From positions 1-40,795 of the forward strand of contig JAUNGQ010000014.1 of assembly GCA_030524285.1 (NCBI GenBank): a stretch of 40,795 nucleotides of DNA. The letters are read 5' to 3'. Within the stretch, counting starts at the first letter, position 1; each line of letters starts with the position of its first letter. A program made the position numbers and the translations under genes. The notes below the pieces were generated by a model. That model was not told the origin of the DNA, did not search any database, and was given only the letters and a program-made list of their open reading frames with translations. The DNA comes from Eubacteriales bacterium (GTDB taxonomy: Bacteria; Bacillota; Clostridia; Oscillospirales; Butyricicoccaceae). This document shows, in pieces, positions 1 to 40,795 of this stretch.

Positions 1-42
1 CTGGCCGGGGAAACTTTATATTTTTTCACTGTCCTCTTGACG

Positions 43-77
43 GGGAGCGGTTCAGCTCCCATGCCGCTTCTTTTTTT
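43..77 (+). terminator. Possible terminator hairpin at the window edge
   Basis: AGCGG (46-50) pairs with CCGCT (64-68) and is followed by a T-run at 71-77 on the plus strand. GGGAGC (43-48) and GCTCCC (55-60) form an alternative stem. It would serve a plus-strand gene outside the window. On the minus strand, where the feo operon ends, there is no T-run. Nothing else is seen in 1-106. Confidence 0.3.
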
Positions 78-106
78 GAAATTATTACATTGTTTACTTA
101 TGCACA

Positions 107-316
107 TTATTTATGCTGCGGGCCGCAGGAAGCACAGCTTCCGGAGCAGCCTCCTTTGCTGCTGCATCCTGGACAGCCCCCGCCGCAATGTCCGCCGCAG
201 GAGTGAATGCCTTTTTTATTGTCAGTATACAATTTACGGACAATTGCGCCCACAATTACTATCAGCACAATCAATACAACAATCGTTCCAATATTGGCTG
301 CAAGCCATGAAAGCAT
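107..316 (-). CDS. FeoB-associated Cys-rich membrane protein
   Basis: A 69-residue protein just downstream of feoB. One N-terminal membrane segment (about residues 8-26) is followed by a short basic stretch (RKLYTDNKKG) and a Cys/Gly-rich tail with pairs such as CGGHCGGGCPGC. This is the layout of the FeoB_associated family (PF12669), which sits beside FeoB in many Firmicutes and is thought to assist ferrous iron uptake, perhaps as a metal-binding partner at the membrane; its exact job is not established. The start has a strong AAAGGAGG site. The gap to feoB is 39 bp, so it is probably the last gene of the feo operon. The tail has seven cysteines, more than the shortest family members. Confidence 0.85.
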   Translation of the reverse strand: MLSWLAANIGTIVVLIVLIVIVGAIVRKLYTDNKKGIHSCGGHCGGGCPGCSSKGGCSGSCASCGPQHK

Positions 317-355
317 TTCATTTTCCTCCTTTGACGAGCTTTTTTTATTATCTTT

Positions 356-2866
356 TTATCGTGCGCCTACTGCGGCAGCGCCCTTCAGCGCCTTCTTTTC
401 CTTAGACGGACGAAGCAGCATATAGAAGAACAGGATAATAACAGCCAGTGCTACGATAGTGCCGATACCAATGCCGCCACCGGTGAATGCATTTGCAATC
501 TGATAAATAACCAGACCTACCAGATAAGCAAAGCCGCACTGATAGCCAATTGCGAACCAGAACCACTTGCCGTTGTTCATCTCGCGACGGATAGCGCCCA
601 TTGCTGCAAAGCACGGTGCGCACAGCAGGTTAAATGCTAGGAATGCATAGCCGCTTGCCAGTGTGAAGGTTGCAGCCATAGTCTGATATACAGTACCCTC
701 GCCAGCGCCATACAGAATGCCCATGGTGCCAACAATGTTTTCCTTTGCAATCAGGCCGGTGATGGATGCAACGGTTGCCTGCCAGTTGCCGAAGCCAAGC
801 GGTGCGAAGATCCAGCAGATTGCGCTGCCGATGCGTGCCAGAATGGAGCAGTCCATCTGGTCCTCAGCCAGCATACCAAAGCTGCCGTCAACCCAGCCGA
901 AGAAGGACAGGAACCAAACAAGGATCGTGGACAGAAGGATGATCGTGCCAGCCTTCTTGATAAAGGACCAGCCACGCTCCCACATGCTGCGCAGTACAGT
1001 GCCTACTGTCGGCATATGGTAAGCTGGAAGCTCCATAACGAACGGAGCCGGATCGCCTTCAAACATCTTGGTTTTCTTCAGAATGATACCGGAGCAGATA
1101 ATTGCTGCGATACCAAGGAAATAAGCAGAAGTTGCTACCCATGCAGCGCCACCAAAGATAGCGCCGGCAACCATTGCGATAAACGGTGTCTTCGCACCAC
1201 ACGGAATAAAGGTAGTGGTCATAACAGTCATACGGCGGTCACGTTCATTCTCAATGGTACGGGATGCCATGATGCCCGGGATGCCGCAGCCAGTACCGAT
1301 CAGGATCGGAATAAAGGACTTGCCGGACAAGCCGAAACGGCGGAAAATACGGTCCATGATGAAAGCAACACGTGCCATGTAGCCGCATGCTTCCAGAAAT
1401 GCCAGGAAGATAAACAGAACAAGCATCTGCGGAACGAAGCCCAGAACTGCGCCGACACCGCCTACGATACCATCAAGGATCAGGCCGGACAGCCACTCTG
1501 CACAATTCAGGCTGTTCAGAGCGCTTTCAACAAATACCGGAATACCCGGAATCCAGATACCATATTCAGCCGGATCCGGCTCTTCATAGCCGTAGCCAGA
1601 CAGGACTGTCAGTGCATCCTGCAGCTCAGCGCCTGTGGAAACAGTCTCCTCCGTTGCCAGAGTCTCTTCATCCTCCACCAGATAAGTAGCCTCATCGGTA
1701 TCGGAGAACTGTTCTGCAAACTCGATCATAGCAGCCTCTGCTGCTGCCGGGTCATATTCTTCCGACTCAGCGTCCATTGCTTCTTCTACAGCGGAGGTAT
1801 CCACACCGTTTTCAGAAGCGAAGGTAACGAAACCGTTTGCAACAGTCATTGCATCGCCGTATTCTTCGGAAACTTCACCATAATCGGAAGAACCAATACC
1901 GAACAGATGCCAGCCGTCGCCGAATACGCCATCGTTCGCCCAGTCAGTAGCGATGGTACCAACTGTGGTTACAGAAACATAATATACAATAAACATAACA
2001 ACCGCAAAGATCGGCAGCGCCAGAATACGGTTGGTCACGATCCGGTCAATCTTATCTGATGTAGACAGCTTGCCCGCAGACTTCTTTTTGTAGCATCCCT
2101 TAATAATAGATGCAATGTAAATATAACGCTCATTGGTGATGATGGATTCAGCGTCATCATCCTCTTCTGCTTCAGCAGCTGCAATATCTGTCTCGATATG
2201 CGCCATAACGTCAGCTGCAATGTTCAGCTGCTCCAGAACCTTGCTGTCGCGCTCAAAAATCTTGATTGCATACCAGCGCTGCTGCTCTTCCGGCAGATCA
2301 TGCAACGCAGCCTCTTCAATGTGTGCAATGGCGTGTTCAACCGGGCCGCTAAAGGTATGCTGCGGAATCGTCTTTGTATTCTTCGCAGCATCAATTGCAG
2401 CCTCTGCTGCTTCCATAATGCCTCTGCCCTTGAGCGCCGAGATCTCAACAACCTTGCAGCCCAGCTCGCGGGACAGTTCAGCAATATTGATCTGATCGCC
2501 GTTTTTCTCGACGATATCCATCATGTTAACCGCAACAACAACCGGAATGCCAAGCTCTGTCAGCTGGGTTGTCAGGTACAGGTTACGCTCCAGGTTGGTG
2601 CCGTCGATGATGTTCAGTATAGCATCCGGGCGCTCACCCAGCAAGTAATTTCTTGCTACAACTTCTTCCAATGTGTACGGAGACAGCGAGTAAATACCCG
2701 GAAGATCCGTAATGGTAATGCCAGTGTGCTTCTTCAGCTTGCCTTCTTTTTTCTCTACAGTAACGCCCGGCCAGTTGCCGACGAACTGATTGGAACCGGT
2801 CAGGCCATTAAACAGTGTGGTTTTACCACTGTTTGGGTTGCCGGCTAAGGCGATTCTCAACTCCAT
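356..2866 (-). CDS. feoB: Ferrous iron transporter FeoB
   Basis: An 836-residue inner-membrane Fe(II) transporter with an N-terminal G-domain. The G motifs are G1 GNPNSGKT (9-16), G3 DLPG (54-57), G4 NMMD (114-117) and G5-like SALKG (143-147). A helical spacer runs to about residue 275, then the Gate/core membrane region with conserved GCGIPGIMASR and PCGAKTPF segments. An unusual acidic insertion lies at about residues 325-437, between the first membrane helix and the segment that resumes with EWLSGLILDGIVGGVG. It has about 32 Asp/Glu and no Lys or Arg, and should face outside. The site AAAGGAAA precedes ATG. Iron-operator-like palindromes lie in the 122-bp gap upstream. Confidence 0.97.
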   Translation of the reverse strand: MELRIALAGNPNSGKTTLFNGLTGSNQFVGNWPGVTVEKKEGKLKKHTGITITDLPGIYSLSPYTLEEVVARNYLLGERPDAILNIIDGTNLERNLYLTTQLTELGIPVVVAVNMMDIVEKNGDQINIAELSRELGCKVVEISALKGRGIMEAAEAAIDAAKNTKTIPQHTFSGPVEHAIAHIEEAALHDLPEEQQRWYAIKIFERDSKVLEQLNIAADVMAHIETDIAAAEAEEDDDAESIITNERYIYIASIIKGCYKKKSAGKLSTSDKIDRIVTNRILALPIFAVVMFIVYYVSVTTVGTIATDWANDGVFGDGWHLFGIGSSDYGEVSEEYGDAMTVANGFVTFASENGVDTSAVEEAMDAESEEYDPAAAEAAMIEFAEQFSDTDEATYLVEDEETLATEETVSTGAELQDALTVLSGYGYEEPDPAEYGIWIPGIPVFVESALNSLNCAEWLSGLILDGIVGGVGAVLGFVPQMLVLFIFLAFLEACGYMARVAFIMDRIFRRFGLSGKSFIPILIGTGCGIPGIMASRTIENERDRRMTVMTTTFIPCGAKTPFIAMVAGAIFGGAAWVATSAYFLGIAAIICSGIILKKTKMFEGDPAPFVMELPAYHMPTVGTVLRSMWERGWSFIKKAGTIILLSTILVWFLSFFGWVDGSFGMLAEDQMDCSILARIGSAICWIFAPLGFGNWQATVASITGLIAKENIVGTMGILYGAGEGTVYQTMAATFTLASGYAFLAFNLLCAPCFAAMGAIRREMNNGKWFWFAIGYQCGFAYLVGLVIYQIANAFTGGGIGIGTIVALAVIILFFYMLLRPSKEKKALKGAAAVGAR

Positions 2867-2891
2867 AGTTCATTTCCTTTCTGCAGGCTAA

Positions 2892-2943
2892 TTCAGGTTA
2901 TGCTAACAGTTATTTTTATTAGTTATAGCTAATTGCCTGCCAA
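2892..2943 (-). promoter_or_regulatory. Possible internal feoB promoter with two iron-box operators
   Basis: The palindrome ATTAGTTATAGCTAAT (2918-2933) and a degenerate copy TTCAGGTTATGCTAAC (2892-2907) lie between feoA and feoB. A weak promoter TTGGCA (2938-2943), 16 bp, TAATAA (2916-2921) can be drawn on the minus strand. The degenerate operator then starts 8 nt after the -10 box, as at the three stronger iron-box promoters in the window. The -10 box is poor, so feoB may simply be read from the feoA promoter. Confidence 0.45.
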
Positions 2944-2988
2944 AAAATAAAGACCGCTGCGAAAACGATCTGTTATTTTACAAACCGA

Positions 2989-3207
2989 TTACTTTACCTC
3001 GATCATTTCAGCGTCTTCTTTGCGCAGAGACAGCTCATAGCCGCGCACAGTAACCTCAACCGGATCACCCAGCGGAGCCACCTTGCGGACATAAATTTCG
3101 ACGCCCTTGGTAATGCCCATGTCCATAATACGGCGCTTGACTGCACCAACGCCGGTCAGCTTTACAACCGTAACGGTGCTGCCTACACCTGCTTCCTTTA
3201 GAGTCAT
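2989..3207 (-). CDS. feoA: FeoA domain protein (second of two)
   Basis: A 72-residue SH3-like FeoA protein. The start is placed at the internal ATG at 3207 because AAAGGAG lies correctly before it; the upstream ATG at 3243 lacks a site and overlaps the preceding gene. Family residues include GSTVTVVKLTG, KRRIMDMGITKG and DPVEVTVRGYELSLRKEDA, the pattern of cytosolic FeoA that acts on the FeoB N-domain. It is the second gene of feoA-feoA-feoB, 32 bp after the first. Two different FeoA copies ahead of one FeoB is common in Clostridia; they need not be redundant. Confidence 0.92.
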   Translation of the reverse strand: MTLKEAGVGSTVTVVKLTGVGAVKRRIMDMGITKGVEIYVRKVAPLGDPVEVTVRGYELSLRKEDAEMIEVK

Positions 3208-3239
3208 TGTAACGTTCTCCTTTCCCTGTGAAAATAAGG

Positions 3240-3452
3240 TCAAACCATGATTTTCTGTGCCATTTCCTGGCTAATGCCAACGCGAGTCTCCTTCACATTT
3301 ACAATCAGGTTTCCGCCCATTGTGGAAATAACCTTCACATTGCCGCCGACTACAAAGCCCAAATTCTCAAGGTGCTTCTTCACCTCTGGTTTGCCGCCGA
3401 TTCTCATGATGGTATTTTCCTCTCCCACTGTGGCAAGTGTCAATGGCATCAT
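3240..3452 (-). CDS. feoA: FeoA domain protein (first of two)
   Basis: A 70-residue FeoA-family protein with the SH3-like pattern MPLTLATVGEENTIMRIGG, then VKKHLENLGFVVGG and GGNLIVNVKETRVGISQEMAQKIMV. It differs clearly from the second FeoA. The start is one of two adjacent ATGs after AAAGGAGG. It is the first gene of the feo operon and lies behind a strong promoter and three iron-box palindromes (3479-3642). Its likely role is regulation or assembly of FeoB in the cytosol. Confidence 0.92.
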   Translation of the reverse strand: MMPLTLATVGEENTIMRIGGKPEVKKHLENLGFVVGGNVKVISTMGGNLIVNVKETRVGISQEMAQKIMV

Positions 3453-3478
3453 GATTCTTCCTCCTTTATGCGCATTGC

Positions 3479-3494
3479 TTTAGCATTTTCTAAC
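3479..3494. promoter_or_regulatory. Iron-box palindrome in the feoA leader
   Basis: TTTAGCATTTTCTAAC matches NTTAG-N6-CTAAN exactly in the eight key bases. It lies in the feoA 5' leader, 39 bp (start to start) from the +3 operator. Confidence 0.6.
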
Positions 3495-3517
3495 ATCATT
3501 GTGAAATGCCAAATTAG

Positions 3518-3533
3518 ATTAGCTCTTGCTAAC
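3518..3533. promoter_or_regulatory. Iron-box operator at the feoA start point
   Basis: ATTAGCTCTTGCTAAC is an inverted repeat that begins 8 nt after the feoA -10 box, about +3 to +18 of the transcript. Repressor binding here would block initiation. Its placement is identical to the operators of the dtxR-like gene and the flavin operon. Confidence 0.72.
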
Positions 3534-3541
3534 CAATTCAT

Positions 3542-3570
3542 ATAATACCCTTTTCTCGGTCTTTTGTCAA
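3542..3570 (-). promoter_or_regulatory. Sigma-A promoter of the feo operon
   Basis: TTGACA (3565-3570 on the plus map, read on minus), a 17-bp spacer and TATTAT (3542-3547). The predicted start is near 3535. Confidence 0.8.
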
Positions 3571-3626
3571 CTCATTTTAAAATATCTTCTGTATTCTTTT
3601 GGCATTTTCAGCATTTTCGCCCACTT

Positions 3627-3642
3627 GTTAGGATGAGCTAAT
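3627..3642. promoter_or_regulatory. Upstream iron-box palindrome before feoA
   Basis: GTTAGGATGAGCTAAT is an exact NTTAG-N6-CTAAN site 57 bp upstream of the -35 box. It could be an auxiliary operator. Confidence 0.6.
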
Positions 3643-3705
3643 CTTTTTATTTGTACAACATTCACAACATTCTTTCGTTTTGTGCCGCTAACTGTATCTA
3701 TCGCA

Positions 3706-3741
3706 TCAAAAATGCCCCGTACTTTTTCAGGTACGGAGCAT
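3706..3741 (-). terminator. Intrinsic terminator after the gene at 3746
   Basis: An 11-bp stem (3712-3722 with 3731-3741, one G-U) is followed on the minus strand by TTTTTGAT. It stops transcripts of mnmM and the hypothetical gene before the feo promoter region. Confidence 0.75.
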
Positions 3742-3745
3742 TATA

Positions 3746-4306
3746 TTACCTCGTTTCCTCCGGTATGCCAATCCGGAAGCAGACAGGCGCATCCCCTGCC
3801 TGTACCACGCTGCACAACAGGTCACAATATAGCTGCACCAACCCCGGCAGCAGGTTCATCAGATATACCGACTGCGGCATGTGGGAAACCAGATCCGTCT
3901 GCTTTGCCTGTTTGAGACAGTTTTCGATCAGCTTCTTCATTGTCTCATCATTACGGGCATAAAGCTGCGCAAATTCTGTCGAACGCTTGAGGGAATACAG
4001 GATATACTGAGCCTCCATGCCTTCCGGCGTTCCCTCCGGCAGAATACGGCGGAATACATGTGCACGCACCAGCGAAACCAATTCCTGTCGGATCTGCTCC
4101 GACAAAGGACAATCCGGTATCAGATCTTCCAACAGATACAACGCCGCGCTGAGATATTCCACAGCAAACGGTCCGGTGGTATCCCTATCAAGCCCCAGAT
4201 CCTGCCGCAGCTCGGCATTATGAAACAGGTTATCATATTCCGCCAATATAATATGTTCAAATAACTGGCAGTATTCTGCCATCGTCAGCTCTTTTTTCTC
4301 GCTCAT
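3746..4306 (-). CDS. Hypothetical helical protein downstream of mnmM
   Basis: A protein of about 186 residues that I do not recognise. The sequence looks all-alpha and soluble, with repeated acidic helices (EYCQLFEHIILAEYDNLF, LYLLEDLIPDCPLS) and no signal peptide or membrane segment. The start is set at the ATG at 4306, behind GAGGTGG; an in-frame GTG at 4315 is also possible. It lies 10 bp after the mnmM stop and before a terminator, so the two form a short operon. Its function is unknown and it may be lineage-specific. Confidence 0.7.
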   Translation of the reverse strand: MSEKKELTMAEYCQLFEHIILAEYDNLFHNAELRQDLGLDRDTTGPFAVEYLSAALYLLEDLIPDCPLSEQIRQELVSLVRAHVFRRILPEGTPEGMEAQYILYSLKRSTEFAQLYARNDETMKKLIENCLKQAKQTDLVSHMPQSVYLMNLLPGLVQLYCDLLCSVVQAGDAPVCFRIGIPEETR

Positions 4307-4316
4307 CCCTGCCACC

Positions 4317-4874
4317 TCACGTTGCTTTTAGAATAAATGCCGGAATCGGCGGGTCACCGGTACGATTCGCAAACTGCGTGACCAGTACAGTATATTGCTT
4401 CGGGTCAACGGTCCTGAAATATTCCAACAAGGTATCCCGTTCCGCATAGCCGCTTTCACCGCCATAATAGATGCTGATACACATCAGACCGCCTGCCCGC
4501 AGCAGTGTCAGCCCCGCCTCGATAGCAGCAATGGTGCTTTCCGCATGGGTAAAAATCGTATGATCACCGCCCGGCAGCCAGCCAAGATTGAACACAATGC
4601 AGTCCACTGTCCCCGGCTGCGCATACCTTGCCATATTGGCATGGCTGTCCAGCACAACCTCGCCGGTCTGTTCCCAGCCGGTATCTGCAAGACGTTTTTT
4701 TGTATTCTTTACAGCCTGCTCTTGGATATCCAAGGCAAGAACTCTGCCTTCTCCTCCAACCAGTCCACACAGGAATACCGTATCGCGTCCATTGCCCGCT
4801 GTCGCGTCAATGACAAAGTTTCCCGGCTGAATAAACTGCTCCAGATAGTGGTGCACAAGACTCAATGTATTCAC
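4317..4874 (-). CDS. mnmM: Class I SAM methyltransferase, YtqB/MnmM-like
   Basis: A 185-residue Rossmann methyltransferase of the rRNA_methylase family (PF06962). The SAM-binding motif DATAGNGRDT starts at about residue 23, followed by LALDIQ and the family signature NLGWLPGGDH. In Bacillus the homologue YtqB (MnmM) adds the methyl group that completes mnm5s2U34 in tRNA anticodons, which is the likely role here. The start is GTG at 4874 with GGAGG six bases upstream. Its promoter at 4907-4935 is close to consensus and it is first in a two-gene operon. Confidence 0.82.
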   Translation of the reverse strand: MNTLSLVHHYLEQFIQPGNFVIDATAGNGRDTVFLCGLVGGEGRVLALDIQEQAVKNTKKRLADTGWEQTGEVVLDSHANMARYAQPGTVDCIVFNLGWLPGGDHTIFTHAESTIAAIEAGLTLLRAGGLMCISIYYGGESGYAERDTLLEYFRTVDPKQYTVLVTQFANRTGDPPIPAFILKAT

Positions 4875-4906
4875 ACTTTTCCTCCAACTGAAATACTATC
4901 TTGGCC

Positions 4907-4935
4907 ATTATACCATACTTTTATATTTTTCACAA
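4907..4935 (-). promoter_or_regulatory. Promoter of mnmM
   Basis: TTGTGA (4930-4935), 17 bp, TATAAT (4907-4912), preceded by TG at the extended -10 position, on the minus strand. Confidence 0.7.
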
Positions 4936-4953
4936 AATCCTTTTCAGATTCTC

Positions 4954-4982
4954 CTGACTTTTCCACCAATCTGTGGTACAAT
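4954..4982 (+). promoter_or_regulatory. Promoter of the CpXC protein gene
   Basis: CTGACT (4954-4959), 17 bp, TACAAT (4977-4982) on the plus strand, divergent from the mnmM promoter. Confidence 0.6.
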
Positions 4983-5026
4983 AGCTGTATTCTGACGAAA
5001 TATACGACACTAGGAGAGAGAGATCT

Positions 5027-5671
5027 ATGGCAAAGCCACATATGACAAATTATACCTGTCCGGACTGCGGCGAAGTTTTTGAAATCGAGCAGTGGAATGT
5101 AATCAATGCGAAGGAAAACCCGGAAGCAAAGGACAAACTGCTGCATGGGAACCTGTTCCGCCAGACCTGTCCGCGCTGCGGCAAACAGATGCATGTTGCA
5201 TACACCTGTCTGTACACCAACCATGATAAAAAATTTGTGATTTCCTTGCAGCCAAACCGGGAGGAGCCGGCTGCTACGCCACTGATGCCGCATTACCAGA
5301 TGCGTCTGGAATATACCCTGTCGAATTTCTTTGAACGCGCACGCATTCTGGAGGCCGGTTTGGATGACATGGCGCTGGAAATGATGCGCATGGTTCTTCT
5401 GGCACAAATCCAGCAAAAATTTCCGGACAAGAATATTACATCCCTGCGGTTTGACTCCGTACAGGATGATGAAATCTATTTCCAGATCGACCCCAAGAAC
5501 CCGCATGAGCAGATCAAGATTCCCCTGCCGTATTTTTGGAGAATGGAGGACAAGCTGAAGGAATCCGGTATGCGTCCAAATCTTGCCGGTTATGCTGTTA
5601 TGAATACCAAATGGGTACAACAATCCGGTATCCTTGCGTGCCTGCTGCCCCAACAGAAACCGGAAGAATAA
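5027..5671 (+). CDS. CpXC domain protein
   Basis: A 214-residue cytosolic protein with an N-terminal zinc-ribbon-like CpXC domain (PF14353). CPDCG at about residues 11-15 and CPRCG at about 49-53 supply four cysteines that should bind zinc. The C-terminal half is mixed alpha/beta with no motif I recognise. The family is common in Clostridia and has no established function. GGAGAGAGA precedes the ATG. It is a single-gene unit between its own promoter and a strong terminator. Confidence 0.8.
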   Translation: MAKPHMTNYTCPDCGEVFEIEQWNVINAKENPEAKDKLLHGNLFRQTCPRCGKQMHVAYTCLYTNHDKKFVISLQPNREEPAATPLMPHYQMRLEYTLSNFFERARILEAGLDDMALEMMRMVLLAQIQQKFPDKNITSLRFDSVQDDEIYFQIDPKNPHEQIKIPLPYFWRMEDKLKESGMRPNLAGYAVMNTKWVQQSGILACLLPQQKPEE

Positions 5672-5685
5672 TATTGTAATAGTTG

Positions 5686-5718
5686 AAATCCCCTCTGCCA
5701 GCCGCAGAGGGGATTTTT
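5686..5718 (+). terminator. Terminator of the CpXC gene
   Basis: A 13-bp perfect stem (5686-5698 with 5704-5716) with a short loop, followed by Ts to 5718 on the plus strand. It also lies just past the stop of the convergent 4Fe-4S gene and may act weakly in that direction. Confidence 0.85.
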
Positions 5719-5732
5719 CAATCTCATTGATT

Positions 5733-6638
5733 TTAAAATGTACGAACTACGCCGAGGAACAGGCAGATCGCGAACAGCAGAAGCGCCTTGAGAAGCACCG
5801 GGAACGGTGCATTTCCGTCCTGAATGCTATTGCCATACTGAATGTTCCGCTTCGGGCAGATATCACTGCATTTGCCACAGGAAATGCATTCGCCCATGCG
5901 AAGGCTGCCCTCATCGGTTTCCACACAAACCGGGCAGTTTTTTGCGCATGCCGAGCATCGCGGCAGGCAATTGGAACGGTTCCGGCGGTAGCTTCCAACC
6001 ACCGGCAGCAATGCAAACACCGCACCCATCGGGCAGAGGAATTGACAGAAAAACCGCTCCTTTACCGCCATGCCGATGACAATCAACGCCAGCAGCACTG
6101 CACCGATTGCGTATGCAGCAGTAATTCCTTTCAGAGCTGTCAGCATAGAGAATACATCCCACGGGCTCCAGCCGGGAAGACTTCCATATATGCCCGCTGC
6201 ACATAGAATCACAATTGCAATCAAAATCAGATATTTGATCTTCTGCATGACGCGGACAGCCTTTTCGGGAATCTGCGGCAATTTTTTTCTGATCTTACGC
6301 TGAATCAACTGAGACAACGCATAAATTGCATCCCCCAGTCCACCAAAGGCGCACGCATATCCGCAGAAAAATCTGCCAAATACGATGGTATACAGACAGA
6401 TTACCGCCAGTGTCGTAAAGAATGTATCATATGCAAACGGTTCCCCTGCGCCGATTGCCGTTGCAATCGCCTTAATACCGGAAAAGCAGGAGGTATATAC
6501 CGCCGGTGCAAGCAGGAAGAAAACCAACTGGATAACCGCACGAATACGGCGGCGCACCTTCACGCGCTGCATGGGATTGGCAGGCTTCTTCTTTGCCGCC
6601 TGCCCAGGCATACGCTGTGCGTTTTTTGTCTGTATCAT
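5733..6638 (-). CDS. NapH/NosR-like membrane 4Fe-4S protein
   Basis: A 301-residue integral membrane iron-sulfur protein. Hydrophobic helices lie at about residues 35-52, 73-90, 134-152, 174-192 and 281-298. Two CX3C motifs next to helices, CGYAC (92-96) and CQFLCP (198-203), are the hallmark of NapH/NosR/RdxA-type proteins. A double ferredoxin segment follows: C224, C228, C231, C235 and C251, C254, C257, C261. The family passes electrons between quinols or cytosolic donors and extracytoplasmic acceptors. Encoded with ApbE and FMN-binding proteins, it is the likely transmembrane relay feeding the flavins. Its ATG overlaps the upstream stop (ATGA), so translation is coupled. It is the last gene of the operon. 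Confidence 0.88.
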   Translation of the reverse strand: MIQTKNAQRMPGQAAKKKPANPMQRVKVRRRIRAVIQLVFFLLAPAVYTSCFSGIKAIATAIGAGEPFAYDTFFTTLAVICLYTIVFGRFFCGYACAFGGLGDAIYALSQLIQRKIRKKLPQIPEKAVRVMQKIKYLILIAIVILCAAGIYGSLPGWSPWDVFSMLTALKGITAAYAIGAVLLALIVIGMAVKERFFCQFLCPMGAVFALLPVVGSYRRNRSNCLPRCSACAKNCPVCVETDEGSLRMGECISCGKCSDICPKRNIQYGNSIQDGNAPFPVLLKALLLFAICLFLGVVRTF

Positions 6639-7075
6639 GCTTCTGCTGCTCCTTCCAGTGCCTGCTGAACAGCAGTCTTGATGCCAGTCGAACTGAAGGT
6701 GGCGCCACTGATGGTGTCTACCTCCGGTGTCTGTGCTGTGATGATATTGTCAATAATCTGCTGTGCCTTATCGAGATATGCCGCATCCTCACCGGATGCC
6801 TCTGTAATTTCAATATATGCAATCTTGCCATCTGTCACAGTGACCTGCGCCGTAACTGTACCGCCGAAGCCCTCGCCTTCGCCGATATACACGCCATCCT
6901 GATAGCTGACTGCTCCAGATTCCGCAGCGCTATTCTGTGCATTGATGTCCGCAATTTCCTGCTGATTCGCTTCCATTGCCTGCTGCCACTGGAGGGCATG
7001 TGCCTGATAAAACCCGACTGCGGCAACTGCTACGGCAAGGCTTATCACTCTTGCCCAAAAATCCTGATGTCTCAC
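6635..7075 (-). CDS. Single-domain FMN-binding protein
   Basis: A 146-residue protein with an N-terminal membrane anchor (about residues 8-24) and one extracytoplasmic FMN-binding domain (PF04205). The ApbE flavinylation motif is DTISGAT at 120-126, so Thr126 should carry covalent FMN through a phosphoester. The upstream GEGEGFGGTVTAQVTVTDGKI segment is typical of the family. It resembles the RnfG/NqrC-type electron carrier in reduced form. It lies 14 bp after the four-domain FMN protein and overlaps the 4Fe-4S gene by 4 bp, which suggests it takes electrons from that membrane protein. Confidence 0.9.
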   Translation of the reverse strand: MRHQDFWARVISLAVAVAAVGFYQAHALQWQQAMEANQQEIADINAQNSAAESGAVSYQDGVYIGEGEGFGGTVTAQVTVTDGKIAYIEITEASGEDAAYLDKAQQIIDNIITAQTPEVDTISGATFSSTGIKTAVQQALEGAAEA

Positions 7076-7089
7076 ACCTCAGCCCTCCA

Positions 7090-8760
7090 TTACTTCGTGA
7101 AAGTTCCCAGATTCAAGTCAATCTGAGAGCCTGCTGCGACAATCGCATTGGACGAGCAGGTTGCACCGGATACGGCATCAATACCGCCAAAGCCCTGCTT
7201 GCCCACTGCCTGCGCAGCAACACCGGTAGACTTAGACGTTCCGTTTATTGCCTTCTTGATATAAGTCCAGTTGCTTCCTGATGTCGGGTTGACAACCTCA
7301 ACTCCCGTCAGCTTACGCGTAACCGTTGTGGTGGTATTGCCCTCCGCATCCGTGCTCACGGTTGTCACCTGCTCTACCGTGCACTTGATCTGCAGATCAT
7401 ATGCATCAAACTCCTCGTCCTCATTCGGCGAGCAGATTGCTGATGCGGTATAGGTCAATGTCTCTGTGGTGGTTTGTTCATCCGGCTTCTCCGGATTTTC
7501 TTCATTATTGTCATCCGGCTTGGTGTCCGGTTCGGCGTCATCCGGATCAGTATCCGGCTTTTCCGGTTCCACATAAGTACCTGCCGCCTTGTCCAGCGCT
7601 TCATTCACAGCATCCAGAATACCATTGGAGGAATACGTTGCACCGGAAACAACATCGACATTGGTTGTTGTCTGCTTTTTCAGTATGGTTGCAATCAGCG
7701 TTCTTGCACGTGCAAAGAAGCTCGGTGTTTCATCCTCTGCGGAAACAATGTCGATCGCATCGATTCTGCTATTGAGGATCGTTACTTTCACCGAAATATC
7801 GCCGCCATAGCCTTCGCCTGTACCGGTGTAAGTCCCGTCGGTGTAGGTGCGGTCCGGCTCTGCCGTTGATGTATCGTCATCATCATTGTTGTCGTCCGTA
7901 TCTGTCGTTGTGCCGCCATTTGCAGCAGCAGCCTTATTCAATGCTTTCTTAATTGCATTGAGGATACCGTTGGAGGAATATGTTGCACCGGACACCGCAT
8001 CTACATTCGGGCTTTGTGCGGAAATAACCTTATTGATAACCGCCTTTGCCTTTGCCAGATACGAAGCTGTCTCGCCGGAGGCAGATACAATGGATATCGA
8101 TGCAATTTTACCGCCGGAAATTTTTACGCTAACCGTAATGGTACCGCCATAACCGGATGCAGACCCGGTGTAGGTACCGTCCGCATAGGTGCCGTCTGTA
8201 AATGCATCAGAGGAAGTGCTTCCTCCCCCACCGCCGGTTGAGCCTCCGCCCAGACCGGAACTTCCGGTTGTCTCTTTTACCGTTCCGCCGGATGCCTTTA
8301 CCAATGCGTTTTTAACAGCATTGATAATGCCGTTCGACGAATACGTGGCGCCGGACACGACGTCTACATCCGCACTCTGTGTTTCCAGCATTTTAGAAAT
8401 AATTGTCTTTGCCCGTGCCAGGAAAGACGGTGTTTCGCCAGCAGCGGAAACAATTTCAATTGCAGTCATTTTTCCATCTGCAATGGTTACGCTGACAGTA
8501 ATATCACCGCCAAAGCCAGGGGCTGTGCCGGTATATGTGCCATCCTGATAGGTTACATTTCCCGCAGCGGCACCGGAACCGGCACCTGCTTCCGCAGTAT
8601 TTCCTGCAACCTCTGCCGCCTGTGCAGTTGTGAGTTCGGGAATCTCCTCCAGCACTGCGCCGCCGGATACAATGCCCCATGCTGCCAGCGCCACCACGGC
8701 AATGCCCGGTACAAGACGGCGGACAAACTCATCCACCGATTTATGATAAAAAATACGCAT
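7090..8760 (-). CDS. Membrane-anchored protein with four FMN-binding domains
   Basis: A 556-residue protein with an N-terminal anchor (about residues 13-32) and four extracytoplasmic FMN-binding domains. Flavinylation motifs DxVSGAT place the modified threonines at T139, T260, T375 and T534. Linkers are Gly/Ser-rich (165-185), Asp/Asn-rich (283-303) and Pro/Asp/Glu-rich (397-430), as in surface proteins that span the wall. The fourth domain is a variant type and resembles the C-terminal domain of the SLH protein at 11315-14821. Such multi-flavinylated proteins are proposed electron wires in Firmicutes. The site AAAGGAGG precedes ATG. It is 30 bp after apbE. Confidence 0.92.
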   Translation of the reverse strand: MRIFYHKSVDEFVRRLVPGIAVVALAAWGIVSGGAVLEEIPELTTAQAAEVAGNTAEAGAGSGAAAGNVTYQDGTYTGTAPGFGGDITVSVTIADGKMTAIEIVSAAGETPSFLARAKTIISKMLETQSADVDVVSGATYSSNGIINAVKNALVKASGGTVKETTGSSGLGGGSTGGGGGSTSSDAFTDGTYADGTYTGSASGYGGTITVSVKISGGKIASISIVSASGETASYLAKAKAVINKVISAQSPNVDAVSGATYSSNGILNAIKKALNKAAAANGGTTTDTDDNNDDDDTSTAEPDRTYTDGTYTGTGEGYGGDISVKVTILNSRIDAIDIVSAEDETPSFFARARTLIATILKKQTTTNVDVVSGATYSSNGILDAVNEALDKAAGTYVEPEKPDTDPDDAEPDTKPDDNNEENPEKPDEQTTTETLTYTASAICSPNEDEEFDAYDLQIKCTVEQVTTVSTDAEGNTTTTVTRKLTGVEVVNPTSGSNWTYIKKAINGTSKSTGVAAQAVGKQGFGGIDAVSGATCSSNAIVAAGSQIDLNLGTFTK

Positions 8761-8790
8761 GTGAATCCTCCTTTTTTGTGAAACCAGCGT

Positions 8791-9888
8791 TTAATCCTTT
8801 GTAATCACTGTGACATCTGCATCACAGGTAAAGGAATCTGCAATCCCCTCTGTCACGTGAACAGTTCCATCTTCCGTAGCGAGCACTGCGTCAAATTCCT
8901 CTGCATGCTGTTTCCAGTATGCAGCAGCTTCATCGACACCCATAATAAACAGCGAAGTGGATAACCCATCTGCCAACGTACCGTCCTTGCTGACAATTGT
9001 CGCTGAAGTCACGCCGCTGTCTGCTGGTTTACCGGTTTTGGGGTCAACAATATGATGATAGGTCACGCCATCCTGTTCAAAATACCGTTCATAGCCGCCG
9101 GAGGTAATGACTGCACAGTCCTCTACTTCCAGAATGCCAAGTATATCCTCCGTATTATCCGGATCCTGAATACCAACACGCCATTTACTGCCATCTGTCT
9201 TTGATCCAAGCAGATGAACATTGCCGCCAAGGGAAACCATACCGCTGGTCACGCCGTCCTTTTGAAAGATTTCCATAATTCTGCCAGAGGTAAAGCCCTT
9301 TGCAATGCCGCCGAGGTCAATTTTCTGACTGTTCCCCAGCGTGATTGTCCGGCTGTCTGCATCCCAGTCCAGCTGATCTGCGCCGACGTGTGTGAGGATT
9401 TCTGCGAGGATGTCGTCCGATGGAACCTGATATTCCTCTGTTGTAAAGCCCCATGCCTCCATCAGCGGCAGGACGGTGATATCAAATGCGCCTCCGGTGC
9501 TGTCATACAGCTCCAGTGCCTTATCGATCATGACGCTGGTATCCTCCGAAAGTGTTGCCGCCCCGGTTGCATTCAGCTTGGAAATTTCGCTGTCCGCCTC
9601 TCCGATGGATAGCAATGCATCCAAACGTTCGATTTCTGCCACGGCATCATCAACGGCTTCCTGTGCATGCTCACCATAGGCTGTCACAGTCATATAGGTA
9701 TCCATCGCAAATACTTCCTGGCTCACTGGCTCATCTACTGCCATTACCGCATTTTCCGTGGCGCTGCCATTTGCTGTGACAGAACTTCCGGTATCCCGTG
9801 GTGTCGAAGCTGTATCAGTACCACAGCCCGCCAAAAGCAAGCTGCAAGCCAGTGCAGCTGTAAGCCATATTTTACTTTTGAATTTCAT
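8791..9888 (-). CDS. apbE: FAD:protein FMN transferase ApbE (lipoprotein)
   Basis: A 365-residue extracytoplasmic enzyme that moves FMN from FAD onto a Thr of target proteins in a Mg-dependent reaction. A signal peptide ends in the lipobox LLAGC (Cys22 lipidated). ApbE motifs follow: MDTYMTVTAYG near the start of the mature part, LGGIAKGF, VSLGGNVHLLG, and YHHIVDPKTGKPADSGVTSATI near the C-terminus. The start is moved to the ATG at 9888, which has AAGGGAG; the ATG at 9903 has none. Its substrates are very probably the two FMN-binding proteins encoded directly downstream and the SLH protein. A 275-bp gap with a repeat remnant separates it from the Gx gene. Confidence 0.93.
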   Translation of the reverse strand: MKFKSKIWLTAALACSLLLAGCGTDTASTPRDTGSSVTANGSATENAVMAVDEPVSQEVFAMDTYMTVTAYGEHAQEAVDDAVAEIERLDALLSIGEADSEISKLNATGAATLSEDTSVMIDKALELYDSTGGAFDITVLPLMEAWGFTTEEYQVPSDDILAEILTHVGADQLDWDADSRTITLGNSQKIDLGGIAKGFTSGRIMEIFQKDGVTSGMVSLGGNVHLLGSKTDGSKWRVGIQDPDNTEDILGILEVEDCAVITSGGYERYFEQDGVTYHHIVDPKTGKPADSGVTSATIVSKDGTLADGLSTSLFIMGVDEAAAYWKQHAEEFDAVLATEDGTVHVTEGIADSFTCDADVTVITKD

Positions 9889-9921
9889 GTGTGCTCCCTT
9901 CATTATACAATCCCCTACAGC

Positions 9922-10024
9922 TATTCTGAAACATGCTGCGTTTTCACTCCTTACAGGTATTCTAAAACCATGCCGAACTTGCTTTATGGAAGCAAGTTTT
10001 CGTCATGATAATCGTTTCAGAATA
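9922..10024. repeat. Inverted-repeat element in the Gx-apbE gap
   Basis: TATTCTGAAAC (9922-9932) and GTTTCAGAATA (10014-10024) are perfect 11-bp inverted arms. Between them lies a 9-bp stem with a 5-nt loop (9976-9998). An imperfect direct copy of the left arm (ACAGGTATTCTAAAACCATG) starts near 9953. It could fold in the operon mRNA or be a small mobile-element remnant. Confidence 0.5.
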
Positions 10025-10057
10025 ACCTGCACCAAGGTCCACCACCGCTGCGCGGCG

Positions 10058-10172
10058 GTTCCCCTCTCTCAGACCAGGGATCTGTCAGCACAGCTGACTG
10101 AGGGAGGTTTACCGCATTTGTCTTCTGCACAATGGTTGCAATTGATACAGTAGCTTTACTTTTTCATTCCCT
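10058..10172. repeat. Diverged copy of the terminal 188-bp repeat
   Basis: From about 10058 the sequence follows the first ~115 bp of the tandem repeat at 39462 base by base with scattered changes. Shared blocks include CTGTCAGC, GCTGACTGAGGGAG, TTGCA.TTGATAC and TTTT..A.TCCCT. It lies inside the flavin operon, and the stop codon of the Gx gene (10164-10166) falls in its end. Confidence 0.75.
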
Positions 10173-10670
10173 CATTTTATCCAGCCCAGGCAGGCGGCTG
10201 AGCATCCAACTGCCAAGTACGCCAATCACGGCGCCTGCTGCTACGCCGGAAACCCACAATGCAAGCAGATACCATGCAACGGCGCTTGTCTGCATGACCA
10301 GCATTGCAACAAAAATTTGTCCGACATTATGCATGACGCCGCCCGCCACACTGACGGTCAGCGGCTGGAATTTTCCTGTTTTCTTCAGTAAGATCATGAC
10401 AATACCGGAAAGCAAACCGCCAGCAAGCGAATACCACAGACTGATAACCGTTCCGAACAAAATCGATGTCAAGGCAATCCGAACCAGATTGATCACCATA
10501 GCAGGCTTTGCACCCATACGATACAAAGCCACCAATACAACAAGGTTGGTTAAACCAAGCTTCATACCCGGTACGGCAAAAAATGCCGGAATCATTGCTT
10601 CGATATAGCTGAGTACCAGCGCCAGTGCCGCAAGCATACCATATAATGCCAAATGCTTTGTTTTATTCAT
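10164..10670 (-). CDS. Gx transporter family membrane protein (EetB-like)
   Basis: A 168-residue polytopic protein of the Gx / heptaprenyl diphosphate synthase component I family (PF07456). About five hydrophobic helices carry glycine-rich turns (GMKLGLTNLVVLVALYRMG, GGLLSGIVM, SVAGGVMHNVGQ). It resembles small ECF-type S components and often sits next to a NusG_II protein and flavin-transfer genes, as in the eet loci of Listeria-type extracellular electron transfer. A role in moving a flavin or quinone precursor across the membrane is inference. It starts 11 bp after the NusG_II gene. The last residues (MRE) and stop may come from the adjacent repeat. Confidence 0.82.
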   Translation of the reverse strand: MNKTKHLALYGMLAALALVLSYIEAMIPAFFAVPGMKLGLTNLVVLVALYRMGAKPAMVINLVRIALTSILFGTVISLWYSLAGGLLSGIVMILLKKTGKFQPLTVSVAGGVMHNVGQIFVAMLVMQTSAVAWYLLALWVSGVAAGAVIGVLGSWMLSRLPGLDKMRE

Positions 10671-10681
10671 ATTACATCCTC

Positions 10682-11053
10682 TTATGTCGCAATGATATCC
10701 ACGCCGTTATCCTCTGTTTCCCCTTCGATAGTCACAGTGACCTGATTTGGCAGACAGATAATGCTTTCTCCGGCATACTGGATTGTACCCTGATGGACAC
10801 AGAGCTGATCCGGACAGCTGGCATCTTTCAGCCGGGCTGTGCCGTTTTCAATCACCAGCTCATTGGTGCCTCCAATGCCCTCGATCGTATAGGTGGTATC
10901 TTTCCTTAGCGGAAATTCTGCAATCTGCTCACCGCCAGCACGGACAACAACTATTGCGCCATTCGAACGGGTCAGCAGAAGCCCGACACCCAGCACGACA
11001 GCGACAGCCAGAAACACTGCAAGCAGCAAAACATCCTGTTTTTTCAGTTTCAT
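10682..11053 (-). CDS. NusG domain II membrane protein (EetA-like)
   Basis: A 123-residue protein with one N-terminal membrane helix (about residues 7-27) and an extracytoplasmic NusG_II domain (PF07009). Conserved cysteines C80 and C85 (CPDQLC) and C100 (ICLPN) match the family pattern CPxxxC...CLPN and may form a redox pair or bind a cofactor. The start is set at the ATG at 11053 because GGGAGG lies six bases upstream; longer in-frame starts overlap the operator region. It is first in the flavin operon and directly behind two iron-box operators. Confidence 0.85.
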   Translation of the reverse strand: MKLKKQDVLLLAVFLAVAVVLGVGLLLTRSNGAIVVVRAGGEQIAEFPLRKDTTYTIEGIGGTNELVIENGTARLKDASCPDQLCVHQGTIQYAGESIICLPNQVTVTIEGETEDNGVDIIAT

Positions 11054-11083
11054 GCGCCGCCTCCCTTTGATCTCTCTCATTTT

Positions 11084-11099
11084 GTTAGTATTTACTAAC
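11084..11099. promoter_or_regulatory. Iron-box palindrome in the flavin-operon leader
   Basis: GTTAGTATTTACTAAC has perfect 7-bp arms (GTTAGTA/TACTAAC) and matches the 16-bp iron-box pattern. It lies 25 bp downstream (start to start) of the +3 operator in the mRNA leader. Confidence 0.7.
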
Positions 11100-11108
11100 T
11101 TTTGCAAA

Positions 11109-11124
11109 GTTAGTTCCTCCTAAT
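11109..11124. promoter_or_regulatory. Iron-box operator at the flavin-operon start point
   Basis: GTTAGTTCCTCCTAAT begins 8 nt after the -10 box, the same position as in the feoA and dtxR-like promoters. A degenerate copy, TTAAGCTTCTGCTAAC, lies upstream of the -35 box at 11181-11196. Confidence 0.68.
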
Positions 11125-11132
11125 CAATGATT

Positions 11133-11162
11133 AGAATATCATATTCAGGCAAATACTGTCAA
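11133..11162 (-). promoter_or_regulatory. Promoter of the flavin operon
   Basis: TTGACA (11157-11162), 18 bp, TATTCT (11133-11138) on the minus strand. The predicted start is near 11126. Confidence 0.72.
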
Positions 11163-11233
11163 TGCTTCCATCGCCAAAATTTAAGCTTCTGCTAACTCTT
11201 TTTTCAACAAAATGCTCAACTGCGCAAAGCTGG

Positions 11234-11267
11234 ACGAAAGAGCCCGACTGGAAAACCAGCCGGGCTC
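11234..11267 (-). terminator. Terminator after the SLH protein gene
   Basis: A GC-rich stem (GAGCCCG 11240-11246 with CGGGCTC 11261-11267, extended by CTGG/CCAG) followed by TTTCG on the minus strand. The T-run is short, so its strength is uncertain. Confidence 0.55.
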
Positions 11268-11314
11268 GTAAAAGGAGCGATATTCAGGATATCCTGAAAG
11301 GAAATGGATCTGTT

Positions 11315-14300
11315 TTACTTAGACAGCTCAGCCTTGACAGCTTCCTTTACTGCTGCACTGGTGATAGTTGCACTGGATACAGTATCAACAGAATCAATCG
11401 TTGATGCATCCTTGCCTACCAGAGCACTGACCATACCAATACTTGGATTTGCCTTGCTGCCATTCATCGCCTTATTAAAATAACTGGAAGCGTTCGGCTT
11501 GCTCTCAGCCGGAACAGTAGAATCATCATAGCTTACTTCAGTGATGACACCTTCCAGTGTAGTCAGGGTAAGCTTGAAATCATAATTTTCCCACTCATCA
11601 TCTTCTGAAGTATTGACAACGCTGACGGTAATATCCTTGGTTTCAGGCTTCGGGCTTGTGTCGAAATTAACGGTCAGATCATAATAACCGGTAGCTGTAA
11701 TAACGATCTCATACTGATTATCTGCCGCTACGCTTGCCTCCGGAATTGTGATCGTACCGTCTTCATTTACAACTGTTGTAGGACGGCGACCAGATGCTGC
11801 ATAGCTTGTGCCATTGACGCTGACAGAGGAAATTGCCTTGATATAATCTGCAAGCGAAATGGTTGCGCCTTCAGTTGAAGTAATTGCCAGCGAACCGTCA
11901 GCGGCAGCCTGTGCCGGGGCATTGGTTTTCACTTCAAAGGTTGTAGTCAGCGGAGCATACTTGCCGCTTGTATCAGAAACCGTAACTGTGTATACCTTGT
12001 TTGTCATGTTAAGGCTGCTGATAAGCAAACCGCCTGCGTACATGGTAACGTTCTGTCCATCAATAGCATACTCTGGCGTAAATCCGTCTGGCAATTCCGA
12101 TACTGTAATATCGACCGAACCATACTTTAAGTCGTTTAAGTCCTGATCTTCTACAGAAACAGAACCCTCGAACTTAATCGGGACATAAACATCGCCGGTA
12201 TTTACCTTATACACGCCTTCACTGGTGTAGAAGGTTACAGAAGTAATCTTATGACCCATCATAGCTGCATAATGTTCAGAAGAGGTGGGGCAGCCATGTA
12301 CAGCATCAGTGAATCCGGTGCACCATGCAAGCTCACCATTCTTCCAAATATTTTCCAGAGCACGCAGGCCATAGCTATTGCCATCCTCGGTGGTGATATA
12401 TGCACCATAGGTTGTAGCGTCCTTGGTCAGAATGCCTTCCTCTTTTACACTTCCATCTCTTTCAGTTGCAGTATAGAAACCGCTAACATGCATCTCATAG
12501 TCGCCATAGTTAGAAGAAGTCATCAGTTCAACCGTAACTTTATCGCTGCTTACTTCCTGTACTTCACCCTTTACTTCGCTGACGGTGTAGGTTGTACCTG
12601 CATCATCTGTCGAAGCGGTTACAGACTTATAGTTTGCCGGAGCGGAATCCAGCTTGCAGTAGGCATAATCACCTGCGGTTGCCAAAGCTGCTGCATCCTC
12701 AACCTCAGCACCCTTCAAGGTAGATACCTGTGCAGAAACCGGATAAGTTACACCATACACTACGCTGCCATCTTCTGCATGGTAAGTGTTGCCTGCCAGA
12801 GAGCCAGTAGACTTGTCCTTGGTTGCAGAAGTGAATACATCTACCTCAACATCATTTGTAATGTCAGCTGCATAGAACTTGTTATACGGAATGTTCATCA
12901 ACACATACGATTCCTCTTCCGGAACTGTAACCGTTACATCGGTATAACCAGTAGCGGAAATCACAACCTCGTACTTGCCATCCTGTGCTTCTGCCTTTGC
13001 CGGAATGGTGATGGAGCCGTCTTCATTTACAACGATTGTTGCACCACGGCCAGACGCTGCATACTTCGTACCATTGATGGTTACGGAAGAAACCGCCTTA
13101 ATGTAAGCTGCAAAAGCATCATCTGTTACAGTATCGCCACTCTTGACAACAGACATGTTGTCATCAGCAGCCTTTGCCGGTGCATCAACTTTCAGCTCAA
13201 AGGTAGCGGTCAGATCCGCATACTTGCCGCTCTTGTCGGAAACAGTCAGGGTATAGCTGCCGTTCTTTGCATCTGTACTATAAGTCAGCTTGCCGTTTTC
13301 TACCTTCGCGCCGTCCAGACCCTTCACGCTGTATTCAGCTTCATAATCCTTCGGCAGTTCCGGCAGGGTAACGGTAGTCTCACCATCCGCTACCATTGCA
13401 GACTCTACAGCTACAGAGCCTTCAAACTTCACCGGAACATATACTTCCATCGGAATCTCGTAGATGCCCTTGCTGGTGTAGTAGGTAACCTTCTGAATGG
13501 TCTGACCCATCATAGACTTGTAATGCTCAGAATCTGTCGGGCAGTTGTGGACAGCGTCCGTGAAACCGGTGCACCATGCAAGATCCGTAACTCTCCAAAT
13601 ATTTTCGAGATGGCGCAGGCCGTAGTCGTTCTCATCTGTGCTGATAATAACACCGTAAACCTTGTCGGTGGATGTATCAATCTCATCAAAGCCTTCAATG
13701 ACCAGCTCATAGTCGCCATAGTTTGAGGATGTCATCAGATCTGCGGTTGCCCCGTCAACCTTCTGCGCAGTACCCTGAATCTTACCGAAGGAAATGCTGC
13801 CGTCTTCGTTCACGGTTGCTTCCTTGTAGTATTCCGGTGTTTCGCTCAGTGCATAATATGCATATGTCTCATTTTCAAACAGTGCATCTACACCCGTATA
13901 GGTTGTTGTATTGGTCTGGCCACGATTGGTAACGGTAATTTCAACAGAATCATCATCTGTAACCTGCTTCTTGTCAGCCAACGCAGACTTGTTGATCTTT
14001 ACCGGGAAAGAAATACCATCAATCTGGGAGCCATCGCTGTTTACATGGTAGGAGCCGCCAGCCAGTGTGCCGGTTCTCGTCTTGCTCTTGGTTGCAGAGG
14101 AGAATACATCTACCTTTGTATCATTTCTTACGTCAGATGCATAGAACTCGTCATACGGAATGTTCATCATAACGTATACAGACTGATCCTGCTCCGGAAC
14201 GCACTCTTTCAGGAGCGTAACAGCTTCTGCACGGGTGATTGGATTCTTGGTACGCAGGGTCATGTCATCCGCATAGCCAACCATGTAGCCCTTTTCAACC

Positions 14301-14821
14301 GTTGCTGCTACATACGGCACTGCCCAGCTGCTGATGTTGTCAACGTCAGTGTAGCCTTTTGCCTTGAGCTGTGCACGCAGTTCGTCGTTTTTATCGGTGC
14401 TTTCAACCGCAATATTATTCAGCTCGCATACCATAACGCAAACCTGTTCACGGGTTACATCACCGTTCGGATCCCACTGCGTATCGTTCAGGCCAACCAT
14501 AACCTTGGACTTTACGATGGTTTCAATCTGCTTGTAGTACCAGCTGTCCTTATTCAGATCGGTATAATTGGAAATATCAGCCTTCTCCGTATAGCCCATC
14601 ATCTGGTTTACAACAGTTGCGATTTCGGCACGGGTGATGGTGTTGCTCGGCTTAAAGCTTCCATCCGGATAGCCTACCAGATAGCCGTTATCAATGAATT
14701 CCTGAATCTGCTTTTCAGCCCAGTGTCCATTGTAATCCGCCGCCATGGCAGTGCTTCCCAGCATCATACCAGTTGCCGCAGCCATGCACATAGCGCAGGC
14801 TGTGATTTTTTTCATTTTCAC
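11315..14821 (-). CDS. SLH surface protein with two Tp47-like modules and a C-terminal FMN-binding domain
   Basis: An 1168-residue secreted protein. The signal peptide ends near residue 28 (AMA-AD). Three SLH domains (about 30-77, 86-135, 157-206) should anchor it to wall polymers. Two long homologous modules follow (about 216-635 and 639-1058). Each starts with NIPY, contains SSATK/TSATK, LENIW, LAWCTGFTDAVH and YVPxKFEGS, and ends in an Ig-like ISATGY segment. They resemble Treponema Tp47 (penicillin-binding Tp47 domains), though I call this family only with moderate confidence. The C-terminal domain (1060-1168) is a variant FMN-binding domain with DTVSSAT at 1146-1152. It lies between the iron repressor and the flavin operon, so it is a likely outermost electron acceptor or iron/heme receptor. 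Confidence 0.8.
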   Translation of the reverse strand: MKMKKITACAMCMAAATGMMLGSTAMAADYNGHWAEKQIQEFIDNGYLVGYPDGSFKPSNTITRAEIATVVNQMMGYTEKADISNYTDLNKDSWYYKQIETIVKSKVMVGLNDTQWDPNGDVTREQVCVMVCELNNIAVESTDKNDELRAQLKAKGYTDVDNISSWAVPYVAATVEKGYMVGYADDMTLRTKNPITRAEAVTLLKECVPEQDQSVYVMMNIPYDEFYASDVRNDTKVDVFSSATKSKTRTGTLAGGSYHVNSDGSQIDGISFPVKINKSALADKKQVTDDDSVEITVTNRGQTNTTTYTGVDALFENETYAYYALSETPEYYKEATVNEDGSISFGKIQGTAQKVDGATADLMTSSNYGDYELVIEGFDEIDTSTDKVYGVIISTDENDYGLRHLENIWRVTDLAWCTGFTDAVHNCPTDSEHYKSMMGQTIQKVTYYTSKGIYEIPMEVYVPVKFEGSVAVESAMVADGETTVTLPELPKDYEAEYSVKGLDGAKVENGKLTYSTDAKNGSYTLTVSDKSGKYADLTATFELKVDAPAKAADDNMSVVKSGDTVTDDAFAAYIKAVSSVTINGTKYAASGRGATIVVNEDGSITIPAKAEAQDGKYEVVISATGYTDVTVTVPEEESYVLMNIPYNKFYAADITNDVEVDVFTSATKDKSTGSLAGNTYHAEDGSVVYGVTYPVSAQVSTLKGAEVEDAAALATAGDYAYCKLDSAPANYKSVTASTDDAGTTYTVSEVKGEVQEVSSDKVTVELMTSSNYGDYEMHVSGFYTATERDGSVKEEGILTKDATTYGAYITTEDGNSYGLRALENIWKNGELAWCTGFTDAVHGCPTSSEHYAAMMGHKITSVTFYTSEGVYKVNTGDVYVPIKFEGSVSVEDQDLNDLKYGSVDITVSELPDGFTPEYAIDGQNVTMYAGGLLISSLNMTNKVYTVTVSDTSGKYAPLTTTFEVKTNAPAQAAADGSLAITSTEGATISLADYIKAISSVSVNGTSYAASGRRPTTVVNEDGTITIPEASVAADNQYEIVITATGYYDLTVNFDTSPKPETKDITVSVVNTSEDDEWENYDFKLTLTTLEGVITEVSYDDSTVPAESKPNASSYFNKAMNGSKANPSIGMVSALVGKDASTIDSVDTVSSATITSAAVKEAVKAELSK

Positions 14822-14864
14822 TTCGCGTACATCCTTTCATGTGTGAAGTATTGATTTTCGATAT

Positions 14865-14880
14865 GTTAGGATATGCTAAC
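14865..14880. promoter_or_regulatory. Iron-box palindrome before the SLH gene
   Basis: GTTAGGATATGCTAAC is the best site in the window; its arms extend to 10 bp (14860-14869 and 14876-14885). Unlike the others it lies 44 bp before the start codon, far downstream of the only good promoter. Confidence 0.7.
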
Positions 14881-14885
14881 ATATC

Positions 14886-14938
14886 GGCAAAAAAATTGTG
14901 TGGAAACTGCTTTCCACGCAATAAATTTTTTGGTTCAA
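14886..14938 (-). terminator. Intrinsic terminator between the dtxR-like and SLH genes
   Basis: Stem GCGTGGAAA/TTTCCACAC with a 4-nt loop (14898-14919) is flanked by A-rich and T-rich tracts that lengthen it, and the T7 tract follows on the minus strand. It is probably bidirectional in form. It lies downstream of the SLH promoter, so SLH transcripts must read through it. Confidence 0.7.
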
Positions 14939-14942
14939 ATTG

Positions 14943-14971
14943 ATTATACCGCGCGAGATATTAGTTGTCAA
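14943..14971 (-). promoter_or_regulatory. Consensus promoter ahead of the SLH gene
   Basis: TTGACA (14966-14971), 17 bp, TATAAT (14943-14948), a perfect sigma-A match, just past the repressor gene stop. The predicted start is near 14936, leaving a leader of about 115 nt that contains the terminator hairpin and the iron box. Confidence 0.75.
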
Positions 14972-14989
14972 CAACTTTTAAGGAAAATA

Positions 14990-15367
14990 TTAGTTGAATG
15001 TAACTTCACGCAACTGCATACTATCGATACATTTCTGAGGCAATTCCGGCAGCAACATGCACGCTGCGTCCATTGCCTGCGGCATTGTCAGCTCAAGTCC
15101 TGTCTGCACCAGACATTCCGCCAATTTATGTACATACACCAGATACTGTTCTGCAGTCCGCCACCCGCTCTCTGTCAAACGGACTTTTCCATACGGCTGT
15201 TGATCCACCAACTCTTTGTCACGAAAAACACCTATTATACGTGCTACAGACGCCTTTTTTACGCCAAGTTTGTTCGCAATTTCTGTCAGCCGCATCTCTT
15301 CATGATGAACAGAAGACATCTGATACATACATAATAAATATTTTAAGTGTGTACCTGTGAATTCCAT
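14990..15367 (-). CDS. DtxR/MntR-type metal-dependent repressor
   Basis: A 125-residue regulator with an N-terminal winged helix (about residues 5-68: HLKYLLCMYQMS, RLTEIANKLGVKKASVARIIGVFRDKELV, YGKVRLTESG) and a short helical dimerisation/metal domain. It lacks the C-terminal SH3 domain of DtxR, as in MntR-size proteins. The metal region is odd: HKL near residue 80 and Cys103 fit, but the usual ExCxxEH ligands read DAACMLLPE. The GGAGGG site is strong. Its own promoter carries the same operator as feo and the flavin operon, so autoregulation and control of both are likely. Which metal it senses cannot be told from sequence. Confidence 0.8.
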   Translation of the reverse strand: MEFTGTHLKYLLCMYQMSSVHHEEMRLTEIANKLGVKKASVARIIGVFRDKELVDQQPYGKVRLTESGWRTAEQYLVYVHKLAECLVQTGLELTMPQAMDAACMLLPELPQKCIDSMQLREVTFN

Positions 15368-15404
15368 GTATTCCCTCCTGCCTCCGGTGGTATTGCTTCC
15401 ATTT

Positions 15405-15420
15405 GTTAGTTCGTGCTAAT
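15405..15420. promoter_or_regulatory. Iron-box operator at the repressor gene start point
   Basis: GTTAGTTCGTGCTAAT begins 8 nt after the -10 box. A looser 17-bp relative, TTTAGTCATTCACTAAC (15477-15493), lies upstream of the -35 box. Confidence 0.7.
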
Positions 15421-15428
15421 ATTAACAA

Positions 15429-15457
15429 ATCATACCATAGCAAAAGAATCCTGTCAA
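15429..15457 (-). promoter_or_regulatory. Promoter of the dtxR-like gene
   Basis: TTGACA (15452-15457), 17 bp, TATGAT (15429-15434) on the minus strand. The rest of the 241-bp gap to the MATE gene holds no clear gene. Confidence 0.78.
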
Positions 15458-15608
15458 GGTAAACAATGTCTAAGTTTTAGTCATTCACTAACTTTTGTTT
15501 CTATCATTTTTATACAAATACCACAGAATTCTTTAAAAATCGGCATTTTTCCCATAAGCCATTAGCGGACTGCTTCAGGCTGCTTTCCCTGTCTTCATAT
15601 CCCCCGTT

Positions 15609-16952
15609 TCAGACGACTCCTTTTTTGCGCATCACATTTTTGGCGGCCAAAACCGCATAGAGCACAGCTATACCTTCCGAAATCCACATCGAGTACCATA
15701 CGCTTTCAATACCAAAACAGGACGCAAATAGATATGCCAACGGTACAAAAACAATCAGCTGACGCAGCGCCGTGCCTGACATATTGACAAATCCATTTCC
15801 AAGGCCAGATATGGCATATCCAAGAATCATCGTGACAGAGGCAAACACAAAGGTTACAGAAATAATCCGTAGCGCCGGCACGCCGATGCTTAGCATGTCT
15901 TCACTCGGCGAAAACAGTCCAAGCAGTCCGGACGGGAATACCATAAAAACTACTGTTGCGAGCAGGGATATGCCGATAGCAATGGGTAGAACCGTCCGTA
16001 TGGCTTGCCGAATACGAGAATAATTTCGGGAACCATAGCAAAATCCTACAATAGGAATGGCTGCCTGACCCAATCCGTTCATTGGCATGAACAGGAAATT
16101 TTGCAACTTATAGTACACGCCGAAGAAGGCAACAGCCGTAGACGAAAACGGGATCAAAATCGCATTGATTGCCGCCACCATCATGCTGCCGATGGCCTGT
16201 GTGATGATTGTTGGAAACCCCACCATATAAATCTGTGCTAAAACAGCCTTATCTACTTTATAATTCTTACATGTTATTTTTACCACCGGATTTTTGACTT
16301 TATTAAGCCAAATGGCGGTGACAGCGCTGACACACTGCCCAATGACAGTCGCAATTGCCGCACCGCGAACACCCATAGGCGGGATACCCAGCCATCCAAA
16401 AATCAAAACCGGGTCTAACACGATGTTGGTGATGGCTCCAGCAATCAACGATACCATACTATAAAATGTATCTCCGACAGCTTGTAAAAACCGCTGGAAC
16501 ATGGTACTAACCAGACTTCCAACGCAAAAAATCATGCAAACGGAGAGATACTGTATGCTGTACTCCGCAATGATCGCATCCTCTGTAAAGGCATGGACAA
16601 AAATCCGTGTACATGTAAAGCCTAAAATCATGAAAACCGCTGTACTGATAAGAGAAAGCAGCAGACCTGTTGTGGCAACATGTTCAATCATTTCGGTATT
16701 TTTTGCACCAATATTTTTGGAAAGCACTGCGTTTACGCCGACACCGGTGCCGACACCAACAGCAATCATCAAAAGCTGTACAGGAAATACCAGTGATGTC
16801 GCGGCCAGTGCATCCTCACTCAATCTGGCTACAAAAACGCTGTCCACAATATTATACAGTGATTGCACCAGCAGCGAAATCATCAGCGGTAAAGACATAT
16901 TTATCACCAGCTTTGGCATAGGCATGGTTTCAAGCTTATTTGTATGTTCCAT
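15609..16952 (-). CDS. MATE family efflux transporter
   Basis: A 447-residue polytopic protein of the normal MATE length, with about twelve hydrophobic helices in two related halves. Family features include the N-terminal MPMPKLVINMSLPLMISLLVQSLYNIVDSVFVARL, PVQLLMIAVGVGTGVGVNAVLSKNIGA and GFPTIITQAIGSMMVAAIN. MATE proteins export cationic drugs or metabolites using a Na+ or H+ gradient; the substrate here is unknown. GGAGA precedes ATG. It lies between the ABC exporter and the iron repressor, with gaps on both sides, so it is probably its own unit. A link to iron or siderophore export is not supported by an iron box. Confidence 0.92.
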   Translation of the reverse strand: MEHTNKLETMPMPKLVINMSLPLMISLLVQSLYNIVDSVFVARLSEDALAATSLVFPVQLLMIAVGVGTGVGVNAVLSKNIGAKNTEMIEHVATTGLLLSLISTAVFMILGFTCTRIFVHAFTEDAIIAEYSIQYLSVCMIFCVGSLVSTMFQRFLQAVGDTFYSMVSLIAGAITNIVLDPVLIFGWLGIPPMGVRGAAIATVIGQCVSAVTAIWLNKVKNPVVKITCKNYKVDKAVLAQIYMVGFPTIITQAIGSMMVAAINAILIPFSSTAVAFFGVYYKLQNFLFMPMNGLGQAAIPIVGFCYGSRNYSRIRQAIRTVLPIAIGISLLATVVFMVFPSGLLGLFSPSEDMLSIGVPALRIISVTFVFASVTMILGYAISGLGNGFVNMSGTALRQLIVFVPLAYLFASCFGIESVWYSMWISEGIAVLYAVLAAKNVMRKKGVV

Positions 16953-17082
16953 CGTATTCTCCTCTCATCGTATCAACAAAAAATGCGCAAAGACCCAAAA
17001 AGTTTGCACATTTTATAAAATTGTCGCGTCTTCAATCATTTCTCTGTTTTATTGTCTATAAGAGCAGTCTGCCGACGATATC

Positions 17083-18894
17083 TCAGGTTGTAAAGCCTGC
17101 ATATTGCGTTATATAAAGCTCATAGTATTTGCCTTTTTGGGCCAGCAGCGTATCATGATTTCCGCTTTCCACGATCTTACCATGATCCATTACTACGATC
17201 AGATCGGAATCCCGGATTGTTGACAGCCGGTGTGCAATGACAATGCTGGTGCGTCCCTGCATGGCAAGCTGCATGGCGCTTTGGATCGCTTTTTCCGTCC
17301 GGGTATCCACATTGGAGGTGGCTTCATCTAAAATCAGGATTCTGGGATCAGCGACAAATGCCCGCGCAATTGCCAAAAGCTGCCGCTGTCCCTGACTGAT
17401 GTTGGCACCGGAGGCAGTCAGTTCCGTGTCATAGCCCTGTGGCAGTCTCTTTAGCAGTTCCTCACATCGGCTCATATGTACCGCTCTTTCAATCTGCTCC
17501 TGTGTAGCCGCTTCATTTGTATATACCAGATTATTTCGGACTGTATCGGAAAACAGTACCGTATCCTGCAACACAATAGCTATATTTTTTCGCAGGCTCT
17601 TCCGGCTGAGTTCAGCGATATCCTGATTGTCAATCAGGATTTTACCGCTGGTAATATCATAAAAGCGCATAAGCAGATTCACGATCGTTGTTTTTCCACT
17701 GCCGGTGGAGCCTACCAATGCCACTTTCTTTCCGGAAGGAATCGTGAGAGTAAAATTCCGAATGACCGGTTGTCCCGGTACATAAGCAAAATTCACATTT
17801 TGGAAGGAAACCATCGCGTCCCCGCCCTCTGTCAAAGCATTTCCATCCATAAATTCATTGTCTTCATCCAAAACAGTGAAAACACGCTCCGCACCGGCAA
17901 TCGCAGTCTGAAGCTGTCCGTAAATCTGTGCAAGCTCATTGATGGGGCGGCTGAACTGCTTAGCATAGACGATAAATGCGGAAATAATACCCACAGAAAT
18001 CAAACCACGAATGGCGAAGTAGCCGCCGAATGCAGCGATAATAACAAAACCGATGTTGCCGATGCAGTTCATGACCGGCCCCATTACACCGCTAAAGGCA
18101 TCGGTACGAATACCTGCTTTGGTTAGAGAATCAGACGTCGTGCAAAACTCCTCAATCGTTGCATCCTGATGATTATACGCAACTACCGTGCGATAGCCAG
18201 AAATCATTTCCTCAACGGTACCATTGAGCTGTCCCAAAAGCTGCTGTCGCTTTCTGGAAAACTGGCGTACTTTCTTCGACAGAATTTTTGTTGCCAGCAA
18301 AGTGAGCAGCACTGTCACACAGCTCAAAAGAGCCAACTGCCAGCAATAATACAGCATAATTGCCACCGTTCCGATAATGGTTAACACACCGGAAAACAAC
18401 GAAGGCAGGGATTGGGAAACGGTAGTAGATATATTTTCAATGTCATTGGTCATGCGGCTCATGACATCGCCATGGGAATGGGTATCCAGATACCGAATCG
18501 GTAAATGTACGATCTTTCCGAACAATTCTTCCCGCATTCTCCTGACAATCCGCTGGCTGAGTCGCGCGCTGATCACCCCCTGAAACAACTGAGACCCACT
18601 GTAAAAAAGATAGGTGACCAGCATCAACAGCAACGTGTTAGCAAGAATTCCTTCCTTTGTTCCGGCAATGATATCAATAGCCCTACTTTGCAGGCTGGGC
18701 GCATAGACGCCAAACACAGTTCCAACAACAACGACGGTCAGCATCAGGGCTACCATTCGTTTCTCATGGGCAAAGTAAGTTAAAATCCGTTTCAGCGTAG
18801 AGCCTACATTTTCCGCATGCTCTGCTTCCGCAAAGCGGGCGCCTCGATTCATCATCCCCGGAATATTCCGTTCTTCCAATTTGTTATCCGCCAT
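17083..18894 (-). CDS. ABC exporter half-transporter, canonical NBD
   Basis: A half-transporter of about 603 residues: six N-terminal membrane helices (ABC_membrane fold), then an ATPase domain. Walker A GSTGSGKTT, signature ISQGQRQ, Walker B ILILDEATSNVD and switch His in VIAHRLSTIRDSD are all intact. The start is taken at the ATG at 18894 (GGTGG upstream), which overlaps the previous gene by 11 bp; the ATG at 18927 is the alternative. It should pair with the 18884-20626 product as a heterodimeric multidrug or lipid exporter of the LmrCD/BmrCD/TmrAB kind. It is third gene of the marR operon. Confidence 0.93.
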   Translation of the reverse strand: MADNKLEERNIPGMMNRGARFAEAEHAENVGSTLKRILTYFAHEKRMVALMLTVVVVGTVFGVYAPSLQSRAIDIIAGTKEGILANTLLLMLVTYLFYSGSQLFQGVISARLSQRIVRRMREELFGKIVHLPIRYLDTHSHGDVMSRMTNDIENISTTVSQSLPSLFSGVLTIIGTVAIMLYYCWQLALLSCVTVLLTLLATKILSKKVRQFSRKRQQLLGQLNGTVEEMISGYRTVVAYNHQDATIEEFCTTSDSLTKAGIRTDAFSGVMGPVMNCIGNIGFVIIAAFGGYFAIRGLISVGIISAFIVYAKQFSRPINELAQIYGQLQTAIAGAERVFTVLDEDNEFMDGNALTEGGDAMVSFQNVNFAYVPGQPVIRNFTLTIPSGKKVALVGSTGSGKTTIVNLLMRFYDITSGKILIDNQDIAELSRKSLRKNIAIVLQDTVLFSDTVRNNLVYTNEAATQEQIERAVHMSRCEELLKRLPQGYDTELTASGANISQGQRQLLAIARAFVADPRILILDEATSNVDTRTEKAIQSAMQLAMQGRTSIVIAHRLSTIRDSDLIVVMDHGKIVESGNHDTLLAQKGKYYELYITQYAGFTT

Positions 18895-20626
18895 CGGTTC
18901 CACCGTCCTCTCCCATCTGAGAATCATAAATATCCCGGTAGGTCTTGCAGCTTTCCATCAGCTCTGCATGGGTACCGCAGGCCGATATACCGCCATTCTC
19001 CAAAACAACAATCCGATTCGCACGACGGACGGAAGCAATTCGCTGTGCAATGATAATTTTAGTGCTATCCGGATTCGTCTGCTGCAACGCCGCATACAAA
19101 TCCGCCTCGGTTTTCAAATCCAGTGCGCTGGTAGAATCATCAAAAATCAGAATTTCTGCTTTTTTTACAATCGCTCTGGCAATCGAAATACGCTGCTTCT
19201 GACCGCCGGACAGACTCATCCCCTGTTCTGCTACCATCGTATCGTAGCCATCCGGTGCAGAACGGATAAAGCTGTCGGCTTGAGCAGCCTGCGCCGCTTT
19301 TTCAATCGCTTCCTGTCCCCCATCAGCATCTCCCCATGCGATATTCGATCCGATGGAAACGCTAAACAGCTCACTTTTCTGCAAAGCAATGGCAACCTTC
19401 TCTCGCAGACGTTTCTGCTCATAATCGCGCACATCCACATCATCCACCAGAACTGTCCCTGCCGTCACATCATAAAACCTGGGAATCAGGTTCACCAAAG
19501 ATGATTTCCCACAGCCGGTGGCACCCATAATCGCTACAGTTTCTCCTTGATGGATGGTTAGATTGATATGTTTCAGAATCATCTGTGTGCTGCCAGGGTA
19601 TGCAAAGGATACATCCCGAAATTCAATTTTTCCGTACAGTTCCGAATTTCCATCAAATTTACCGTCCCTGATTTGGGGCTGACTATTCAGGATTTCTTTT
19701 AGACGTTTCCACGATGCGATACCACGGGAGATGTTTTGGAACAGCATCACCAGCCCCAAAATACCATTGAGCAGCTGCGTGGTATAAGTAATAGCTGCCA
19801 TAATGTCCCCCGGTGTTGCGCTGCCTGCGCTGACCTCATAAGAACCTGCCAGCAGGATAATACCTACTACCAAATACATCAGTGCATTGATAACAGGATT
19901 CATGAATGCGAAGATCGTCAGTATCTGGAGCTGGGTCTTGATCAGAGCGTCATTCGCCTCACCGAAGCGAGCTTTTTCATAGATTTCCCGAACGCAGGCT
20001 TTTACCATACGAATTCCAGATACATCCTCCTGCATGATAACATTGATTTTATCCAGCTGTGCCTGCAGCTTTCCAAATAATGGGTTCGCTCTATTCAGGC
20101 AGAACGCCATACAGCCCACAATAAAAGGAAAGGCGCACAGTACAATCAAGCCAAACTGACGATTCAGCCGGAACATAAAGTAAATGCTGCCGAACATCAA
20201 CATGGATGTGCGAATCATTCCCCGGACAAACTGAGATATATAATTTTGTACTTGTGTGACATCATTCGTCACACGCGTTACAAGAGAACCCGTGCCGAAT
20301 TGATCTGCCTGCGGGAAGGAAAAAGCCATAATATTCCGAAAGGCATCTTTTCGTATTTCGTTACCGATATTCTGGCCCGTCATATGAACAAATACATTAT
20401 TCAGGGAACCACATAATCCGCCAAAGATAACAAGGCCGATCATTTTCAAGCCCAGCGCCCAGATCAAATCCATATCTCCCACACCGCCGGTACTGACGCC
20501 CAATACTCCATCGTCCACAATTTGGCTCATAATTTCCGGCTGGAGAAGATCCATCAAAACCTCGCCTACCATAAACGCCGCGGCAATGACGGCAAAATGC
20601 AGGTATTGCTTTATATATTTCCACAT
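18884..20626 (-). CDS. ABC exporter half-transporter with degenerate ATP site
   Basis: A 580-residue half-transporter with six membrane helices and a C-terminal ATPase domain. Walker A GATGCGKSS and signature LSGGQKQ are intact. The Walker B sequence ends ILIFDDSTSALD, so the catalytic Glu is Asp, and the switch histidine is Gln (IIIAQRIAS). These are the usual marks of the degenerate site in heterodimeric exporters, so it must work with the overlapping partner gene. The ribosome binding site before ATG is weak (AGAAGAAG). It follows marR by 69 bp. Confidence 0.93.
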   Translation of the reverse strand: MWKYIKQYLHFAVIAAAFMVGEVLMDLLQPEIMSQIVDDGVLGVSTGGVGDMDLIWALGLKMIGLVIFGGLCGSLNNVFVHMTGQNIGNEIRKDAFRNIMAFSFPQADQFGTGSLVTRVTNDVTQVQNYISQFVRGMIRTSMLMFGSIYFMFRLNRQFGLIVLCAFPFIVGCMAFCLNRANPLFGKLQAQLDKINVIMQEDVSGIRMVKACVREIYEKARFGEANDALIKTQLQILTIFAFMNPVINALMYLVVGIILLAGSYEVSAGSATPGDIMAAITYTTQLLNGILGLVMLFQNISRGIASWKRLKEILNSQPQIRDGKFDGNSELYGKIEFRDVSFAYPGSTQMILKHINLTIHQGETVAIMGATGCGKSSLVNLIPRFYDVTAGTVLVDDVDVRDYEQKRLREKVAIALQKSELFSVSIGSNIAWGDADGGQEAIEKAAQAAQADSFIRSAPDGYDTMVAEQGMSLSGGQKQRISIARAIVKKAEILIFDDSTSALDLKTEADLYAALQQTNPDSTKIIIAQRIASVRRANRIVVLENGGISACGTHAELMESCKTYRDIYDSQMGEDGGTDGG

Positions 20627-20695
20627 CTTCTTCTGTCATTTGCGGCAATTCTATCCGCGTTCCTTTCTATCATATATGCATGTATGCCGCTTGTG

Positions 20696-21136
20696 TTATT
20701 TTTTTCGGTACTGCTGATTCCATGACATATTGATTTTTTCCAAAAGCTCCAAAAGCGTTTGCTTCTCTTCCTCCGATAAACAGGCAAACATTTTTTGGTG
20801 GCGTTGTTCCCGTTTCTCATATGCTTCACTGGCAGCGGTTTGTCCGGCCTGGGTCAGGCATATATCCATGGTTCTACGATCTGTCTGGCTTGGAGTTCTC
20901 AGGATCAACCCTGCTGCCTCCAGCTTTCCGATGACTTCGCTGGCGGAGCCGGGCTGAATTCCCAAATATTCGGTCAATTCACGCTGGGTAATATCCCCAT
21001 TTTCCTTCAAGAGCATCAAAATCCGCTTTTGGCTACCCTTTCCCTCTGAGATACGCTGCATCGTATGACTGATATCCCAAAAATTACGGATCAATTTGTT
21101 ATTTATATCAAATGATTCATATTGCTTTAGCATCAT
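20696..21136 (-). CDS. MarR family regulator
   Basis: A 146-residue winged-helix repressor. The recognition region is GDITQRELTEYLGIQPGSASEVIGKLEAAGLI, followed by the wing TPSQTDRRTMDICLTQAG, a typical MarR pattern, then a dimerisation helix. AAAGGGG precedes the paired ATGs. It heads the operon with the two ABC genes, as common for substrate-induced exporters. A palindrome at its promoter is a likely target for autorepression, and the same palindrome covers the rubrerythrin -35 box. Confidence 0.9.
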   Translation of the reverse strand: MMLKQYESFDINNKLIRNFWDISHTMQRISEGKGSQKRILMLLKENGDITQRELTEYLGIQPGSASEVIGKLEAAGLILRTPSQTDRRTMDICLTQAGQTAASEAYEKREQRHQKMFACLSEEEKQTLLELLEKINMSWNQQYRKK

Positions 21137-21152
21137 AACGCCCCTTTCATTT

Positions 21153-21166
21153 AGGTACCTTGATTA
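21153..21166. promoter_or_regulatory. Second TCAAGG-type half-palindrome in the marR leader
   Basis: TTAGGTACCTTGAT just downstream of the marR -10 box repeats the CCTTGA/TCAAGG half-site of the palindrome at 21190-21205. It could be a second MarR contact. Confidence 0.35.
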
Positions 21167-21194
21167 TTTTATCTGCCTTTTTCAAAATTGTCAA
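21166..21194 (-). promoter_or_regulatory. Promoter of the marR-ABC operon
   Basis: TTGACA (21189-21194), 17 bp, TAAAAT (21166-21171) on the minus strand. Confidence 0.75.
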
Positions 21195-21205
21195 GGGGCC
21201 TTGAC
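21190..21205. promoter_or_regulatory. Palindrome shared by two back-to-back -35 boxes
   Basis: GTCAAGGGGCCTTGAC has 7-bp arms and contains the -35 hexamers of both the marR and rubrerythrin promoters. It is a candidate MarR operator, although two facing TTGAC boxes alone explain five bases of each arm. Confidence 0.5.
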
Positions 21206-21229
21206 TTTTCTGTCGATCTCCATTATAAT
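21201..21229 (+). promoter_or_regulatory. Promoter of the rubrerythrin gene
   Basis: TTGACT (21201-21206), 17 bp, TATAAT (21224-21229) on the plus strand. The predicted start is near 21236. Confidence 0.8.
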
Positions 21230-21236
21230 AAATAAA

Positions 21237-21286
21237 ACGTGTAGCTTAACTGCGTAAACCCAGTTCCGGCTACACGTTTTTATTTT
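21237..21286 (+). terminator. Terminator-like hairpin in the rubrerythrin leader
   Basis: ACGTGTAGC (21237-21245) pairs perfectly with GCTACACGT (21269-21277). AACTG/CAGTT (21248-21252, 21261-21265) forms an inner stem, and TTTTTATTTTT follows. It begins at the predicted transcript start, so most transcripts could end here unless the stem is undone. Confidence 0.65.
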
Positions 21287-21305
21287 TATAACGGGAGGCA
21301 ACAGT

Positions 21306-21971
21306 ATGGAAAAATGGAAATGTAGCGTGTGCGGATATATTTACGAAGGCGCAATCCCCGAGGAATTCGTCTGCCCTATCTGTAAGCAAAGCGCGTCCGC
21401 TTTTGTACGGATAGAGGAATCTGTACCGCAGAAGGCAGGCAAATACGCAGGTACCAAAACGGAAAAAAATTTGGAAGAAGCTTTTTCGGGTGAGAGTCAG
21501 GCAAGGAACAAATATACCTTCTTCGCCAAAGTGGCTCAGCAAGAGGGATATGAGCAGCTCGCAGAGTTATTTTTAACTACTGCTCGTAATGAACAGGAAC
21601 ACGCCAGAATGTGGTTTGAGGCATTGGGCGGCATTGGCGGAACGGCAGCCAATCTGCTTGCGGCAGCCGAAGGTGAAAACTATGAGTGGACCGATATGTA
21701 TGACCGCATGGCCAGAGAGGCAGACGAGGAAGGCTTCACCGAATTGGCCGAGAAGTTCCGCAAAGTAGCTGCCATTGAAAAAGCCCATGAGGAGCGGTAT
21801 CGCAAACTTTTAAACAATGTGGAAATGCAGCAGGTTTTTGAAAAGGGCGGACAAACAATGTGGGAATGCCGCGTCTGCGGACATCTGGTCATCGGAACCA
21901 AAGCGCCGGAGGTTTGCCCTGTCTGCAATTACAGCCAGAGTTATTTTGAAGTCCGCAAAGAAAATTATTAA
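21306..21971 (+). CDS. Rubrerythrin with rubredoxin domains at both ends
   Basis: A 221-residue non-heme iron peroxidase of anaerobes that reduces H2O2 in the cytosol. A short N-terminal rubredoxin-like domain has C6, C9, C23 and C26. The central ferritin-like diiron domain (about residues 52-175) carries [37 protein letters not shown] and IEKAHEERY, which supply the Glu/His ligands. A C-terminal rubredoxin domain has C188, C191, C204 and C207. Classical rubrerythrin has only the C-terminal one and reverse rubrerythrin only the N-terminal one, so both together give a doubled electron entry. GGGAGG precedes ATG. Confidence 0.93.
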
Positions 21972-21991
21972 CGCAAGCCATGTAATACAAC

Positions 21992-22040
21992 GTGTGCAGC
22001 CAGGAGGTATGTATCGCCCCTTGACTGCACACTATTGTTT
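21992..22040 (+). terminator. Possible terminator after rubrerythrin
   Basis: GTGTGCAG (21992-21999) pairs with CTGCACAC (22025-22032) across a 25-nt loop, followed by TATTGTTTT. The long loop makes it a weak candidate. Confidence 0.4.
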
Positions 22041-22093
22041 TGAAAAGATCTGACATTCCCCTGTGCAGCTATGGATTTCGTTGTAAGAAATAT

Positions 22094-22121
22094 AAAAAAG
22101 CCTGAATCTTTCGATTCAAGC
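22094..22121 (-). terminator. Terminator of the tRNA transcript
   Basis: A 9-bp stem with one G-U or mismatch pair (22100-22108 with 22113-22121), GAAA loop on the minus strand, then TTTTTT. Confidence 0.85.
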
Positions 22122-22133
22122 TCATAAAAGTTC

Positions 22134-22218
22134 TGGTGGGAGGTGGTGGATTCGAACCACCGAAGTCGTTGACAACAGATTTACAGTCTGCCCCCTTTGG
22201 CCACTCGGGAAACCTCCC
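22134..22218 (-). tRNA. tRNA-Tyr (GTA)
   Basis: An 85-nt class II tRNA with a long variable arm. Acceptor GGGAGGT pairs with ACCTCCC, the anticodon loop reads CTGTAAA with anticodon GTA, the T-loop is GGTTCGAATCC, and CCA is encoded (22134-22136). It is the second gene of a two-tRNA transcript. Confidence 0.95.
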
Positions 22219-22239
22219 ATATTCAGTTAAAAAAGAGAT

Positions 22240-22315
22240 TGGAGCTGGTGGACGGACTTGAACCCCCGACCTGCTGATTACAAATCAGCTGCTCTACCAA
22301 CTGAGCTACACCAGC
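22240..22315 (-). tRNA. tRNA-Thr (TGT)
   Basis: A 76-nt tRNA. Acceptor GCTGGTG pairs with CACCAGC, the D-arm is AGCTCAGTTGGTAGAGC, the anticodon stem-loop GCTGATTTGTAATCAGC has anticodon TGT, the T-loop is GGTTCAAGTCC, and CCA is encoded. It lies 21 bp before tRNA-Tyr. Confidence 0.96.
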
Positions 22316-22362
22316 GTGCCGCGCCTCTTTTTCGTCCGCTGCATCTCTCAGCGACGTGTTAT

Positions 22363-22391
22363 ATAATACCATACGTTTGACAATCTGTCAA
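22363..22391 (-). promoter_or_regulatory. Promoter of the tRNA operon
   Basis: TTGACA (22386-22391), 17 bp, TATTAT (22363-22368) on the minus strand. Confidence 0.78.
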
Positions 22392-22431
22392 CAATTTTTT
22401 CAAACTTTTTTTGATTTTTTCAGACTTCGAC

Positions 22432-23124
22432 CTACTTTTTTTTCGTTGTCTGTTCAAACGCTTCGATCGAATCCGAAACATTCTGCAATACCTGCAGCAG
22501 CGACTCTGCTCGTCCCGGATAGTGTTCCGGCAACGCTGCAAGTGACAAATCCGGCAGCTTTATCTCCTCCTGCTGAAGCCCAAACGCACCACCGCCATTT
22601 GCTGCGCACTGGATTTGCAGCTCTGTCAGCTTCATGCGTGCATCACACAAGGCATCAAAGCTTACTTCCTCTGTGCGGAATGCCTCGGCAGGATTGGAAG
22701 GATCTGCTGCATACAGATAACGGAACAGCTTATATTCTGCCACGGACAAATAAGATGCCAGCTCGCCTGCCAGCTGACGCGAGCCGGATTTTGCTGCGAC
22801 ATCCAGCAAAATTGTAGCAGAATCTGTTACCAGCTTCTTTTGCAACGCAATTTCCGGATCATACTCTGTTTCTTCCGCGCCAACCTCTGTGGACGGTTGC
22901 ACTGTGCTGCCCTCGCGGGACAGACTTCGTCCAAGCAAGTAATCACAGGAAACGCCATAGTAATCCGCTGCGCGTACAACAAAATGAAGGCCCGGTTCAC
23001 GCAGGCCGTTCTCATAGTGGCTGAGCAATGCCTGAGAAACCTGTAGGTCTCCCGCGGCTGTTCTCTGGCTTATTCTCTTTTCACGGCGCAGCAGCGCCAA
23101 GGTACGGGAAAAGTCGCTTGCCAT
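22432..23124 (-). CDS. XRE family transcriptional regulator
   Basis: A regulator of about 230 residues. The N-terminal Cro/C1-type helix-turn-helix has LALLRREKRISQRTAAGDLQVSQALLSHYENGLREPGLHFVVRAADYYGVSCDYLLGR. The C-terminal ~150 residues are helical and of a type I do not recognise; they may sense a ligand or form dimers. The start is set at the ATG at 23124 (GGAG upstream); the ATG at 23139 lacks a site. A good promoter lies at 23193-23221. It is monocistronic and just upstream of the tRNA promoter. Confidence 0.85.
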   Translation of the reverse strand: MASDFSRTLALLRREKRISQRTAAGDLQVSQALLSHYENGLREPGLHFVVRAADYYGVSCDYLLGRSLSREGSTVQPSTEVGAEETEYDPEIALQKKLVTDSATILLDVAAKSGSRQLAGELASYLSVAEYKLFRYLYAADPSNPAEAFRTEEVSFDALCDARMKLTELQIQCAANGGGAFGLQQEEIKLPDLSLAALPEHYPGRAESLLQVLQNVSDSIEAFEQTTKKK

Positions 23125-23192
23125 GTACGTTTGCTCCATTTACCAAATGCAGTGTGTGATCAGGCCATAGATATGATACGCCTAGTATTTAT

Positions 23193-23221
23193 AGTATACC
23201 GATTTTATAACTATTTGTAAA
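23193..23221 (-). promoter_or_regulatory. Promoter of the XRE regulator
   Basis: TTTACA (23216-23221), 17 bp, TATACT (23193-23198) on the minus strand. The AT-rich near-palindrome around the -10 box may be its operator. Confidence 0.65.
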
Positions 23222-23330
23222 GGGCTGTCAAAAACAATTGTGTCAATTTCTTTGCTTTTGTCGGTATATTCTCGGATTTTCGCGCCTTATTTTTCCACTA
23301 TCAACAAAATACGTATGTTCTGCTGCTACG

Positions 23331-23374
23331 CAAAAAGCCGGACAGCACCCGCGGCCTGCCCGCAGGTGCTGTCC
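23331..23374 (-). terminator. Terminator of the YtrA-type ABC operon
   Basis: GGACAGCACC (23340-23349) pairs with GGTGCTGTCC (23365-23374), with a GC-rich inner stem, and GGCTTTTTG follows on the minus strand. Confidence 0.8.
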
Positions 23375-23379
23375 CCCAA

Positions 23380-23550
23380 TTACACTTGTCTGTCCTTATA
23401 CCTGCGATAAATCCAGCGTGCAAGGATCATCACGCCGATGCTTGCCGCCAGAAACAGGAGCGCCGGCACTGCATCTGCTGCCGTCAGATTCGATGTCACC
23501 ATAACAGCAGTTGGTCCATCTGTTCCACCAATGATTCCAATCACTTTCAT
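23380..23550 (-). CDS. Small membrane protein with IIGGTDGPT motif
   Basis: A 56-residue ORF: ATG at 23548-23550, TAA at 23380-23382. The N-terminal MKVIGIIGGTDGPTAVMVTS matches the conserved IIGGADGPT segment of the beta subunit of Na+-translocating decarboxylases (OadB/GcdB), here alone. One membrane helix (about residues 28-44) and a basic tail (RWIYRRYKDRQV) follow. AGGGTGAG lies before ATG. It starts 4 bp after the ABC permease stop and ends just before the operon terminator, so it is clearly part of that operon. Function unknown; possibly a small partner of the permease. Confidence 0.7.
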   Translation of the reverse strand: MKVIGIIGGTDGPTAVMVTSNLTAADAVPALLFLAASIGVMILARWIYRRYKDRQV

Positions 23551-23554
23551 ATGC

Positions 23555-25795
23555 TCACCCTGCCTCCCACGGCTGTCCTACAATATCTGCAATTCCTCCG
23601 ATATTTCGCCAGCAGACACAGCTAATCTGTGTACCGTCCGCCAGCTCTACTGTAATATAGGTGCAATACGCATTCTCTGGCATCATATATACATCGTCTA
23701 TGATTCGCTCACAGCAACTCGGAATCAGATACGGCTTCCATTTTGCAATGTGTTCTTCATCCGTATATTCCGTATAGGATTCTTCATATTCGTCATAATT
23801 CTCTACGCTCACCTTCACAATCTGTGCAGAACCAAAGCCGGTTTCCAGATTGTCAACATATTTACCCAACTGCTTTAATGTTTCTGTCTGGCAAGCATAA
23901 ACCGGAATATCAATGATATCATCAATATCGCCGCCTGTGATATCCATATCCTCCAGTGAAGTCCAATACCAATCGGAAATCGCCTGTTCTCCAGCCGCAC
24001 GAATCACCAACACGGGAAGGTTGCTGGAAACATAGTCCTTTGTCAGCTCCTGCGTTTCCTCATACAATGTATCCAGAATATCGGAAATTGCCTTTGTGCC
24101 CTTAATTTTGTCTGCACGATGTCCCGCCATGTCAACATAGTTTTCTACCAGCAGCTGTTTAACCTTTTCCTTGTTCGTCTGTGCAATGGCAGCTTCCGTG
24201 AATTTTTCGCGGTATTCCTTCGAGAACCGGACATCTGCACCATTGTCTGCCAGTTCCGAAGTATCAGTCGGCATATAGTACTGACGGGTGAAGGTTTTAC
24301 CATTCTGTAATGTGAATGTTACGACATAACTTGTATTTTCATCATTTTGAATGCTGCTCCTGCCGTGCTTCATTGCCTCTGCACCCATAGAGGCGGAATC
24401 ATATATCGTATCCAATGCATCCGCAGATTCTATTTCTTTGCTGTCCAGATAGTCAATGGCAGCATCAATATCTTCTACTACATTAGAGCCACTCGATATA
24501 TATCCGCTGCTCGTTGCTGCAGACAAACGTGACAGCATAGCATAAATTCTGTCAGAATAATACTCATAGTCGTTCTCGTTCCCATCAGCCGGACCGCAAT
24601 TCCACGTGCCCATCCCGGAATGTAAGGTTGCTGACACAATTTCATCCCGCTCTGGAATCGTGCTGTTCCAATGCGTAATATCCATTGCCATACAGCCGAG
24701 TACGACTGCACACACCACATAATATACCGCGAGACTCTTCCAGCGGTGAAACAGGCTGTGGAAATCCAGATCATAAACAATCTCCACAATACACGCAGTA
24801 ATGAGTGCGCCGATTGCCATGCTGATGAACAGTGCAATCCAGTTTTCCATGGTAGCCTGAAAGACCAGACTAAAGGCAATGGCTCCCACACTGACCATAT
24901 ACAGCTTAAACGGCTGTTCTATCTTCGGAAATGCAATGGAAAGCCCAGTATGTTCGCTCTTCCGAATGTTATTCAGATAATAGCTCAACGCAAGGAAAAC
25001 TCCTGCTGCAACCAAACAAAATGCAACCGACTGCAGGCATTCCTTCCAATATCCCTGTTCTGCCCAGTTCAGGCCGAGCGGCTGTATCATGGAAAATGCC
25101 TCAAAAATCGGGGATAGCCATACCGGCGCCCCGTTGCCGGAAACAATCAGTCGTGCGGGATACAGGACATATAGCAGCTCATCCACCATAGTATAACCCG
25201 CCAGCAGTCCAAACTGGAACCACGCGCACACAAGCAGAGATACCAATGTATGTCCGCTGATTATTGCCGCCAGAATGGATACGGTATATACCAGCAGGAA
25301 TCCTGCCAAATGTACCACAACGGAAAGCAGCAGTATCGATGGATCAATTGCATCTGCAAAGCCATACACAACACAGACACCGCAGCTCAACACAACGCTC
25401 AACAGATAGGAAGGTACAACAGCCAAAATGCCGGTAAGGAAGTGAGAAGCAAACAAATGTCCTCTGGTAACCGGCAGTGCATGAAAGAAATCTGTCTGTT
25501 TCTTTACATGCAAATATCGGAACATGGCAATACCTGCGAGAACTGCCATGAAAACCAGAACGATCGTTCCCATCCCATGTTCCTGCAGCATGCCGGCAAT
25601 CTCCTGCCGCACGGCTTCCCTTGCCTCAGCATCGCTCAGATCCGTATATCGCAGCTGTGCATGGATCACCATGATGAGATAGACCGGCATAGCAATCAAC
25701 TGTAACAGCAGGGATAGTGTAAACAATGCCGCATTTCTTCCACAGCATTTTCTGATCAATGTCCCCAGCTTACAGGATGAGCTTTTTCGCGTCAT
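23555..25795 (-). CDS. ABC transporter permease with large C-terminal extracytoplasmic domain
   Basis: A 746-residue membrane protein. Hydrophobic helices fill about residues 22-370 (including the ABC-2-like FFHALPVTRGHLFASHFLTG segment, in the style of bacitracin/YtrC-type permeases), and the last ~360 residues (from about 390) look soluble, acidic and Tyr-rich. The ribosome site GGAGGTGA is strong. It overlaps the ATPase gene by 26 bp, so the two form one transporter. The substrate is unknown; YtrA-type operons usually answer cell-envelope antibiotics. Confidence 0.82.
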   Translation of the reverse strand: MTRKSSSCKLGTLIRKCCGRNAALFTLSLLLQLIAMPVYLIMVIHAQLRYTDLSDAEAREAVRQEIAGMLQEHGMGTIVLVFMAVLAGIAMFRYLHVKKQTDFFHALPVTRGHLFASHFLTGILAVVPSYLLSVVLSCGVCVVYGFADAIDPSILLLSVVVHLAGFLLVYTVSILAAIISGHTLVSLLVCAWFQFGLLAGYTMVDELLYVLYPARLIVSGNGAPVWLSPIFEAFSMIQPLGLNWAEQGYWKECLQSVAFCLVAAGVFLALSYYLNNIRKSEHTGLSIAFPKIEQPFKLYMVSVGAIAFSLVFQATMENWIALFISMAIGALITACIVEIVYDLDFHSLFHRWKSLAVYYVVCAVVLGCMAMDITHWNSTIPERDEIVSATLHSGMGTWNCGPADGNENDYEYYSDRIYAMLSRLSAATSSGYISSGSNVVEDIDAAIDYLDSKEIESADALDTIYDSASMGAEAMKHGRSSIQNDENTSYVVTFTLQNGKTFTRQYYMPTDTSELADNGADVRFSKEYREKFTEAAIAQTNKEKVKQLLVENYVDMAGHRADKIKGTKAISDILDTLYEETQELTKDYVSSNLPVLVIRAAGEQAISDWYWTSLEDMDITGGDIDDIIDIPVYACQTETLKQLGKYVDNLETGFGSAQIVKVSVENYDEYEESYTEYTDEEHIAKWKPYLIPSCCERIIDDVYMMPENAYCTYITVELADGTQISCVCWRNIGGIADIVGQPWEAG

Positions 25796-26669
25796 ATCCA
25801 GTCACCTCCGTCTCTGCAATAAAGATTTCTTCCAATGTCAGTGGAAGGATTTCATAATACAAGACATCTGCCGCACGCATATGTGCTTCGGCTTCCTGCC
25901 GTGAGCTGCGTACCGTTACCGTGAGCAGCCGTCCACTGTACTGCTTACTCATGACATCCAGTCCTTCCAGCAGCTTTGGCTCCGATGTTTGATCGGGTAA
26001 AATCTGAATTTTTTGAATATTCAGCTTCATATCATCCAGATCGCGTGAAAACAGGATACCGCCGCGATGCAGCAGACCGATGCAGTCACAAAAATCCTCC
26101 AGTTCCCGCAAATTATGGGATGCAATCACCGGAGTTGCACTGAATTCTGCAACATCACCAGCAAAAATGGACTTAACGGCCTGCCGTGCTACCGGGTCCA
26201 GTCCGTCAAATGTCTCATCACAGAACAGGTAGTCCGCACCAGAAGATGCCGCACAAATGACCGATACCTGCTTTTTCATACCTTTGGAAAACGTTCGGAT
26301 TTTCCGCCGTTCATCCAGCCCGAAATTCCGCATCAGTGTGCGATAGCGTCCCTCATCAAAATGTGGATAAATGCTTTTATAATAGTCCTTCATATCCCGC
26401 GGCGTACAGCCGGAGAAAAAATACTGTTCATCCGCAATCATAAAGCACTGCTGCTTGATGCCCGGATTTTCAAACACTTCCTCGTCATCAATGGTAACTG
26501 TTCCGCTGTCTGGCCGCAAAATACCGGCAAGAATGCGCAGAAATGTCGATTTTCCCGCACCGTTGGAGCCAATCAGTCCATAAATGGATCCAGTTTTAAT
26601 TTCCGCCGTCACAGAATCCAGCGCCATAGAACCGCCAAAGCTCTTACTTACTCCCTGTGCACAAATCAT
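25770..26669 (-). CDS. ABC transporter ATP-binding protein (YtrB-like)
   Basis: A 299-residue ATPase. Walker A GSNGAGKST at about residues 34-42, signature FSKGMKKQ, Walker B YLFCDETFDGLD and switch His in ASHNLRELED are present; DETF replaces the usual DEPT. The C-terminal extension is that of YtrB/bacitracin-type ATPases. Its ATG overlaps the GntR stop (ATGA) and its 3' end overlaps the permease gene, so the three are co-translated. Confidence 0.92.
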   Translation of the reverse strand: MICAQGVSKSFGGSMALDSVTAEIKTGSIYGLIGSNGAGKSTFLRILAGILRPDSGTVTIDDEEVFENPGIKQQCFMIADEQYFFSGCTPRDMKDYYKSIYPHFDEGRYRTLMRNFGLDERRKIRTFSKGMKKQVSVICAASSGADYLFCDETFDGLDPVARQAVKSIFAGDVAEFSATPVIASHNLRELEDFCDCIGLLHRGGILFSRDLDDMKLNIQKIQILPDQTSEPKLLEGLDVMSKQYSGRLLTVTVRSSRQEAEAHMRAADVLYYEILPLTLEEIFIAETEVTGYDAKKLIL

Positions 26670-27040
26670 ATACTTTCCACCTCCATCAAGGATTGCAGCA
26701 GTTCATTGCACTGCTGTACCGTTGCACCGAATTCCCTCGCCTGCCGCAGAAGATCAGAGATTTCTTTCCGTACCTGTTCGAGCTTTCTCTCCCAGATTCC
26801 AGAACATCCCTTGGAAACAAAATTACCCTTGCCGCGTACAGAATAGATTTCTCCGCGGTTGAGCAGTTCACTGTATGCCTTCTGAACAGTATTGGGGTTC
26901 AGGGAAAGTTCCATCGCCATCTGTCGCACACTAGGAAGCTTGTCATCCGTCTGCAAGATACCACGGGCAATCAGCATTTCCAGCTGATCCACAACCTGCT
27001 CATACATCGGCCTTGGGTCATGCAAATCCAGATGTATCAT
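26666..27040 (-). CDS. GntR family regulator, YtrA type
   Basis: A 124-residue short GntR protein: winged helix with LPSVRQMAMELSLNPNTVQKAYSELLNRGEIYSVRGKGNFVS, then a ~50-residue helical dimerisation tail with no ligand domain, which is the YtrA subfamily. GAGGAGG precedes ATG. It is first in the ABC operon and its probable operator, a 12-bp-arm palindrome, lies directly upstream. It should repress the operon until a cell-envelope stress or ligand is met. Confidence 0.92.
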   Translation of the reverse strand: MIHLDLHDPRPMYEQVVDQLEMLIARGILQTDDKLPSVRQMAMELSLNPNTVQKAYSELLNRGEIYSVRGKGNFVSKGCSGIWERKLEQVRKEISDLLRQAREFGATVQQCNELLQSLMEVESI

Positions 27041-27064
27041 ATTCGTCCTCCTCTCCCAACATAT

Positions 27065-27095
27065 CTATGTGTACTATTATTCCTAGTACACATAG
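27065..27095. promoter_or_regulatory. YtrA-type operator palindrome
   Basis: CTATGTGTACTA (27065-27076) and TAGTACACATAG (27084-27095) are perfect 12-bp inverted arms around a 7-bp spacer. They contain the GTGTACTA core of known YtrA-family sites. Confidence 0.82.
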
Positions 27096-27122
27096 TATAC
27101 AGTATGCACACACATAACACAA
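27094..27122 (-). promoter_or_regulatory. Promoter of the YtrA-type operon
   Basis: TTGTGT (27117-27122, weak), 17 bp, TATACT (27094-27099) on the minus strand. The operator covers the start point. Confidence 0.5.
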
Positions 27123-27150
27123 CTACAATTTGGTTACAGTTTTCAAAACA

Positions 27151-27186
27151 TGTAAAAAAGAAAGGCCAGCCTGACAGACTGTCCTT
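27151..27186 (-). terminator. Possible terminator after the broken Crp gene
   Basis: An AAGG-x-CAG/CTG-x-CCTT stem (27162-27186) with one mismatch is followed by TTTCTTTTTT on the minus strand. It lies about 95 bp past the Crp-like stop. Confidence 0.45.
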
Positions 27187-27278
27187 CCCATTCCCATCGG
27201 AATATACACATATCCCTTTACTTTTATCATCCGCTTTGCCGCAAGCCATCCCCCTGCCGATGTGTTCCTCTGCGCACG

Positions 27279-27860
27279 TTATCCAACTACCGTTTCCTTT
27301 ACATTCTTTCGTTGAAGGCTTAACGTCTGCGGTGTCAGGTTCAGAAAAGAAGCGATATATTTTTTCTTGACCAAATTGATCACTTCCGGATATTCCTCCA
27401 AAAACCATTGATATCGCTGCGGTGCAGAATATCTCGTCAACGCAATTTTATTCCCCCAATGCATTTGCAGAGATTTGGTCAATAATCGACAGCAAATCAT
27501 CCCAATTTGCGGATACTAAGCCATCAGTCTGTAAATCGTCTCGAATGGTATACAGAAAATTTCACTCTCTTCCAGTGCTTCCAATGTAATATGCGACACG
27601 TCATTCATAGAATGGCAGCACATAACAAAGTCACCGCACCGATATGCAAAGCAATCTGTAATTTCTTTCCCTTCCGAATCGATAAAGTATCCACGAAATA
27701 GCCCTGTCACCAAAAAAGCGGCCTCCAGTTGCTTTTCTCCAGCACGTACAAGAACTTCACCTTTTTGCATTTTTCGTATTTTTCCCGCCTGTTCCAGCTT
27801 TTCAAGCAACTCCGTATCACTGACTTGGAAAACCTCTGCGCAAAATTGACGAATATCCAT
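27279..27860 (-). pseudogene. Crp/Fnr family regulator interrupted by an in-frame amber codon
   Basis: Two pieces in the same reading frame form one Crp/Fnr protein of about 193 codons. Residues 1-114 are the cNMP-type beta-barrel (GEVLVRAGE, FRGYFIDSEGKEITDCFAY, EALEESEIFCIPFETIYRLMA). TAG at 27516-27518 then stops translation. The frame continues with YPQIGMICCRLL and the DNA-binding part (RYQWFLEEYP, KYIASFLNLTPQTLSLQR). Relatives have a Lys, Glu or Gln codon at this place, each one base from TAG. No frameshift or deletion is seen. AAAGGGGA precedes ATG. It may be a recent pseudogene, a sequencing error or a readthrough case. Confidence 0.82.
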
Positions 27861-28001
27861 AAATTCCGATTCCCCTTTATGTAGTGTTTCCTTTTTATCA
27901 TCCTTTTCATATTTTACCGTTTCTTGTAATTAAAGTCATTCGTCTAAATTCATTTTTTGATATTTTATTCAAATTTTCTTGTTTCTTCCCTCTCCCTGCG
28001 C

Positions 28002-28025
28002 AAATGGAAGAATTTATGCTATAAT
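28002..28025 (+). promoter_or_regulatory. Extended -10 promoter of ung
   Basis: TGC-TATAAT (28020-28025 for the hexamer) on the plus strand with no good -35 box. An 88-nt leader follows with no clear structure. Confidence 0.45.
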
Positions 28026-28113
28026 ACATATAAGGCATATCTCTTACCTACTGCGCTGAAAGTCTGATTGCGGTACGTCGGCTTCATGCTCTCTTTTGGA
28101 AAGGAACTCAATT

Positions 28114-28809
28114 ATGGTTAACATTGGAAACGAATGGGATACATTGCTTGCAGAGGAATTTGAAAAGGATTATTATTTGCAGCTTCGTGAATTTCTCAAG
28201 CAGGAATACCGCTCCCAACGTATTTTTCCGCCTATGAAAGATATTTTTAACGCGCTGAAATATACATCATATTCAGATGTCAAAATCGTGATTCTTGGAC
28301 AGGACCCCTATCATGGCGAAGGACAGGCGCACGGTATGTGCTTTTCCGTCCGTCCCGGAGTCCCGCAGCCTCCGTCCCTGCAAAACATTTTTCGGGAAAT
28401 GCATGATGATATCGGCATCTTTCCGCCGCAGTCCGGTTATCTGGTGCCATGGGCACGCGAAGGCGTCCTGCTGATGAACACAGTGCTCACCGTCCGGGAG
28501 GGCCAGCCAAATTCCCACAAGGGCAAAGGTTGGGAAATCCTGACAGATCGTATCATTTCCCTGCTGGGCGAACGGGAGCAGCCTATGGTTTTTCTGCTCT
28601 GGGGTGCAAATGCCCGCAAAAAGCGTGAATTGATTACCAAACCACAGCATTTGATTCTGGAATGTGCGCATCCATCTCCGTTATCCGCACACCGTGGCTT
28701 TTTTGGCTGCGGACATTTTTCCCAGGCAAATCAGTTTTTATATGACCACGGCATTCCACCGGTAGACTGGAACGTCGTCAATACAAAGCCGGAATCCCCC
28801 ACAGCATAA
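28114..28809 (+). CDS. ung: Uracil-DNA glycosylase, family 1
   Basis: A 231-residue base-excision repair enzyme that removes uracil from DNA. The catalytic motif GQDPYH is at 62-67 (Asp64 activates water), and the DNA-intercalation loop HPSPLSA lies near residue 188. MNTVLTVREGQPNSHKGKGWE matches the uracil-recognition region. The start is set at the ATG at 28114 with AAAGGA upstream; the in-frame TTG at 28096 is an alternative. Single gene with its own terminator. Confidence 0.97.
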   Translation: MVNIGNEWDTLLAEEFEKDYYLQLREFLKQEYRSQRIFPPMKDIFNALKYTSYSDVKIVILGQDPYHGEGQAHGMCFSVRPGVPQPPSLQNIFREMHDDIGIFPPQSGYLVPWAREGVLLMNTVLTVREGQPNSHKGKGWEILTDRIISLLGEREQPMVFLLWGANARKKRELITKPQHLILECAHPSPLSAHRGFFGCGHFSQANQFLYDHGIPPVDWNVVNTKPESPTA

Positions 28810-28818
28810 TCATAGAAA

Positions 28819-28852
28819 AAAGACCCTTTACGCAGAAACGCAAAGGGTCTTT
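28819..28852. terminator. Bidirectional terminator between ung and the DUF1292 gene
   Basis: An 11-bp perfect stem (28819-28829 with 28842-28852) with T-rich sides in both directions. It serves both convergent genes. Confidence 0.88.
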
Positions 28853-28864
28853 CCTGTCTTTCGA

Positions 28865-29146
28865 TTAGTCTGCAAAATCCAGCTGATCAGCAAAACGCTC
28901 TTTAAAGATTTCATAAACAGCAGCAAGGATATCTTCATCTTCCACGGCAACATAGTTCTCCATGTCATCCTCTTCCTCTACTGCAAGAATAACGGCTTCG
29001 CAATCGCCATCCTCTACCGGCAACAGGACAACGTATTCCGCATTTTCATAGGTGATGGAATCGATGAATTCGTACTCGATTTCTTCGCCATTTTCGTTCA
29101 CCAGCGTCATAACGCTTTCCAGCTCTTCCATATTTTCCTTATCCAT
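28865..29146 (-). CDS. DUF1292 domain protein
   Basis: A very acidic 93-residue protein of the DUF1292 family (PF06949), recognised by the N-terminal pattern TLVNENGEEIEYEFIDSITYENAEYVVLLPVE. These small cytosolic proteins are widespread in Firmicutes and often lie near alaS/ruvX; their role is unknown. The start is placed at the ATG at 29146 behind AAGGAG; the ORF is open further upstream without a site. It has its own near-consensus promoter. Confidence 0.88.
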   Translation of the reverse strand: MDKENMEELESVMTLVNENGEEIEYEFIDSITYENAEYVVLLPVEDGDCEAVILAVEEEDDMENYVAVEDEDILAAVYEIFKERFADQLDFAD

Positions 29147-29187
29147 GCAATTCTTCTCCTTCCATTGATAAATCAATTGTTTTCCTT

Positions 29188-29216
29188 ATTATACCTGTAC
29201 TTCCTGTTATACGCAA
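29188..29216 (-). promoter_or_regulatory. Promoter of the DUF1292 gene
   Basis: TTGCGT (29211-29216), 17 bp, TATAAT (29188-29193) on the minus strand. Confidence 0.68.
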
Positions 29217-29363
29217 GAGAAAATATAGGTCCGAATCCAATCCGCCCAAATTTTTTAAACCATTTGTAAACTTTTGTCTTTCCGGCGTTCATTCCGTCGA
29301 GATTATGATATCATATTATTATACATTTCAAAGCTGCTATGCTGAGAAAGGGGGAACGCCATT

Positions 29364-30308
29364 TTGGATATCCGCTGTACACAGAACATTTATCCCAGCG
29401 CCGCAGGCGGCGCTTCCATTTCGTACTATATTCTGCGCCCAGTAGGTGTGGAGCTTCGCGGTATTGTCCAGATTTCCCACGGCATGTGCGAATATTTTAC
29501 CCGTTACACTTCCTTTGCGAAATATCTCTGTTCTCTGGGCTTTATCGTCTGTGGAAATGACCACCTCGGCCATGGTTCCTCTGTGCCACCCTGCGGTGCA
29601 CTCGGCTTCTTCGCCCATCATCAGGGCTGGAGCGTTCTAGTGGATGACGTTGCCACACTGACCAATAAAATGAAACGCCAATGGCCTGATCTGCCCTATT
29701 TTCTGTTGGGACATTCCATGGGTTCTATGATTGCCCGCCTGTACCTGGTACGCTATGGGGATAAACTTGACGGCTGTATTCTCAGCGGTTCACCAGCTCC
29801 GAACGCAATGGCTGGCTTTGGCATTCAGGTTGCCAATTCCATTGCCCGCTCACATGGACCAATGTATCGCAGTAGTGTGCTGAATCATATGGTTTTTGGT
29901 AAATATACCTCCCGTATCGACGACTGTCAGACACCGTTTGACTGGCTGACCCGTGACCGTTCCGTGGTTTCCCTATACCAATCGGATGCCAAATGCAATT
30001 TTATTTTCACAGCCTCCGGCTTCCGTGATCTGTTTCAGCTGGAACAGCAATGCAACCGCATGAGCTGTATTCGGAAAACACCGGAAAATCTGCCGATCCT
30101 GTTTCTGTCCGGCGATGCTGACCCGGTAGGAAGCTATGGCTCTGGTGTAAAGAAAATTGCCGCTGCATACCGCGCCGCAGGATGCCGTGATGTCGATGTT
30201 ATTTTTTACAAGGACGGACGCCATGAAATCCTGAATGAAGTGAATAAATCCGAGGTTTATGGTGATATCAGCCGCTGGTTGGAAAAACAACTTGAGCCGA
30301 AGGAATAA
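29364..30308 (+). CDS. Alpha/beta hydrolase, monoacylglycerol lipase-like
   Basis: A 314-residue serine hydrolase of the Hydrolase_4/lysophospholipase family. The oxyanion-hole HGMCEY is at 39-44, the nucleophile elbow GHSMG at 116-120 (Ser118), the acid in FLSGDADPVG (Asp near 250) and the His in DGRHEIL near residue 285. A cap region lies between. It probably cleaves monoglycerides or lysophospholipids in the cytosol. No ATG fits; TTG at 29364 lies 9 nt after AAAGGGGG and is chosen. No signal peptide. Monocistronic with a strong terminator. Confidence 0.88.
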   Translation: MDIRCTQNIYPSAAGGASISYYILRPVGVELRGIVQISHGMCEYFTRYTSFAKYLCSLGFIVCGNDHLGHGSSVPPCGALGFFAHHQGWSVLVDDVATLTNKMKRQWPDLPYFLLGHSMGSMIARLYLVRYGDKLDGCILSGSPAPNAMAGFGIQVANSIARSHGPMYRSSVLNHMVFGKYTSRIDDCQTPFDWLTRDRSVVSLYQSDAKCNFIFTASGFRDLFQLEQQCNRMSCIRKTPENLPILFLSGDADPVGSYGSGVKKIAAAYRAAGCRDVDVIFYKDGRHEILNEVNKSEVYGDISRWLEKQLEPKE

Positions 30309-30326
30309 CATATGTTTTGAAAATTC

Positions 30327-30365
30327 AAAATGACCGTCTGCGCCAAAGCATCAGACGGTCATTTT
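30327..30365 (+). terminator. Terminator of the hydrolase gene
   Basis: A 14-bp stem (30327-30340 with 30352-30365) ending in TTTTT. Its core stem GACCGTCTG/CAGACGGTC is the same as that of the terminator at 31088-31119. Confidence 0.85.
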
Positions 30366-30410
30366 TCCTTTGTGCATATTACATTGGTACGATTATTTCA
30401 CAAATGTTTC

Positions 30411-30962
30411 CTACCGAGGAAGATCTGCAACCTCTTCCGCAGAAAGCGTCAATGGATAAATAACAAACGGTTCACTGCTCCCTACACGTTCTCTGCGTAT
30501 AAAAGCTGACTGTACTTCCTGCGTGTCACCGTCAAGGAAACAATATATTTCATATCGATAATCCGACGCAAAATAATCCTCCGTTCCTTCCATTGATACC
30601 GTGTCGTCTAATACCTCTTGTGTTTCAATATACATTGGCATCACTGTAACATATGTGAGCAAATTTTTTTCGGCAAAAAAATCCGTGTTTTCAAGAAGCC
30701 CAACAGCAGCATTTGCCTGTGCAATCTCCTCCAGTTGCTTCTCTCCATATACGTCATACCAATCGATCCAAACCAATTCACAAATTTCATGATTAGCAGA
30801 CCATCCATACTGCTTGAGGAATTGCCCAATCTTATACTCAGGGGTTGCATGTAACGCATCCAAACGTGTTGCTTCAAGATGTATGCCAAATAGCGCCAAT
30901 ACTGTGAATACAAAAAGCGCTGCCATGCCGATTGTGCGGCTGCTTTGTATTTTTGCTCTCAT
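30411..30962 (-). CDS. Hypothetical membrane-anchored protein
   Basis: A 183-residue protein with an N-terminal anchor or uncleaved signal (about residues 10-28) and a soluble extracytoplasmic part of about 150 residues. YKIGQFLKQYGWS recalls DUF4830-type proteins but the match is too weak to name. GAGGGGA lies before ATG at 30962. It sits alone between two convergent-type terminators. Function unknown. Confidence 0.7.
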   Translation of the reverse strand: MRAKIQSSRTIGMAALFVFTVLALFGIHLEATRLDALHATPEYKIGQFLKQYGWSANHEICELVWIDWYDVYGEKQLEEIAQANAAVGLLENTDFFAEKNLLTYVTVMPMYIETQEVLDDTVSMEGTEDYFASDYRYEIYCFLDGDTQEVQSAFIRRERVGSSEPFVIYPLTLSAEEVADLPR

Positions 30963-31087
30963 TTCATTCCCCTCACTTTTTGTTTTTCCTATTTTATCAC
31001 ATTGTTATAATGTATCACTTACATGATAACATAAGTTCCAGATTCTGTAAATAGCAAAATGATAAATTTAAGAAAATGACCCAAAAG

Positions 31088-31119
31088 AAAAAAGACCGTC
31101 TGTTTTCATGCAGACGGTC
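31088..31119 (-). terminator. Terminator of the clc-plsC operon
   Basis: GACCGTCTG (31094-31102) pairs with CAGACGGTC (31111-31119); TTTTTTC follows on the minus strand. Confidence 0.88.
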
Positions 31120-31128
31120 ATGTTTTGC

Positions 31129-31386
31129 TTATCCTTTCAGCCCGCGGGACTGACGGTCCATATCCTCAACCACGATATCAAAGATTTCACCGAGAGATGC
31201 ACAGTATTCCAGCACCTTCCACGGTTCATTGGTATGATAATGAATCTTAATCAGCTCTTCATCACCAACTGCCAAAAGACAGTCTCCTTTGAAGTTTTCA
31301 ACGAAGTAATCATTGATCGCATCTTCATCCAGATTGGTGCCCTCAATCAAGAGCTGTGTGTCATAACGATATTCTGTTTCTTCCAC
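31129..31386 (-). CDS. Stand-alone FakA C-terminal-like domain protein
   Basis: An 85-residue protein that matches the C-terminal/middle domain of fatty-acid kinase FakA and Dak-related kinases (PF13684 type): RYDTQLLIEG, NFKGDCLLAVGDEELIKIHYHTNEPWKVLEYCASLGEIFDIVVEDMDRQ. The kinase domain itself is absent. The start is GTG at 31386, which has AGGAGG 9 nt upstream; the ATG at 31419 has none and would overlap plsC. One base separates it from the plsC stop, so coupling is likely. Being next to PlsC suggests a role in fatty-acid or phospholipid metabolism (inference). Confidence 0.78.
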   Translation of the reverse strand: MEETEYRYDTQLLIEGTNLDEDAINDYFVENFKGDCLLAVGDEELIKIHYHTNEPWKVLEYCASLGEIFDIVVEDMDRQSRGLKG

Positions 31387-31387
31387 G

Positions 31388-32125
31388 TCAATTGTCCTCC
31401 TGCCCTTTATATTTATCATCCATCACGGATAAAATCTGCTGACGGACGCGCCCCGGTAGTTCACGCACCTCCTGTCGGCTCATGCCTGCGGTTGGAATCG
31501 GCTCATGAATCGTAACGCGTACCGTTCCAGAATGAATGCGGTTGCGTTCTTCCAACAGATGATACGTCCCTTCAATCGAAATCGGTACCACCGGCACTTT
31601 GGCGCTGGTAGCAATGCGGAATGCGCCGCCCTTAAACTCCTTGACCGGGCCGCCCTTACTGCGGGTTCCCTCCGGGAAAATCGTCATAGAGACACCGCTT
31701 TTTACCAGCTTTGTGCTGTCCATCAAGGCACGCAGCGACTGTTTTTCATCTGAACGATCCACATAAACACATTGCAGCAGATCCATCCAGCCACGCAATC
31801 CCGGAATTTTGGAAAGCGACACCTTTGCCAGCAGTGCACGCGGGTCACCAGTCTGTGTCAATACAACGGGAATATCAAAATCGCTCTGATGATTGGCGAC
31901 AAAAACGGCTGTCCCCTCCGGGATATTTTCCTGTCCAATCACTTCAATTTTGGCCCCTGCTGCCCACAACAAGCGGTCTGCCCAATGGTACGCCATGTGT
32001 TTCACCAACGGCATAACCTTTTCCCGATTGCCCTTTTTGATTTGATGTCTGCAATACAGCATCACCGGTGATACCACAATCAAATATAAAATAAAGTAAA
32101 TTGCCCAAATAATTGTATGAACCAT
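31388..32125 (-). CDS. plsC: 1-acylglycerol-3-phosphate O-acyltransferase (PlsC family)
   Basis: A 245-residue membrane enzyme that acylates lysophosphatidic acid to phosphatidic acid. An N-terminal membrane helix (about residues 4-24) precedes the catalytic HX4D motif NHQSDFD and the substrate motif FPEGTRSKGG, in the family's usual order; PVVPISIEGT gives motif IV. GGAGA precedes ATG. It lies 8 bp after the glycosylase gene and 1 bp before the FakA-like gene. Confidence 0.92.
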   Translation of the reverse strand: MVHTIIWAIYFILYLIVVSPVMLYCRHQIKKGNREKVMPLVKHMAYHWADRLLWAAGAKIEVIGQENIPEGTAVFVANHQSDFDIPVVLTQTGDPRALLAKVSLSKIPGLRGWMDLLQCVYVDRSDEKQSLRALMDSTKLVKSGVSMTIFPEGTRSKGGPVKEFKGGAFRIATSAKVPVVPISIEGTYHLLEERNRIHSGTVRVTIHEPIPTAGMSRQEVRELPGRVRQQILSVMDDKYKGQEDN

Positions 32126-32133
32126 ATTCTCTC

Positions 32134-32628
32134 CTATTCTCCCAATGTCTCACGAATAACCGCATAGCGTTCCAACAGCGTGTCCAGCTTCATGGCGCAA
32201 TTTGCCGGTGAGGTTGACGGCAATATCTGTGCAGGCACGCCACAAACCGGCAAACAATATTTTTTATATAAGGCACCTGCTTTCTGTCCTGTGCAGAAAA
32301 TTGCCTGAATCGGCGCTTGTCGTAAAATCACCTGCATATCATTGGGTACGGGATTGCGGATAGAGGCATCGGAAGCTCCCTCAATCTCACAGCTGTCCAG
32401 CACATCCCACAGCGCGATATGATGCCGTGTGAGAAACGCCTGCTGCGCCTTGACATCACCGATGACCGACTGTTCGTCAAACAACATCGGTAATACCCGC
32501 CAGAATCGATTCTGTGGATGTGCATAATAAAATCCCGCCTCGCGTGATTTGGGCGACGGCATGGTTCCTAAAATCAGCACACGAGACTGTTCATCAAACC
32601 ATGGCCCAAACGTATGTGTTACCAGCAT
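32134..32628 (-). CDS. Hypoxanthine-DNA glycosylase (UDG family 6)
   Basis: A 164-residue UDG-superfamily protein. The N-terminal motif ILGTMPSPKSREAGFYYAHPQNRFWRVL is that of DNA-deoxyinosine glycosylases, with LWDVLDSCEIEGASDASI and the C-terminal LPSTSPAN. It should remove hypoxanthine (deaminated adenine) from DNA. It starts 1 bp after the clc stop, so it is translationally coupled. The nearby ung gene is a separate, family 1 member. Confidence 0.88.
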   Translation of the reverse strand: MLVTHTFGPWFDEQSRVLILGTMPSPKSREAGFYYAHPQNRFWRVLPMLFDEQSVIGDVKAQQAFLTRHHIALWDVLDSCEIEGASDASIRNPVPNDMQVILRQAPIQAIFCTGQKAGALYKKYCLPVCGVPAQILPSTSPANCAMKLDTLLERYAVIRETLGE

Positions 32629-32629
32629 A

Positions 32630-34207
32630 TCATTCCTCCTCGAAGGAAGTTTTGTGTTTCAGCACGGATTCCATTGCCGCAAGGTCACGCTCACTGACCA
32701 TCGTTGCCAATGTGTCACCCGCTTTGAGCCGCAGCTTTCCGCGCGGAATCATCTCTTCTGCACCACGGGTGACGGAAACTATCAGCGTATCCTCTGGCAA
32801 TCCCAGCTCCCGAATGGTACAGCCATCCGCCGCACTTCCTTCTTCTATTATTGAAGTGATAATGGACTTTTTCCTGATATGCCCCTTTGCGATCTGGATA
32901 TTGCGTCCCGCAAGCAGGCGTTCGGTCAGGCTCTCATAAACCGGCTTGCTGCGCAGCATTTCTGCTACGATATAAGCTACCAATGACGCAGTTGCCAGCG
33001 ACATCAAATGCGAAAAGCTGCCGGTCATTTCAGAAATCAGAACGATACCGGTAACTGGCGCGCGGACAATCGCAGCAAACAGGGCTGCCATGGCAATGAT
33101 AATCAGATTGGATACAAAGCTGCGATCAAAGCCGAACAGATCAACCACCACCGTGCCATATGCGCCGCCGATATAAGCACCGAGCACCAGCAGCGGGAAG
33201 AAAATGCCGCCCGGTGCACCGGAGCCAAAGCTGATCATGGAATAAATAAATTTTCCTGCCAGCAGGATCAAAATTGCGTTGATTGCAAGATTGCCATGGT
33301 ATAACGCCGCAATCATATTATGTCCGCCGCCGAGTACCTCCGGCATAGTAAAGCCGAGTACACCGGCACACAGAAATGGAATCATCATGCGGACCGCCTG
33401 CGGCAGAAAACTGATTTTTTTATACGCGGTCTGGGACATCAGGAGTACCTTATTATAGAATACACCCAAAATGCCGCAAATCACGCCAAGTACAACGATG
33501 TAAACATATCCGCCCAGCGGGATCATATCATTGACCGTAAAGGAAAATACCGGCTGCATACCAAAAATACCGCTGGAAATATAATTGGCGACCAGCGATG
33601 CCGCCATACAGGACAGCAGCACCAGCGGGGAAAAGCTTTTATGCACTTCTTCCAGCGCAAACATCACACCAGCCAGCGGTGAATTAAACGCTGCTGACAG
33701 TCCGGCAGAGGCGCCGCAGGTAATCAAAAAATGCTCCTCCAGACGAAACCGCTTTAACCCCTTGGAAATGCCCTTACCTGCCATACCGCCGAGCTGGATC
33801 GACGGCCCCTCTCTGCCCAGTGACAGTCCGCCGACAATACATAAAAATCCGCCGACGATCTTACCGATAATCACACGATACCATGTCGGACGGATATATC
33901 CGGCAATTTCTGCCTCTACCTGCGGGATGCCGGAGCCGGATATCATCTGCTCCCATTTGAGCAGCCATGTAACCAGCAGCGCCAGCACAATCAGTATGAT
34001 GAACCAGCCTGCTATACGCAGCGGACTGCCGGAACTAAACGACAGGGCTGCATTGCGAATCGTATCTGCATATGCAAGTGCATAACGATACAATACGGAT
34101 ACCAAACCGGCAAAAATACCAACCAGCAGTCCTTCTATCACAAGCTGTGTGCGAAGAGAACCGTACCGGCTGAGCATATGCGGCGCATCCATCTGCGATT
34201 CTTTCAT
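32630..34207 (-). CDS. ClC chloride/proton antiporter with TrkA-C domain
   Basis: A 525-residue membrane protein. ClC selectivity motifs are GSGIPQVE, GREGP (gating Glu) and GSGAPGGIFFP. The LAGVMFALEEVHK segment keeps the internal proton-path Glu of exchangers (CLC-ec1 E203), so it is a Cl-/H+ antiporter rather than a channel. The last ~70 residues form a TrkA-C/RCK-C domain (LIVSVTRGAEEMIPRGKLRLKAGDTL) that may bind a cytosolic ligand. The start is at the ATG at 34207 behind GGAAG. First gene of a four-gene operon with gaps of 1, 8 and 1 bp. Confidence 0.93.
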   Translation of the reverse strand: MKESQMDAPHMLSRYGSLRTQLVIEGLLVGIFAGLVSVLYRYALAYADTIRNAALSFSSGSPLRIAGWFIILIVLALLVTWLLKWEQMISGSGIPQVEAEIAGYIRPTWYRVIIGKIVGGFLCIVGGLSLGREGPSIQLGGMAGKGISKGLKRFRLEEHFLITCGASAGLSAAFNSPLAGVMFALEEVHKSFSPLVLLSCMAASLVANYISSGIFGMQPVFSFTVNDMIPLGGYVYIVVLGVICGILGVFYNKVLLMSQTAYKKISFLPQAVRMMIPFLCAGVLGFTMPEVLGGGHNMIAALYHGNLAINAILILLAGKFIYSMISFGSGAPGGIFFPLLVLGAYIGGAYGTVVVDLFGFDRSFVSNLIIIAMAALFAAIVRAPVTGIVLISEMTGSFSHLMSLATASLVAYIVAEMLRSKPVYESLTERLLAGRNIQIAKGHIRKKSIITSIIEEGSAADGCTIRELGLPEDTLIVSVTRGAEEMIPRGKLRLKAGDTLATMVSERDLAAMESVLKHKTSFEEE

Positions 34208-34328
34208 TCTTTATCTCACTTCCGTCTTCCGGAACGGCAATTTTTTCCATTCCTTTTTTATTTTTATTCTGCATTTTATTTTAACGCTTTGTTAATAATT
34301 TGTATACAGAATTGTTTCACGAACTTTC

Positions 34329-34357
34329 TGTACAATTTTAAGGAAATGCGGTATAAT
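34329..34357 (+). promoter_or_regulatory. Promoter of the Bax inhibitor-1 gene
   Basis: TGTACA (34329-34334, weak), 17 bp, TATAAT (34352-34357) on the plus strand. Confidence 0.55.
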
Positions 34358-34386
34358 ACATAAAAATGAAAGAGAGAGGTGTTCTC

Positions 34387-35088
34387 ATGAATCAAGGGTA
34401 TGATTATGAATCCTTTGGCGTCAATCGTGACTCCATCGCATCGTATACAGCAAAAACCTTTGGCTGGATGTTCCTCGGCCTGCTGGTTACATTTGCTGCA
34501 TCCTTAGCGCTGTATTATACCGGTGCAATTTATTCCCTATTTATTGGCTTTAACGGTATGCTGCCGATTGCCCTTTGCATTGCAGAACTGTTGGTTGTCA
34601 TTTATCTGTCTGCCCGTATTCAGAAGCTGAGTATTGCAGCGGCCCGCGGCCTGTTCTTCCTGTATGCGCTGCTCAATGCTGTTACATTCAGTTCGATTTT
34701 TATTATATACGAAGTCTCTTCCCTGGTTTTTGTATTTGGCATGACTGCAGTTTATTTCGGCGTGATGGCGCTTTACGGTTTTGCTACAAAAGCAGACCTT
34801 TCCCGTATCCGTCCGGTTCTGCTGTTTGGTTTGGTTGCACTGTTTGTGTTGGCAATCTTATCCATGTTCATCTCCGGTTTGGATACCGGTCTTTGCCTGA
34901 TCGGCGTTGTCATCTTTATTGCTTTCACGGCGTATGACACACAGATGATCCGCAGAAATTACATGTATTTCCAAGGCAATGCAGAGCTGCTGCAAAAGGC
35001 TTCTATTATCTCCGCCTTGCAGCTGTATCTTGATTTTATCAATTTGTTCCTGTACCTGCTTCGCCTGTTTGGCAACAGAAGAAACTGA
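34387..35088 (+). CDS. Bax inhibitor-1/YccA family membrane protein
   Basis: A 233-residue protein with seven membrane helices. The family pattern is seen in the N-terminal FGVNRDSIASYTAKTFGWMFLGLL, the FTAYDTQMIRR segment and the C-terminal LYLDFINLFLYLLRLFGNRRN, whose aspartates form the pH-sensing pair in the Bacillus homologue YetJ, a Ca2+ leak channel. The start is at the ATG at 34387 with AGAGGTG upstream rather than the one at 34366. Monocistronic. Confidence 0.92.
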   Translation: MNQGYDYESFGVNRDSIASYTAKTFGWMFLGLLVTFAASLALYYTGAIYSLFIGFNGMLPIALCIAELLVVIYLSARIQKLSIAAARGLFFLYALLNAVTFSSIFIIYEVSSLVFVFGMTAVYFGVMALYGFATKADLSRIRPVLLFGLVALFVLAILSMFISGLDTGLCLIGVVIFIAFTAYDTQMIRRNYMYFQGNAELLQKASIISALQLYLDFINLFLYLLRLFGNRRN

Positions 35089-35107
35089 TTGTTTATCCTC
35101 AGCTTGT

Positions 35108-35137
35108 GCCCGGTCTGTATTTCCAGACCGGGCTTCT
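35108..35137 (+). terminator. Terminator of the Bax inhibitor-1 gene
   Basis: GCCCGGTCTG (35108-35117) pairs with CAGACCGGGC (35124-35133), followed by TTCTTGTT. Confidence 0.78.
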
Positions 35138-35139
35138 TG

Positions 35140-35168
35140 TTGCAACAATATGTATTCTATGTTACACT
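35140..35168 (+). promoter_or_regulatory. Promoter of the pyrK-pyrD operon
   Basis: TTGCAA (35140-35145), 17 bp with TG at the extended position, TACACT (35163-35168). The leader is too short (about 40 nt) for a PyrR attenuator. Confidence 0.62.
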
Positions 35169-35212
35169 AAAAACATAAGAAATCGTATTTTATTCAAAGG
35201 AGAGATTTTTCT

Positions 35213-35980
35213 ATGTCTATACAGGAAAACTGTACCGTCCGGGAAAATCAGGCGCTCGGCAGCAATATTTTTGCGCTGACCATCGCTGCACCGCGCATAA
35301 CTGCGTTGGCACAGCCCGGACAGTTTGTCCATATTACCTGCGGTGAAGCAAACCTGCTGCGCCGTCCGATTTCCATCTGTCAGGCGCATGACGGTCTGTT
35401 AAAGATCATCTTTGTTGTCAAGGGCGAAGGTACCCGTTGGCTGTCCCAGCGCTGTGCGGGTGACGTGTTGGACATTGTCGGTCCGGCAGGTCACGGCTTC
35501 GATATGACAAGGCTCGGTCATCGTCCGGTATTCATCGGCGGCGGTATCGGTGTTCCGCCAATGCTCCAGACCATGCAGGCAGCAAAGGCAGGCGGCGCAG
35601 AGCCAACAGCCATCCTTGGTTTCCGCAATATGGATGCTGTCATTCTGGAGGACGATTTCAAGGCAGTCGGCAATACCTATGTCACCACAGATGATGGTTC
35701 CTATGGCATCCATGGCTTTGTATCCGACGTATTCAAACAGCATATTTCCGAATACACAGCTGTATGCTGCTGTGGTCCGAAGCCAATGCTTCGTGCACTG
35801 GCAGCGATTGCCGAGGAAGCAGGTATCCCCTGTCAGGTTTCCATGGAGGAACGGATGGGCTGTGGTATCGGCGCATGTCTGGTATGTGTTTGCTCCCTGA
35901 AGAGCAAGGATGGCGATACGCGTTACGGACATGTCTGCAAGGACGGCCCGGTATTTGATGCAAAGGAGGTACAGTGGTAA
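35213..35980 (+). CDS. pyrK: Dihydroorotate dehydrogenase electron transfer subunit
   Basis: A 255-residue flavo-iron-sulfur protein that links PyrD to NAD+. The FAD-binding beta-barrel has RRPISICQAHDG, the NAD-binding part has GGGIGVPPML, and the C-terminal [2Fe-2S] site has CGIGACLVCVC and then HVCKDGPVFDAKEV. The family partner PyrD type 1B is encoded directly downstream; the stop TAA and the pyrD ATG share one base. AAAGGAG precedes ATG. Role: pyrimidine synthesis in the cytosol. Confidence 0.96.
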   Translation: MSIQENCTVRENQALGSNIFALTIAAPRITALAQPGQFVHITCGEANLLRRPISICQAHDGLLKIIFVVKGEGTRWLSQRCAGDVLDIVGPAGHGFDMTRLGHRPVFIGGGIGVPPMLQTMQAAKAGGAEPTAILGFRNMDAVILEDDFKAVGNTYVTTDDGSYGIHGFVSDVFKQHISEYTAVCCCGPKPMLRALAAIAEEAGIPCQVSMEERMGCGIGACLVCVCSLKSKDGDTRYGHVCKDGPVFDAKEVQW

Positions 35981-36888
35981 TGGCTGATCTTCGTGTAAAT
36001 GTTTGTGGGGTTGAACTGAAAAACCCTGTTACAACCGCTTCCGGCACCTTTGGCTTTGGACATGAATATGCCGATTTTTATGATCTGAGTAAGCTTGGCG
36101 GTATCGGTGCAAAGGGTCTGACACCGGAAGCACAGCTGGGTAATCCGGCACCGCGCATTGCAGAAACCCCGATGGGTATTTTGAATTGCGTCGGCTTGCA
36201 GAACCCGGGTGTTGACCGCTTTATTGAGGACGAAATCCCGTTTTTGCGTCAATTTGATACCAAAATCATTGCCAATGTTTCCGGACATACCGTAGAGGAA
36301 TATGTCGGCATTGTGGAAAAGATTTCGGATGCAGATATTGACCTGATTGAGATGAACATTTCCTGTCCGAATGTCAAGTGCGGCGGTCTGACCTTCGGCA
36401 CACAGCCGAAAATGGTAGAGGAGGTTGTCTCCGCTGCAAAAGCGGTTGCCAAAAAGCCGCTGATCGTCAAGCTGACGCCAAACGTAACCGATATTGCTGA
36501 AATTGCCCGTGCGGCTGTTTCTGCGGGCGCAGACGGTCTTTCGCTGATTAACACGCTGCTCGGTATGCGCATTGATGTGGAAAGCCGCCGTCCGGTTCTA
36601 TCCAATATCATGGGCGGTCTGTCCGGCCCTGCCGTCTTTCCGGTAGCAGTACGCATGGTTTATCAGGTACATCAGGCAGTCGACGTTCCGATTATCGGCA
36701 TGGGCGGTATCCGCACAGGCCGTGATATTGTGGAAATGATGCTGGCAGGCGCCTCTGCTGTTGCCATCGGTACTGCGTGCATTGCCGATCCGATGGCACC
36801 GATGAAGGCGCTTCAAGAATTCGAAGAATTCCTCGACAGCCATGGCATTGCGTCTGCTGCTGAGTTGACAGGAGCGTTGCAATTATGA
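35980..36888 (+). CDS. pyrD: Dihydroorotate dehydrogenase, type 1B catalytic subunit
   Basis: A 302-residue FMN enzyme oxidising dihydroorotate to orotate. FMN-barrel motifs include NPVTTASGTFGFG, NVSGHTVEEY and the catalytic Cys in NISCPNVKCGG, then KLTPNVTDI, LINTLLGMRID and the phosphate-binding GMGGIRTGRD. The NAD-linked class 1B fits the adjacent pyrK. The ATG at 35980 has AAAGGAGG 10 nt upstream; the GTG at 35974 is rejected. Its stop overlaps the next gene by 4 bp. Confidence 0.97.
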   Translation: MADLRVNVCGVELKNPVTTASGTFGFGHEYADFYDLSKLGGIGAKGLTPEAQLGNPAPRIAETPMGILNCVGLQNPGVDRFIEDEIPFLRQFDTKIIANVSGHTVEEYVGIVEKISDADIDLIEMNISCPNVKCGGLTFGTQPKMVEEVVSAAKAVAKKPLIVKLTPNVTDIAEIARAAVSAGADGLSLINTLLGMRIDVESRRPVLSNIMGGLSGPAVFPVAVRMVYQVHQAVDVPIIGMGGIRTGRDIVEMMLAGASAVAIGTACIADPMAPMKALQEFEEFLDSHGIASAAELTGALQL

Positions 36889-38042
36889 GTACAACCATCT
36901 ACTTAGTCCGCCACGCAGAGGCAGAGGGCAACATTGGACGCCGCTGCCATGGACATTATGACAGTATGCTGACCAAACGCGGCTTGCAGCAGGCCGAAAT
37001 TGTGGGACAGCGGTTCGCAAATCAGTATCTCGATGCGGTATATTCCAGTGATCTGTGGCGCGCACGCCACACGGCGATGGCAATTGCAAGACCGCACAAG
37101 CTTCCGGTCATCGAGCGCCCTGCCCTGCGTGAAATTGATATGGGTGAATGGGAGGATCAGGCATGGGCTGCGCTGCCAATCCATGACCCATCGCTGTACG
37201 ACGTCTGGTGCAATCGTCCGTGGGAGTGCCGCCCGCCAAAGGGTGAAACCATCATGGAGGCCGGCGCACGTGCACTGGAGGAAATGCGAACCATTGCAAA
37301 AGAAGAGGACGGCAAGGTCATCGCCCTTGTGAGCCATGGCTCCGCGATCCGCGGCATTCTGACGCTTGCCCTTGGCCTGCGTGCCGAGGATATGATGCAG
37401 GTTGGCTGGGGTGACAATACCTGTGTTGCCAAGATGATTTTCCATGATGACGGCAGCATTGAAATCCCATACCGCAACGATAATTCCCATATGCCGCAGG
37501 AGCTTTCCACCTTTGCTTCGCTGAAATGGAGCGATGACAAGGATGTACCGGTATCCCCACAGATGTGGTTCCGTCCGGTCAACTGGGATGACCCACATGA
37601 CAAGCACATGTGTCTGGAAATGTTTCATGAAATCTATTGGCCGACGTATGGCAAGGACGCCTATACAGACGAGCAGATTGAAGCACGGTTAAAGAGTTTT
37701 CAGGAAATCTGCCCGGATGCCGTTTCGTTCGGTATGCTGGGCCACGAAATCGGCGGCGTTATCTGCATGAACACCGTGGAAAACCGTGACAATGAAATCG
37801 GTGAAATGGGCGGCACCTGCATTCTGGAAAAAAACCGCGGCTTTGGCTTCGGCCCGCAGCTCATGACGCACGCGGTATGCACCTACCGCCGGATGGGCAA
37901 AAAACTCCTTCAGGCAAAGCCTGCGAAGTTTAATCCTGGCGCGGTAAAGTTCTATACCCGCAATGAATTCGAGCCTTACGGTGAATTTGAAGCCGAAAAC
38001 GGCACATTCCTAATTTTGCGTAGAAATATCGCCGTAGAGTAA
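36885..38042 (+). CDS. Histidine phosphatase-GNAT fusion protein
   Basis: A 385-residue two-domain protein. Residues 1 to about 200 are a phosphoglycerate-mutase-like histidine phosphatase: YLVRHAEAEGN (His9 is the likely nucleophile), SSDLWRARHTA, EIDMGEWED and VSHGSAIR with the second His. Residues about 255-385 look like a GNAT acetyltransferase: EIGEMGGTCI, KNRGFGFGPQLMTHAV (acetyl-CoA loop) and GAVKFYTRNEFEPYGEF. Substrates are unknown. ATGA overlap with pyrD indicates co-translation in the pyr operon, which might mean a nucleotide-related phosphatase, but this is inference. Confidence 0.85.
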   Translation: MSTTIYLVRHAEAEGNIGRRCHGHYDSMLTKRGLQQAEIVGQRFANQYLDAVYSSDLWRARHTAMAIARPHKLPVIERPALREIDMGEWEDQAWAALPIHDPSLYDVWCNRPWECRPPKGETIMEAGARALEEMRTIAKEEDGKVIALVSHGSAIRGILTLALGLRAEDMMQVGWGDNTCVAKMIFHDDGSIEIPYRNDNSHMPQELSTFASLKWSDDKDVPVSPQMWFRPVNWDDPHDKHMCLEMFHEIYWPTYGKDAYTDEQIEARLKSFQEICPDAVSFGMLGHEIGGVICMNTVENRDNEIGEMGGTCILEKNRGFGFGPQLMTHAVCTYRRMGKKLLQAKPAKFNPGAVKFYTRNEFEPYGEFEAENGTFLILRRNIAVE

Positions 38043-38061
38043 AAATCCCCAAACATCCCCA

Positions 38062-38100
38062 AGCCCGTGTACTCATTATGAGCGCACGGGCTTGTTTTTC
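38062..38100 (+). terminator. Terminator of the pyr operon
   Basis: AAGCCCGTG (38062-38070) pairs with CACGGGCTT (38086-38094), followed by GTTTTT. Confidence 0.85.
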
Positions 38101-38108
38101 GCCGCATA

Positions 38109-38144
38109 CAAAAAACACCGTACTGCCGTCCGGCGGTACGGTGT
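38109..38144 (-). terminator. Terminator of the HPr gene
   Basis: ACACCGTAC (38115-38123) pairs with GTACGGTGT (38136-38144), with an inner GCCG/CGGC stem, and TTTTTTG follows on the minus strand. Confidence 0.85.
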
Positions 38145-38165
38145 CATCTTCTTGCGTAATAAAAA

Positions 38166-38423
38166 TTACAGGGTTTCCTTCAGGAATGCTTCCATTGCAG
38201 CAGCGGTAGCTTCCTCGTTGTCGCCCTCAACGTTAACGGTAACGGTGTTGCCGCCCTTGATGCCCAGACCCATCAGACCAAACATCTTGCGCGCATCAGC
38301 CTTCTTGCCATCCTTCTCGATGGTGATGGTATCAGAGAACTCCTTTGCCTTCTTAACCAGCATACCAGCCGGACGAGCGTGCAGACCTTCCGGATCCGTT
38401 ACAGTAAATACAAAGCTTTTCAT
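38166..38423 (-). CDS. ptsH: HPr family phosphocarrier protein without Ser46
   Basis: An 85-residue HPr fold protein. The phosphorylated His15 lies in GLHARPAG (13-20), so it can carry phosphate from enzyme I. The regulatory site that reads S46-I-M-G in Bacillus HPr is K46-M-F-G here (ARKMFGLMGLGI), so HPr kinase could not phosphorylate Ser46 and classical CcpA co-repression through it is excluded. AAAGGAG precedes ATG. Monocistronic with a strong promoter, away from enzyme I. It may be the general HPr of the cell or a specialised homologue. Confidence 0.92.
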   Translation of the reverse strand: MKSFVFTVTDPEGLHARPAGMLVKKAKEFSDTITIEKDGKKADARKMFGLMGLGIKGGNTVTVNVEGDNEEATAAAMEAFLKETL

Positions 38424-38464
38424 TATCTTATTCTCCTTTACAAAAATGATATATTATGCACTAT

Positions 38465-38493
38465 ATTATATAGCCTTTTTGCCGAAAAGTAAA
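38465..38493 (-). promoter_or_regulatory. Promoter of the HPr gene
   Basis: TTTACT (38488-38493), 17 bp, TATAAT (38465-38470) on the minus strand. Confidence 0.75.
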
Positions 38494-38607
38494 TGCATTT
38501 TACACAAAAAACTTTGTTTTTTCCCGAATCTTTTGCACGAATTTTCATAGATCATGCTACATTTTATTCCATGTCCGATCTTACCCCGCTTGCCCTGACA
38601 ACCCGAA

Positions 38608-38633
38608 ATGCTAAAATGGTTTTCTAGCATTCC
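38608..38633 (-). terminator. Possible hairpin at the end of the 38624 gene
   Basis: AAATGCTA and TAGCATT flank an 11-nt loop and overlap the stop codon. Only a short TTT follows, so it is a weak terminator candidate. Confidence 0.3.
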
Positions 38634-39130
38634 TTATTTGCATAGAAATCAAACCAGAATTCCATGCGCACCAGTCCGTCAATGTCAATGGGGCTGCACT
38701 CCCCTGTGTCTACGGATATTGCAACATGTACCTCATCCGCCATTGACACCAGCTTTTCCAACAGCTCCTTTTGATTCTCCTTGAAATTCATTTCTTCCCC
38801 AACGAAGGTAATACAGCCGGTGAGATCTTCTGTGCGAACCAGCAAATTCGCCCGCAGCTCTTCGGCAAAAGCGGCGCTAATTTGCGCTATCTCACAAAAA
38901 TCCCCGTATTTTTCTACATCGATGACTTGATTCAGCTCATCGGGCATCGGCAATAGCTCGGCAAGAATGGAATCAATCCTATCCTTCTGTTCTTCGTCCA
39001 GCTCCTGCCACTCGCCCTCCGGTATCGGCACGAAGCACGCTTCCTGCTCCGACATCAATTCCCTTATTTCCTCCCGCCGGGTGTCCCAAAGCCTTTTATA
39101 TTCCGAATAACAATATTTTTCTATTTTCAT
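38624..39130 (-). CDS. Hypothetical acidic cytosolic protein
   Basis: A protein of about 168 residues, rich in Glu and Asp, with no signal or membrane segment. I do not recognise the family. The N-terminal half is predicted helical (EYKRLWDTRREEIRELMSEQE), and the C-terminal part looks like beta strands ending in MEFWFDFYANKEC. The start is taken at the ATG at 39130 with AGGAG 7 nt upstream. It lies next to the repeat array; it could be an immunity-type or other accessory protein, but nothing in the sequence proves it. Confidence 0.65.
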   Translation of the reverse strand: MKIEKYCYSEYKRLWDTRREEIRELMSEQEACFVPIPEGEWQELDEEQKDRIDSILAELLPMPDELNQVIDVEKYGDFCEIAQISAAFAEELRANLLVRTEDLTGCITFVGEEMNFKENQKELLEKLVSMADEVHVAISVDTGECSPIDIDGLVRMEFWFDFYANKEC

Positions 39131-39204
39131 CTCCACGCTCCTATGTTCATACCCGATCCTTGTAAAAGTTTATTCTTCTATTATAGATACTTTTTTCAGT
39201 ATAT

Positions 39205-39220
39205 TCAAGTGCTATCTTGA
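39205..39220. promoter_or_regulatory. Possible operator of the XRE gene at 39271
   Basis: TCAAG-N6-CTTGA inverted repeat in the AT-rich upstream region. No convincing -35/-10 pair could be fixed. Confidence 0.3.
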
Positions 39221-39270
39221 GCATACATAATATTGAATATAAAAGAAGAGTATCGCAAGGAGGGATTGAT

Positions 39271-39501
39271 GTGATTAGCTATGAACCACTATGGCAAACA
39301 ATGAAGCAGCGTTCTGTCACAACATATACCCTCATTACGCAGTACGGCATCAATCCACGCACAATCCATAACTTAAAACACAATAAATCGATTACCATGT
39401 ACACACTTGAAAAGCTGTGCTCTATTTTAAACTGCACGGCAAATGATGTGGTTGCTTTCAAGGCTCCCTCAGAGGAGGGAGCTGTCAGCGAAGCTGACTG
39501 A
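39271..39501 (+). CDS. Small XRE-type HTH regulator with repeat-encoded C-terminus
   Basis: A 76-residue Cro/C1-type protein of the HTH_26 kind: SYEPLWQTMKQRSVTTYTLITQYGINPRTIHNLKHNKSITMYTLEKLCSILNCTANDVVAF fills the whole domain. The start is GTG at 39271, six bases after AAGGAGGG; the longer ORF upstream has no site. The last 12 or so residues (APSEEGAVSEAD) and the stop are encoded by the first copy of the 188-bp repeat, so the natural C-terminus was replaced or extended by repeat insertion. Probably still functional since the domain is complete. Confidence 0.8.
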   Translation: MISYEPLWQTMKQRSVTTYTLITQYGINPRTIHNLKHNKSITMYTLEKLCSILNCTANDVVAFKAPSEEGAVSEAD

Positions 39502-39649
39502 GGGAGTTCTATCTCATTCGTCCTCTGCATAACTGTTGCAGTTGATACGACAAGCGTTACGTTTTAAACTCCCTTCGTCACGGCATACGCCGTGCCACCT
39601 CCCTCGAAGAGGGAGGCTTTGATGCATATATTTAAAACTCCGGTTCTCA
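39462..39649. repeat. Tandem 188-bp repeat, copy 1
   Basis: A 159-bp core from GGCTCCCTC to GAGGCTTT plus a 29-bp linker. Hairpins in the core are CTCCCTC/GAGGGAG, GTCAGC-GAA-GCTGAC, CACGGC-ATAC-GCCGTG and CCTCCCTC-GAA-GAGGGAGG. Its first 40 bp encode the end of the XRE gene. Confidence 0.95.
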
Positions 39650-39808
39650 GGCTCCCTCAGAGGAGGGAGCTGTCAGCGAAGCTGACTGAGGGAGTTCTAT
39701 CTCATTCGTCCTCTGCATAACTGTTGCAGTTGATATGACAAGCGTTACGTTTTAAACTCCCTCCGTCACGGCATACGCCGTGCCACCTCCCTCGAAGAGG
39801 GAGGCTTT
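39650..39808. repeat. Tandem 188-bp repeat, copy 2 (core only)
   Basis: The core is complete but carries two visible base changes (GATATGACA for GATACGACA; CTCCCTCCG for CTCCCTTCG), and the linker is missing. The AT-rich block with the second XRE gene follows directly. Confidence 0.95.
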
Positions 39809-39815
39809 GGTTTCG

Positions 39816-40124
39816 TTATATGTAATTTCTCTTCAATATTCCTATCATTAGCATAAGGTCATCCTCATTTAGCTTTTTCAATTCATTCATCGCCACTTGA
39901 AGCAGTGCCGGATTTTCCGATGAATCATCAAAAAATTCACTTGGAGTAACACCCAAGTAATCGCATATCTGCAAAAATTCACGCATCGGTGGAAGTGACT
40001 TTCCTGATGAAATATTGTAGATATAACTACGGCTATGACCAAGATCAAAGCTCATTTTATATTCGGATACACCTTTTTGTAAACGTAGTTGCGTAATTCT
40101 ATTGCGAATAAAATCTGCTTCCAT
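39816..40124 (-). CDS. XRE family regulator between repeat copies
   Basis: A 102-residue protein. The Cro/C1-type helix-turn-helix (about residues 5-65) has RNRITQLRLQKGVSEYKMSFDLGHSRSYIYNISSGKSLPPMREFLQICDYLGVTPSEFF. A short C-terminal helix (LQVAMNELKKLNEDDLMLMIGILKRN) follows. AGGTGG precedes ATG. Its stop lies 8 bp from the end of repeat copy 2. It is AT-richer than the rest of the window, which fits acquired DNA. Target unknown. Confidence 0.85.
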   Translation of the reverse strand: MEADFIRNRITQLRLQKGVSEYKMSFDLGHSRSYIYNISSGKSLPPMREFLQICDYLGVTPSEFFDDSSENPALLQVAMNELKKLNEDDLMLMIGILKRNYI

Positions 40125-40374
40125 GATTCATCACCACCTGACTATACATATTGTAGACGATGAACAGAAATAAACAGTCAAGAAAATTACGCTTTTATTG
40201 TCGAATAGTCCAACAAAATATGTTATTTGAAAAATCTTGTTATATATCAAAATTCATCTTCTCAAGATATTATATCCAGCAGAGTTTGACAAATGGTGGA
40301 AATCATGCTACAAATATGTAGAATTTAGGCAATAAAATGATATCATTCAGAAAAGTTGAACAACCCGGTTCTCA
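40125..40374. other. AT-rich intergenic block between repeat copies
   Basis: 250 bp without a gene, clearly AT-richer than the repeats. Apart from the plus-strand promoter at 40286-40314, I see no structured element in it. Confidence 0.5.
40286..40314 (+). promoter_or_regulatory. Promoter reading into the repeat array
   Basis: TTGACA (40286-40291), 17 bp, TACAAA (40309-40314) on the plus strand. No ORF lies downstream before the repeats begin at 40375. Confidence 0.5.
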
Positions 40375-40562
40375 GGCTCCCTCAGAGGAGGGAGCTGTCA
40401 GCGAAGCTGACTGAGGGAGTTCTATCTCATTCGTCCTCTGCATAACTGTTGCAGTTGATACGACAAGCGTTACGTTTTAAACTCCCTTCGTCACGGCATA
40501 CGCCGTGCCACCTCCCTCGAAGAGGGAGGCTTTGATGCATATATTTAAAACTCCGGTTCTCA
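40375..40562. repeat. Tandem 188-bp repeat, copy 3
   Basis: A full unit with linker. It reads the same as copy 1 by eye, and 10 bases of linker end (CCGGTTCTCA) also precede it. Confidence 0.95.
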
Positions 40563-40750
40563 GGCTCCCTCAGAGGAGGGAGCTGTCAGCGAAGCTGACT
40601 GAGGGAGTTCTATCTCATTCGTCCTCTGCATAACTGTTGCAGTTGATACGACAAGCGTTACGTTTTAAACTCCCTTCGTCACGGCATACGCCGTGCCACC
40701 TCCCTCGAAGAGGGAGGCTTTGATGCATATATTTAAAACTCCGGTTCTCA
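40563..40750. repeat. Tandem 188-bp repeat, copy 4
   Basis: A full unit, the same as copies 1 and 3 by eye. Confidence 0.95.
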
Positions 40751-40795
40751 GGCTCCCTCAGAGGAGGGAGCTGTCAGCGAAGCTGACTGAGGGAG
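40751..40795. repeat. Tandem 188-bp repeat, copy 5 (cut by window end)
   Basis: The first 45 bases of a further unit. The array continues beyond the window. Confidence 0.95.

What the first reader, a model, noticed from the sequence alone, without database searches (positions are those of the whole stretch)
5733..15367. Iron-repressed extracytoplasmic flavin electron chain ending in an S-layer flavoprotein
One operon encodes NusG_II, Gx, ApbE, a four-FMN protein, a one-FMN protein and a NapH-like 4Fe-4S membrane protein. Next to it is an SLH protein with its own FMN-binding domain. Six canonical flavinylation motifs (T139, T260, T375, T534; T126; T1152) could place flavins from the membrane to the S-layer. 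The parts resemble Listeria-type extracellular electron transfer, but Ndh2, PplA and the demethylmenaquinone genes are absent here, and the NapH-like protein and SLH end-point differ. Sharing iron boxes with feoAAB suggests reductive iron uptake: surface Fe(III) reduction feeding FeoB.
Basis: inference. Interest (0 to 1): 0.85.

Follow-up and report, generated by a model that had tools for sequence, protein, structure and literature searches.

The report
Iron-starvation flavin wire to cell surface
A gut Clostridia relative of Butyricicoccus carries genes for a chain of flavin-bearing proteins running from the membrane to the cell surface, under the same predicted iron switch as its ferrous-iron importer, which suggests a widespread way for such bacteria to reduce and take up scarce iron.

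The parts
14990..15367 (-). HTH regulator, 125 aa, DtxR/MntR-like winged helix, probably autoregulated
   Evidence: Pfam Fe_dep_repress 26.4 bits (cut-off 26); found next to slh homologs in the genus; alignment
15406..15419 (.). TTAGN6CTAA box before hth, 10 bp downstream of the predicted -10
11315..14821 (-). S-layer protein, 1168 aa: apparent signal peptide, SLH x3, two Tp47-fold modules (about 214-470, 638-890; the first was modelled), two Shr-like_HID, C-terminal FMN_bind with T1152 (DTVSSAT)
14866..14879 (.). TTAGN6CTAA box before slh
   Evidence: predicted TTGACA-17-TATAAT promoter at 14971-14943
11085..11123 (.). two TTAGN6CTAA boxes (11085-11098, 11110-11123) before nusG_II
10682..11107 (-). 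NusG_II protein (start probably further downstream)
   Evidence: Pfam PF07009 1.5e-30
10164..10670 (-). Gx / PF07456, family of the FAD-exporting ECF-S subunit EetB
   Evidence: PMC9973259 passages
8791..9903 (-). ApbE, FMN transferase, with an apparent lipobox
   Evidence: Pfam 4.8e-87; sequence
7090..8760 (-). four-FMN protein, motifs at T139, T260, T375, T534
   Evidence: phmmer to CbFMN4 domain 1, PDB 8p2b, 1.9e-11
6635..7075 (-). one-FMN protein, motif T126
5733..6638 (-). NapH-like membrane Fe-S protein, conserved CxxxC pairs and two 4Fe-4S motifs
   Evidence: Fer4_5 1.5e-12; NCBIfam NapH 2.3e-22, below that model's cut-off; invariant Cys in 8 sequences
3480..3641 (.). three TTAGN6CTAA boxes before feoA (3480, 3519, 3628)
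3240..3452 (-). FeoA 1
2989..3243 (-). FeoA 2
2919..2932 (.). TTAGN6CTAA box before feoB
356..2866 (-). FeoB, 836 aa
   Evidence: TIGR00437 539 bits, above cut-off

Best explanation
An iron-starvation-induced reductive iron-uptake module. Under iron limitation a DtxR-type repressor leaves TTAG-N6-CTAA operators, and slh, the flavin operon and feoAAB are made together. Gx takes part in FAD export, and ApbE attaches FMN to the extracytoplasmic proteins. Electrons, probably from reduced ferredoxin because menA was not found in the genus, pass through the NapH-like protein to the one-FMN protein, the four-FMN protein and the FMN domain of the S-layer protein. There, next to the Tp47-fold modules, Fe(III) or chelated iron is reduced, and Fe(II) enters through FeoB. 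Shown here: gene content, five canonical and one variant motif, folds of two modelled domains, shared boxes, conservation in many loci, no menA hit. Inferred: flavinylation, direction and order of electron flow, ferredoxin as donor, iron as acceptor, repression by iron.
For: Boxes: 8 of 16 genome sites lie in this 12.5 kb. Three boxes (hth, nusG_II, feoA) begin 10 bp downstream of a predicted -10, as for a repressor. In 80 named NapH loci there are 104 sites in 1.157 Mb, against 1-12 for each other spacing and 2-39 for permuted motifs. They precede 30 of 48 surface-protein frames, 4 of 4 feoA1, 6 of 7 feoB and 10 of 60 apbE, but 0 of 77 napH and 0 of 40 gx. Outside the genus, 13 of 19 surface-protein clusters at 50% identity have a box, as do 13 of 20 feoB genes sampled from 20 other genomes of the order. 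The consensus overlaps the DtxR operator TTAGGTTAGCCTAACCTAA (PMC7762939 passage). Chain: ApbE in 62, FMN_bind in 78, Gx in 41, surface protein in 50 of 80 loci. No reductase domain in the 69 long FMN frames scanned. menA 0 of 8.
Against: No expression, flavinylation or ferric-reduction data. feoB is in only 6 of 80 related loci. 31 of 80 loci have no exact box, among them one locus of the window's own genus (L075). Several other box sites in this genome lie by genes that are not obviously iron-related (AraC, MFS, MATE, ABC). Seven of the 15 genomes with the module lack a strong napH-like homolog. The SLH FMN motif lacks the Gly. NapH itself costs Fe-S clusters. Which regulator binds the box is unknown: the genome has four hits to the DtxR N-terminal family.
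Confidence: 0.6

Rival explanations
1. The surface protein captures a specific iron source, heme or an iron-binding protein, through its Tp47-fold and Shr-like_HID modules, and the flavin chain reduces that bound iron to release it.
For: Shr-like_HID in the window protein (1.8e-20) and in 17 of 53 surface proteins. A large module is the most recurrent non-FMN surface partner seen (50 of 80 loci).
Against: HID-like domains also occur widely as Ig-like modules (recalled). No NEAT domain in the SLH protein. Only weak PDB similarity to Shr (E 0.066). No heme transporter or heme oxygenase among the window proteins scanned with Pfam (not every window gene was scanned).
Confidence: 0.15
2. The chain is a redox outlet (dissimilatory extracellular electron transfer) that is merely linked to iron status, disposing of surplus reductant on iron or other acceptors.
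For: It resembles Listeria EET in FAD export and ApbE. Multi-FMN wires are proposed for longer distances (PMC8238504 section 18). A fermenter without menA could profit.
Against: Boxes shared with feo, in repressor-like positions, imply expression when iron is scarce, the wrong time for iron respiration. No fumarate-reductase-type domain in the 69 long FMN frames scanned, nor among the 25 commonest of 166 families in 128 neighbour frames.
Confidence: 0.15
3. The box answers to manganese or another metal, and the chain serves that metal or general stress.
For: The HTH neighbour scores weakly to MntR models (33.9 bits against a cut-off of 153). A ZIP transporter lies by one genomic box. DtxR and MntR sites are related (recalled).
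Against: Boxes precede feoA/feoB in the window, in related loci and in 13 of 20 other feoB genes.
Confidence: 0.07

Closest known systems
NapH-like and multi-flavinylated gene clusters with SLH/FIVAR proteins (Meheust et al. 2021, PMC8238504)
   Same: NapH-like Fer4_5 protein with a separate FMN_bind protein, ApbE, a multi-FMN protein and a cell-wall protein
   Different: In the passages I read, iron links are given for MsrQ-, PepSY-, DsbD-, NQR/RNF-like and P19 clusters, not NapH-like ones; 'Feo' occurs only in a reference title, DtxR and IdeR not at all. Here a feo/DtxR-type regulon and a Tp47-fold partner are added.
Listeria-type extracellular electron transfer (PplA, FmnB, EetB, FmnA, Ndh2)
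   Same: ApbE, a PF07456 EetB-family FAD exporter subunit, extracytoplasmic FMN proteins
   Different: NapH-like in place of an Ndh2/demethylmenaquinone entry, menA undetected in the genus, four-FMN wire, S-layer end-point, feo-type operators
CbFMN4 and SaFMN3 multi-FMN proteins (PMC10339131; PDB 8p2b, 8p2a)
   Different: Studied there as recombinant proteins; SLH, S-layer, NapH and Feo are not mentioned in the text
Tp47 of Treponema pallidum (PDB 1o75)
   Different: 17% identity; no Pfam Tp47 hit in the window protein; anchored by SLH and fused to FMN_bind

Membership tests
NapH-like flavinylation system (Meheust 2021) | PF12801 protein in a cluster with FMN_bind/ApbE | tested here: met
NapH-like flavinylation system (Meheust 2021) | FMN_bind on a separate protein (the minority type there) | tested here: met
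Multi-flavinylated proteins | more than one FMN_bind domain with D-x-x-[ST]-G-A-[ST] | tested here: met
   four domains, four canonical motifs
Multi-flavinylated proteins | covalent FMN | not testable with these tools
   needs in-gel fluorescence or mass spectrometry
Listeria-type EET | ApbE and PF07456 EetB homolog | tested here: met
   PMC9973259 passages
Listeria-type EET | PplA | tested here: not met
   four-FMN protein 36 bits against a PplA cut-off of 325; rest of the genome not searched with that model
Listeria-type EET | demethylmenaquinone route | tested here: not met
   menA 0 of 8 genus genomes, 7 at least 96% complete; control rings in 9 of 14
Listeria-type EET | Ndh2 | not tested
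   none among the locus genes scanned; genome not searched for it
FMN_bind (SLH C-terminal domain) | Pfam score above cut-off and fold | tested here: met
FMN_bind (SLH C-terminal domain) | canonical flavinylation motif with Gly | tested here: not met
   DTVSSAT; A and T invariant in 23 domains, Gly free
Tp47 fold | structure like 1o75 | tested here: met
Tp47 Pfam families PF14888/PF14889 | score above cut-off | tested here: not met
   no hit in the window protein
DtxR-type iron regulon | operator before iron genes | tested here: met
DtxR-type iron regulon | repression by iron | not testable with these tools
   needs expression data
Heme-binding surface proteins (Shr/NEAT) | heme-binding domain | tested here: inconclusive
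   HID domains present, no NEAT hit

The most novel reading that the evidence does not exclude
The Tp47-fold module of these surface proteins is itself an ApbE substrate: a new covalent-flavin domain in which the FMN is carried by the invariant Thr of D-x-x-[ST]-S-A-T (D25 and T31 are two of only four columns invariant in 43 sequences). The window's chain would then hold eight flavins, and Tp47-like proteins would belong to a family of iron-starvation surface redox proteins.
Probability: 0.15. Interest if true: 0.85.

Novelty: new variant of a known kind. Interest (0 to 1): 0.6.

Why it matters
Meheust 2021 calls the role of multi-flavinylated clusters 'generally unclear' (section 18). A feo-shared operator in 49 of 80 related loci, many from gut and rumen genomes, gives a testable role, iron acquisition, to a widespread kind of flavin wire, here in a genus where menA was not found. 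It also ties the Tp47 fold to an iron-linked redox system.

Tried and rejected
Listeria EET membership: rejected on PplA and menA. Fumarate or urocanate reductase end-point: no such domain in the 69 FMN frames of at least 380 aa that were scanned, of 165 FMN frames outside the surface proteins. The neighbour scan took 128 of 155 unassigned frames (150-700 aa) from 46 loci and shows only the 25 commonest of 166 families, so singletons are not excluded. HTH as the sensing regulator: a His that I had taken for a metal ligand (recalled) is not conserved among the six orthologous sequences, so I do not claim that it reads iron. Foldseek alone gave no match at E <= 0.001 for the Tp47-like module; the link rests on VIA-align, a weak profile hit to 1o75 (E 0.55) and co-occurring Pfam Tp47 domains. 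PF14888 in an even draw of the class: 0 of 291 genomes over the cut-off, one weak match below it. Literature searches for iron-regulated NapH/FMN clusters in gut Clostridia gave nothing direct in their listings; most subscription papers are not held. Two Treponema papers searched for Tp47 do not mention it. One part of PMC11334425 was read and not used further.

Rows dropped: 48 of 128 NapH relatives were not returned by the tool. Genes with under 250 bases upstream were left out. One search also left out the six loci that belong to the window's genus. A3 holds 41 near-full domain copies plus the window's two; one search had counted 93 domain hits at a looser threshold. A2 holds 14 of the 19 domains first collected. 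The feoB test took 20 genomes of 95 with a match, from 18 genera, chosen from the top of the list.
Full report
What is there. The window is one contig of a 73%-complete genome. On the minus strand lie an HTH gene, an SLH protein gene, a six-gene flavin operon (nusG_II, gx, apbE, four-FMN, one-FMN, napH-like) and, after a CpXC gene on the other strand and two more genes, feoA, feoA and feoB. The genome holds seven FMN_bind matches, six of them here and one in an Rnf cluster, and two ApbE genes.

Conservation. Strong napH-like homologs (E below 1e-80) occur in 8 of the 12 genus genomes searched, the window's own included, and all 8 also encode the module. The module was found in 15 of the 99 genomes searched; the seven others lack a strong napH-like homolog. 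Of these, one is incomplete and keeps nusG_II beside the protein (L013), one has ApbE beside it (L057) and one has FMN_bind inside it (L059). Two genus members, G003 and G011, have neither. A named scan found 128 relatives of the NapH-like protein and returned 80 loci, with titles from Clostridia and Coriobacteriia. Of these 80, 78 have FMN_bind, 62 ApbE, 41 Gx, 37 NusG_II, 50 a surface protein with the module and 6 FeoB. Many loci are short, so these are lower bounds; of 52 loci of at least 12 kb, 39 have the module, 45 ApbE and 4 FeoB.

Regulation. TTAG-N6-CTAA overlaps the DtxR operator TTAGGTTAGCCTAACCTAA (PMC7762939 passage). In the window it occurs 8 times, at feoB, feoA (three), nusG_II (two), slh and hth; the genome has 16, and the pattern read backwards 48. 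At hth, nusG_II and feoA a box begins 10 bp downstream of a predicted -10, although promoter matches are only moderately above chance (37 against 25.8, sd 4.8). In the 80 loci the motif with spacing 6 occurs 104 times, other spacings 1-12 times each, permuted motifs 2-39 times each; the preferred form is GTTAGCNNNNGCTAAC. It lies within -250..+150 of the open start of 30 of 48 surface frames, 4 of 4 feoA1, 1 of 4 feoA2, 6 of 7 feoB, 3 of 3 hth, 10 of 60 apbE, 4 of 36 nusG_II and 13 of 154 FMN frames, and none of 77 napH or 40 gx frames, which are mostly internal to operons. Without the window's genus and after clustering at 50% identity, 13 of 19 surface-protein clusters keep a box, against 0-5 for permuted motifs and 0-1 for other spacings. 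In 20 other genomes of the order (18 genera), 13 feoB genes have it within 700 bases upstream, against 0-4 and 0-3 of 20 for the two kinds of control. Against this reading: 31 of 80 loci lack an exact box, one locus of the genus (L075) among them, and other box sites in this genome lie by AraC, MFS, MATE, ABC and DUF3793 genes as well as a ZIP transporter.

Mechanism. Gx is the family of EetB, the FAD-exporting ECF-S subunit of Listeria (PMC9973259 passages). The NapH-like protein has conserved cysteines for two 4Fe-4S clusters and two CxxxC pairs. menA was not found in 8 genus genomes, 7 of them at least 96% complete; other quinone routes were not tested. I therefore propose ferredoxin, NapH-like, one-FMN, four-FMN, SLH FMN domain, Fe(III), then FeoB. 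The order within the chain, the donor and the acceptor are inferred. That NapH needs iron itself argues against a mere iron-sparing role.

Known or new. Meheust 2021 (abstract, passages of sections 9-13, 15-17 and others, section 18 in full) described NapH-like and multi-FMN clusters with SLH or FIVAR proteins, and iron links for other types. Searches listed no paper that I recognised as describing a feo/DtxR-type regulon for the NapH type or the Tp47-fold partner. I rate it a new variant of a known kind.

Noticed in passing
window 356-2866: FeoB has a long acidic stretch (about residues 300-440) between its first membrane segment and the Gate domain. Open frames of the operon-linked feoB are 837-838 aa in G000, G004 and G010; other feoB frames vary widely, many near 670-790, some also near 840.
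   Followed up: no
G000:C17:113019-113728 (L063): Three further boxes flank a DUF3793 gene and a HAD gene; DUF3793 is also found in 2 of 128 neighbour frames of related NapH loci.
   Followed up: partly
G000:C2:11944 (L064): A box lies by a ZIP metal transporter gene.
   Followed up: partly
window 15609-21136: MATE exporter, a pair of ABC half-transporters and a small HTH gene with a weak DtxR-family hit stand just upstream of the hth/slh unit.
   Followed up: no
window 21306-21971: Rubrerythrin gene near the cluster.
   Followed up: no
L059:3-3011 (-): SLH protein with two canonical FMN_bind domains plus two Tp47-like modules in one chain: a clearer S-layer flavoprotein than the window's.
   Followed up: partly
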